A DNA stretch of 39,734 bases, from assembly GCA_902595725.1 (NCBI GenBank), contig CACJRJ010000012.1, positions 1 through 39,734 of the forward strand. The letters are read 5' to 3'. The notes below the pieces were generated by a model. The model worked only from the letters and a program-made list of their open reading frames with translations, had not been told where the DNA came from and ran no database searches. How positions within the stretch are numbered: position 1 is the first letter of the stretch; every line of letters begins with the position of its first letter. Both the position numbers and the translations under genes were made by a program. The stretch comes from an uncultured Pelagibacteraceae bacterium (lineage in GTDB: Bacteria > Pseudomonadota > Alphaproteobacteria > Pelagibacterales > Pelagibacteraceae). Shown here piece by piece: positions 1 through 39,734 of the stretch.

Positions 1-637
1 CTAAAAGATAATCAATAAAACGAATTCTTGAAGATAAACCACCTTTTCTAAATTTTCCAAAAATTTCTTTCTTTTTGGTGGCGGCTCCTTCCAATTTAAA
101 TTTTTTTATCATACGTATAAATAAGTCGTAATCTGCAGAATATTTATATTTTAAATTATATAAGCCAACTTTAATTTGAGATTTTTTTTTTATAAAAAAA
201 CCAACTGAATGTGTTGTATAAAAACCAAAACTCCAATTAATTATCGAAGGATTATAACCATGAAGAAGCCTATGTTTATAAACACTTCCAAATAAAAAAT
301 CTAATTTTTTATTTTCTTTAAAGTATTTATTTACTAATTTTAAAGAATTTTTAAAATAAATATCATCAGAATTTAAAATTCCAATAATATCACCGGATGA
401 TTTTTTTATACCAACATTCATTGCATGATAAAGACCCTTGTCATTATGATTTTTAACTAATTTTATTTTTTTTTTATATGATTTTATAATTTTAATAGTG
501 TTATCTTCTGAATTTCCATCAACTATAATGTGTTCGTAGTTTTTGTAAGTTTGATTTTGAACACTTTTAATATTTTGTTTAATAAATTTTTCTGAATTTT
601 TAGTTACTGTTATAATTGTAATTTTATAATTTTTCAT
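1..637 (-). CDS. Family 2 glycosyltransferase (3' part cut by window edge)
   Basis: This gene runs off the left edge; about 212 residues are visible from an ATG at 637-635. The N-terminus reads as a GT-A fold: a TIITVTKNSEKFI beta strand/loop, VDGNSEDNT for nucleotide binding, and an intact DxD-type metal motif in GILNSDD. GT2 enzymes transfer a sugar from a nucleotide donor on the cytoplasmic face of the membrane. The start overlaps the stop of the upstream GT4 gene by 14 bases, so the two are probably co-transcribed and translationally coupled. The protein is clearly related to the GT2 at 1728-2612 (shared GYNP, VGFFIKK, VGLYNLKYK and DYDLFIRM blocks), so the two are duplicated paralogues flanking a GT4. 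Donor and acceptor cannot be told from the sequence. The family call is firm; the specificity is unknown. Confidence 0.88.
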   Translation of the reverse strand, partial: MKNYKITIITVTKNSEKFIKQNIKSVQNQTYKNYEHIIVDGNSEDNTIKIIKSYKKKIKLVKNHNDKGLYHAMNVGIKKSSGDIIGILNSDDIYFKNSLKLVNKYFKENKKLDFLFGSVYKHRLLHGYNPSIINWSFGFYTTHSVGFFIKKKSQIKVGLYNLKYKYSADYDLFIRMIKKFKLEGAATKKKEIFGKFRKGGLSSRIRFIDYLL

Positions 638-1712
638 TTAAGTAATAAGAAATTAATCTGTTATATTTTTCACTATTTAAAATTGGATTAAATCTATATA
701 AAAAATTTTTTGCGTTATGAGATTTTTTATTTAATTTTTTTTTATTATTTCTATAATCTAAAATTTTATTATACAATCCTTTATGATCTCCTACATTAAA
801 AAGTTCACCCAACTTACCATTAATTAATATTTCTCTTGGCCCTGTTGGACAGTCGCTAGATATAATTGGTATATTTCTAAATTGAGCTTCAATCAAAACA
901 TTGGGCAATCCTTCAAACTTAGAAGTCAAAATAAACAAATTACATGAATTCAAATATTTCTCTGCTTCTTCTTTATAGCCCATAAATTTAATATTTTTTT
1001 TAAATTTATTTTTTTTAACATAATCCTCCAAATAATTTTTTTTATATCCACGACCAATTATGCAGCATCTATATTTAATATTTTTTTTTGTTAGAAGTTT
1101 TAAACTTTTCAGCAAAGTAATATGATCCTTTTGATCGGTCAATCTGGCTATATTTAAAATTTTTAAACCTTTAAAATTTTTAAAAAAATTAATTTTTTCT
1201 TTTTTTTTATTTTGTATAGCCAAATTATAAATTAAATTTGAATTTAAATTTAATATTTTTTTAATTTCATTTTTAAAACTTTTTGAGTTAACAATAATTT
1301 CATCTGCAAAATTATAGAACAACTTGTATAAAAATTTTCTGAAAATATTATTAATGTATTTTCTGATACTAGTATTTAATCTAATAATAATTTTATATCC
1401 AAAAACTTTTGAAATAAAAATAGCAGAAATATTTGATTGAAAAGATAAGATTATTGTGTCTTTATTAAAATTTTTGATCAAAAGTAATATTGATATAATT
1501 GTTTTTACTAATCTAGTTTTTCTTTCCCAAATAGAGCTTGTTGGACAAATTACAGAAATATTTTTATTTGAAACATTCTTATACTTTTTGTCAGCAGTAA
1601 TTATAAACAATTTTTTATGAATTTTTGATAAATACTCAGCAATTAGAAAAAGATTTTTTTCTACCCCACCACCTTCAATTGAAGGAATAAATAAAACTAT
1701 TTTTTTTTTCAC
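624..1712 (-). CDS. Family 4 glycosyltransferase (GT-B fold)
   Basis: A 362-residue retaining glycosyltransferase of the GT4 type. The N-terminal Rossmann half opens with IPSIEGGGVEK, the usual glycine-rich acceptor-side loop. The C-terminal half carries the donor-binding ExxxxxxxE signature in SKFEGLPNVLIEA, followed by CPTGPREIL, a block common in GalNAc- and glucosyl-transferases of O-antigen and N-glycan clusters. The length is normal for the family. It is expected to act at the cytoplasmic membrane, adding a hexose or N-acetylhexosamine to a lipid-linked oligosaccharide. It lies between two GT2 genes, 15 bases after the upstream one and overlapping the next. The exact sugar transferred is not determinable. 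Confidence 0.92.
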   Translation of the reverse strand: MKKKIVLFIPSIEGGGVEKNLFLIAEYLSKIHKKLFIITADKKYKNVSNKNISVICPTSSIWERKTRLVKTIISILLLIKNFNKDTIILSFQSNISAIFISKVFGYKIIIRLNTSIRKYINNIFRKFLYKLFYNFADEIIVNSKSFKNEIKKILNLNSNLIYNLAIQNKKKEKINFFKNFKGLKILNIARLTDQKDHITLLKSLKLLTKKNIKYRCCIIGRGYKKNYLEDYVKKNKFKKNIKFMGYKEEAEKYLNSCNLFILTSKFEGLPNVLIEAQFRNIPIISSDCPTGPREILINGKLGELFNVGDHKGLYNKILDYRNNKKKLNKKSHNAKNFLYRFNPILNSEKYNRLISYYLNEKL

Positions 1713-1727
1713 AAAATTTTTATTTCA

Positions 1728-2612
1728 TTAATGAATTATTTTTTTTATAGTTCTTCCAATTAAAATATAAAATATTAGAAAAATATTTTGTTTATTATTA
1801 TATCTAATTTTTGCTTCATTAAGCAAAGTTTTTAAGTAATTATGCTTTTTGGAATAACCGCTATGCCCTAAGTCTCCAAATATTTCATTTCCCCTAGTAT
1901 GCATGCCCTTTAACTTATGAGTTACAATCATTCTATATAATAAATCATAATCTGACTGAATTTTGTATTTTAAATTCAATAATCCAACTCTTTTTAATGA
2001 AGATTTTTTAATAAATAAACCTACAACTGAAGAAGGTATAATATTAAATTTTTTATAAATATCTTTTGGATTGTAGCCGCCATATAATCTTCCATCCTTT
2101 TTAACTGTTCCGCATATAAAATCTATTTTTTTATTTTTAATAATATATTTAACTAAAATTTTTGTAGCATTTGGATATAAAATATTTGAAGAATCAACAA
2201 TTCCAATAAATTTTCCAGAAGATAGCTTAAATCCTTTATTCCATGCATCCCATAATCCTTTGTCATTCTCACTTAACCAAAAGTCTATTTTTTTATTAAA
2301 TTTTTTTAATATTTTAATAGTTGAATTACCTGAATTTCCATCAATTACTATAAGTTCGATATTTGGATATTTTTGATTCAAAACTGACTTGATAGATTTA
2401 GCTAACATTTTTGATTTAAAGTTTGGCATAATTATTGTTATGAGTGGAAATTCATTAAAATTTCTTTTAAACATTCCTTGTAGCCTCAAGCCTCCCACAA
2501 TTAGCTTATTTTTTTTATGTAAATATCTTTTTTTAATTTGATTAAATTTTTTGATATCTTTGAATATAAATTTTGAATTTTTTTTCAATTTATTTAGTTT
2601 TTTCTTTTGCAT
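1728..2612 (-). CDS. Family 2 glycosyltransferase with altered DxD motif
   Basis: A 294-residue GT2. After a lysine-rich N-terminal extension of roughly 50 residues come ITIIMPNFKS, VIDGNSGNST and SENDKGLWDAWNKG, all normal GT-A elements. Where the paralogue at 1-637 has NSDD, this protein has DSSN, so the usual metal-binding DxD is changed to D-S-S-N. The remainder aligns well with the paralogue (GYNPKDIY, VGLFIKKSSL, SDYDLLYRM). It may use the first Asp differently, be slower, or have become non-catalytic; the sequence alone cannot decide. Its start overlaps the end of the upstream GDP-fucose-synthase-like gene by 23 bases, which argues for one transcript. Confidence 0.88.
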   Translation of the reverse strand: MQKKKLNKLKKNSKFIFKDIKKFNQIKKRYLHKKNKLIVGGLRLQGMFKRNFNEFPLITIIMPNFKSKMLAKSIKSVLNQKYPNIELIVIDGNSGNSTIKILKKFNKKIDFWLSENDKGLWDAWNKGFKLSSGKFIGIVDSSNILYPNATKILVKYIIKNKKIDFICGTVKKDGRLYGGYNPKDIYKKFNIIPSSVVGLFIKKSSLKRVGLLNLKYKIQSDYDLLYRMIVTHKLKGMHTRGNEIFGDLGHSGYSKKHNYLKTLLNEAKIRYNNKQNIFLIFYILIGRTIKKIIH

Positions 2613-3561
2613 ACCAATCGATGGTATTTTTTAAACCTCTTTTCAAAGATATTTTTGATTTCCAGCCAAGCTTTGTCATTACTCTAATATCTAAAACTTT
2701 TCTTTTTGTACCATCTGGATACTTTTTATTAAATTTTAGTATTTTATTTGAAGAAGTTAAATTATTAATAATGTTGGCAAATTCTCTAATTGTAAATTCT
2801 TGACCAGATCCTACGTTTATTAAGCTATTAGCAGTAATATATTTAGCTAATTTTTTATTGTTAGACAATTTTTTTTTTAGAATAAAACCAACTGCAGATG
2901 CAAGATCATCAACATGCATAATCTCTCTTTTTGGATTTCCTGTACCCCATATTTCAACATATTTTTTTTTTGTATTTTTAGCTTCTGAAAATTTTTTAAT
3001 TAACGCGGGGATAAAATGGCTATTTTTAATATTAAAATTATCATTAGGACCATAAAGATTACATGGCATTAAAGTTAAATAACTAGTTTTAAATTGTTTA
3101 TTGTAGAAGCTACATGCTTTTAAACCAACAATCTTTGCTAAAGCATATGCTTCGTTTGTTTTTTCGAGTTCGCTATTAAGCAAATAACTTTCTCTAATTG
3201 GCTGTTTAGAATTTTTTGGATATATACAAGAGCTTCCTAGATTAATAAAATGTTTAACTTTATTTTTATAAGCACTATTAATCAAATTAAGTTGAATAAA
3301 TATGTTATCATTAAGAAATTCTACTGGATAAGTTGAATTTGCTAAAATACCCCCCACTCTTCCAGCACAATTAATTATAACATCTGGCTTTTTTGATTTA
3401 ATAAAATTTTCTACTTTTTTTTGATTAAGTAAATTTAATTTTTTTTTTGTCACAGAATATATTTTTTTAAAACCTATTTTTTTAAAATATCTCAATAGTG
3501 CATTTCCTACCATTCCATTGTGTCCAGCAATATAGATTTTTGTATTTTTAAGTTTTTTCAT
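2590..3561 (-). CDS. fcl: GDP-L-fucose synthase-like epimerase/reductase
   Basis: A 323-residue extended short-chain dehydrogenase. The NADP-binding motif is AGHNGMVG near the N-terminus, with GMVG typical of Fcl/WcaG. Catalytic residues expected for the family are present: Ser-Ser-Cys at 110-112 in the SSCIYP block, the Tyr139-x3-Lys143 pair (YALAK) and the later His in NSHFIPAL. Fcl converts GDP-4-keto-6-deoxymannose to GDP-L-fucose by 3,5-epimerisation and 4-reduction in the cytosol. It needs a Gmd partner; a Gmd-like gene lies about 11 kb away at 14450-15409. A second Fcl-like gene exists at 12902-13813. The family is clear, but with a sugar C-methyltransferase next door the true product may be a related deoxysugar. 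Confidence 0.87.
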   Translation of the reverse strand: MKKLKNTKIYIAGHNGMVGNALLRYFKKIGFKKIYSVTKKKLNLLNQKKVENFIKSKKPDVIINCAGRVGGILANSTYPVEFLNDNIFIQLNLINSAYKNKVKHFINLGSSCIYPKNSKQPIRESYLLNSELEKTNEAYALAKIVGLKACSFYNKQFKTSYLTLMPCNLYGPNDNFNIKNSHFIPALIKKFSEAKNTKKKYVEIWGTGNPKREIMHVDDLASAVGFILKKKLSNNKKLAKYITANSLINVGSGQEFTIREFANIINNLTSSNKILKFNKKYPDGTKRKVLDIRVMTKLGWKSKISLKRGLKNTIDWYAKEKTK

Positions 3562-3586
3562 TTTGATTACTCATTAATATTTAAAT

Positions 3587-4807
3587 TTATACTATTTTAA
3601 TTTTTGGTAACGGAAAAATAAATTTTACACCTTTTTTTCTAATTTTTATTTCTCTTTTAAGTATTTCTTTTTTAAAATGCCATGGCAAGACTAAATAATA
3701 ATTGGGTTTAATTGATCGAGATTCTTTTTCAGAAATTATTTTAATTTTTGTACCTGGTGTAAATAAATTAAATTTTAGCATATTTCTATCAGCAATAAAG
3801 TCAATTTCTTGATTGCCTATTTTGCAAAACTGTAAAAGTATATTTCCCTTTGTTGATGCACCGTACCCATGAATTATTTGATTATTTTTTTTAATTTTTT
3901 TTATTAATTTTATTAGTTTATTATTTAAATTAATAATTTTTTTAAAAAAATTTTTTAATGTTTTTGGTAGGCCTACTTTATATTTAAGTTCTTTATTGAT
4001 GATGTGTTTTATTGATTGATTAGATTTATATTTTGAGTTCATATGACAAATATAATATCGAGAACTACCTCCATTTATATTATTAAATTCATGATTAAAA
4101 ACTCTTAGACCATTTTTTTTCATCATATTAATAATAACTGATGAAGAATAATAACTTAGATGTTCATGACAAATTGTATCAAATATATTATTTTTTAAAA
4201 TACTATACAGATCGGCATGCTCTAATAAGAATACTCCATCCTTGTCTAATATTTGTTTTACCTCTTTTAAAAATTTATTTGGATTTCTCAAATCATAAAA
4301 GACTGAAAGTGCAGTGATAATTTTAAATTTTTTTTTTAATCTTAATTTTTTAATATCTCTTATGTTAAAAAAGTTTGATATTTTATGATTTATATTCTCA
4401 TAGTATTTTTTATATTTATTAACTAAAGGATCAATGCCAACTTTAACTATATTTGACTTATAAAAATTTAATAAAGTTCCATCATTACTTGCTATATCAA
4501 GAACACAATCGTATCTATTTAATTTAACTATTTTAGTTATTTGTTTTACTGTGTAATTAACATGATCAGTCATTGTTTTGTTTATACCCGTTCTATAACC
4601 ATAACCGTCTCCATATAAATAATTTGGATCAAAGCTTCTATCTAGTTGAACTAATTTACAATTTTTACAAAAAATTATGTTCAGTTTCTCTGAAGGTATA
4701 TTTTCTTTATAACTTTTTGCGAATCTGCCAGAAAAACAAAGTTTGCCTAAACTAAAAATTTTGTACAGACTCTTATTCTTGCAATTAATACAGGTTTTAA
4801 TTTTCAT
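3587..4807 (-). CDS. Deoxysugar C-methyltransferase (TylCIII/NovU type)
   Basis: A 406-residue SAM-dependent methyltransferase with the three-part layout of sugar C-methyltransferases. An N-terminal zinc-binding segment has Cys6-x2-Cys9 and Cys47-x2-Cys50. The central Rossmann domain has the SAM-binding block VLDIASNDGTLL. The C-terminal domain carries IHGYGASTKGNILL, typical of the Methyltransf_14 family. Relatives such as TylCIII and NovU add a methyl group to a carbon of an NDP-4-keto-6-deoxyhexose, giving branched-chain sugars. It sits just upstream of an Fcl-like reductase, which could reduce the methylated 4-keto sugar. I infer a branched 6-deoxyhexose in the surface glycan. The family is confident; the position methylated and the NDP carrier are not. 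Confidence 0.9.
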   Translation of the reverse strand: MKIKTCINCKNKSLYKIFSLGKLCFSGRFAKSYKENIPSEKLNIIFCKNCKLVQLDRSFDPNYLYGDGYGYRTGINKTMTDHVNYTVKQITKIVKLNRYDCVLDIASNDGTLLNFYKSNIVKVGIDPLVNKYKKYYENINHKISNFFNIRDIKKLRLKKKFKIITALSVFYDLRNPNKFLKEVKQILDKDGVFLLEHADLYSILKNNIFDTICHEHLSYYSSSVIINMMKKNGLRVFNHEFNNINGGSSRYYICHMNSKYKSNQSIKHIINKELKYKVGLPKTLKNFFKKIINLNNKLIKLIKKIKKNNQIIHGYGASTKGNILLQFCKIGNQEIDFIADRNMLKFNLFTPGTKIKIISEKESRSIKPNYYLVLPWHFKKEILKREIKIRKKGVKFIFPLPKIKIV

Positions 4808-4854
4808 CTATAACAATTTATATAACTTAATTTATTAAAGACAAATTTTTTATA

Positions 4855-5565
4855 TTAAAAAATTTTTTTTATTATTTTTTCTTTAAAAAAAAATATCAAT
4901 AATGTTAATAGAGAGTAAATTATATGTTTTATCTTCATCTTTGAATAACCTAATTCTCTACTTGGTAAACTTATAGGTATTTCATTAATTTTATATTTTT
5001 GATTTAAAAAATAAATACTTTTCCAAAAAAAAGAGTAATCATTTTCTTCTACAGAGGTTATATTTTTAAGTTTTACCTTATCAGTATTTATGCATCTAAA
5101 TGCACCAGAAGCATCATAATGAATACCAAGCAATAAACTAATCAATATGTGTCTAATGTTAGTTATTATTACTCTCAGGAAAGGCCATGTCTTAAGTGAA
5201 TTTTTTTTTAAAAAACGGTTACTAATCGTGATATCAGAATACATATTTTTTTTGATAAGTGAATTTATATATTTCGGATTATGAGTCCCATCACCATCCA
5301 TTGTAACAATTAATTTATATTTCTTTCTATAACACCATTTTATTCCATCTTTATGAGCTGATCCTATGCCAAACTTATTAATCCTATTTATATGATAGAT
5401 ATTTTTATATTTTTTTTTTAATTTATTAATTTCTTCTGTGGTTCCGTCATTGGAATTATCATTTATATATAAAATATCATATTTACAAAATTTTCTAATT
5501 TTAATGAAAAGATTAGTTATGTTCCTTTTTTCGTTATATACAGCTATTAGAATAATAATTTTCAT
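4855..5565 (-). CDS. Polyprenyl-phosphate sugar synthase-like GT2 (DPM1 family)
   Basis: A 236-residue GT2 resembling dolichol-phosphate mannose synthase. It has an IAVYNEKRNI start, ININDxS-type nucleotide loop (YINDNSNDGT), and the metal motif Asp-Gly-Asp in MDGDGTHNP. GSAHKDG and SGAFRC blocks fit the DPM1 family. Such enzymes load a sugar onto undecaprenyl phosphate at the inner leaflet for later use by periplasmic GT-C transferases. A short hydrophobic C-terminal stretch may anchor it. The next gene, divergent at 5707, encodes a GT-C-like membrane protein that could be the consumer. Which sugar is loaded is unknown. Confidence 0.88.
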   Translation of the reverse strand: MKIIILIAVYNEKRNITNLFIKIRKFCKYDILYINDNSNDGTTEEINKLKKKYKNIYHINRINKFGIGSAHKDGIKWCYRKKYKLIVTMDGDGTHNPKYINSLIKKNMYSDITISNRFLKKNSLKTWPFLRVIITNIRHILISLLLGIHYDASGAFRCINTDKVKLKNITSVEENDYSFFWKSIYFLNQKYKINEIPISLPSRELGYSKMKIKHIIYSLLTLLIFFFKEKIIKKIF

Positions 5566-5706
5566 AATTTTCTAATTATTTTTAAATCGTTTAGAATGTA
5601 ATTATATAAAAATTATGATAATTAAAAGTAATATTTAATTTCATTTTTTTAAAATGTTAAACTACATAAAAGCAATAAATTTACTAATTATAAATATTTA
5701 GCACAA
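5566..5706. promoter_or_regulatory. Divergent intergenic region with promoters inferred
   Basis: These 141 bases separate the divergent starts at 5565 and 5707, so promoters for both directions are expected here. On the minus strand a TATAAT hexamer is visible at 5606-5601, without a convincing -35 element. In DNA this A+T-rich such a hexamer is weak evidence. No hairpin or operator stands out. Confidence 0.35.
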
Positions 5707-7545
5707 ATGTTTTTCAAATTAGAAAATAATGAAATAATCAAAATCTTAGTCTTATCATTATTTTTTATCTTACCTAAGTGGATACTTTCGTATTATTTTT
5801 TTGATGAAAGTATTGATTCAAGAGTTATATTTGAGATTGATGGTGATGGTGAGTTTTACCTACCATTAATTAAATATTTTGCAGAATTAAGTTTTACAAA
5901 TTCATTTGATCCCGAAATTAAAAGTTTAAATAATATGCCAATACCTTTTGGTAGCTTATTTTTGCACTCTGTATTTTATTTAATCATAGGAAACTATAAT
6001 ATTATATTTTTAGAGTTACTTTATTTTTTTTTAATTTTTTACTTTTTGTGTTTAATACAAAAAATTTATTTTAATAATTTATATATAATTCCAATCTCAC
6101 TTTTAATCTTGCTAATTCCATCTATTATCTTAGTTTTAGGATTAAACGATACAGAATTTATTAAAATAATATCGAAGAATTTGTTTGGTTTAAGATTGCA
6201 CAGACCAATAGCTACATCATTTTTTTTAATATGTTTTATTTATTTAATGATGATTATTTGCGAGACAGAGCTAAAAAAAAGAAATAGTTTTTTTCTTGGA
6301 TTAATTTTAGGTTTAACATTATCAAGTTTCTATTATTTTTTTTTAATACAAGCTTTAACAATACTTTTGTTGTTTGTATTTAAATATAAACTTGGATTTT
6401 TTAAATTTTTAAAAGAAAACTTTATAAATATTATTTATATATTTTGTGGATTTTTGATTTTTGTTATTCCTTTTTTTATAAATTTATCGGTCCACGAATC
6501 TGATCTTACTGAAAGAATGGGAGTTTTTACTTTGATGGGTGAAAGAAGGTCAATTATTTTAGAATATTATCTCGAAATAGTTATAAGCTTAAAATTTTTG
6601 ATATTTTTTTCTTTTAATTGTATTACTTTTTTAGTTGGATATAAATTTTTAAAGGAAAAAAATTTTCTTTTAGTTCCTTTTGTGGTTTTTTTATCGAGTA
6701 TTTTAAGTCCTTTTATTTTTTTTTCTTTTACTAACAAATCAGGATTAATTTACCATTTTAATAATAATATAATAATCTGTTCTTCAATTTTTCTGATATT
6801 TTTTGTAATAAATATTTTGCATAGACATTCAAATAAATTAAAATTTTATAAATTAAACATATTTATATTTATTATATTTTTTGCAATAATATTTAACAAT
6901 TCAATAAGCTATAAAAAAAATTTTGTTAATAATAGTGAACACAAATTACAAAGATATGAATTTGTAGAATTAACAAGAATTTTATCTAAGTACGAGTTAA
7001 GTGAAAGATCTATTTTAACTTTTGATAATAATTTTATGATTTGGTTAATTATGAAAAATGTAAAATCTTTAAAGATTATCAATGGTCTCTTTGTACCTAA
7101 AAAAAATGATAATATTGAAAATGATATAATTTTAGCTTTTAAATTTTTTCAAATACCTAAAGAAAAATTTTCAGATTTTATTATGAACAAAAATGATAAT
7201 TGGAGATATTTTAATAGAAATATTGCAAATTTTTTTTATGCTAAATATCAAGCTAACAAAGCAGTTACATATAAAAATTCAAAAAATTTTGAGATAGAAG
7301 AATATAAAAAAATTGTAAATTCATCTCCTTCGCTAAATCAACAACTGATCATTCCGATAGATGAAAGGAAAAGATTGATTGATAAATTTATTTTAACAAA
7401 TAAATCTTACATAAATAAACCTGATATAATAATACTTAATAAAAATAATTTTATTTATAAAAATTTAAATTTACCATTTGTAAATTACTGTGTTATTTAT
7501 GACAAAAAAAATTATTTAGCATTAGCAAACGGTATCTGTGAATAA
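5707..7545 (+). CDS. Polytopic membrane protein, probable GT-C glycosyltransferase
   Basis: A 612-residue protein with about ten hydrophobic segments over residues 10-400 and a soluble C-terminal domain. The first predicted external loop carries Asp45-Gly-Asp47-Gly-Glu49, an acidic motif placed like the catalytic loop of GT-C enzymes, which take sugars from polyprenyl-phosphate donors in the periplasm. The large C-terminal domain also fits that superfamily. I do not recognise a named family. Its neighbour across the divergent promoter is a DPM1-like GT2 that could make its donor. The start is an ATG at 5707 with no obvious Shine-Dalgarno sequence. The next gene overlaps or nearly touches it. 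It could instead be a polymerase or ligase of the same fold. Confidence 0.7.
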   Translation: MFFKLENNEIIKILVLSLFFILPKWILSYYFFDESIDSRVIFEIDGDGEFYLPLIKYFAELSFTNSFDPEIKSLNNMPIPFGSLFLHSVFYLIIGNYNIIFLELLYFFLIFYFLCLIQKIYFNNLYIIPISLLILLIPSIILVLGLNDTEFIKIISKNLFGLRLHRPIATSFFLICFIYLMMIICETELKKRNSFFLGLILGLTLSSFYYFFLIQALTILLLFVFKYKLGFFKFLKENFINIIYIFCGFLIFVIPFFINLSVHESDLTERMGVFTLMGERRSIILEYYLEIVISLKFLIFFSFNCITFLVGYKFLKEKNFLLVPFVVFLSSILSPFIFFSFTNKSGLIYHFNNNIIICSSIFLIFFVINILHRHSNKLKFYKLNIFIFIIFFAIIFNNSISYKKNFVNNSEHKLQRYEFVELTRILSKYELSERSILTFDNNFMIWLIMKNVKSLKIINGLFVPKKNDNIENDIILAFKFFQIPKEKFSDFIMNKNDNWRYFNRNIANFFYAKYQANKAVTYKNSKNFEIEEYKKIVNSSPSLNQQLIIPIDERKRLIDKFILTNKSYINKPDIIILNKNNFIYKNLNLPFVNYCVIYDKKNYLALANGICE

Positions 7546-7552
7546 ACTAAGA

Positions 7553-8647
7553 ATGAAAACTAATTTAATTTTTTTCTTAGCACGTTTTGGTTTAGGTGGT
7601 GCTGGTAATTCTGTTTATAAGCTTTGTAGAGCCTTAAATAAAAATAAATATAATATAAATGTTATTTGTCTAAATAAATGTGCATATGAAACTAACTTAA
7701 AAAAATTAGGTATAAAAGTATTTACAATAAAATCCAAAAAAGTTTTATTTGCAATATCTAGTGTTTTGAAAATTTTATATATAATAAAAAGTAGTGTAAA
7801 TAAGACAGTTTTTATATCTAATATAAATTATACTAATATTCTTTGTTCAATATTCATTAAAAAAGAGAAGAACTTGAAACTGATAGCCATAGAAAGAACA
7901 CCTTTAAAAGAATTGGAAATCTATTTTAGTATTATTGATTTTATTAAAAAAAATTTAATGAAATTACTTATATTTGTATTTTATGGAAATTTTGACAAAA
8001 TCGTTTGTAATTCTAAATATTTGAGTAACTATTTAAAAAAAAAATATGGTTTTAATTCAGTTACAATTTTTCCTCCGTCTTTAAATAAAGTAAATATTGT
8101 TAATAAAAAAAGATATTTGAAAGATAAAATTCATATAACAACTATATGTAGGCTATCAAAAGAAAAAAAAGTTGAAGATATAATTTATGCAATAAATTAT
8201 CTAAAAAAAAAGAACATTTTATTAAATATAATTGGTACTGGGCCAGAGAAATTACGATTAAAAAAAATAGTAAAAAATATGAGTTTATCGAAACAAGTTA
8301 AGTTTTATGGATATAAAGAAAATGTATTTAAGTATTTAAGCAAAACAGATCTTTATATAAATTCATCTTATTTTGAAGGATTTCCTAATTCTGTTGTAGA
8401 AGCTGCATACATGGAAGTTCCAATAATATCTTCTCAAAGTCATGGTGGAATAAATGAAATATTGTGTAAAGGTAAATATGGAACAATTTATAATGGAAGC
8501 TACATAGATTTAGCTTTAAAAATAAAAAAATTTTATAAAAATCCAGAAATATTTTTTAAGAAAGCTAATCTAGCAAAAAAAAATGTAATAAAATTCAATG
8601 TTTCAAATCACAAGAAAAATTTTGAAAAATTAATAGATAAAATTTAG
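7553..8647 (+). CDS. Family 4 glycosyltransferase
   Basis: A GT4 enzyme of 364 residues. I place the start at the ATG at 7553, because MKTNLIFFLARFGLGGAG is a normal GT4 N-terminus. An in-frame GTG at 7538 would add five residues and overlap the previous gene. The glycine-rich acceptor loop is FGLGGAGNSV, and the C-terminal donor site is the ExxxxxxxE motif in YFEGFPNSVVEAA, followed by SHGGINEIL. It probably transfers a hexose or N-acetylhexosamine to a lipid-linked glycan in the cytoplasm. Seven bases separate it from the upstream GT-C-like gene. Its stop codon overlaps the stop of the convergent epimerase by four bases, leaving no room for a terminator. The exact sugar is unknown. Confidence 0.9.
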   Translation: MKTNLIFFLARFGLGGAGNSVYKLCRALNKNKYNINVICLNKCAYETNLKKLGIKVFTIKSKKVLFAISSVLKILYIIKSSVNKTVFISNINYTNILCSIFIKKEKNLKLIAIERTPLKELEIYFSIIDFIKKNLMKLLIFVFYGNFDKIVCNSKYLSNYLKKKYGFNSVTIFPPSLNKVNIVNKKRYLKDKIHITTICRLSKEKKVEDIIYAINYLKKKNILLNIIGTGPEKLRLKKIVKNMSLSKQVKFYGYKENVFKYLSKTDLYINSSYFEGFPNSVVEAAYMEVPIISSQSHGGINEILCKGKYGTIYNGSYIDLALKIKKFYKNPEIFFKKANLAKKNVIKFNVSNHKKNFEKLIDKI

Positions 8648-9606
8648 ATTTTATAATATTTCACAAACCATTTAACAGTCCTCTTTAATCCAATTTCTAT
8701 ATCTGTAAATTTAACTTTTCCTATTTTTTTTATAATTTTTTTATTAGAACCATGAGTTTTAATTACATCTGCTTTTTGCAATGATCTCTTAAACAATCTG
8801 GGATTTCTATTTGTTAATTTATTAATTTTATTTATAATTTTTGATAGATTTATTGGTTTATCTGAACAAATATTAAAAATTTGATTATTAATATTTTTTT
8901 TTGAAAATAAAAGTTTTGTAACAATTTTGCATGCATCTTTTATATATGTAAAATCTCTTGTATGATTTCCATAATTATTTAAATAGAATTTTTTTGATTT
9001 ATTATATGAGGAATTTAAGTACTTCATCATAAACATGTCGGGTCTACCCCATTCTCCATATACAGTAAAAAACCTTAAACCAATTAATGAAATTTTAAAT
9101 TGACTAGAAAAAACATGCGCCATTTCTTCATTAATTTTTTTAGATAGAGCATAAATATTTTTTGGTTTAATATTTTGTTTTTCGTTAAGTGGAAAACTAT
9201 TAGAATCTCCATAAACAGAACTGGATGAAGCGTAAAGTATTTTTTTTATATTATGTTTTTTTGCAAGGTTTAAAATATTATAAAAACCAAGAATATTGTT
9301 TTCAACAAACTCAGTAGGTTTTAATAAAGAATATCTAACACCTGCTTGAGCAGCAAGATTAATAATTACTGAAATTTTTCTGTTACCAAGAAAGTTATTT
9401 AATCGTTTTTTATTTGTGATATCAATTTTTTCAAATTTAAAATTTTTAAATTTTTTGAGCTCTTTAATTCTATCTAATTTCAAAGTTCTTGAATAATAAT
9501 TGTTTAAATTATCTACTCCTAAAACTTTTAATTTACTATTTTCAAGTAAATATTTAGATAAATTAAAACCGATAAAACCAGCTGCTCCTGTAATTAAAAT
9601 TTGCAT
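8644..9606 (-). CDS. NDP-hexuronate 4-epimerase (UDP-GlcA epimerase type)
   Basis: A 320-residue extended SDR. It has the NAD motif TGAAGFIG, the characteristic LAAQAGVRYSLLKP block and the YALSK catalytic pair, then GLRFFTVYGEWGRPDM. The QAGVRYSL and VYGxWGRPDM blocks are hallmarks of UDP-glucuronate 4-epimerases (LspL/Cap1J type), which make UDP-galacturonate. The family length is normal. Its start faces a UDP-sugar 6-dehydrogenase at 9659, a natural partner that would supply the uronic acid. If that dehydrogenase uses UDP-GlcNAc, this enzyme may act on the N-acetylated uronate. The epimerase family is firm and the substrate is inferred. Confidence 0.9.
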   Translation of the reverse strand: MQILITGAAGFIGFNLSKYLLENSKLKVLGVDNLNNYYSRTLKLDRIKELKKFKNFKFEKIDITNKKRLNNFLGNRKISVIINLAAQAGVRYSLLKPTEFVENNILGFYNILNLAKKHNIKKILYASSSSVYGDSNSFPLNEKQNIKPKNIYALSKKINEEMAHVFSSQFKISLIGLRFFTVYGEWGRPDMFMMKYLNSSYNKSKKFYLNNYGNHTRDFTYIKDACKIVTKLLFSKKNINNQIFNICSDKPINLSKIINKINKLTNRNPRLFKRSLQKADVIKTHGSNKKIIKKIGKVKFTDIEIGLKRTVKWFVKYYKI

Positions 9607-9658
9607 AAAGTAAATATTGATATATCAATTATTTAAAAAAAAAAGTATAGATATTTTA

Positions 9659-10864
9659 ATGCTAAAAATATGTGTCATGGGTCTAGGCTATGTTGGATTG
9701 CCTATATGCCTAGAATTATCAAAAAAGTACAGTACAACTGGATTTGATATCAATAAATTAAGAGTAAGCAATCTTAAAAAAAAAAAAGATTTTAACAACG
9801 AGTTTAAAAAACAAGACTTTTCAAATAAAAAGTTAATATTTACAGACAAAATTGAAGAAATTAAAAGCTGCAATTTTTATATAATTTGCGTTCCAACGCC
9901 AATAACAAAAACAAAAAAACCTAATCTCAAGTATGTAAAAAGATGTTTCGATATAATTTCAAATATTTTAAATAAAAATGATGTAATTGTTTTAGAATCT
10001 ACAGTATTTCCTGGAGTAACAAAAAATTATGCGAGAAAATTAGAAATTGATAATAAATTAATTAATAATGAAGATTTTTTTGTATGCTACAGCCCAGAGA
10101 GAATAAACCCTGGAGATAAAGAAAATACATTATCAAAAATAAATAAAATCTTAGCGTATGAAGGAAAAAATAAAAAAATTAAAAAAAAATTAAAAGACGT
10201 TTACTCTAAAATTTGTAGAAACCTTATATTTACTGATAAAATAAAAGAGGCTGAAACAGCTAAAGGTATTGAAAATATACAGAGAGATTTAAATATTGCT
10301 TTTTTTAATGAGATTTTACTAATCTGTAAAAAACTGAATATTGAATTCAATGAAGTAATAAGATTAGCAAAAACAAAATGGAATTTTATTGAATTTTCAC
10401 CTGGTCTAGTAGGTGGCCATTGTTTGCCAGTAGATCCATATTATTTAACTTATATAGCAAATAAAAAAAATTATAAATCTAAAGTAACACTTGCGGGGAG
10501 ATCAGTTAATGAATCTATGAAAAGCTATGCATTAAAAACGATATATAAGAGAATTAAAAATCTAAAGAAATCGAAAAAATCAAATATTAAAATATGTTTA
10601 TTTGGATTAACATATAAATATGGTGTATCAGATGTAAGAAATTCACAAAATATCGAAATATTTAATTTACTTAAACGTAAATACAAAAATACTTTAGCTT
10701 ATGATCCTTTTCTAAAAAGAAATAATTTTAACTGGACAAAAAATAAATTAAATAGATATGATCTGTATGTATTTTTATCAAAAGGAAAAATATTTAGTAA
10801 AATTTATTCAAATTTAAAAAATAAAAATAAAATTGTAGATCCCTTTTTTTATTACACTAATTAG
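9659..10864 (+). CDS. UDP-N-acetylhexosamine/UDP-glucose 6-dehydrogenase (TviB-like)
   Basis: A 401-residue nucleotide-sugar dehydrogenase that oxidises the C6 alcohol of a UDP-hexose to a uronate with two NAD. I start it at the ATG at 9659, which places the NAD-binding GLGYVGLP at the usual N-terminal distance; an in-frame TTG at 9617 would add 14 residues not typical of the family. The catalytic cysteine is Cys255 in PGLVGGHCLPVDPYYL. CVPTPI, ESTVFPG and SPERINPGD are also present. The TKKPNL stretch and overall form resemble TviB/WbpA, which use UDP-GlcNAc, more than Ugd. It is divergent from the uronate epimerase 52 bases away, and overlaps the convergent GT4 at its 3' end. Confidence 0.9.
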   Translation: MLKICVMGLGYVGLPICLELSKKYSTTGFDINKLRVSNLKKKKDFNNEFKKQDFSNKKLIFTDKIEEIKSCNFYIICVPTPITKTKKPNLKYVKRCFDIISNILNKNDVIVLESTVFPGVTKNYARKLEIDNKLINNEDFFVCYSPERINPGDKENTLSKINKILAYEGKNKKIKKKLKDVYSKICRNLIFTDKIKEAETAKGIENIQRDLNIAFFNEILLICKKLNIEFNEVIRLAKTKWNFIEFSPGLVGGHCLPVDPYYLTYIANKKNYKSKVTLAGRSVNESMKSYALKTIYKRIKNLKKSKKSNIKICLFGLTYKYGVSDVRNSQNIEIFNLLKRKYKNTLAYDPFLKRNNFNWTKNKLNRYDLYVFLSKGKIFSKIYSNLKNKNKIVDPFFYYTN

Positions 10865-11999
10865 TAAGTATATTTTGTAAATTTTTAAAATGATTATATA
10901 AAGTAAATTTTCTAGAATATTTTTTTAGATTAATTATTTTTTTATTTAACTCTTTGCTGCTTAAATTAGTAAATTCAATATATTTTTTTGCTAGATCTTC
11001 ATAATCATTATTTTTAAACAAAATGCCTCTTTCTGAGTTATTTAAAATTTCAGATGGTCCTGTTTTTGAGTCAGCGGCTAGAACAAATTTATTTAAAAAA
11101 CCAGCTTCGATTATCACAAAACCTGGATCCTCATATAAAGATGAGGAGATTAAACATTTGGCATTATTTATATAATTAAATACATTTTTTTGATAACCTA
11201 ATAAATATACTTTTTTTCCCAAATTTAATTTAAAGATAAGTTCATTTAATTTTTGCATTTCTTCGCCTTCTCCCAAAATTAAAAGCTTTGTCTTGTTATC
11301 TTTTCTTATAATCTGGTTAAACGCTTTAATTAAAATTTCAAAATTTTTTTGTTTAGTCAATCTTCCAACGCCAATTAAATAATTATTATCTCTGAATTTT
11401 ATATCTATGGGTTCTCTTTTTTTTTTAACAATATCTTTGGCTGAAATGATTGGATCATGTAAAATAATTATTTTTTTTTGGGGAAAGACTCTCAAATTAA
11501 CAAGTTTATTATAAGTCGTAATCGTTGGACAAGTTACTTTATGTACATTTTGAGAACACATAGACCACACAAATTTTCTAATAAAATTTAGTTTTGGAGT
11601 GCCTGAAATTCTAATAATTAATTTTGATCTTAGGTTAAATAAAGTAAAAATTAATAGTGGTAGAGAAATTACTAGATGAGCAATAAAAAATTCAGGTTTT
11701 TCTTTTTCGATTAGTTTCTTTAACTTTATAAAATTTAATAAAAAAATCAGAGTTTGTGAAATTCTACTTTTTAAATATCCTCCTTTTGGTAGATTTTTGA
11801 AGTAATTTTTATTATATAGTTTGATTATATTTATATTAGATGCTTTGTTTTTTTTTAGATCCCATTCCCCAGTAGCATCTATAATGTAAGGTTTGAATTT
11901 TTTATATTTGTCATAAGTCAAAATTGAATTTATAGATTTTACAACTGCATCTACTGTTGCAATATTAGATAAAAAAGGTGACCAATAAAAAATTTTCAT
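10857..11999 (-). CDS. Family 4 glycosyltransferase
   Basis: A 380-residue GT4 enzyme. The C-terminal half is typical: GVGRLTKQKNFEILI, ILGEGEEMQKL and the donor-site ExxxxxxxE in YEDPGFVIIEAGF, followed by SKTGPSEIL. The N-terminal half is less typical; it begins MKIFYWSPFLSNIATVDAV, without the usual double glycine. It probably builds the repeat unit on the cytoplasmic side. It is preceded by an SDR epimerase gene 24 bases upstream, and overlaps the convergent dehydrogenase gene by eight bases. Sugar specificity cannot be read from sequence. Confidence 0.88.
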   Translation of the reverse strand: MKIFYWSPFLSNIATVDAVVKSINSILTYDKYKKFKPYIIDATGEWDLKKNKASNINIIKLYNKNYFKNLPKGGYLKSRISQTLIFLLNFIKLKKLIEKEKPEFFIAHLVISLPLLIFTLFNLRSKLIIRISGTPKLNFIRKFVWSMCSQNVHKVTCPTITTYNKLVNLRVFPQKKIIILHDPIISAKDIVKKKREPIDIKFRDNNYLIGVGRLTKQKNFEILIKAFNQIIRKDNKTKLLILGEGEEMQKLNELIFKLNLGKKVYLLGYQKNVFNYINNAKCLISSSLYEDPGFVIIEAGFLNKFVLAADSKTGPSEILNNSERGILFKNNDYEDLAKKYIEFTNLSSKELNKKIINLKKYSRKFTLYNHFKNLQNILTN

Positions 12000-12023
12000 T
12001 AATACTTTAAAGACTAGATAAAA

Positions 12024-12905
12024 TTATTCTTTATAATAATCTTTCATCATTTCATAAGTTTTTTTTAAACCACTTGTAATATCATGTTTGGGTATCCACC
12101 CAGTTAGTTCAGTTATTTTTGAAATATCTGTCACAAATTCCATAGGACCTGTAACAACTTTATTTTCAGAAATTATTTTTTTTCCTGATAATCTCTCAAT
12201 TATTTCACAAATCTCTTTGAGAGAAGACATTTTTCCAGTACCTAAGTTTATAATGCCTTCAAATTTACTTTCTATTAATTTTAAAACAGCATCCGCGGCA
12301 TCTTCTGTAAATATAAAGTCTCTCTTAGGTTGATCGTTCCAGATAGAAATTTTTTGTTTTTCAAATAAATCTTGCATTATTGTTGGAATTAAATCTGGTC
12401 TTCTAAGTCTTGTTGCACCATATATATTGCTTAACCTTACTATAATTGAAGGAACAGTTTTAGAAAAATACTTTACAATTTGTTCGGATAAATATTTGCT
12501 AAATACATATTTGTTTATAAATGGATTTATTTCTTGGTTCTCGCCAACAGGAAGTTTAAATTTTGTTTGATCGTAAAGCAAGATAGTAGTGAAACACATA
12601 AACTTTTTGATTTTTCTTTTTTCAAAATAAGAAAGGGCAGTGTTAAGTGGATATACATTAAGATCAATTCCCATATTATTTTTTAGATTAATTTCATGAT
12701 GATTAGAGCTTCCAATTAAAAAAATTACTTTGTCAAATTCCAAATCGTCTAAAATATTTATTTGATTTAAGTCATCTAACTGAATATGTTTATTTTTACA
12801 TTCTATAGGTGGTTTTGTTCTACCTACTGAAATTATATCAGGATTTTTAGATAAAATTACGGGTCCAAAAAAACCACTACCACCAAATAGTAATGTTTTC
12901 TTCAT
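12024..12905 (-). CDS. NAD-dependent sugar epimerase/dehydratase (extended SDR)
   Basis: A 293-residue extended SDR. The N-terminal nucleotide motif is FGGSGFFG, and the YxxxK catalytic pair lies in NKYVFSKYLSEQ. The NIYGATRLRRPDLIP and RDFIFTEDAADAVLKLI blocks are normal C-terminal elements of sugar epimerases and reductases. The usual small residue before the Tyr is in CFTTILLYD. It overlaps the upstream Fcl-like gene by four bases, so the two are likely co-translated. It may reduce or epimerise an NDP-4-keto-deoxysugar, but no specific subfamily is recognised. Confidence 0.83.
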   Translation of the reverse strand: MKKTLLFGGSGFFGPVILSKNPDIISVGRTKPPIECKNKHIQLDDLNQINILDDLEFDKVIFLIGSSNHHEINLKNNMGIDLNVYPLNTALSYFEKRKIKKFMCFTTILLYDQTKFKLPVGENQEINPFINKYVFSKYLSEQIVKYFSKTVPSIIVRLSNIYGATRLRRPDLIPTIMQDLFEKQKISIWNDQPKRDFIFTEDAADAVLKLIESKFEGIINLGTGKMSSLKEICEIIERLSGKKIISENKVVTGPMEFVTDISKITELTGWIPKHDITSGLKKTYEMMKDYYKE

Positions 12906-13813
12906 TTTAAAATAAACCTTTTCTTATAAATTTCTCCTATTCCTTTTTCTAATTTAATTGGTTTAAAATCTGGAAAGTATTTTTTCAATCTTGAAGTTTG
13001 AATATCTTTTCTCATTTGACCATTGGGTTTGCTAGTATCATAATTAATTGCTATATTTTCACAATTACAAGCCCTTAATGCTAGTTTAGCAATTGTATCT
13101 ATCGTATAATTTTCTTCAGTAGCAATATTCATATTATAAAACCTATCCTTTAAAATCATTTCTTTTATTATTATAGCTAAATCTTTTGCATGCATAAATT
13201 GTCTATATGGCGTGCCATCCCCAAATAAGGTTATAGAATTTTTTTTATTTTTTTTCGCTTCGCTAATTTTTTCAATTAATGCGCCGACAAAGTGACCTTT
13301 TATTGGATCAAATTTGTCAAATTCTCCATATAAATTACAAGGTATTAGATAATTATATTTTGTTTTATACTTCTTGTTATACATGTCTATTTGAATTGCT
13401 AAACATCTTTTTGCATAAGAATATGAAAATAAATCCTCATGAGGAGATCCTTCAAAAAGTTTATCCTCTTCAATTGGAAATTTTGAAATATTATCTGGAT
13501 AAATACACGAACTTAACATGCCTGTAAATCTACCAACATTATTTTTAAAACTTTCCCTTAAAACAAGAGTATTCATTATTATATTTTCTTCAAAGTATCT
13601 AACTGGCTCTTCAATATTATGATGTATGCCTCCGACTAAAGCTGCAAGATGAATTACTACATCAGGTTTTAAATCGATAAACATCTTTCTAACTTCATTT
13701 TCTTTTAAAAGATTATAGTCTTTTGAGCTAACATAAGACGCCGATGGCAAAATATCTTTGAGGTAAGTACCAATTAATCCACTGCCACCTGTAACTAAAA
13801 TTTTTTTATCCAT
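12902..13813 (-). CDS. Second GDP-L-fucose synthase-like enzyme
   Basis: A 303-residue extended SDR of the Fcl type. It has GGSGLIG at the N-terminus, Ser-Ser-Cys at 101-103 in SSCIYP, Tyr131-x3-Lys135 in YSYAK, and the later catalytic His in KGHFVGALI. All residues needed for 3,5-epimerisation and reduction of GDP-4-keto-6-deoxymannose appear to be present. It differs from the copy at 2590-3561 over most of its length, so it is not a recent duplicate. It lies between a methyltransferase and an SDR epimerase and close to the Gmd-like gene. It could make GDP-fucose while the other copy reduces a C-methylated sugar, or the reverse. Confidence 0.85.
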   Translation of the reverse strand: MDKKILVTGGSGLIGTYLKDILPSASYVSSKDYNLLKENEVRKMFIDLKPDVVIHLAALVGGIHHNIEEPVRYFEENIIMNTLVLRESFKNNVGRFTGMLSSCIYPDNISKFPIEEDKLFEGSPHEDLFSYSYAKRCLAIQIDMYNKKYKTKYNYLIPCNLYGEFDKFDPIKGHFVGALIEKISEAKKNKKNSITLFGDGTPYRQFMHAKDLAIIIKEMILKDRFYNMNIATEENYTIDTIAKLALRACNCENIAINYDTSKPNGQMRKDIQTSRLKKYFPDFKPIKLEKGIGEIYKKRFILK

Positions 13814-13815
13814 AA

Positions 13816-14463
13816 TTATTTTTTTACTGCTGAAAAAACATATCCAATTGGATATATAGTTTTAGGATTTGTTTTCATAAAAATACTCAAAATTTTATCA
13901 GAAATTACTGCAAGAAATAAGAGTATTTGATAGAGTATAGGTATAAATTTTAAATACCCTCTTAATAATGAAAAACTTGCCAGAAAAGGGCCTATGCCTA
14001 ACTCATATATTTCTATTCGTTTAAATTTTTTTTCTTTCAAAATTTTTTTTAGATATTCCTTTGTGTATCGATTATAGTCTTTTGGCGCCCCGTGTATTCT
14101 ATAAATAAAGGGAGTTGATCCTAAAATTCTTCCACTTTTTTTTAATAATTGATATAAATTTTTCAAAGGAATATCTAAATCAGATAGATGTTCCAAAACA
14201 TTAAAAATTACTACATTGTCATATTTCTTTTTATGTTTTATTTTTTTTTCTAAATTTAAAATCAAAAAATTATTTTTTTTCTTAACAATGTTTGAATAAG
14301 TTGTTTTATATTTTTTTGAATTATATTTTAGAAAATTTCTATTCAGTTTTTCGTTAGCTCCAAATTCAATACAATCTCCTTTAAAACTAAATTTTCTAAA
14401 TTCATCTATTTGCAGGCATCTTAAAATACTATTATTTGAAAATAATAAATTAAAATAGTTCAT
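13816..14463 (-). CDS. Class I SAM-dependent methyltransferase, membrane-associated
   Basis: A 215-residue protein with a short methyltransferase core. KGDCIEFGANE stands in for the SAM-binding loop, VVIFNVLEHLSDLD is a typical motif-II/III block of the Methyltransf_11 group, and GRILGSTPFIYRIHG follows. The C-terminal region has hydrophobic stretches (GPFLASFSLLRGYL and ILLFLAVISDKIL) that could hold it at the inner membrane. It may methylate a sugar hydroxyl or carboxyl of a lipid-linked glycan. It overlaps the upstream Gmd-like gene by 14 bases and is two bases from the next gene. The acceptor is unknown. Confidence 0.8.
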   Translation of the reverse strand: MNYFNLLFSNNSILRCLQIDEFRKFSFKGDCIEFGANEKLNRNFLKYNSKKYKTTYSNIVKKKNNFLILNLEKKIKHKKKYDNVVIFNVLEHLSDLDIPLKNLYQLLKKSGRILGSTPFIYRIHGAPKDYNRYTKEYLKKILKEKKFKRIEIYELGIGPFLASFSLLRGYLKFIPILYQILLFLAVISDKILSIFMKTNPKTIYPIGYVFSAVKK

Positions 14464-15409
14464 TATTTACCATTTTAGAGATTATTTGTTTAAAAGATAT
14501 TTTAGGATTCCAGTTAATTTTTTTTTTTGTTTGTTTTATATCAGCTTTATAGCCTCTTATATCAAGTTTTCTTTTAAATTTTTTTACATTAGTTATAAGA
14601 TTTTTTTTACTAATTTTTTGAATTTTAAAAACTTCATTTACAAATTGTTTGATAGTATAAATTTTACCAGTTCCAATAATTAAATCTTCTGGTTTATTTT
14701 TTTGAAGCATTAACCAAAAAGCTTTGACATATTCTGGAGCCCATCCCCAGTCTCTATAAATATTTATATTGCCTAAATATAGTTTTATTTTTTTATTTTT
14801 TTTTATTTTTTTTGACATATTAATTATTTTTTTTGTTACAAACTCATTTGATCTTAAACTTGATTCATGATTAAATAAAACACCAGTACAACAAAACATG
14901 TCATGCTTCTGTCTAAAAATTTTGACAAACCAATAAGCAGCGGCTTTTGAGACGCCATATGGACTCTGAGGATCAATTTTAGAATTTAAATTGTACTTAT
15001 TGCTCTTATTATCTCCATAAAATTGACCAGAGCCAGCATTGAATAGCCTAGCTTTATATTTTTTTCTTTTTAAAGTCTGTAAAATATTTAAAACACCCTC
15101 TGCATTACTCTTAAGTGAAGTTTCTGGAGATAAAAAAGATTTTACTACAGAAGAGTCTCCAGCTAAATAATAAACTTCATTTATTTTTGAGTTTAAGACA
15201 TATTCGCAAAATTTTATATTTGTGGCTTCACCTTTTAATAAAACAATTTTTTTTATTATTTTTAATTTTTTTAATCTATATAGATTTTTTTTAGATTTAT
15301 TTCTTGTTGTACCTATTACCTTGTATCCTTTTTGTAATAAAAAATGAGATAAGTATGCCCCATCTTGTCCACTAACCCCAAAAATAATTGCTGTTTTTTT
15401 ACTTTTCAT
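14450..15409 (-). CDS. GDP-mannose 4,6-dehydratase-like enzyme, divergent active site
   Basis: A 319-residue extended SDR whose overall pattern is that of GDP-mannose 4,6-dehydratase: GVSGQDGAYL at the N-terminus, SPYGVSKAAAYW with Tyr151/Lys155, the NHES block, and GNINIYRDWGWAPEYV. Gmd makes GDP-4-keto-6-deoxymannose, the precursor for Fcl. Key places differ, however. The dehydratase Thr-x-Glu is replaced by Ser127-Gly-Gln129 in AGSGQFYG, the QSHV block is DSSV, and HESPRRG is HESSLRS. The codon for Gln129 is CAA. It may be a divergent dehydratase or a reductase/epimerase of the same fold. It is the only Gmd-like gene in the window and probably the first gene of its block. Confidence 0.8.
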   Translation of the reverse strand: MKSKKTAIIFGVSGQDGAYLSHFLLQKGYKVIGTTRNKSKKNLYRLKKLKIIKKIVLLKGEATNIKFCEYVLNSKINEVYYLAGDSSVVKSFLSPETSLKSNAEGVLNILQTLKRKKYKARLFNAGSGQFYGDNKSNKYNLNSKIDPQSPYGVSKAAAYWFVKIFRQKHDMFCCTGVLFNHESSLRSNEFVTKKIINMSKKIKKNKKIKLYLGNINIYRDWGWAPEYVKAFWLMLQKNKPEDLIIGTGKIYTIKQFVNEVFKIQKISKKNLITNVKKFKRKLDIRGYKADIKQTKKKINWNPKISFKQIISKMVNNELF

Positions 15410-15490
15410 TTATTTTTTGACAAATTTTTTTTTATTACTTATTAAACAAATAAATACACTAAAATTTTTATGTCCAAAACACTAATATTA

Positions 15491-15518
15491 ACACGTCTAT
15501 GACAATAATAGGACATGT
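15491..15518. other. Imperfect inverted repeat between gene 15540-16757 and the Gmd-like gene
   Basis: The arms ACACGTCTAT and ATAGGACATGT can pair with one mismatch and one bulge around a 7-base loop. The repeat lies in the 130-base gap upstream of the Gmd-like start, downstream of the membrane-protein stop. No T-run follows it directly on the minus strand, so it is not a clear intrinsic terminator. It may be an operator or a weak transcript end. Confidence 0.3.
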
Positions 15519-15539
15519 ATAGCAAAATTATTCTATAAA

Positions 15540-16757
15540 TTAAAAATTATTATTTATACTTTTAATTAAGTTATATGGAACTCTATATCCAGGTATAGAT
15601 GCAATATCCCCTTTAAATAATGTTTTTGGGTTCCAGCCAAAACAAAAAATTATAAATACAAATACTAAGATTACTTTATTTTTAATATAAAATATTTTTT
15701 TAAATTTTTCAGATACATGAATATTTAAATTATAATTTCCTTTTTTTAATAAAAAATATAAAGAGCAAAAAATAAAAAAATAATGAATATTTACCCATCT
15801 GCCCCAATCTAAACCCATCGCATACAAGATTGGCATAAAGATACTACAAATAATTATGTAATAAAATATAGAAATATTATTCAAAATATTTATTTTAAAA
15901 ATAATTTTTTTTTTTAGATTTCTGGCTAAATATATTATTGGAAAAAATCCTATTAAATAAATAAGTAAATATCTAAAGATATGTTGAGGCTTGATATCTC
16001 TAAATAAACTGTCAAAATTTTCTTTAATTGACGTATCTAGATAAAGTAACGACATATAACACCTCTCATTAAATATTTCCTTTAGTTTTGTACACATCAA
16101 TGTTTCATTTTGCACATCATATTGGTTAATTAGTAAAAAATATATGACAATCAGAGAGCTGCTAAAAATAGATAAAATGCTAAATATTAAACTTCTTAAA
16201 TTTTTATAGTTCATACTATTTATTAATATAAAAATATAGAAGGGTAAGAAAAATATAATAGGTTCCCATATTAATAATAAAATTGGAATAGATATAAACA
16301 AGTAAACATTTAAATATTTTTTTAAATTTTCATTTAGTGATAAAAATAAAAAAAATAAAAAATTAATAAATATTAATATTTCTTTTCTAACTAAAATCTC
16401 GAGCTCAGCAACATGATAAGTCATAAATAATGGACAAAATAAACATAAATACAAAAGTAAATTAGCTTTCATATTCCTAAAAAAATAATAAATTAAAATT
16501 AAAAAAATAAGATAAAAAAAGCTTTGAAAAATAAATATTACAAATCTTATTGATATATCAAAATAAATTGCTATTTGTGCAAAAAAATATCCTGAAAAAC
16601 CCCTTCTTGTAAAACCACCATAATAATTCACTAACCATTCTGAAATAGTGGAATCTAAGCCACCTGTATGTTTAATAAATAAATAATATATTGCTGTAAA
16701 ATATAAAAATAATAAATATATTAAAAAAATATTTTTAAATTTTTTTATTTGGAACAT
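15540..16757 (-). CDS. Polytopic membrane protein with YGGFTRRG motif, possible GT-C/polymerase
   Basis: A 405-residue protein with about ten transmembrane stretches spread along its length. Residues 46-53 form the motif Tyr-Gly-Gly-Phe-Thr-Arg-Arg-Gly in the first loop, a motif I associate with EpsG-like or GT-C-like surface polysaccharide proteins. No soluble catalytic domain is evident. It may be a periplasmic glycosyltransferase or a polysaccharide polymerase. Its start codon is only three bases from the divergent start of a DPM1-like GT2 at 16761, which could supply a lipid-linked donor. The specific function is not recognised. Confidence 0.65.
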   Translation of the reverse strand: MFQIKKFKNIFLIYLLFLYFTAIYYLFIKHTGGLDSTISEWLVNYYGGFTRRGFSGYFFAQIAIYFDISIRFVIFIFQSFFYLIFLILIYYFFRNMKANLLLYLCLFCPLFMTYHVAELEILVRKEILIFINFLFFLFLSLNENLKKYLNVYLFISIPILLLIWEPIIFFLPFYIFILINSMNYKNLRSLIFSILSIFSSSLIVIYFLLINQYDVQNETLMCTKLKEIFNERCYMSLLYLDTSIKENFDSLFRDIKPQHIFRYLLIYLIGFFPIIYLARNLKKKIIFKINILNNISIFYYIIICSIFMPILYAMGLDWGRWVNIHYFFIFCSLYFLLKKGNYNLNIHVSEKFKKIFYIKNKVILVFVFIIFCFGWNPKTLFKGDIASIPGYRVPYNLIKSINNNF

Positions 16758-16760
16758 TTT

Positions 16761-17471
16761 ATGGAATTAAATGAAACATTAATTTTTACAGCCACATACA
16801 ATGAGGCCGAAAATATTTCAAAATTATTAGATAACATACTATCTCAAAAACTTGATGCAGATATTTATATAATTGATGACAATAGTCCAGATAAAACTTC
16901 TGAAATAATAAAAAGTTATTGTAACAAATATCCTAATATATCATTAAAAACTAGAAATGGAAAACTTGGTTTAGATACAGCTCACAAAGAAGCATATTTA
17001 TTTGCCAAAAATAAAAAATATAAAAAATTTATATCTATGGATGCCGATTTATCTCACGATCCCAAGGAACTAAGTAAATTTATTTTATTATTGGACAAGT
17101 ATCCATTCGTTATAGGTTCTAGATATATTTCCGGTGGAAAGAATAAAATGACTTTTTTTCGATTATTTCTAAGCTATTTTGGAAATCAGTTGATAAAAAG
17201 AGTTTTAAAACTTCCCAACACAGAATTTACAACAGCTTACAGAGGTTTTAATATTGAAAAACTAGGAGAATTTGACTTAAACGTAGTTTCTTCCAAAGGG
17301 TATAGTTTTTTTATGGAAACAATTTTTAGAATTAATAAGTTGGGTTTTCAAATTAAAGAAATCCCAATAATATTTGAGAATAGAGCCAAAGGTAAATCTA
17401 AAATACCAAAAATTGAGACATTAAGGACGTTAAAAAATGTATTTTTGTTATCAATAAATAAAATAAATTAA
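16761..17471 (+). CDS. Polyprenyl-phosphate sugar synthase-like GT2 (DPM1 family)
   Basis: A 236-residue GT2 of the DPM1 group. I use the ATG at 16761, which gives MELNETLIFTATYNEAENI; an in-frame TTG at 16749 would run into the divergent gene. Motifs are IIDDNSPDKT, GLDTAHKEA and the metal motif in SMDADLSHDP, then SRYISGG and a YRGF block. It lacks C-terminal transmembrane segments, as in soluble DPM1 enzymes. It is expected to load a sugar onto undecaprenyl phosphate. It lies between two GT-C-like membrane genes, one divergent and one convergent with a four-base overlap. The sugar is unknown. Confidence 0.9.
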   Translation: MELNETLIFTATYNEAENISKLLDNILSQKLDADIYIIDDNSPDKTSEIIKSYCNKYPNISLKTRNGKLGLDTAHKEAYLFAKNKKYKKFISMDADLSHDPKELSKFILLLDKYPFVIGSRYISGGKNKMTFFRLFLSYFGNQLIKRVLKLPNTEFTTAYRGFNIEKLGEFDLNVVSSKGYSFFMETIFRINKLGFQIKEIPIIFENRAKGKSKIPKIETLRTLKNVFLLSINKIN

Positions 17472-18838
17472 TTTTTTTTAATATATTGATTAAATAATTT
17501 TTCGATAGCAATAATGCCTTGACCAAAAAATAAAGATAAAAAAATCATTGAGGGCATAAAATATCTAGTATTACCAACCCAGCCAAGCATTATTGAATAA
17601 TAAATTACACAAACTAAAATTAAAAAATGAAATTTTAAATTTATAGAAAATTTTAAAATCCTTATTAATCCAAAAAATATTGTACTAAAAATTAAAAAAC
17701 TATAAAAAAATCTAAAAGTTAACCATTTTTCTTTATCTTTACTTAAATGATACTCAATTTTATAATCATTTTTATTATATTCATGCCAATAAAAAGTTTG
17801 TACTGGATTAAGGAGGAGATGATGTAAAGTTTTTTTAAAATAAATCTTAATAACAATTAACTTATTTTCTAAGATCTTTTTTAAAGCCTCTGATTGTTTG
17901 AATTTATAAAATTTGTAGAGATCTTTGAAATCATTCTTTTTAAAATTATTTGAGTTTTTCCATTTTTTTTCCGTCAAATATTTATAATCATAATACTCAG
18001 AAGATTTATCTTTCTTTGCAAAAATTTGAGGTACTAGAAGTGTATAATGAGCATCTTTAGTTTGTAATGGTAAAATATAAAAAATACCAGTTTTTTTATA
18101 ATTATTTAAACCTAAAAAAATTAAAAAAAATAAATATGTAAATATTAAAATAAATGTATTAACAATTTTTTTATCAAATTTATTGATTAAAAAATATAAT
18201 ATAACTAGTATTATTAAAAATATAGATACTGTTTTTTGAAAAAACATAAGTCCTATAATAATCCCCAATTTTAAAAATTTTAAATGTGAATTATTTGTGT
18301 CAATTAAAATTGAAAGAAATATTATTTGTAAGGAAAAATAAATTGACTCAGTAAAAAATGTTGAGTGCCATTGTAATATTGTTGGTTCCAATGACAAGAA
18401 TGAAATTACATATATTGATAATTTTTCATTATTAATAAATACTTTTAATTTTAAATAAAAGAATAATAAAGAAATATAAAATAAAATTGATTGGAGAAAT
18501 AAGTATAAATGTTTTCCACCTTCTTTGACAACATTCTTCTCAAAATCTTCATATAATTCATAATTTGTAATTTTGGAGTAAATTGCAATTATTTTTGAAG
18601 GAAGGTAAGTTCTTGTATATTCTTTGCCGGAAGTAAAATAACTTTTATCATATTGAAAGAAATCTCTTTTAAAAGTTTCTGCTTCCTTCCAAATTAAGTT
18701 TATATCTCCTCTAACCATTGGATGATTTTTTTTTTGGGGGTGAAGATTGTCAAATTCAGACAAATTATAAAATGAATATGATAAAGATAAAAAAAAACCT
18801 AAAATTAATATTAAATAAACTTTTTTTGAATTACTCAT
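17468..18838 (-). CDS. Polytopic membrane protein, probable GT-C glycosyltransferase
   Basis: A 456-residue protein with about nine to ten hydrophobic segments. The first one (residues 7-25) is followed by a long polar loop with PMVRGDINLIWKEAE and YFTSGKEYTRTYLPSK, in the position of the catalytic loop of GT-C enzymes. GT-C proteins transfer sugars from polyprenyl-phosphate donors on the outer face of the inner membrane. It lies between two DPM1-like GT2 genes (16761 and 18896), either of which could supply its donor. No named family is recognised, and the GT-C call rests on architecture and context. Confidence 0.65.
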   Translation of the reverse strand: MSNSKKVYLILILGFFLSLSYSFYNLSEFDNLHPQKKNHPMVRGDINLIWKEAETFKRDFFQYDKSYFTSGKEYTRTYLPSKIIAIYSKITNYELYEDFEKNVVKEGGKHLYLFLQSILFYISLLFFYLKLKVFINNEKLSIYVISFLSLEPTILQWHSTFFTESIYFSLQIIFLSILIDTNNSHLKFLKLGIIIGLMFFQKTVSIFLIILVILYFLINKFDKKIVNTFILIFTYLFFLIFLGLNNYKKTGIFYILPLQTKDAHYTLLVPQIFAKKDKSSEYYDYKYLTEKKWKNSNNFKKNDFKDLYKFYKFKQSEALKKILENKLIVIKIYFKKTLHHLLLNPVQTFYWHEYNKNDYKIEYHLSKDKEKWLTFRFFYSFLIFSTIFFGLIRILKFSINLKFHFLILVCVIYYSIMLGWVGNTRYFMPSMIFLSLFFGQGIIAIEKLFNQYIKKN

Positions 18839-18895
18839 AATATATATTTATTGTAAAAATAATATTTTATAAATATAAATTAAAAAAAAAATATT

Positions 18896-19582
18896 TTGAA
18901 AATTAGTATTATAATCCCCTGTTTTAATGAAGTAGATACAATAGAGAAAATTGTTGAAAAGGTAAAAAGTCAAAATCAATATGAAAAAGAAATAATTATA
19001 ATAGATGATTTTTCTACTGATGGAACTCGTGAAGTAATAAAAAAAAAACTTAATGAAAAAATTGATAAATTATTATTAAACAGTAAAAATTTTGGAAAAG
19101 GATATTCTGTTAGACAAGGAATAGAAATTTCAACAGGAGATATAATATTAATTCAAGATGCAGATTTAGAATATGACCCAAGTGATTATTCTAAATTAAT
19201 TGAACCAATAAAAAATGGATATGCTGATGTTGTTTATGGTTCTAGATTTATTGGATCGGATGAAAAGAGAGTTTTATTTTTTTGGCATAGTATAGGAAAC
19301 TTTATTTTAACTTTTTTATCTAATATGTTTTCAAATCTTAATCTTACTGATATGGAAAACTGTTATAAAGTATTTAAGTCTGAAATAATAAAAAATATAA
19401 AACTTAAGGAAAACAGATTTGGCTTTGAGCCAGAAATTACCGCTAAACTGGCAAAAAAAAAATGTAGAATTTATGAGGTTGGTGTAAAATATTATGGAAG
19501 AACTTATGAACAAGGAAAAAAAATAGGGTGGAAAGATGGTATTAGTGCAATAAGATGTATTATAAAATATAATTTATTTTAG
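18896..19582 (+). CDS. Polyprenyl-phosphate sugar synthase-like GT2, TTG start
   Basis: A 228-residue GT2. The start appears to be TTG at 18896, giving MKISIIIPCFNEVDTI, which matches family N-termini; there is no in-frame ATG upstream that would fit. Motifs are IIDDFSTDGT, GKGYSVRQG, the metal motif in QDADLEYDP, then TDMENCYKVF and a RTYEQGKKIGWKDG block typical of a bacterial DPM1-like subgroup. It lacks transmembrane segments. It probably makes an undecaprenyl-phosphate sugar for the GT-C-like protein encoded divergently 57 bases away. It converges on the acyltransferase gene with a 26-base gap. Confidence 0.88.
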   Translation: MKISIIIPCFNEVDTIEKIVEKVKSQNQYEKEIIIIDDFSTDGTREVIKKKLNEKIDKLLLNSKNFGKGYSVRQGIEISTGDIILIQDADLEYDPSDYSKLIEPIKNGYADVVYGSRFIGSDEKRVLFFWHSIGNFILTFLSNMFSNLNLTDMENCYKVFKSEIIKNIKLKENRFGFEPEITAKLAKKKCRIYEVGVKYYGRTYEQGKKIGWKDGISAIRCIIKYNLF

Positions 19583-19608
19583 TTGTTCTTTTATGTAAGC
19601 CATTAATT

Positions 19609-21600
19609 TTATTTTATTTTTAACCAATTATTTTTTTTTATTATTTCACCAAAAAATTTTGCTCCTTCTAAAGTATAATGGTAGGAATCCATTATTGTAA
19701 TCTTACCATTATCATCAAATGAATAACAAATTTTTAGTTCTTTTTTACAAATAAAATCCATTTTATCTAAAAAAATTAAATTATTTTTTTGGGCAAACTT
19801 TTTAATTTTTTTATTAAATTTAAGTTTATTTTCATCAATAAGCTTAAATAACTCTTTATTAATTTTTTTTTCAGAAATTTTAATATTTTTATGTCTATAA
19901 ACTATATCAATTACAGGTGATCTATAATTTCTAAAAAAAGGAGAATTGCTAGTTATTATAAGTTCTTTTTTATTATTTTTTATAATATTTAACAAATTCT
20001 GAAGAGCATCAAAATCTTTACTATATTTGCCATAAACTCTATAGTTGGTAGAAACAATCACAATGTCAGAATCTAAGAATAACTGATCATTTATAAAAAA
20101 ATCTATTTTATCTTTATATATTTTTTCTTCCAAAAACATCGATAATTGAGTTCTAAAAAACCTAAATTCTAAATTGTTAAATAAATTTTTATTTTGATCA
20201 AATATAGAAAATAGATCTTCTGCATGAGAATTTCCAAGTATTAATATTTTTTTTGTATCGTTATTCGAAAAATTTTTACTAGACTTAATTATACTTTCTT
20301 TATCAAATTCAATTTTTTTTGAAATATTATTAAAATATTCTTTTCTTTGATCTATTTGATTTGAGACAGTTAAATCATAATTTGGATAAAGTGTTTTATA
20401 TTTTGAAATATTTTTTTCGTTATATTTATTAAAAGTAAGTACGGTACAAATAATAATAAAGTAAGAGAAAACTAAAAAAAATATAAACTTCTTGTTACTG
20501 ACTTTCTTAATATTCCTAAAAGGATTTTCAATAATTTTCCATGAGTAATGAGACATAATAAATATTAAGATAATTAATAAAATTAATATATTTTCGAAAT
20601 TATTCGGTAGAGTAATTCTGAAAAATACAAAAATTGGATAGTGAACTAAATATGCGCTATAAGAAACTAGGCCACCCCAATTAAAAATTTTAGAACCAAT
20701 AATTTTATTTAAGAAACTTTTTTGATCGTTGTTATAAATTATTAATAAATATGTTCCAAAAACAGGTAAAAGAGTGAATATTGAAGGATGTAAAATAGAA
20801 TCATTAAAAATAATAAAGGAAATAATAATAGAAATAATACCAAATAATGAAATAATATTATTAGAATTTATTTTATTATTAGCTAAATAAACTGCAGCTA
20901 AACTACCAAAAAGAAACTCCCATAATCTGCTTAAAGGAAAATAAAATGATGCCCACCACGGTTGATTAAAAAAATAAAAATTACTTGTGTTTTCAATAAA
21001 TGGAAATTCAGTTTTTAAGTTTGCTCCCATTTGAGTGCAAAAAAATGAAAACAATAGTAACAAAATTATTATTTGTTTAAGATATCTATAAAAGAAATTA
21101 ATCTTAAATATAATAAAATAAAAAAAAGCAAAAAAAATATAAAACTGAATTTCTATAGATAAACTCCATGTGTGAAACAGCATGAGATAATCTGAACTTT
21201 GAACAAAATAATTTCCAAAATATTGATAATAGTAAAAATTTGATAAATAGGTAGCACTAGAAATTATACTTTTTTTTACTACATCTGCATATTCAATTGA
21301 GTATAAAAAAAAATAAATTACAAATGAAGAGATTAAAATTGTAATTATTAATGCCGGAAATATTCTTCTAAATCTTTTGTTTAAAAAATTTACTATATTT
21401 ATATTTCCATATTTTATTTTCTCATTTATTAAAATTTGGGTTATAAAAAAACCTGACAATACAAAAAAAATATCAACACCAATATAACCTGAATTAAATA
21501 ATGAAATTTTCGAATGAAATAAAATAACTGCTATAACTGAAATAAATCTTAAACCATTTAAATCTTTTCTTAAATTAATATTTGAGATTTGGTTTTCCAA
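19609..21600 (-). CDS. OafA-type acyltransferase 3 with SGNH domain
   Basis: A 663-residue two-domain protein. Residues 1-370 form the acyltransferase-3 membrane domain: LRKDLNGLRFISVIAVILFH at the N-terminus with the catalytic-type His, then GVDIFFVLSGFF and FNKRFRRIFPAL. About ten transmembrane segments follow, with HTWSLSIEIQFY in the family position. Residues 430-663 form a periplasmic SGNH-type domain, with KKILILGNSHAEDL holding the nucleophile-like Ser and DSYHYTLEGAKFFG the terminal Asp/His region. Such proteins O-acetylate surface polysaccharides or peptidoglycan using a cytoplasmic acyl donor. Here it may modify the glycan built by this region. It ends three bases before the start of nothing on its own strand and lies just downstream of the B12-uptake genes. 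Confidence 0.92.
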   Translation of the reverse strand: MENQISNINLRKDLNGLRFISVIAVILFHSKISLFNSGYIGVDIFFVLSGFFITQILINEKIKYGNINIVNFLNKRFRRIFPALIITILISSFVIYFFLYSIEYADVVKKSIISSATYLSNFYYYQYFGNYFVQSSDYLMLFHTWSLSIEIQFYIFFAFFYFIIFKINFFYRYLKQIIILLLLFSFFCTQMGANLKTEFPFIENTSNFYFFNQPWWASFYFPLSRLWEFLFGSLAAVYLANNKINSNNIISLFGIISIIISFIIFNDSILHPSIFTLLPVFGTYLLIIYNNDQKSFLNKIIGSKIFNWGGLVSYSAYLVHYPIFVFFRITLPNNFENILILLIILIFIMSHYSWKIIENPFRNIKKVSNKKFIFFLVFSYFIIICTVLTFNKYNEKNISKYKTLYPNYDLTVSNQIDQRKEYFNNISKKIEFDKESIIKSSKNFSNNDTKKILILGNSHAEDLFSIFDQNKNLFNNLEFRFFRTQLSMFLEEKIYKDKIDFFINDQLFLDSDIVIVSTNYRVYGKYSKDFDALQNLLNIIKNNKKELIITSNSPFFRNYRSPVIDIVYRHKNIKISEKKINKELFKLIDENKLKFNKKIKKFAQKNNLIFLDKMDFICKKELKICYSFDDNGKITIMDSYHYTLEGAKFFGEIIKKNNWLKIK

Positions 21601-21603
21601 TTT

Positions 21604-22095
21604 CTAATGATTATTTAATAACTTTAAAAAATTTTTTGAATACAACAAAGTCTCAATAATAGCTGAATAAATAATTGTAGAAATTAAGGTTTGAGAAAAA
21701 AATGGAATAGCCATAGCATAACAAATCCAAAGTCCTTGTGGTGTAAGTGGATAAAGCTCACCATTTAACCAAACACCCAGGTTTGTAATAATAAAAAATA
21801 TTAATGATCCAGTTAATACACCTATAATTCTATAGGTTCTCTTATTTGAAAAAAAATATGTTGTAAAACTAATAACCAATATAGATCCATAAGTGAATAA
21901 AATAGTATTATGAATACCTATAAAAAGATCAGTTATAAAAAAACTGAAAATTAAAGGAATAATAAATTTTCTTCCCATAATTGCAGGAACATAGAAACTT
22001 AAAGCAATTAAACTCGTAAAGTTTGGAGGATGAGGAATAAATCTACTAGCTGCTAGAATTAAGAATATTCCAAATGAAATTCTTAAATAATTCAT
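21604..22095 (-). CDS. Small membrane protein, DUF6580-like
   Basis: A 163-residue protein with five to six transmembrane segments. ASRFIPHPPNFTSLIALSF near the N-terminus and GVWLNGELYPLTPQGL later match the conserved blocks of the DUF6580 family. The compact, almost wholly hydrophobic form resembles the substrate-binding S components of ECF transporters, but I cannot confirm a relationship. It is the third gene behind a cobalamin riboswitch, after BtuB and DUF1289 genes with small gaps, so a role in moving cobalamin or a precursor across the inner membrane is possible. No ECF ATPase gene is in the window. The family call is fair; the function is inference. Confidence 0.75.
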   Translation of the reverse strand: MNYLRISFGIFLILAASRFIPHPPNFTSLIALSFYVPAIMGRKFIIPLIFSFFITDLFIGIHNTILFTYGSILVISFTTYFFSNKRTYRIIGVLTGSLIFFIITNLGVWLNGELYPLTPQGLWICYAMAIPFFSQTLISTIIYSAIIETLLYSKNFLKLLNNH

Positions 22096-22117
22096 AATAG
22101 ATCACTTTATAGTAAAT

Positions 22118-22312
22118 TTAGTTATAAATTAAAGTTATTTTTAAGTTTAATTGAGGTGTTTTTTCTATTAATTGTCTGAAAAATAATCTTTTTTTTTTTA
22201 TATCATCAAGTTTTATCCATAAAGCAATTTCATTTATTGTGCGGTAACAACCTAAACATAATCCTGTTTCTTTATCTATAGAGCATATATTTTTACATGG
22301 AGACTTAATCAT
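22118..22312 (-). CDS. DUF1289 family small cysteine protein
   Basis: A 64-residue protein matching the DUF1289 family: [19 protein letters not shown] followed by [10 protein letters not shown]. Four conserved cysteines (C-x3-C, then C-x2-C) could bind a metal or a small iron-sulfur site. The family is widespread in proteobacteria and its function is not well defined. It starts three bases after the stop of the BtuB-like gene, so it is probably co-transcribed and under the same cobalamin riboswitch. Length is normal for the family. Confidence 0.9.
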
Positions 22313-22315
22313 ATA

Positions 22316-24253
22316 TTAAAAACTTTTTTTAAGACCAAAATTAAATGATCTAGGTATTTGACCATAATCTCTGGCTGTTTCGTATTTTTCGTCTAATATA
22401 TTAGTAACATTTAAAAAAACATCGTATGAATTCCAAAGTTTATATTTAATTTGAAGATCATTTACTAAATAGTCATCAATTCTTTCATCATTATAAGTTC
22501 TATTTCCATTTCCATAGTCTCTTGCCATGTCTGACCATTTAGTACTTAATGTGAAATCTACATCTTCATAGTTAGGTAATTTAAAATTAGTTTTAATATT
22601 AATTATATTTCTTGGAACTCTAACCATTTGTGCATTTGTATAACTTGAATTTTTATTTGGATCATCTTGCTCTGCACCATCGTATGTGGATGTATATGTA
22701 TAATTCAATCCTAAATTCAGAAAATCATTAACAACCCATTTAGAAATTAATTCCAAACCTTGAGATTTTACAGTTCCTGGCATATTTTGAGTCGTATAAG
22801 CCAATCCTGAGCTCACACCTGTTTTCCAGCCCTCTAATACATCATCATATTTCAAATTAAAATAAGTAGCTTCTAGATTAAGATTTATATTTGAGAAAAA
22901 TTTTTCAAACCCTATATCGAAGCTTTTACTATTTTCTGCTTTTACATATCCCAATGATTTTGAATTTGAAGCATATACAAAAAACATTTCATATAAAGAC
23001 GGATATCTAAAACCAGTACCATAAGAACTTTTTATTTTTAAGGTTTTGTCATCAAATAAATATGCAAAAGTTACTCTATGTGAATCCTCATTTCCAGCTA
23101 TTGAATGTTCGTCAAATCTAGATCCAAATGTAAAAAATATATTATTTGTAAACCTGCTTTGTAAATCAAAAAAATTAGATGTTACATAATTATGTTTATT
23201 TTCTCTCCCTGATAAATCCTTATTATATCCAATTTGATCATCTTCTCTTTCAACTCCAAAAACGATGCTATTATCTAAATTAAAATTATAATTTCCAGTG
23301 TATGAAAATAAATGTCTATCTCCATAGTAATTATCTTGAAGAGCATTACCACTGTTTTCAGTAGCGCCATAAATTCTTTTTATGTATGTTTTTGCTAAAG
23401 TAAATTTATTGCTAAATTTTTCATCATAATCATAAGTCATACTCATGTTATAAGAAGACTCTATTCCGTCAACTTCCTCGTCATGCGTAGCTGTTGCTGT
23501 ATCAACCTCTTTATCATATTGAAGATATGTATCTGCAAGCCTAAGATTACTTTGAAATTTTAATTTATCTGTAAAATCATAGCTGTATTTACCAACAATT
23601 GAGTTATTTCTGTATCTATCTTTTTCATTATTGTGCATCATTTGGGAAATTCCATCAGTTTGAAATCTTTCTAATCCTAAATAATAACTATTTTTTTTGT
23701 CTGCACCTGAAATTGAGCCTGATAAATTATGGGTACCAAAAGAACCTGTATTGTATTCAAGATTTTTATGAAAGCCTTCCTTGGGATCTTTGGTAAAAAT
23801 ATTTATCGTACCGCCTATTGCACCACTTCCGTAAACAGAACTTTGATTTCCTTTTAAAATTTCAACTCTTGAAATTTGGCTAGTTAATATATGGTTAAAA
23901 TCAAAATCATTTGAAACAGAAGATGGATCTGACATTTTTACTCCATCTATGTAAACTGTGGAATATCTTTTTGGTAGACCTCTTAGCTGAATTGCAGAAG
24001 ATGTTCCATGTCCTCCACTTTGGAAAAAGTTTGAGCTTGTATTATTACTCGACAATGCATCGCCTAAAAAAAATTCGTTACTGTTATCAAAAAAATCATT
24101 ATCAAGTATTGTGACGGAGGAACCTACTGTAGATAGGGATTGTACTTTTTTACTTGGAGCGATAACAATTATAGGTATTTCCTCTGCAAGTATTTTTGTA
24201 AAGACTAAATTAAAAATTAAAATTAGTATCGCAATTAACATCTTATTAAACAT
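22316..24253 (-). CDS. btuB: TonB-dependent outer-membrane receptor, BtuB-like
   Basis: A 645-residue outer-membrane receptor. A signal peptide (residues 1-23, ending near ILAEE) precedes a TonB-box-like IPIIVIAPSK, a plug domain with SAIQLRGLPKRYSTVYIDGV and GNQSSVYGSGAIGGTINIFT, and a beta-barrel that ends in the aromatic C-terminus FNFGLKKSF. Both plug motifs are classic for siderophore and vitamin B12 receptors. A cobalamin riboswitch lies directly upstream, so vitamin B12 is the likely ligand. A Shine-Dalgarno GGAG is at 24262-24259, five bases before the ATG. It should bring cobalamin into the periplasm using TonB energy. TonB-dependent receptors are uncommon in highly streamlined genomes. 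Confidence 0.92.
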   Translation of the reverse strand: MFNKMLIAILILIFNLVFTKILAEEIPIIVIAPSKKVQSLSTVGSSVTILDNDFFDNSNEFFLGDALSSNNTSSNFFQSGGHGTSSAIQLRGLPKRYSTVYIDGVKMSDPSSVSNDFDFNHILTSQISRVEILKGNQSSVYGSGAIGGTINIFTKDPKEGFHKNLEYNTGSFGTHNLSGSISGADKKNSYYLGLERFQTDGISQMMHNNEKDRYRNNSIVGKYSYDFTDKLKFQSNLRLADTYLQYDKEVDTATATHDEEVDGIESSYNMSMTYDYDEKFSNKFTLAKTYIKRIYGATENSGNALQDNYYGDRHLFSYTGNYNFNLDNSIVFGVEREDDQIGYNKDLSGRENKHNYVTSNFFDLQSRFTNNIFFTFGSRFDEHSIAGNEDSHRVTFAYLFDDKTLKIKSSYGTGFRYPSLYEMFFVYASNSKSLGYVKAENSKSFDIGFEKFFSNINLNLEATYFNLKYDDVLEGWKTGVSSGLAYTTQNMPGTVKSQGLELISKWVVNDFLNLGLNYTYTSTYDGAEQDDPNKNSSYTNAQMVRVPRNIINIKTNFKLPNYEDVDFTLSTKWSDMARDYGNGNRTYNDERIDDYLVNDLQIKYKLWNSYDVFLNVTNILDEKYETARDYGQIPRSFNFGLKKSF

Positions 24254-24268
24254 ATCGACTCCATATTT

Positions 24269-24286
24269 AAGTTCAAAATTGAACTT
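24269..24286 (-). promoter_or_regulatory. Perfect 18-base palindrome before the btuB ribosome-binding site
   Basis: AAGTTCAATTTTGAACTT is a perfect inverted repeat, located between the riboswitch aptamer and the GGAG ribosome-binding site of the receptor gene. No T-run follows, so a translational expression platform or mRNA stability element is more likely than a terminator. It may compete with an alternative pairing that hides the ribosome-binding site when cobalamin is bound. Confidence 0.5.
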
Positions 24287-24309
24287 ATTTTTTATGTTAT
24301 GCCGATGTT

Positions 24310-24436
24310 AATTTTTAATTGTAGAACTAGACTTTTCCTGGCCATCATTCAACAGCGGACTTTACTGGGTGGTACTCCGACTTTACGGTTCCAGGAAGAG
24401 CCAATGAATTTCACACTGATTCCCCACCATGATTCA
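24310..24436 (-). promoter_or_regulatory. Cobalamin riboswitch aptamer
   Basis: Read on the minus strand, the leader of the BtuB-like gene has the conserved order of cobalamin aptamer elements: GGGGAATCAGTGTGAAATTC (24425-24406), then the core GGAACCGTAAAG, CGGAGTACCACCC (24379-24367, the B12-box region) and GATGGCCAGGAAAAGTC (24346-24330). The leader is also noticeably richer in G and C than its surroundings, as expected for a structured RNA. Cobalamin binding normally lowers expression of the downstream uptake genes. The boundaries given are approximate. Confidence 0.85.
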
Positions 24437-24445
24437 GCAATTAAT

Positions 24446-24473
24446 TTTTTAATTCATTTAAATTTTTTGTCAA
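24446..24473 (-). promoter_or_regulatory. Candidate sigma-70 promoter for the cobalamin riboswitch operon
   Basis: A consensus TTGACA -35 element lies at 24473-24468, and a TAAAAA -10 candidate at 24451-24446, with a 16-base spacer. The position just upstream of the aptamer is right. The -35 element contains the TGA stop of the preceding gene, so the promoter is embedded in the end of that gene. The -10 match is partial. Confidence 0.5.
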
Positions 24474-25390
24474 TATTTTACTACTTCCTTGACTGTAGTT
24501 TTTTTTTCTATACCAGAGGATAAATCAATAATTTCACAATTTTTGATCTTTTCTATTATATCTTTTTTGTTCAAATAGTTTAAATTTCCATTTTCATCTC
24601 TACTTTCTCTAAAATAAGAATTTACAAATTCATCTATATTATTTTGATCGGGTATATTGATATTAATCATTTTTAAATAATTCTTATTTACAAAGAATGC
24701 ATTACATCTAAACTGATTAGTGCCTACAAAAGTAAAATTTTTTTCATTCATTATTTCGATAAAAGCTGACAGAGATGCTCCAAAACACAAATTTGAATAA
24801 TGATAATTAGATCTATTAAAATCTTTTATATTAGGAACTGTTATTTTTGATGTAGATCCAAAATTTGGATTAAATTCGACAACAGCAATTTTTGCAAAAT
24901 TTACAGGTAATTCTTTTACGATCCAATAATCAATACCATCAATATCTAAGCTGAATAAATCTAAGTTTTCACTAAAATTAGTTGACTGTAATGTTTGGTT
25001 AATATTAGAAGAGTCAATTTTTTTCTCTAGTACAGTTAGGTTGTTCCTCCATAACCTTATATTTTTTAGTACTTTATTTTTTAAACCACTTATTGCATCT
25101 ATAACTAAACCATTTGCATTTCTTATTTCAAAAATTAATCTTGTATTGCACTCTCTGTAATCTCCAATTCCAATTTCTACAAATTTTGGCTCATTAATAT
25201 TCAATTGACTTAATAAATAATCAATTATTCCATCTTCTCCATTTTGTGAAAAAGCTTTATATTCTGTTTCTGATAAACTTTTTAAATTATCATACTGTTT
25301 TCTCGCCATGAAAAAGTGGGAGTAGGCAGCCTGAAGTTTTAATCCATCTTGATTTTGTTTTTTGAACAGTCTCTTTAAAAAGTTAATCAT
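24470..25390 (-). CDS. SQNGEDG-type protein, FkbM/SAM-methyltransferase-like
   Basis: A 306-residue protein with a block common in surface-glycan loci: AFSQNGEDGIIDYLL at residues 47-60, FVEIGIGDYRECNTRLI at 70-86 and FSLDIDGIDYWIVKEL in the middle. VEIGIGD resembles a SAM-binding loop, so the family is often annotated as FkbM-like methyltransferase; no enzyme activity is certain. It is the last gene of the long phosphonate/sulfo operon and overlaps the preceding gene by eight bases. It may modify the finished glycan. The function remains unknown. Confidence 0.7.
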   Translation of the reverse strand: MINFLKRLFKKQNQDGLKLQAAYSHFFMARKQYDNLKSLSETEYKAFSQNGEDGIIDYLLSQLNINEPKFVEIGIGDYRECNTRLIFEIRNANGLVIDAISGLKNKVLKNIRLWRNNLTVLEKKIDSSNINQTLQSTNFSENLDLFSLDIDGIDYWIVKELPVNFAKIAVVEFNPNFGSTSKITVPNIKDFNRSNYHYSNLCFGASLSAFIEIMNEKNFTFVGTNQFRCNAFFVNKNYLKMININIPDQNNIDEFVNSYFRESRDENGNLNYLNKKDIIEKIKNCEIIDLSSGIEKKTTVKEVVKY

Positions 25391-26480
25391 TTGATATTTT
25401 TTTTAATAATTTTGTTGTTAATTTAAAAGAATTCAATTCCAATTGATTTTTCTTAATTAATTTAACAATTTCTTTTTTTATTTTATTTTTTTGTTTGAAA
25501 CATTTTCTAATGCTAAAAACAAGTTTTTTTTCATGAGTTATGATTTCACCTATTATTCTTCTATCTGCAAAATAGTTTAAATATTTATAATCAGACTTAT
25601 AAATTAGATCTTCTCTTTCTGAAAAAAAAATAACAGGTTTTTTTGTTAAAAACGCATAAGTATATGCTGTGCCTGATAAATCAGTAATCATTAAAGATGA
25701 ATTATTATATGTATTTAAATAATTATTACTATCGTCAAATAAAAAAAGTTTATTTTTTTTATTTTTTTTTTTTAAGTTTTGATAAAAAATTTTATTTATA
25801 TCTCTAGGGTGAGGTCTTAAAATAACATAATATTTACTCTTATTTAATATATTAATAATATTATTTAATTTTTTTTTTAATGAGAGGTTTGCAAAAGAAT
25901 CAATACCTGTTGGAGCTATTATAATAGTTTTATTATTAAAGCTTTTTGTTATTGAATTAATTAAGAATGAAAATCTTAAATAACCCGTTTCAAGTAGAAT
26001 TGGCTTTGTGTAATTTTGAAATAAATTTTCAAATACATTGTTAACTTTTTTACAGCTTATAAAAATATAATCGTATATTGAAAGTCTTTTTTCAACTTCT
26101 CTCTCTTTTTTCTTATCCACTAAAGGCGTATCATAAATACTATGATGAATATATATTTTTTTAGAAAATGGAGGAAAAATATCAGAAATATTGTTGGAAA
26201 TAAAAATATCACAAAAAAAAATAAATTTAAGTGACAAGTATGAAATATAAAAATGTTTATCTTTATTTAAATCTTTAAGGCTTTTATGACAATTTATAAT
26301 CGTAAAATTATTTCCAAGATTTTTTGATAGTTTTCTTAGATAAAAATCATGTATTTTTGTTAAATCGTCAACTGGATGAAAAAATAAAATAGTTTTTTTA
26401 TTATTAAATTTAGAAAAAAAAAATTTTAAATTTATTAATAGAATCGAGTAAAAGCTTTTTAAATATTTTTTAATACTCAT
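25383..26480 (-). CDS. CDP-glycerol glycerophosphotransferase-like protein (TagB/TagF family)
   Basis: A 365-residue protein of the Glyphos_transf family. The C-terminal half has the hallmark YVILRPHPRD and LMITDLSGTAYTYAFLTKKPVIFFSE, the donor-site blocks of TagB/TagF enzymes that move glycerol phosphate from CDP-glycerol onto a glycan. The N-terminus has a hydrophobic patch suitable for membrane contact. No CDP-glycerol pathway is clear here, but two cytidylyltransferase domains that may make CMP-linked phosphonates are encoded upstream in the same operon. It could therefore transfer a phosphonate or phosphoalcohol from a CMP-activated donor. It overlaps the sulfotransferase gene upstream by 11 bases. 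The family is firm; the substrate is inference. Confidence 0.83.
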   Translation of the reverse strand: MSIKKYLKSFYSILLINLKFFFSKFNNKKTILFFHPVDDLTKIHDFYLRKLSKNLGNNFTIINCHKSLKDLNKDKHFYISYLSLKFIFFCDIFISNNISDIFPPFSKKIYIHHSIYDTPLVDKKKEREVEKRLSIYDYIFISCKKVNNVFENLFQNYTKPILLETGYLRFSFLINSITKSFNNKTIIIAPTGIDSFANLSLKKKLNNIINILNKSKYYVILRPHPRDINKIFYQNLKKKNKKNKLFLFDDSNNYLNTYNNSSLMITDLSGTAYTYAFLTKKPVIFFSEREDLIYKSDYKYLNYFADRRIIGEIITHEKKLVFSIRKCFKQKNKIKKEIVKLIKKNQLELNSFKLTTKLLKKISND

Positions 26481-27507
26481 ATTTTTTTAATGTTTCGTAT
26501 AAAGTTAATGATTCATCTAACAATATTTTATCAAAAGAACTTTTTTCGATATTTTTATTTTTATTTTTGAAATCTTTAAAATTAATTTTGTTAATAATAT
26601 CTTCATCATTTGGAATAAATTTTTCAAAATATTTTTCTTTTCTCTCAGATAATTGTTCATAACAAATGAAATGAATATTTTTGTTATCTTGAAATTTTAA
26701 TGCATATTTATATACATCTAACCAAATTTTTAACCAATAATTAAGACTGCTAGGATTAATCTCAATGGAACTTTCATTGTCGAATGAGTAATATTTATGA
26801 TTTAATCCAAAATCAAAATGACCAAGTAAATCCATATATTTTAATATAAATTTATTTTCTTTTTGTATTTTTATAAAGTTTATATGTTGTTTATAAAGAG
26901 AGTAAGACTGTTCTAAAGGATTTCTAAAAACTATAAAAAAGTAAGACTCTGGAAAAAAATCTAATAATGATTTTAGTCTTAATATATTGAAATTATTCTT
27001 AGATAGGTATCTTTCTTTTTGATATTTAATTTTAATCAAATTTATTATTTGTTTATAAAAATTAACATCTTTGTCACTTAAATCATGGTTTTTAACATAG
27101 TTATTATGAATATATTTATTTTCTTTTAAGTGCATCCAAATTGGCTCTTCTAGTGCCTCTGGACTATTTAAATCTATTTTTATTCCATCTCGATGTGCTC
27201 TTTCAGTTTTTTCTATTATCTCATTTTTAAAAACTGATCGAAATTTATTCCATATATTTGGTGAAAATATAAATGGCATATCAGAATAAGTAAAAGATGA
27301 AAATTTACCTGTATTATGCAATAAATTTAATAATTGTGTTGTTCCAGATCTTGCAAGACCAGTAATGAAATAATTTTTTTCATGAATAGTTTTTTTTTTT
27401 AAAAAAAAAAATTTTTCAATTTTAAATAATAATTTAATAATATTTCTATTTGATAAAGCTAATTTATGAATTATTTTATCTAGTGAATTATATTTTATTT
27501 CGAGCAA
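26470..27507 (-). CDS. PAPS-type sulfotransferase family protein
   Basis: A 345-residue protein with a sulfotransferase fold. The 5'-phosphosulfate-binding loop is FITGLARSGTTQLLNLL (residues near 47-62), and the 3'-phosphate-binding segment is FFIVFRNPLEQSYSLYKQH, with the conserved Arg and Ser. Enzymes of this family take sulfate from 3'-phosphoadenosine 5'-phosphosulfate (PAPS) to a sugar or lipid alcohol. No ATP sulfurylase is in the window. An APS-kinase-like gene lies in the same operon at 31695-32234. The donor could be PAPS or an analogous 3'-phosphonucleotide; see the findings. It overlaps both neighbours by about a dozen bases. Confidence 0.87.
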   Translation of the reverse strand: MLEIKYNSLDKIIHKLALSNRNIIKLLFKIEKFFFLKKKTIHEKNYFITGLARSGTTQLLNLLHNTGKFSSFTYSDMPFIFSPNIWNKFRSVFKNEIIEKTERAHRDGIKIDLNSPEALEEPIWMHLKENKYIHNNYVKNHDLSDKDVNFYKQIINLIKIKYQKERYLSKNNFNILRLKSLLDFFPESYFFIVFRNPLEQSYSLYKQHINFIKIQKENKFILKYMDLLGHFDFGLNHKYYSFDNESSIEINPSSLNYWLKIWLDVYKYALKFQDNKNIHFICYEQLSERKEKYFEKFIPNDEDIINKINFKDFKNKNKNIEKSSFDKILLDESLTLYETLKKYEY

Positions 27508-27857
27508 TTTTTTTCCTTAGGTAAATATAAATTAATATAATTAAAATAATAAAAAAAATTTATTTTTAAGGATGTAAATATTATTATTATTTCAAGTTTT
27601 AAATATATTGAAATTAATATATATATTATTATAGGCAATAAAATTAGTACAAATTTTATTACAATTTTCAAGTAATCTAAAAATACTTTAAGTAATATTT
27701 TAAAAGGATCGTCATCATTTGTGCTATTAAGATTTTTAATTTCTTGTAAGTATTTTTTTATATTTTCTTTAATAGAATAAAAATTTTTTTCGAATCTTAT
27801 TCTAAAAGTTAATTCACATGAAATTATGCATGAAATAATTAGAAAAATAATTTTCAA
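27495..27857 (-). CDS. Small membrane protein of unknown function
   Basis: A 120-residue protein with an N-terminal hydrophobic stretch, a polar region with SIKENIKKYLQEIKNL and NDDDPF, and a long hydrophobic segment VIKFVLILLPIIIYILISIYL. I do not recognise the family. It overlaps the YIGPGAG gene upstream by four bases and the sulfotransferase gene downstream by 13, so translational coupling is likely. It may help locate the sulfotransferase at the membrane, but this is a guess from position. Confidence 0.6.
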   Translation of the reverse strand: MKIIFLIISCIISCELTFRIRFEKNFYSIKENIKKYLQEIKNLNSTNDDDPFKILLKVFLDYLKIVIKFVLILLPIIIYILISIYLKLEIIIIFTSLKINFFYYFNYINLYLPKEKNCSK

Positions 27858-28063
27858 TTTTTTTTATTTTTATTTTTATTTTTTATTTTTTTAACTATCC
27901 ATTTAAAAGGATAAATTATAATTGATACTATTAATAATATTACCAATATTATGAAACCTAAACCAGTTAATATAGCTCCAATACCGGCTCCTGGACCTAT
28001 GTAAGCTTGAGCAGAAGAAATAAATAAAAAGCTAACAATTAAATATATTATTATTTTTGACAT
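27854..28063 (-). CDS. Small secreted/membrane protein with AYIGPGAG motif
   Basis: A 69-residue protein. A signal peptide of about 20 residues ends at SAQA, just before YIGPGAGIGAILTGLG, then one long transmembrane segment and a lysine/asparagine-rich tail. The YIGPGAG motif right after the signal cleavage site is a recognisable feature of small proteins found near envelope-glycan genes, but its role is unknown. It overlaps the arylsulfotransferase-like gene upstream by 13 bases and the next small gene by four. Confidence 0.7.
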   Translation of the reverse strand: MSKIIIYLIVSFLFISSAQAYIGPGAGIGAILTGLGFIILVILLIVSIIIYPFKWIVKKIKNKNKNKKN

Positions 28064-29388
28064 TCTTGTTCTATAAAATCAAATTTTTTAAACTCCTCTT
28101 CTGAAATATATCTAGACCAGTTAATTAATGAATTCCAAATAAATTCCCACCTTAAGTTGCCCTCACTATCTCCTCTTAATATTCTACCATGATCCTCTTC
28201 CTCTACATATATATCATCATTATTAAGAATTCTATATAACGACCCTGTTCTGCTATTAATATTATGGTTAATAAATAATTTTTCATATTTTTTTTCACTT
28301 GTTTCATTATCAAAATTATAAAAGTATAAATTATTAGTGTTTGGGGATTCATCCCATCCTAATGTTACATTATTATCAAATATAGCAATTGTATTTTGAT
28401 CTACTAAGTCAATATCATGTTGAAATCTCCAAGGACCTTGCTTATACCAAATGACTTTATTTGTTGATGGTCTATAAAGTATTACAAGAGATAAACTTCT
28501 TATTGATAAAAAAACATCACCTTTTAACCAATAATTACTGTCAAAATTTACAGGCTCTATATCATTAAGATGAATTGGATCATCCCCATAATAAACATTT
28601 AAAACTAACTCAAATAGATTATTTTCAATTAATATTTCTGTAACAGATTTTTCGAGTAATATAGTGCCGTCTAAACTCACTTTTGCTATTCCATCATCAT
28701 GATATAAATTGTGAATACTTTTATACTTTCCTGGAATTTCTAAAATTGGTACCCATATATTATTTTCTGAGTCTAAATTTATACTATGATGAAATCTTTT
28801 ATCTATTTGCCAAACTAAATTTGAACATCTATCTATTTTAATCAACGGAGAAGATGAATGGGTTATAATAGAGCCATTACTTAATAACACTGGATGATAA
28901 AATAAATATCTTTTTCTATTTGAGTCCATCTCTAAATTCTTTTGAGATCTATCAAAATTTGATATTTTATTTATCTCATCTATATCTGGATCCCACTCAT
29001 ACAAAATTTTATCATTCTTAATATCATACAAATGTACTAAATTTTTTCCTTTATCTTTAAAGTATCTTGAAAATATTATGTAACCTTCTAAATGATTTGG
29101 ATTACTTGAAAATATTGTTAAACCTTTTTTCTTCTTTTTATGTTTTGTATATGTAAACTCGTCTCCACCAAAACCTGAACAAGCTTCAATATTATTAAAT
29201 AAATAGCACTTTATAATTTTTATAGAATTACTTGGTATTTTTGCAAAAAAAACAATTGCTGACTCAGTTTTTCCAAAAGCTCCACCTGGATTATTATTTG
29301 ATGTAGAATGTATAACAATATTCCCAAAAATTGAAAATGAAACTAAGATTACTAAAAAAATAAAAAAAAACTTTTTTAAATACTTCAT
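28051..29388 (-). CDS. Arylsulfotransferase-like (ASST) periplasmic beta-propeller protein
   Basis: A 445-residue protein. One N-terminal hydrophobic segment (about residues 5-27) is a signal or membrane anchor. The rest is a beta-propeller with repeated blocks of the Arylsulfotran family: FHHSINLDSENNIWVP, PIHLNDIEPVNF, RFQHDIDLVDQNTIAIFDN and a terminal EGNLRWEFIW. Bacterial ASST enzymes transfer sulfate between phenolic esters without PAPS in the periplasm through a histidine. Several histidines are conserved in the visible blocks (HHS, HLND, QHD), but which would be catalytic is not certain. It starts one base after the PhyH gene stop, within the phosphonate operon. Confidence 0.8.
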   Translation of the reverse strand: MKYLKKFFFIFLVILVSFSIFGNIVIHSTSNNNPGGAFGKTESAIVFFAKIPSNSIKIIKCYLFNNIEACSGFGGDEFTYTKHKKKKKGLTIFSSNPNHLEGYIIFSRYFKDKGKNLVHLYDIKNDKILYEWDPDIDEINKISNFDRSQKNLEMDSNRKRYLFYHPVLLSNGSIITHSSSPLIKIDRCSNLVWQIDKRFHHSINLDSENNIWVPILEIPGKYKSIHNLYHDDGIAKVSLDGTILLEKSVTEILIENNLFELVLNVYYGDDPIHLNDIEPVNFDSNYWLKGDVFLSIRSLSLVILYRPSTNKVIWYKQGPWRFQHDIDLVDQNTIAIFDNNVTLGWDESPNTNNLYFYNFDNETSEKKYEKLFINHNINSRTGSLYRILNNDDIYVEEEDHGRILRGDSEGNLRWEFIWNSLINWSRYISEEEFKKFDFIEQECQK

Positions 29389-29389
29389 A

Positions 29390-30136
29390 TTATATCTTCC
29401 AATTATATTTAATATTTTTTTTTCTTAAATTATTGGGTGGATAATTTTTAATTTTATCTTTAAAATATTTTCTAATTTTACTTCCATATTTAATTTCATT
29501 ATAAGTTAAAAATAACATTCTTCTTGATTTGTTTGAAAGGTTTGAATCTGATCTATGTGCCGTCTTGTCATTAAAAATAACTATATCACCAGGTAAACTA
29601 ATTAGTTTTTTCCATTTAAGCTTTCTAACTTTATTTAGTGGTATTGCTTTCTCAAATTTTGCTAACTCACCCATTATATGAGACTTGGGAGATATTTCTA
29701 AACATCCATTTTTTTTATTTGATTTATCTATAGTAACTGCAACAGTAATAAATTCTTTTATTTTATACATATTATTCCAAATAGTTAAATCTTGATGAGG
29801 CTCAAAACCAACAGCACCTGGACTTTTAATATTGGCTTTGTCCTTAAAGATATTAACTTTAGATTTAATGATTTGATAAATTATACTTTTTAATTTTTTA
29901 TCTAGAACTTTTTTTATTTTCTTATTATTTTCATAGAAATTTTCAATTCTATTTAGGATTAGTTTTTTATTAATTTTTGATCTAGTATAATATAAATAAA
30001 TATTTTTATTATCAGCACTTAATATTTTATTTAGCTCACTAGAAATAGTTTCAATGTCTTTTTTAGAAAAAAATTTTTTTATTACTAAAAATCCATTGTC
30101 ATTATAAGAATTTATATGAAAATTTGATAATTTCAT
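29390..30136 (-). CDS. PhyH-type Fe(II)/2-oxoglutarate oxygenase
   Basis: A 248-residue phytanoyl-CoA dioxygenase family protein. The iron facial triad appears as His-x-Asp in FEPHQDLTIW and the distal His in DKTAHRSDSN. The 2-oxoglutarate Arg is in SNKSRRMLFLTYNE. GCLEISPKSH also fits the family. These enzymes hydroxylate unactivated carbons in the cytosol; the family includes PhnY*, which hydroxylates 2-aminoethylphosphonate next to phosphorus. Between a radical SAM enzyme and an ASST-like gene in a phosphonate operon, it probably hydroxylates the phosphonate or its glycoconjugate. Spacing from the radical SAM gene is 28 bases. The family is confident and the substrate is inferred. Confidence 0.87.
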   Translation of the reverse strand: MKLSNFHINSYNDNGFLVIKKFFSKKDIETISSELNKILSADNKNIYLYYTRSKINKKLILNRIENFYENNKKIKKVLDKKLKSIIYQIIKSKVNIFKDKANIKSPGAVGFEPHQDLTIWNNMYKIKEFITVAVTIDKSNKKNGCLEISPKSHIMGELAKFEKAIPLNKVRKLKWKKLISLPGDIVIFNDKTAHRSDSNLSNKSRRMLFLTYNEIKYGSKIRKYFKDKIKNYPPNNLRKKNIKYNWKI

Positions 30137-30164
30137 TTAGGGTATTATTAATATTTTAGAGCTA

Positions 30165-31688
30165 TTAAGTTTGTTTTACAAGTGCAGAAGCTTCTGCATT
30201 TTTTCCGTACTTGTAATGAAACCTTTTTGGATCGTTATCTCTCAACATTAAATTGGCTTTAACATTGGCTTCGTTTACAAATTTTTCAAACTCATCAGGC
30301 CCAGAAAATCCATCAACTTTTACTAGTGAAGACCTAAAAAGCATATCGTCTAAAGATCTACCTCCCCACCAAAGATTTTCTTTTATTACTTTTCTATAAA
30401 TTGGAGTTCCAGGTAGGGGACTTAATATTGCAAAAGAAAAGCTATCTGCTCCAGAATTCATTGCAAAATCTATAGTTTTATTAATTTCTTCATATGTCTC
30501 TCCTGGATATCCCACAATCCAAAAAGTATGTACTAACATTCCAGCTTTTTTTGCATTTTCAATTGAAGGATAAATTGTTTCAAGCGGTAATCTTTTATGG
30601 ATTATATCATCTAATACTCTTTGTACACCACTTTCACAAGCAAGAGTAATTTGATAACATCCAGATTCATACATTCTTTTATACATTTCGTCTTGCTTTT
30701 TAAAATGATAATTTACTTTTGTGCCATTAGGTGTACACCAAGGTAAACCAATTTTTTCCAATCTATCACATAGCGAATACAAGTTTTTTTTATTTACAGT
30801 AATTGTATCGTCATCAAATTGAATTTCTCCAATTTTAAAATCTCTTACGTCATTAGAAATTTCATCCATTATATGATCTGTTGATCTCCATCTAGTATTT
30901 TGACCCCACATGCTTGGAGTAGAACAAAAAGTACATTTTTCAGGGCAGCCTCTAGAACACATAACACTTAGAACTCTTTTTGATCTAGACTTTGCTGAGT
31001 GAAAAGCTCCTATCTTAAAATATGCCTCCATATCCACAAGATGTCTTGCTGGTCTTGGAAGTAAATTTAGATCGTGAACTCTATGATTTGAATTTATATG
31101 ATATTTTCCTTTAGATATCCTTTTTACCAATCCAGGAACTTTCATTATCTCATTAACATCATTATTAATAATAGCTTCAACTATTTTTAAAAATGAAAAT
31201 TCACCTTCACCTGCCATGCCATAATCAAAGTGATCATTTTCAAGATCAGTTATAATATTTTCAAGTTTAATTTCTTTATCAATTTTAAAATATTTATAAT
31301 CTTGTACTGCACTTGATATATGATTGCCTCCCAAAATAATCTGAATTTTTTTATTTACTTTTTTAATTACTTTTGCAATTTGATGAGCCGACTCTAATAA
31401 ATTTGAAAATAAAACTGAAATTGCAACAATATCAGGTGAAAAATTTGATACAACTTTTGCAATATTTTCATCATCTTGCCCTATCATTACAATATTATTT
31501 TTTTCATCAATAACTTTTCTTTTTTCCCAGCCATCCAAAGCTGCATCATAAATTTTTACTTCATGCCCATTTTTTTCTAATATTGGAGCTATAAGCATTA
31601 ATCCTAATGATGGTTGAATTCTATTCACTCCATCAGAAATTCCCTTTAAATTTGGAGTTATCAATAATACTTTTGCTTTTTTTTTCAT
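30165..31688 (-). CDS. B12-binding-domain radical SAM enzyme, candidate phosphonate methyltransferase
   Basis: A 507-residue class B radical SAM protein. Residues 1-190 form a cobalamin-binding-like domain (VLLITPNLKG, PSLGLMLIAPILEKNGHEV, DIVAISVLFSN, IQIILGGNH, YGMAGEGE). The radical SAM core has the cluster motif Cys248-x3-Cys252-x2-Cys255 in CPEKCTFC, then IGEIQFDDDT and LACESGVQ. Relatives include Fom3 and PhpK, which methylate phosphonate or phosphinate intermediates, and HpnR-type enzymes. In an operon with PEP mutase and two cytidylyltransferase domains, C-methylation of a CMP-linked phosphonate is the leading hypothesis. The cobalamin it needs could come through the BtuB locus at 22316-24436. 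Six bases separate it from the kinase gene. An unrelated rearrangement reaction is also possible. Confidence 0.9.
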   Translation of the reverse strand: MKKKAKVLLITPNLKGISDGVNRIQPSLGLMLIAPILEKNGHEVKIYDAALDGWEKRKVIDEKNNIVMIGQDDENIAKVVSNFSPDIVAISVLFSNLLESAHQIAKVIKKVNKKIQIILGGNHISSAVQDYKYFKIDKEIKLENIITDLENDHFDYGMAGEGEFSFLKIVEAIINNDVNEIMKVPGLVKRISKGKYHINSNHRVHDLNLLPRPARHLVDMEAYFKIGAFHSAKSRSKRVLSVMCSRGCPEKCTFCSTPSMWGQNTRWRSTDHIMDEISNDVRDFKIGEIQFDDDTITVNKKNLYSLCDRLEKIGLPWCTPNGTKVNYHFKKQDEMYKRMYESGCYQITLACESGVQRVLDDIIHKRLPLETIYPSIENAKKAGMLVHTFWIVGYPGETYEEINKTIDFAMNSGADSFSFAILSPLPGTPIYRKVIKENLWWGGRSLDDMLFRSSLVKVDGFSGPDEFEKFVNEANVKANLMLRDNDPKRFHYKYGKNAEASALVKQT

Positions 31689-31694
31689 GTTTAT

Positions 31695-32234
31695 TTAGTT
31701 AGTAACCTTTTTGATTATATCATTATAATATTGGTTTGCTAAAGTTTTTAAATTTTTTTGCATATCATTTTTTATAATAAAGTTTGGTTTTTTTGGATAT
31801 TCTGGCTTTATATCAATACCTAAAATATATTTCTTTTTTTTATAAGTCTTTTTTTTACCAAGTTCTATTATTTTTCTAATATCTGCATCAATTAATGTAA
31901 CCAAAAAATTTTCAATCTTAGACTTGTAAATTTTTCTAGCAGCATGATTTAACCCAACCACTGAATACAATACATTAATTTTTTTTTTAGTTAAAAAATT
32001 TAACAATTCACTAAACTTATATGAGTTTTTAATCCTATCACTTTTTTTATATCCATAATATCCATACAATTTTCTTAGGTCATCTCCACTTAAATTTATT
32101 GTTGTTCCAAATTTTTTATCAATTCTTTTATGAACTAATTTTAATATTGAAGATTTTCCTGAGCCTGAAAAGCCCTCAACCCAAAAGACTATTCCTTGTT
32201 TTTTATCTAATTTTATTTTTTTAAATTTTTGCAT
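31695..32234 (-). CDS. Adenylylsulfate-kinase-like P-loop kinase (CysC/Cj1415 type)
   Basis: A 179-residue kinase. The Walker A motif is at residues 21-28 (GFSGSGKS), SGDDLRKLYG matches the DGDxxR block of APS kinases, SDRIKNSYKF the following helix, and YILGIDIKPEYPKKPNFII the C-terminal GIDxxYExP block. The usual ISPFRxxR block is replaced by VVGLNHAARKI, so the substrate may differ from APS. A related APS-kinase homologue in Campylobacter (Cj1415) phosphorylates the 3' hydroxyl of cytidine diphosphoramidate. Here the gene overlaps a cytidylyltransferase by 22 bases, which favours a 3'-kinase acting on a CMP-linked compound. Ordinary APS kinase activity cannot be excluded. Confidence 0.83.
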   Translation of the reverse strand: MQKFKKIKLDKKQGIVFWVEGFSGSGKSSILKLVHKRIDKKFGTTINLSGDDLRKLYGYYGYKKSDRIKNSYKFSELLNFLTKKKINVLYSVVGLNHAARKIYKSKIENFLVTLIDADIRKIIELGKKKTYKKKKYILGIDIKPEYPKKPNFIIKNDMQKNLKTLANQYYNDIIKKVTN

Positions 32235-32602
32235 GCTTTTTTTCTAATTAAAGTACTACTTATACCCATTGTTCTTTTAAAAATTTTAATTTTTGTTTTT
32301 GAAATTTTATTTTTATTATCATTTCCATGTATTAAGTAATCTATTTTTAAACTTCTCAAGAATTTATCTGTTATAAAAAAATTGCTCGGTACTACTTTAA
32401 AAACATTTTTAAATGATTGAAGAATTTCTCTTCTATGTTTGAATTGTATTTCTGGTATATAGCCTTTATATTTTTTAATTTCCTTGTCTATGGTTAGAGC
32501 AATAATAACATTTCCAAGTTTTGCCGCTCTATTGATTAATCTCACATGACCGTGATGAATAATTGTTGCTGACATATCTAACAAAATATTTTTATTCTTC
32601 AT
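32213..32602 (-). CDS. Stand-alone cytidylyltransferase (TagD/PntC-like)
   Basis: A 129-residue nucleotidyltransferase. The HxGH motif is at residues 16-19 (HHGH) and the ISSTLIR motif at 114-120, as in CTP:phosphate-alcohol cytidylyltransferases. GNDN and the FKHRREILQSF block are also present. These enzymes couple a phosphorylated or phosphonate substrate to CMP with release of pyrophosphate. Its position right after the aminotransferase suggests activation of 2-aminoethylphosphonate or its derivative. A second cytidylyltransferase domain is fused to the PEP mutase in this operon. It overlaps the aminotransferase gene by one base. CDP-glycerol formation is another possibility, given the TagF-like gene downstream. 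Confidence 0.87.
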   Translation of the reverse strand: MKNKNILLDMSATIIHHGHVRLINRAAKLGNVIIALTIDKEIKKYKGYIPEIQFKHRREILQSFKNVFKVVPSNFFITDKFLRSLKIDYLIHGNDNKNKISKTKIKIFKRTMGISSTLIRKKACKNLKK

Positions 32603-33579
32603 TAATCCAATAGATCTAAGATATTTCCTTTGGCGTTTTTACCTAAATGAGCTTCACCAATATGACAAACAACACTTCCTCCAATATTATTTCTGGGAGA
32701 GTATAGAATAACTTTTTTACTTTTAGATTTAACTATTTTATTTACATGAGTACATAAATTAGGTTGATTTTCAATTGGAATAGTTAAAAAATTTTCCATT
32801 TTTTTCATAAACCTTTTTTTATTAACTAATACAGAATGCTTGATTTCAGAATGCTTTTCTAAAACTTTTTCCAGTGAGTATAAAATTTGGTATGGACCTG
32901 TCATTTTTTTATCAATATGATTTTGTAAATTTAAATAGAAACTTGGAATATAATTTTCAAATTTTCTATTAAAGCAAATAAAACCTGCTCCTGTTAAACC
33001 AAATAAACCTTTGCAAGAGCTGAAAGATATAACATCGGCAAGTTCATGATCTTTTTCTAAACCTATAGAGCCGGTGGCATCTAACATTAATTTGGATTTA
33101 CATTTTTTTGCAAATTTGCTTAAGTTTTTAATTGGAATTTTTAACCCACAACTAGTTTCTGTTGGACATGCAACTATCCAATCATATTTTTTTTGAAAAG
33201 AACTTAAATCTTTCCAATTGATTTGATCTACTTTTTTAATATATCCAAATAACTTTTTATGTTGATTAGATATGCTATATAATCTCTGAGAATAATATCC
33301 TGTATCAATAATTAAAATTTTCCCAAATAGGTAATTGGCCATCATAATTTCTATTGCTAAACTTCCAGACCCTTGAAAACGAGAAATATTTAGAAATCCA
33401 CCTGCTATTTTTTTAATTTTTGACAAAACTTTCTTTTCAGTTTTTAAATATTCTTCATCACCACGACCAAAACATGGTTTAATATTTGAAAGATTGGTGC
33501 TTATTAAGCTAGCTGGTCCAGCAGTAAAAATTATTTTTTTATTATTTTCTTTTTTTATTAAACTTTTAATATTTTGCAT
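32602..33579 (-). CDS. Class V aminotransferase, 2-aminoethylphosphonate transaminase-like
   Basis: A 325-residue PLP-dependent aminotransferase. The PLP lysine is Lys190 in SFSSCKGLFGLTGAGF; FTAGPASL is the N-terminal block, GSGSLAIE binds phosphate, and LMLDATGSIG carries the PLP-ring Asp. In a phosphonate operon it most likely converts phosphonoacetaldehyde from the upstream decarboxylase into 2-aminoethylphosphonate. It is shorter than typical AEP transaminases (about 360-370 residues), so a related reaction is possible. Its start overlaps the decarboxylase gene by 14 bases, and it is followed at once by a cytidylyltransferase, an order seen in known AEP-CMP pathways. The family is firm, and the substrate is supported by context. 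Confidence 0.85.
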   Translation of the reverse strand: MQNIKSLIKKENNKKIIFTAGPASLISTNLSNIKPCFGRGDEEYLKTEKKVLSKIKKIAGGFLNISRFQGSGSLAIEIMMANYLFGKILIIDTGYYSQRLYSISNQHKKLFGYIKKVDQINWKDLSSFQKKYDWIVACPTETSCGLKIPIKNLSKFAKKCKSKLMLDATGSIGLEKDHELADVISFSSCKGLFGLTGAGFICFNRKFENYIPSFYLNLQNHIDKKMTGPYQILYSLEKVLEKHSEIKHSVLVNKKRFMKKMENFLTIPIENQPNLCTHVNKIVKSKSKKVILYSPRNNIGGSVVCHIGEAHLGKNAKGNILDLLD

Positions 33580-34714
33580 TTTTTTTTAATATTTTTTGAA
33601 ACTCTTTTTTTCTTAATATAAATTTCTCTTTTGGTCTTGGTAAGTTACTAGTAATACCTGCCTGACTTAAAATTTCAATAAAAACACTTTTATTTAATTT
33701 TAAGGCTTTATCCATATTTTTTTCAAATTTTTTTAAAGTAGAAGATTTAAAATAAAAATCATATCCAAAACCTTTGCTAATTTGTCTATAATTAAGCTTT
33801 ATTGAGTTAATTTTTTGTCCACCAACAGAATCATGGACGCCATTATTAATTAGTATATGAATGAAATTTTTCATCATGGCTGAGTTTTGCATTCCAGATG
33901 TGTGCATTAATAGAGAACCATCTCCATCTATACAAATTATTTTTTTTTTTTTTAAATTTTTTGCAATTCCTGCTGAAACAGATACTGCGTGTCCCATGCC
34001 ACCAACCATTAAAAAGTCTTTTGATACATTTTCATTTCTTAAAAATCTTAAATGATAAAGCTCCCTAGAGGTATATCCTGTCGTAGAGATTATTAAGGAA
34101 TTATTTTTTGATTTTTCAATAATTTTTTCAATAATTTTTTTGCGAAATGGATAAGATGTTTTTTTGGAAAATATTTTTTTTTCTTTATTTTTTTTAAAAG
34201 TACCCTTTTTTACTATTATAGCTACAGGTTTTTGAAGAGAAATTGATAGCTGTTTACTTTGAGTAATAATTTTTTTAAAATTTTTTGTATCTTTATTAAT
34301 TACTTTGTAAGGGATATCAATCAATTTAAGTTGCTTTAATGTAATTTTGCCTTGGTATAAATGTTGAGGCTCATCGTCAACTTGTTTATTTTTTTTTATA
34401 ATTTCACCTCTCCACCCAATTAAGAGAAGCATTGGGATGCCATAAACTTCTTTATTAGCAATAGAATTTAATGGATTAATTGCATTACCTAAACCAGAAT
34501 TTTGCATATATACAAGTGCTGGATTTCCAGAAGATAAATAGTGTCCAGCTGCCAATGCTATTGCTAGTCCTTCGTTTCCAACAGATAAATGCTCCTCTTT
34601 TTTTTTTTTATCCAATAAATAAATAAAATTTTTAAGAAGCGAGTCAGGGACTCCTGTAAAAAAATTAATATTATTTTTTTTTAAAAAATTATAAAATTTT
34701 TTTGAGTCTAACAT
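33566..34714 (-). CDS. ppd: Phosphonopyruvate decarboxylase
   Basis: A 382-residue thiamine diphosphate enzyme. FFTGVPDSLLKNF at the N-terminus is the phosphonopyruvate-decarboxylase signature, SVGNEGLAIALAAG carries the ThDP-activating Glu, and the cofactor motif runs from GDG at 264-266 (Asp265) to Asn290-Asn291. It converts phosphonopyruvate to phosphonoacetaldehyde, the irreversible step that drives C-P bond formation forward. It starts two bases after the PEP mutase stop and overlaps the aminotransferase gene, as in most phosphonate operons. Length matches the family. Confidence 0.94.
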   Translation of the reverse strand: MLDSKKFYNFLKKNNINFFTGVPDSLLKNFIYLLDKKKKEEHLSVGNEGLAIALAAGHYLSSGNPALVYMQNSGLGNAINPLNSIANKEVYGIPMLLLIGWRGEIIKKNKQVDDEPQHLYQGKITLKQLKLIDIPYKVINKDTKNFKKIITQSKQLSISLQKPVAIIVKKGTFKKNKEKKIFSKKTSYPFRKKIIEKIIEKSKNNSLIISTTGYTSRELYHLRFLRNENVSKDFLMVGGMGHAVSVSAGIAKNLKKKKIICIDGDGSLLMHTSGMQNSAMMKNFIHILINNGVHDSVGGQKINSIKLNYRQISKGFGYDFYFKSSTLKKFEKNMDKALKLNKSVFIEILSQAGITSNLPRPKEKFILRKKEFQKILKKNAKY

Positions 34715-34716
34715 CT

Positions 34717-36018
34717 TTAGTTTGTGCCTGGAATTAAATCCATCATATCTTTAATTGAGGTTAATTTATCCTCAATTTCTTTAGATCTTTCATGTGTTAA
34801 AATTGACTCTGCAGTTTTTACCATTGCAGGATATGCTGCTCTAAAAAGATGATTTGCATAAATTACAACATTAAATCCTTGCTGAATTAATTCTGACTCT
34901 TTTACAGAGCTATAGGTGCTTGGTACACAAACTAATGGAATATTGTTAAATTCTTTTTTAAATTTTTTTGAAAAATCAAAAATTTCATTTGGCTGATCTT
35001 TTTTACTATGTATCATAATTGCATCACTTCCAGAGTCTACATAAGATTTTGCTCTTAAAATTGCATCATCTATTCCTTTTCCTAAAATAAAACTTTCTAT
35101 TCTTGCAATAATCATAAAATCTGAATTCTGTTGATTAATTTTTGCTTTTCTTATTTTTTCTGAGAATGTAGCTATATCTTCTTGCGACTGACTAGAAGTA
35201 TCGTTTAATAATGAATTTTTTTTTAAACCTGTTTTATCTTCCATGATTACAGCTGAAATTCCAAGTCTTTCAATTGTTTTAATATTTAAATTTAAATGCT
35301 CAATTTTTCCTCCTGTGTCTATATCCATTATTAGAGGTTTTGATGTCACTTCAAATATATTGTTTATATTCTCTAATCTTTTTGAAATATCTACTACTTC
35401 AATATCAGGCTTACCCATCAGAGAGGCATCTGTTAAAGAGCTTGACCAAAAACCATCAAAATATTTTTCTCTTCCATTAATATTTGCTGTTGCATTCTCT
35501 GCAATTAATGCAGAGATAGGACTGTGAGTTTCTATAATTCTTGTAATATCTTTATTTTCTATTGATCTTTTTAAAGTTTTTATTCTTTGGTCGGGAGAAA
35601 TTCCAACTTTTTTTGACTTATTTGAAATTGCTTCAGAAGAAATGCCTTTTGTATAAGGCACTTCAATTAGTTTACCACCATATTTATTTAAAGTTTCAAT
35701 AACATTTTTTCTCAAAACAGCTTGTTTACCTGTTGTCCAATCGTCTCCGTGAATAACAAATTCAGGCTTAAGTTTTTGAATTGTTAAAGAATCGTCCCAT
35801 TCAGATTGAGGGACAACATCAGTAACTCCAGAAATATTTTGGATTATTAGTTTTCTTTGTTCATAATTTAGAATTGGCAACTTTTTATGTGTTGCTACAG
35901 CTTTGTCAGTCAACAATCCAATAATCACATCTCCATATTTTTTTCCTTCATTTATAAGATTAATATGTCCATGATGAATGTTATCTGCTGTTAAGGATAT
36001 ATAAACTTTTTTTTTCAT
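34717..36018 (-). CDS. pepM: Cytidylyltransferase-PEP phosphomutase fusion
   Basis: A 433-residue two-domain protein. Residues 1-140 form a nucleotidyltransferase domain with HxGH at 15-18 (HHGH) and GISSEAIS near its end. Residues 150-433 form the PEP mutase domain: Asp232 and Asp234 in IMDIDTGG for magnesium, and the diagnostic EDKTGLKKNS at 260-269. PEP mutase rearranges phosphoenolpyruvate into phosphonopyruvate, the entry step of nearly all phosphonate biosynthesis. The same domain order is known in Fom1 of fosfomycin biosynthesis, where the N-terminal domain activates a phosphonate with CMP. It is followed by the decarboxylase gene and preceded by an ABC flippase gene 15 bases upstream. 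The EDKxxxxxNS motif separates it from isocitrate-lyase relatives. Confidence 0.95.
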   Translation of the reverse strand: MKKKVYISLTADNIHHGHINLINEGKKYGDVIIGLLTDKAVATHKKLPILNYEQRKLIIQNISGVTDVVPQSEWDDSLTIQKLKPEFVIHGDDWTTGKQAVLRKNVIETLNKYGGKLIEVPYTKGISSEAISNKSKKVGISPDQRIKTLKRSIENKDITRIIETHSPISALIAENATANINGREKYFDGFWSSSLTDASLMGKPDIEVVDISKRLENINNIFEVTSKPLIMDIDTGGKIEHLNLNIKTIERLGISAVIMEDKTGLKKNSLLNDTSSQSQEDIATFSEKIRKAKINQQNSDFMIIARIESFILGKGIDDAILRAKSYVDSGSDAIMIHSKKDQPNEIFDFSKKFKKEFNNIPLVCVPSTYSSVKESELIQQGFNVVIYANHLFRAAYPAMVKTAESILTHERSKEIEDKLTSIKDMMDLIPGTN

Positions 36019-36033
36019 TAATAATTAATTTGT

Positions 36034-37806
36034 TTAAATAATTCCACTATTTATTAAATCTTTATACTTACCATTGTCAATAATAGATCCATTTTTTAGA
36101 ACAAAAATATTATCACAATTTTTAACTGAGTTTAGTCTGTGGGTGATTATTATAATTGTTTTATTTTTACTTAATTTGTCAATATCATCCATGATCTTAC
36201 TTTCATTTTCTTCATCCAAAGAACTTGTAGCTTCGTCAAAAATTATTATTTCAGGATCAGTATAAAGTGCTCTAGCTATTCCAATTCTTTGTCTTTGTCC
36301 ACCTGAAATTCTTATACCATTATTTCCAATTAAAGTTTCCTCTTTATTTTGAAGAGAATTTACAAAAGTATAAAGTTGAGATTTTTTAAGACTATCTACT
36401 AATTTATCATTTTCTATTTCTTCTTCATTTATTCCATAAGCAATATTATTTTTAATTGTATCGTCTAATAAATATATATTTTGTGCAACATAACCTAGTT
36501 TTTTTTGCCATCCTGCCTTATTTGAATTTATATCTATATCATCACAAAATATTTTTCCCTTTTGTGGAGTGTGCAAACAAGTAATCAAATCTAATAATGT
36601 ACTTTTTCCTGAACCTGAAGGACCTATTATTCCAACTTTGGAATTTTTTATTATTTCTAAGTTTATGTTTTCTAAAACTGATTTATTTTTTTCATAACTA
36701 AAATGAATATCTTTTAAAATGATTTTATTTCTAAGTTTTGGAAAATCTTTAATTTTTTCAAATTTATTAGATACATAATTCTTTTTTTCTACATTGATAA
36801 TTTCGTTGTATATAAACTCAAAAGAAAACATAAGATTATTTATTCCTGATATTGATTGAGTTATTATATTATATGATGGCATCATTCTTACTATTGAGAC
36901 AATATATAAAGTTAAAATTGGTAAAATAATTTCAAAACTTCCGTTAACTCTTATTAAAAAAAAACATAACAACATTATTCCAGTTATACTTACAGTTTCT
37001 AAAAATAGTCTTGGTAATGATTGGATAAATCCGGATAAAGCTCTATTACGTTCTTCTTCAGTCATAACAGTAGTAAATTTTTTTAATGAAAACAAATGTT
37101 TGTTTAAAATTTTAAGTTCTTTAATAGAGCCAAATGTCTCTTGTAAATACACAAGTGTGCTGCCCGATGCTTTATGAATTTTTTTTCCTGCTTTTCCCAT
37201 TATATTTTTAGTAAGCAAAACAAAAATTAAACTTGATATAAATAAAATTGATATTACAGAAATTGCTGAAGCTGGATTTGCTAATAAAAGCAAAGTAGAA
37301 ATTAAAATTAATAATATTAATTCTTTTAATATTGTTATAATTTTAAAAATTATTTCAATAGAATTATTACAATCTAAAACGACATTTCTAGCTAGCGTTG
37401 CTGGGTTTCTTAATAAAAAAAAACTATAAGGAGAATATATATAGTTACTATAAATTTTATTTTTAAGGTCCTGTCTTAATTTTAATCTTAGTTTATTTTG
37501 AAAATAAGACAAAAAACCTAAATAAATATTTTTGAGCAAAAAAATAATAAATAAAGCAATTCCTATTAGAATTTCAATTTCTAGATCAAAGCTATAAATG
37601 AAACTTTCTATATTTAATAATTCTATATAATTTGAGATTAATTCATTCCCAGTAAGAGCTAAAATAAATATTGGAATAGAACTTATTCCAATTAACTCAA
37701 ATATATTGGCTCCAAGTAATAAAAAATAATAAAGATATAAATAAAAATAATTTTTTTTATCAATTATTCTGTTAATTTTATTTATGCTGATACCTGATAG
37801 TTTCAT
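36034..37806 (-). CDS. ABC transporter, PglK/MsbA-type flippase
   Basis: A 590-residue half-transporter with fused domains. Residues 1-330 hold about six transmembrane segments; residues 360-590 form the ATPase. Walker A GPSGSGKST is at 395-403, the signature ISGGQRQRIG starts at 500, Walker B Asp524-Glu525 lies in FDEATSSLD, and the H-loop is IIITHRLN. As a homodimer it should flip a lipid-linked glycan or a lipid across the inner membrane. Its position between NeuBC-like genes and the phosphonate genes suggests it moves the phosphonate- or nonulosonate-bearing glycan. It lies six bases after the NeuC-like gene. Confidence 0.92.
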   Translation of the reverse strand: MKLSGISINKINRIIDKKNYFYLYLYYFLLLGANIFELIGISSIPIFILALTGNELISNYIELLNIESFIYSFDLEIEILIGIALFIIFLLKNIYLGFLSYFQNKLRLKLRQDLKNKIYSNYIYSPYSFFLLRNPATLARNVVLDCNNSIEIIFKIITILKELILLILISTLLLLANPASAISVISILFISSLIFVLLTKNIMGKAGKKIHKASGSTLVYLQETFGSIKELKILNKHLFSLKKFTTVMTEEERNRALSGFIQSLPRLFLETVSITGIMLLCFFLIRVNGSFEIILPILTLYIVSIVRMMPSYNIITQSISGINNLMFSFEFIYNEIINVEKKNYVSNKFEKIKDFPKLRNKIILKDIHFSYEKNKSVLENINLEIIKNSKVGIIGPSGSGKSTLLDLITCLHTPQKGKIFCDDIDINSNKAGWQKKLGYVAQNIYLLDDTIKNNIAYGINEEEIENDKLVDSLKKSQLYTFVNSLQNKEETLIGNNGIRISGGQRQRIGIARALYTDPEIIIFDEATSSLDEENESKIMDDIDKLSKNKTIIIITHRLNSVKNCDNIFVLKNGSIIDNGKYKDLINSGII

Positions 37807-37812
37807 TTAATT

Positions 37813-38940
37813 TTATTCTTTAAGTTTTTTTTGAACTGGTGTACTCCATATTTTTTTTAATTTCAGAATATATGCAATTTTTTTTGCTGAGTTACCATGT
37901 CCAAAAAAAAATTTTTTTTCAAATTTTTTATCACTAATTTTTGAAATAGATGAAAGAATTGAAGAAATATTAAATTTAACATTAATAATTGATTTAATAT
38001 TTTTAACACGTTCATTTTGTCTAGATCCTAAATTAATAGTTGGAATTCCATATACAGGAGCTTCTATAATTCCAGCGCTAGAATTACCAATAATAAAATT
38101 TGAATTTTTTAATAATGATAAAAAATATTCAAATCTCATTGATTTAAGCATTTTAAAATTTTCATTCTTTAAAATTTTAGATTTGTAAACTTTTAGAATA
38201 TCTAAATTTCCAGGATCATTATTTGGAAAAATTACTACAAATTTTTTACCTGATTTAATGCAAGCATCTAAAAGAATATTTGTAAAATATTTAGTTTTTT
38301 TTAATTCTGTTGTAACAGGATGAAAAATTAAAATTGAATATTTTTCAAAAAAAATTGAATATCTTTTTTTTACTTCATTTATTTTTGGGAGAAATTGCTT
38401 TCTCATTATATCTATATCAGGACTACCACAGACAAATATAGAATTTGGGTTTTCACCAAGATTTTTAATAAGTCTTTTTTTTGCAATACTATTTGAAACT
38501 AGATGCAAGTGTGAAAGTTTTGAAATTGAATGTCTTATATGCTCGTCTATTGTTCCAGTTAATTCTCCACCTTCGATATGCATTGTTAAATAATTATTTA
38601 GTGATGCCGATATTGCCCCAGCAAGTGCTTCTACTCTATCCCCATGAACAATAACCAGATTAGGTTTATTTAATCTCAAGAATTTATTAAATCCATATAT
38701 TGTATTTGCTAATACTTTGTCTTGGCTTTCTATTTTAGTGTAGTTTTTAAATTTATATAAAGTGTTTTTTGGGAAGTTCTTTTTAAGTTCATTATATGTA
38801 TAGCCATATTTTCTATCTAAATGCATTCCGGTAACAAAAATTTTTATATTAAAATTTAGTCTTAAAAGTTTTTGTATAACACTTTTAATTTTACTAAAAT
38901 CTGCTCTAGTACCAGTTATAAAAACAATTTTTTTTTTCAG
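37813..38940 (-). CDS. neuC: UDP-GlcNAc 2-epimerase (NeuC-like), apparent CTG start
   Basis: A 375-residue protein of the hydrolysing UDP-GlcNAc 2-epimerase family. The N-terminal motif FITGTRADFSKIKS is encoded upstream of the first ATG (38826), so the gene must start near 38940. No ATG, GTG or TTG fits there; a CTG at 38940-38938 does, and it overlaps the NeuB stop as CTGA. VIVHGDRVEALAGA, HIEGGELTGTIDEHIRH and GNSSAGIIEAPVYGIPTINLGSRQ complete the family pattern. It releases UDP and gives a 2-epimerised amino sugar for NeuB to condense with PEP. The alternative of an ATG start at 38826 would remove the nucleotide-sugar loop. Confidence 0.9.
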   Translation of the reverse strand: MKKKIVFITGTRADFSKIKSVIQKLLRLNFNIKIFVTGMHLDRKYGYTYNELKKNFPKNTLYKFKNYTKIESQDKVLANTIYGFNKFLRLNKPNLVIVHGDRVEALAGAISASLNNYLTMHIEGGELTGTIDEHIRHSISKLSHLHLVSNSIAKKRLIKNLGENPNSIFVCGSPDIDIMRKQFLPKINEVKKRYSIFFEKYSILIFHPVTTELKKTKYFTNILLDACIKSGKKFVVIFPNNDPGNLDILKVYKSKILKNENFKMLKSMRFEYFLSLLKNSNFIIGNSSAGIIEAPVYGIPTINLGSRQNERVKNIKSIINVKFNISSILSSISKISDKKFEKKFFFGHGNSAKKIAYILKLKKIWSTPVQKKLKE

Positions 38941-39734
38941 ATATGTATTTTTTTAATTTGAGTATTTTGTAAAATATCTTTTTTTACTTTTTTTCCTAAA
39001 AGCTTATAGTACATTTCTGCACTAAAGTCACCAGTTCCAGGTCTTTTTACCCAAATATTGTCTCTTGTTAATTTTTCACCTTTAAATATATTTCTTAAAG
39101 CTATCACTGATGCAAAGGCAAATTTTGCAACACTTACTTCTTCTTTCAAAATATTTTTTTTATCTTTTAATGTTAAAAAAATATTTTTTGAATCAATAAT
39201 CAAATTTTTTAAGCCTTTTTCGTCTAATGAACTTGAAATATCAGGGCCTTTTCTTTTTTTTGTATCAACAAAATGTTTTTCAACTAAGTTAACTCCTAAA
39301 GCTATAGCTGCATAAGAAGTTAAATTATCTTCTGAATGATCTGAAAGTCCAATTAAAATATTAGGGAAATTTTTTTTAAGTTCTAAAATAAAATTTAATC
39401 TTGCATGTGAATAGTTAGATGGGTAAATATTTGTGCAATGATTAATGACAAATTTAACTTTATTTTTTTTTAGAATTGATATAGTTTTTTTTATTTGTTT
39501 CATATTGTTCATACCAGTACTTAAAATTATTGGTTTTTTTGATTTAGAAACATATTCAATTAGAGGCAAATTATTGCATTCGCCCGAACCTATTTTAAAG
39601 GCTTTTACTTTAAGCTTATTTAGTCTATCAACAGCTGCTCTTGAAAATGGTGTGCTCAAATACTCCATTCCAAGGCTTTCTGTGTATTTTTTAATTTTAA
39701 ATTCTTGTTCGTAAGAAAAAGAGCATTTTTTAAT
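38937..39734 (-). CDS. neuB: Nonulosonate (sialic/legionaminic acid) synthase, NeuB-like, 5' end cut off
   Basis: About 265 residues are visible; the frame stays open to the right edge, so roughly the first 80-90 residues lie outside the window. TPFSRAAVDRL, FKIGSGECNNLPLI, ILSTGMN, GLSDHS and VEKHFVDTKKRKGPD are typical of NeuB. The C-terminal SAF domain (ALRNIFKGEKLTRDNIWVKR) binds substrate in the partner subunit. NeuB condenses PEP with an N-acetylated six-carbon sugar to give a nine-carbon acid. The stop overlaps the NeuC-like start by four bases. Which acid is made cannot be told, because the activating CMP-transferase is not in view. Confidence 0.93.
   Translation of the reverse strand: MKKCSFSYEQEFKIKKYTESLGMEYLSTPFSRAAVDRLNKLKVKAFKIGSGECNNLPLIEYVSKSKKPIILSTGMNNMKQIKKTISILKKNKVKFVINHCTNIYPSNYSHARLNFILELKKNFPNILIGLSDHSEDNLTSYAAIALGVNLVEKHFVDTKKRKGPDISSSLDEKGLKNLIIDSKNIFLTLKDKKNILKEEVSVAKFAFASVIALRNIFKGEKLTRDNIWVKRPGTGDFSAEMYYKLLGKKVKKDILQNTQIKKIHI

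What the first reader, a model, noticed from the sequence alone, without database searches (positions are those of the whole stretch)
29390..36018. Phosphonate operon combining PEP mutase, nucleotide activation, B12-radical SAM and PhyH tailoring
Seen: a tight run of PEP mutase with cytidylyltransferase, phosphonopyruvate decarboxylase, aminotransferase, stand-alone cytidylyltransferase, APS-kinase-like kinase, B12-radical SAM enzyme and PhyH oxygenase, all on the minus strand with overlaps or gaps of at most 28 bases. Known: PEP mutase and Ppd make phosphonoacetaldehyde; Fom1, Fom3 and PntC show CMP activation and radical methylation in other pathways. Inferred: the product is 2-aminoethylphosphonate that is C-methylated and/or hydroxylated while CMP-linked, then attached to a surface glycan. 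I know of no described pathway with this exact set of enzymes.
Basis: partly seen in the sequence, partly recalled or inferred. Interest (0 to 1): 0.87.

Follow-up and report, generated by a model that had tools for sequence, protein, structure and literature searches.

The report
SAR11 operon making tailored surface phosphonates
A very common kind of ocean bacterium carries a compact gene set that appears to build an unusual carbon-phosphorus molecule, modify it with a vitamin B12 enzyme, and load it onto a sulfate-style carrier so that it can be attached to the cell's surface sugars.

Summary
It continues one base further into an ASST-family gene and lies among sialic-acid-type glycan genes. 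PEP mutase and Ppd pass curated cut-offs; an aminotransferase and a second cytidylyltransferase mark a 2-aminoethylphosphonate (AEP) branch.

Two points change the reading. First, the "APS kinase" is probably not one: no CysN or Sat ATP sulfurylase was found in the genome. Relatives lie within 8 kb of PEP mutase in 20 of 52 SAR11 phosphonate loci (12 from its own side of the kinase tree), and others lie in C. jejuni-type phosphoramidate gene sets, where the equivalent enzyme helps make a cytidine 3'-phosphate donor. I infer 3'-phosphorylation of CMP-phosphonate into a PAPS-like donor. Second, the B12 radical-SAM enzyme is not clearly Fom3-like; its best curated model is a P-methyltransferase, far below cut-off. 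It tracks AEP clusters and a BtuB-like receptor (9 of 14 rSAM genomes; 6 of 101 relatives).

Methylation site, hydroxylation and transferase are unproven. No paper I found describes this set. New variant of a known kind.

The parts
38937..39734 (-). NeuB-family synthase (runs off the window): nonulosonic-acid glycan context
   Evidence: Pfam NeuB 201 bits
37813..38826 (-). UDP-GlcNAc 2-epimerase, NeuC type
   Evidence: TIGR03568 327 bits, cut-off 236
36034..37806 (-). ABC exporter, best model PglK, 15 bases upstream of PEPM
   Evidence: NF050066 302 bits, below cut-off 1000; gap
34717..36018 (-). Fused cytidylyltransferase + PEP mutase, Fom1-like
   Evidence: TIGR02320 over cut-off; best PDB hit 5x3d, E 8e-42, CyT part only (that 5x3d is the Fom1 CyT domain is recalled); EDKTGLKKNS
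33566..34714 (-). Phosphonopyruvate decarboxylase (Ppd)
   Evidence: TIGR03297 389 bits, over cut-off
32602..33579 (-). Class-V aminotransferase, presumed AEP-forming
   Evidence: Aminotran_5; PhnW-AepZ 64 bits, below cut-off 361; SSCKG
32213..32602 (-). Stand-alone cytidylyltransferase (CyT2), presumed AEP-specific
   Evidence: CTP_transf_like; HHGH and RTMGISST; in 11 of 12 AT loci
31695..32234 (-). APS-kinase-fold kinase, proposed CMP-phosphonate 3'-kinase
   Evidence: Pfam APS_kinase 54 bits, over its cut-off 21; all listed NCBIfam APS-kinase models below cut-off, best PRK05541 91 of 127; kin of kinases in phosphonate and phosphoramidate clusters; no CysN or Sat in the genome
30165..31688 (-). 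B12-binding radical SAM enzyme, proposed methylase of the activated phosphonate
   Evidence: Pfam B12-binding + Radical_SAM; NF038361 246 bits, cut-off 575; CPEKCTFC
29390..30136 (-). PhyH-family Fe(II)/2-oxoglutarate oxygenase
   Evidence: PhyH 88 bits; methylphosphonate hydroxylase model 96 bits, cut-off 500
28051..29388 (-). ASST-family (Arylsulfotran_2) protein, 1 base downstream of PhyH
   Evidence: PF14269 129 bits; gap
26470..27507 (-). Sulfotransfer_3 family protein, candidate phosphonyl transferase
   Evidence: PF13469 46 bits, cut-off 27; RSGTT and RNPLEQSYS
25383..26480 (-). CDP-glycerol glycerophosphotransferase-like protein, rival candidate transferase
   Evidence: PF04464 47 bits; same ORF cluster in rSAM loci L010, L011, L014, L026, L055 and in four loci without it, L049, L051, L074, L084; the L014 member has no Pfam match of its own
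22316..24253 (-). BtuB-like TonB-dependent receptor, presumed cobalamin uptake
   Evidence: TIGR01779 174 bits, best model but below cut-off 600; BtuB structures matched end to end, though the top PDB hit by E-value is colicin I receptor over residues 37-157; tracks the rSAM
21604..22095 (-). DUF6580 protein next to the receptor
   Evidence: PF20221 104 bits; in 5 of 14 rSAM loci (window included), none of the other 46

Best explanation
A SAR11 phosphonate-glycan operon. Supported by family and context: PEP is turned into phosphonopyruvate (PEP mutase), then phosphonoacetaldehyde (Ppd), then AEP (aminotransferase), which a cytidylyltransferase loads as CMP-AEP. Inferred: the B12 radical-SAM enzyme methylates and the PhyH oxygenase hydroxylates the phosphonate, probably while CMP-bound as with Fom3. 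Inferred, and the main new claim: the APS-kinase-like enzyme phosphorylates the cytidine 3'-OH, giving 3'-phospho-CMP-phosphonate, a counterpart of PAPS and of the C. jejuni donor CDP-phosphoramidate 3'-phosphate. A transferase (Sulfotransfer_3 or CDP-glycerol type, both encoded downstream) then moves the phosphonyl group to a nonulosonic-acid-containing surface glycan. A BtuB-like receptor in the same region would supply cobalamin.
For: Curated models for PEPM and Ppd. AT linked to CyT2 and rarely with the HEP dehydrogenase (11/12 vs 4/40; 1/12 vs 32/40). Of 23 kinase places in genomes with PEPM, 18 are within 10 kb of it; 10 of the 15 on the window's side of the kinase tree (counted). These clusters are of AEP, HEP and HEPD type, whose common element would be the activated phosphonate. 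CysN over cut-off in 0 of 10 kinase genomes and in 3 of 3 CysNC controls; Sat in 1 of the 13. SAR11 loci L117 and L120 and the Azospirillum plasmid AZO_p6 hold glutamine-kinase-like, amidotransferase, NTP-transferase and kinase genes together; PMC11800397 (passages) says Cj1415-1418 make CDP-phosphoramidate 3'-phosphate. The window kinase falls with the SAR11 phosphoramidate kinases, apart from two SAR11 CysC rows (branch 99/99). Sulfotransferase-like proteins near the kinase in L066, L069, L079, L108, L109, L116 and L113 keep R(D/N)PxxxxxS. B12 receptor in 9 of 14 rSAM genomes (eight at 60% identity or more, one at 38%) against 6 of 101 relatives, own genome included.
Against: No activity was measured. 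35 of 56 genomes with a kinase homologue have no PEPM match, and of 17 kinase loci fetched away from PEPM, 12 showed neither a phosphoramidate set nor PEPM, Ppd or Pdh. Eight of the 20 kinases near PEPM belong to a HEPD-linked clade nearer CysC. Only 4 of 12 AEP-type loci have the kinase. Kinase-LicD exclusion (0 of 7) has p 0.035, uncorrected among 14 pairs, and 0.18 when only the 12 window-side kinases are counted. Kinase-sulfotransferase linkage is not significant (p 0.066; 0.074). Two further members of that sulfotransferase group, L059 and L065, lack the motif, and the window's own sulfotransferase is not similar to the group by BLAST. The Azospirillum and Smac51 kinases fall on the CysC/HEPD side. 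Cj1415 itself could not be fetched. G337 has both kinase and Sat. The genome is 84% complete; CysD was not searched.
Confidence: 0.5

Rival explanations
1. Classical Pnt-type pathway: CMP-AEP is the final donor, moved by a CDP-glycerol-type (or elsewhere LicD-like) transferase. The kinase acts elsewhere, on the glycan acceptor or on the free phosphonate.
For: 8 of 12 AEP-type loci lack the kinase and 3 of 12 have LicD. The window and five other rSAM loci have the CDP-glycerol-type transferase. 35 of 56 kinase genomes have no PEPM match.
Against: The kinase gene overlaps CyT2 by 22 bases, and its family recurs with different phosphonate sets and with phosphoramidate sets, whose shared part would be the cytidylyl carrier.
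Confidence: 0.28
2. The kinase is a real APS kinase; PAPS feeds the sulfotransferase, so the glycan carries sulfate as well as phosphonate.
For: Pfam APS_kinase 54 bits, cut-off 21; sulfotransferase and ASST-family genes nearby.
Against: No CysN over cut-off and no Sat in this genome or in the single-contig, 99% complete kinase genome G192; every listed NCBIfam APS-kinase model is below cut-off; the tree separates it from SAR11 CysC.
Confidence: 0.07
3. The radical-SAM enzyme is a P-methylase (PhpK/Sden_1168 type) and the product is a phosphinate with a C-P-C bond.
For: Best model NF038361, 246 bits; PhpK 123 bits. An rSAM with the same best model (318 bits) is next to PEPM-Ppd-AT-NTP transferase outside SAR11 (L097).
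Against: Cut-offs 575 and 600 are missed by far, and HpnJ and ApyD models score above PhpK. No gene that would make a P-H phosphinate was recognised in the run. L097 shows the family with an ordinary-looking AEP set.
Confidence: 0.15

Closest known systems
C. jejuni O-methyl phosphoramidate (MeOPN) capsule pathway, Cj1415-Cj1418
   Same: Cytidylyl activation of a phosphorus group and transfer to surface polysaccharide (passages); APS-kinase-like genes sit in SAR11 and Azospirillum gene sets of that type
   Different: Here the group is a C-P phosphonate from PEP mutase, not an N-P amide from glutamine kinase; neither a glutamine kinase nor an amidotransferase was recognised in the run
Phosphonyl tailoring (Pnt) AEP-glycan pathway (Rice 2019, PMC6697681; passages and part 1 of 3 of Results read)
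   Same: PEPM with fused CyT, Ppd, aminotransferase, CMP-AEP logic, glycan genes
   Different: A PF01467-type CyT2 in place of a LicC-like PntC, no LicD within 8 kb, plus kinase, B12-rSAM and PhyH; 'kinase' and 'radical SAM' do not occur in the main text
Fosfomycin Fom1/Fom3 (PMC8992657, passages)
   Same: Fused CyT-PEPM close to Fom1 in its CyT part; a B12-rSAM in the same gene set; Fom3 acts on a CMP-phosphonate
   Different: Aminotransferase in place of alcohol dehydrogenase; the rSAM is of another lineage than those from HEP-like contexts
SAR11 and other marine phosphonate clusters (Acker 2022, PMC8931226, passages; PMC9381506, passages)
   Same: pepM in SAR11 beside glycan assembly genes; proposed phosphonoglycoproteins; neighbourhoods with transferases and choline kinase
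   Different: 'kinase' and 'radical SAM' do not occur in the Acker main text; PMC9381506 names choline kinase, and its one 'radical SAM' is in a reference title

Membership tests
PEP mutase phosphonate pathway | PEPM model and EDK(X)5NS motif | tested here: met
   381 bits, cut-off 320; EDKTGLKKNS
PEP mutase phosphonate pathway | Adjacent phosphonopyruvate decarboxylase | tested here: met
   389 bits, cut-off 313, 2-base gap
AEP (Pnt-type) branch | AEP aminotransferase | tested here: inconclusive
   PhnW-AepZ is the best model but 64 bits, cut-off 361; linkage to CyT2 supports it
AEP (Pnt-type) branch | LicD-type transferase | tested here: not met
   No LicD-profile hit within 8 kb of PEPM in the window
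APS kinase (CysC) | APS_kinase domain (Pfam) | tested here: met
   PF01583 54 bits, cut-off 21; shared by the whole fold family
APS kinase (CysC) | Curated NCBIfam APS kinase models | tested here: not met
   TIGR00455 64 bits, cut-off 139; PRK05541 91, cut-off 127
APS kinase (CysC) | Source of APS (ATP sulfurylase) in the genome | tested here: not met
   No CysN over cut-off, no PF01747; genome 84% complete, CysD not searched
Cytidine diphosphoramidate kinase (Cj1415 type) | Falls with kinases of phosphoramidate gene sets | tested here: inconclusive
   It does with SAR11 L117 and L120 (full sets) and L122 (contig end, only the NTP transferase seen); Azospirillum and Smac51 kinases fall on the other side
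Cytidine diphosphoramidate kinase (Cj1415 type) | Phosphorylates the cytidine 3'-OH | not testable with these tools
   Needs an enzyme assay; Cj1415 sequence not obtained
Fom3 C-methylase | B12-binding + radical SAM beside CMP-phosphonate genes | tested here: met
Fom3 C-methylase | Groups with Fom3 sequences | not tested
   No Fom3 sequence was at hand; rSAMs from HEP-like contexts are another lineage
PhpK/Sden_1168 P-methylase | NF038361 or TIGR04479 cut-off | tested here: not met
   246 of 575 and 123 of 600 bits
PAPS-type sulfotransferase fold (26470-27507) | Sulfotransferase domain with 5' and 3' nucleotide motifs | tested here: met
   46 bits, cut-off 27; RSGTT, RNPLEQSYS; the role of the motifs is recalled

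The most novel reading that the evidence does not exclude
SAR11 bacteria use a PAPS-like chemistry for phosphorus groups: phosphonates (AEP, HEP and perhaps others) and phosphoramidates are cytidylylated, then 3'-phosphorylated by an APS-kinase-derived enzyme, and transferred to surface glycans by enzymes of sulfotransferase fold. In the window the cargo is a B12-radical-methylated, perhaps hydroxylated AEP, and the region brings its own B12 receptor.
Probability: 0.37. Interest if true: 0.87.

Novelty: new variant of a known kind. Interest (0 to 1): 0.73.

Why it matters
SAR11 may be a leading source of marine phosphonates: PMC8931226 (passages) finds the trait in 18% of SAR11 cells of its data set and estimates that SAR11 could account for 75% of the sunlit-ocean budget, while saying that production had not been confirmed in SAR11 (2022). 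A defined operon with predicted intermediates (CMP-AEP, 3'-phospho-CMP-AEP, a methylated AEP) turns an open question, which phosphonate SAR11 makes and how it is attached, into direct enzyme assays. The kinase logic would join phosphonate, phosphoramidate and sulfate decoration under one activation scheme, and the link between the rSAM and a BtuB-like receptor would give a reason for B12 need in some SAR11.

Tried and rejected
True APS kinase: set aside for lack of CysN and Sat and by the tree. CysN-model matches below cut-off in the ten kinase genomes I take for other GTPases, which was not checked.

Fom3 membership: not testable, no Fom3 sequence was obtained. The stand-ins are imperfect. 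L075 has rSAM, fused PEPM, Ppd and Fe-alcohol dehydrogenase; L100 has rSAM, dehydrogenase, a 171-residue CyT-only ORF and a cut Ppd (no PEPM seen); L098 has only the dehydrogenase-like ORF. Branches are long.

Sulfotransferase as the only transferase: not upheld (p 0.066). The CDP-glycerol-type transferase is the one shared with rSAM loci, but it also occurs in four loci without the rSAM.

LicD exclusion as support for the kinase: weak, and not significant for the window-side kinases (p 0.18).

Conserved-residue hunt in the kinase gave columns that differ from CysC, but against only three SAR11 CysC rows, one partial, so I draw nothing from it.

L010 is labelled Parcubacteria; its rSAM is 70% identical to the window's, and its genome shows only an unfused 35% PEPM match, so it may be mis-binned. 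It was kept in the count of 14.

Rows dropped before counts: L063 (same place as L030), L027 (same as L055), the partial CysC row L126 in the trees, and rSAM paralogues L075 and L082 where orthologues are meant.

Structure prediction was not used: most useful homologues came from the fetch from genomes, which is not on the stated list of allowed sources.


Full report
The observation. The seven ORFs lie at 29390-36018 on the minus strand with spacings between -22 and +28 bases. Pfam and NCBIfam identify a CyT-PEP mutase fusion, Ppd, a class-V aminotransferase, a cytidylyltransferase, an APS_kinase-fold kinase, a B12-binding radical SAM enzyme and a PhyH oxygenase. PEPM and Ppd pass their NCBIfam equivalog cut-offs; the other five pass Pfam cut-offs for broad domains, but no specific NCBIfam equivalog among the models listed. 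The run continues. Upstream: an exporter 15 bases away, then a NeuC-type epimerase (over cut-off) and NeuB. Downstream: an ASST-family ORF 1 base away and, after 193 bases, a small ORF, a Sulfotransfer_3 protein, a CDP-glycerol-type transferase and another ORF, each overlapping the next.

The organism. The window is contig C12 of a 1.08 Mb, 43-contig genome that is 84% complete. Three of the four named records with a close rSAM (64-86% identity) are Pelagibacteraceae genomes; the fourth is labelled Parcubacteria. So this is SAR11.

Conservation. rSAM orthologues (E 1e-100 or better) occur in 9 of 397 family genomes. The fused PEPM occurs in 49 of 397, including 7 of those 9 (7/9 against 42/388, Fisher p 8.7e-6). 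With G064 and L009-L012 there are 14 rSAM genomes. The fused PEPM was found in 11 of them; not in G268 (55% complete), G494 (63% complete) or the genome of L010. PEPM, Ppd, AT, CyT2, kinase and rSAM occur together in L014, L009 and L055/L027.

Branch point. I compared 52 SAR11 loci with PEPM, scoring genes within 8 kb of it. The aminotransferase is in 12, the Fe-alcohol dehydrogenase (HEP branch; Pfam for one member) in 33, and only one has both (p 1.2e-5). CyT2 is in 11 of 12 AT loci and 4 of 40 others (p 2.5e-7). The six rSAM-orthologue loci among the 52 (window, L009, L014, L030, L032, L055) all have AT, against 6 of 46 others (p 4.5e-5). So the rSAM belongs to the AEP branch by association. 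Relatedness among these loci was not corrected for.

The kinase. Homologues (E 1e-8 or better) occur in 56 of 397 genomes at 58 places, five of them in long CysNC-size frames. 21 of the 56 genomes also have PEPM and 35 do not; PEPM without kinase is seen in 28 (p 8e-8). Of 23 places in genomes with PEPM, 18 are within 10 kb of it (its binomial p of 8e-27 assumes a naive 2% chance). In the 52 loci the kinase is in 20: 12 on the window's side of the kinase tree, in AEP- and HEP-type loci, and 8 in a separate clade that goes with a HEPD-like oxygenase (one member tested: PDB 3rzz, PhpD, E 6e-75; tree). Of 17 kinase loci fetched away from PEPM (L108-L124), two hold a full phosphoramidate-type set (L117, L120), one at a contig end holds its NTP transferase (L122), two have other phosphonate genes (L108 Ppd, L109 dehydrogenase) and 12 show neither, one of them with a HEPD-like neighbour (L124).

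Why not an APS kinase. In none of the ten kinase genomes tested was CysN over cut-off, while the three genomes with CysNC, chosen as controls, all were; Sat was found in one of the 13, G337. In L117 the kinase lies with a glutamine-kinase-like protein (PRK05849 779 bits, cut-off 501), a class-I amidotransferase whose best model is gamma-glutamyl-CDP-amidate hydrolase (117 bits, cut-off 250) and an NTP transferase; L120 has the same domains by Pfam; both kinases pass the PRK05541 cut-off (137 and 142, cut-off 127). That is the make-up of C. jejuni Cj1415-1418, which make CDP-phosphoramidate 3'-phosphate (PMC11800397, passages). Azospirillum lipoferum AZO_p6 has such a set, with the kinase as the end of an 846-residue protein and a sulfotransferase-domain gene close by; the Smac51 plasmid is similar. 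The tree puts window, HEP and SAR11 phosphoramidate kinases on one side of a 99/99 branch and two CysC rows plus the HEPD-linked kinases on the other. With Azospirillum and Smac51 added the split stays (98/96), but those two fall on the CysC/HEPD side, so 3'-activation may not map onto one clade.

Transferase. Sulfotransferase-like proteins sit next to the kinase or within three genes of it in L066, L069, L079, L108, L109 and L116. Of the four scanned (L108, L116, L066, L069), one passes the Pfam cut-off of 27 (28.6; the others 24.8, 18.5, 14.9). All six, and a seventh protein beside the kinase in L113, keep R(D/N)PxxxxxS; two other members of the group, L059 and L065, do not. The window's own Sulfotransfer_3 protein has RSGTT and RNPLEQSYS but does not match the others by BLAST. 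That these motifs bind the 5' and 3' phosphates of PAPS is recalled. The CDP-glycerol-type transferase is in the window and in rSAM loci L010, L011, L014, L026 and L055, and in four loci without the rSAM. I cannot choose between the two.

The radical SAM enzyme. Best model NF038361 at 246 bits, cut-off 575; three relatives behave alike (235-253 bits). Outside SAR11, L097 has rSAM, PEPM, Ppd, AT and NTP transferase in one run; its PEPM matches without the CyT part. rSAMs from HEP-like contexts (L075, L098, L100) group apart, on long branches. In 398 phylum genomes no match passed the NF038361 cut-off; the best had 535 bits. That Sden_1168 itself was shown to P-methylate is recalled; no paper on it was found. 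The site stays open; I favour carbon because no phosphinate-making gene was recognised in the run.

Cobalamin. The TonB receptor at 22316-24253 has the B12 receptor as its best model (174 bits, cut-off 600) and matches BtuB structures end to end, though colicin I receptor ranks first over a short stretch. It is found in 9 of 14 rSAM genomes and 6 of 101 relatives, own genome included; without the own genome 9/14 against 5/100, p 5e-7. The relatives are other species, unevenly related, so the p is a guide. Among 60 loci it lies in the same fetched stretch as the rSAM in 5 of 14 and in 0 of 46 others.

Novelty. In the searches for kinase, radical SAM or cytidylyltransferase with phosphonate terms no listed title, abstract start or passage I read describes this set; they cover open-licence papers only, and the closest works were read in passages or in part.

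Noticed in passing
L117:7978-12105 and L120:99-4291: SAR11 genomes with what looks like a complete phosphoramidate (MeOPN-type) gene set; one search with SAR11 and phosphoramidate terms listed no paper on it.
   Followed up: partly
L059, L064, L081, L086, L087, L089, L090, L094: SAR11 loci with a PhpD/HEPD-like oxygenase beside a divergent kinase clade (nearer CysC), some with an asparagine-synthase-like gene: maybe hydroxymethylphosphonate chemistry.
   Followed up: partly
L075:24-6637: SAR11 locus with B12-rSAM, CyT-PEPM, Ppd and Fe-alcohol dehydrogenase (one other ORF in between): resembles an early fosfomycin gene set.
   Followed up: partly
L114:4809-10308: Kinase homologue beside a different rSAM paralogue, with the same BtuB-like receptor + DUF6580 pair as in the window.
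   Followed up: no
L030, L032, L053, L058, L067, L070, L080, L081, L082, L085: CDP-alcohol phosphatidyltransferase family genes near PEPM (10 of 52 loci), linked with LicD (5 of 7 LicD loci); possible phosphonolipid route.
   Followed up: no
window 28051-29388: ASST-family protein with an apparent N-terminal membrane segment, 1 base after PhyH; no BLAST match in the other loci compared.
   Followed up: no
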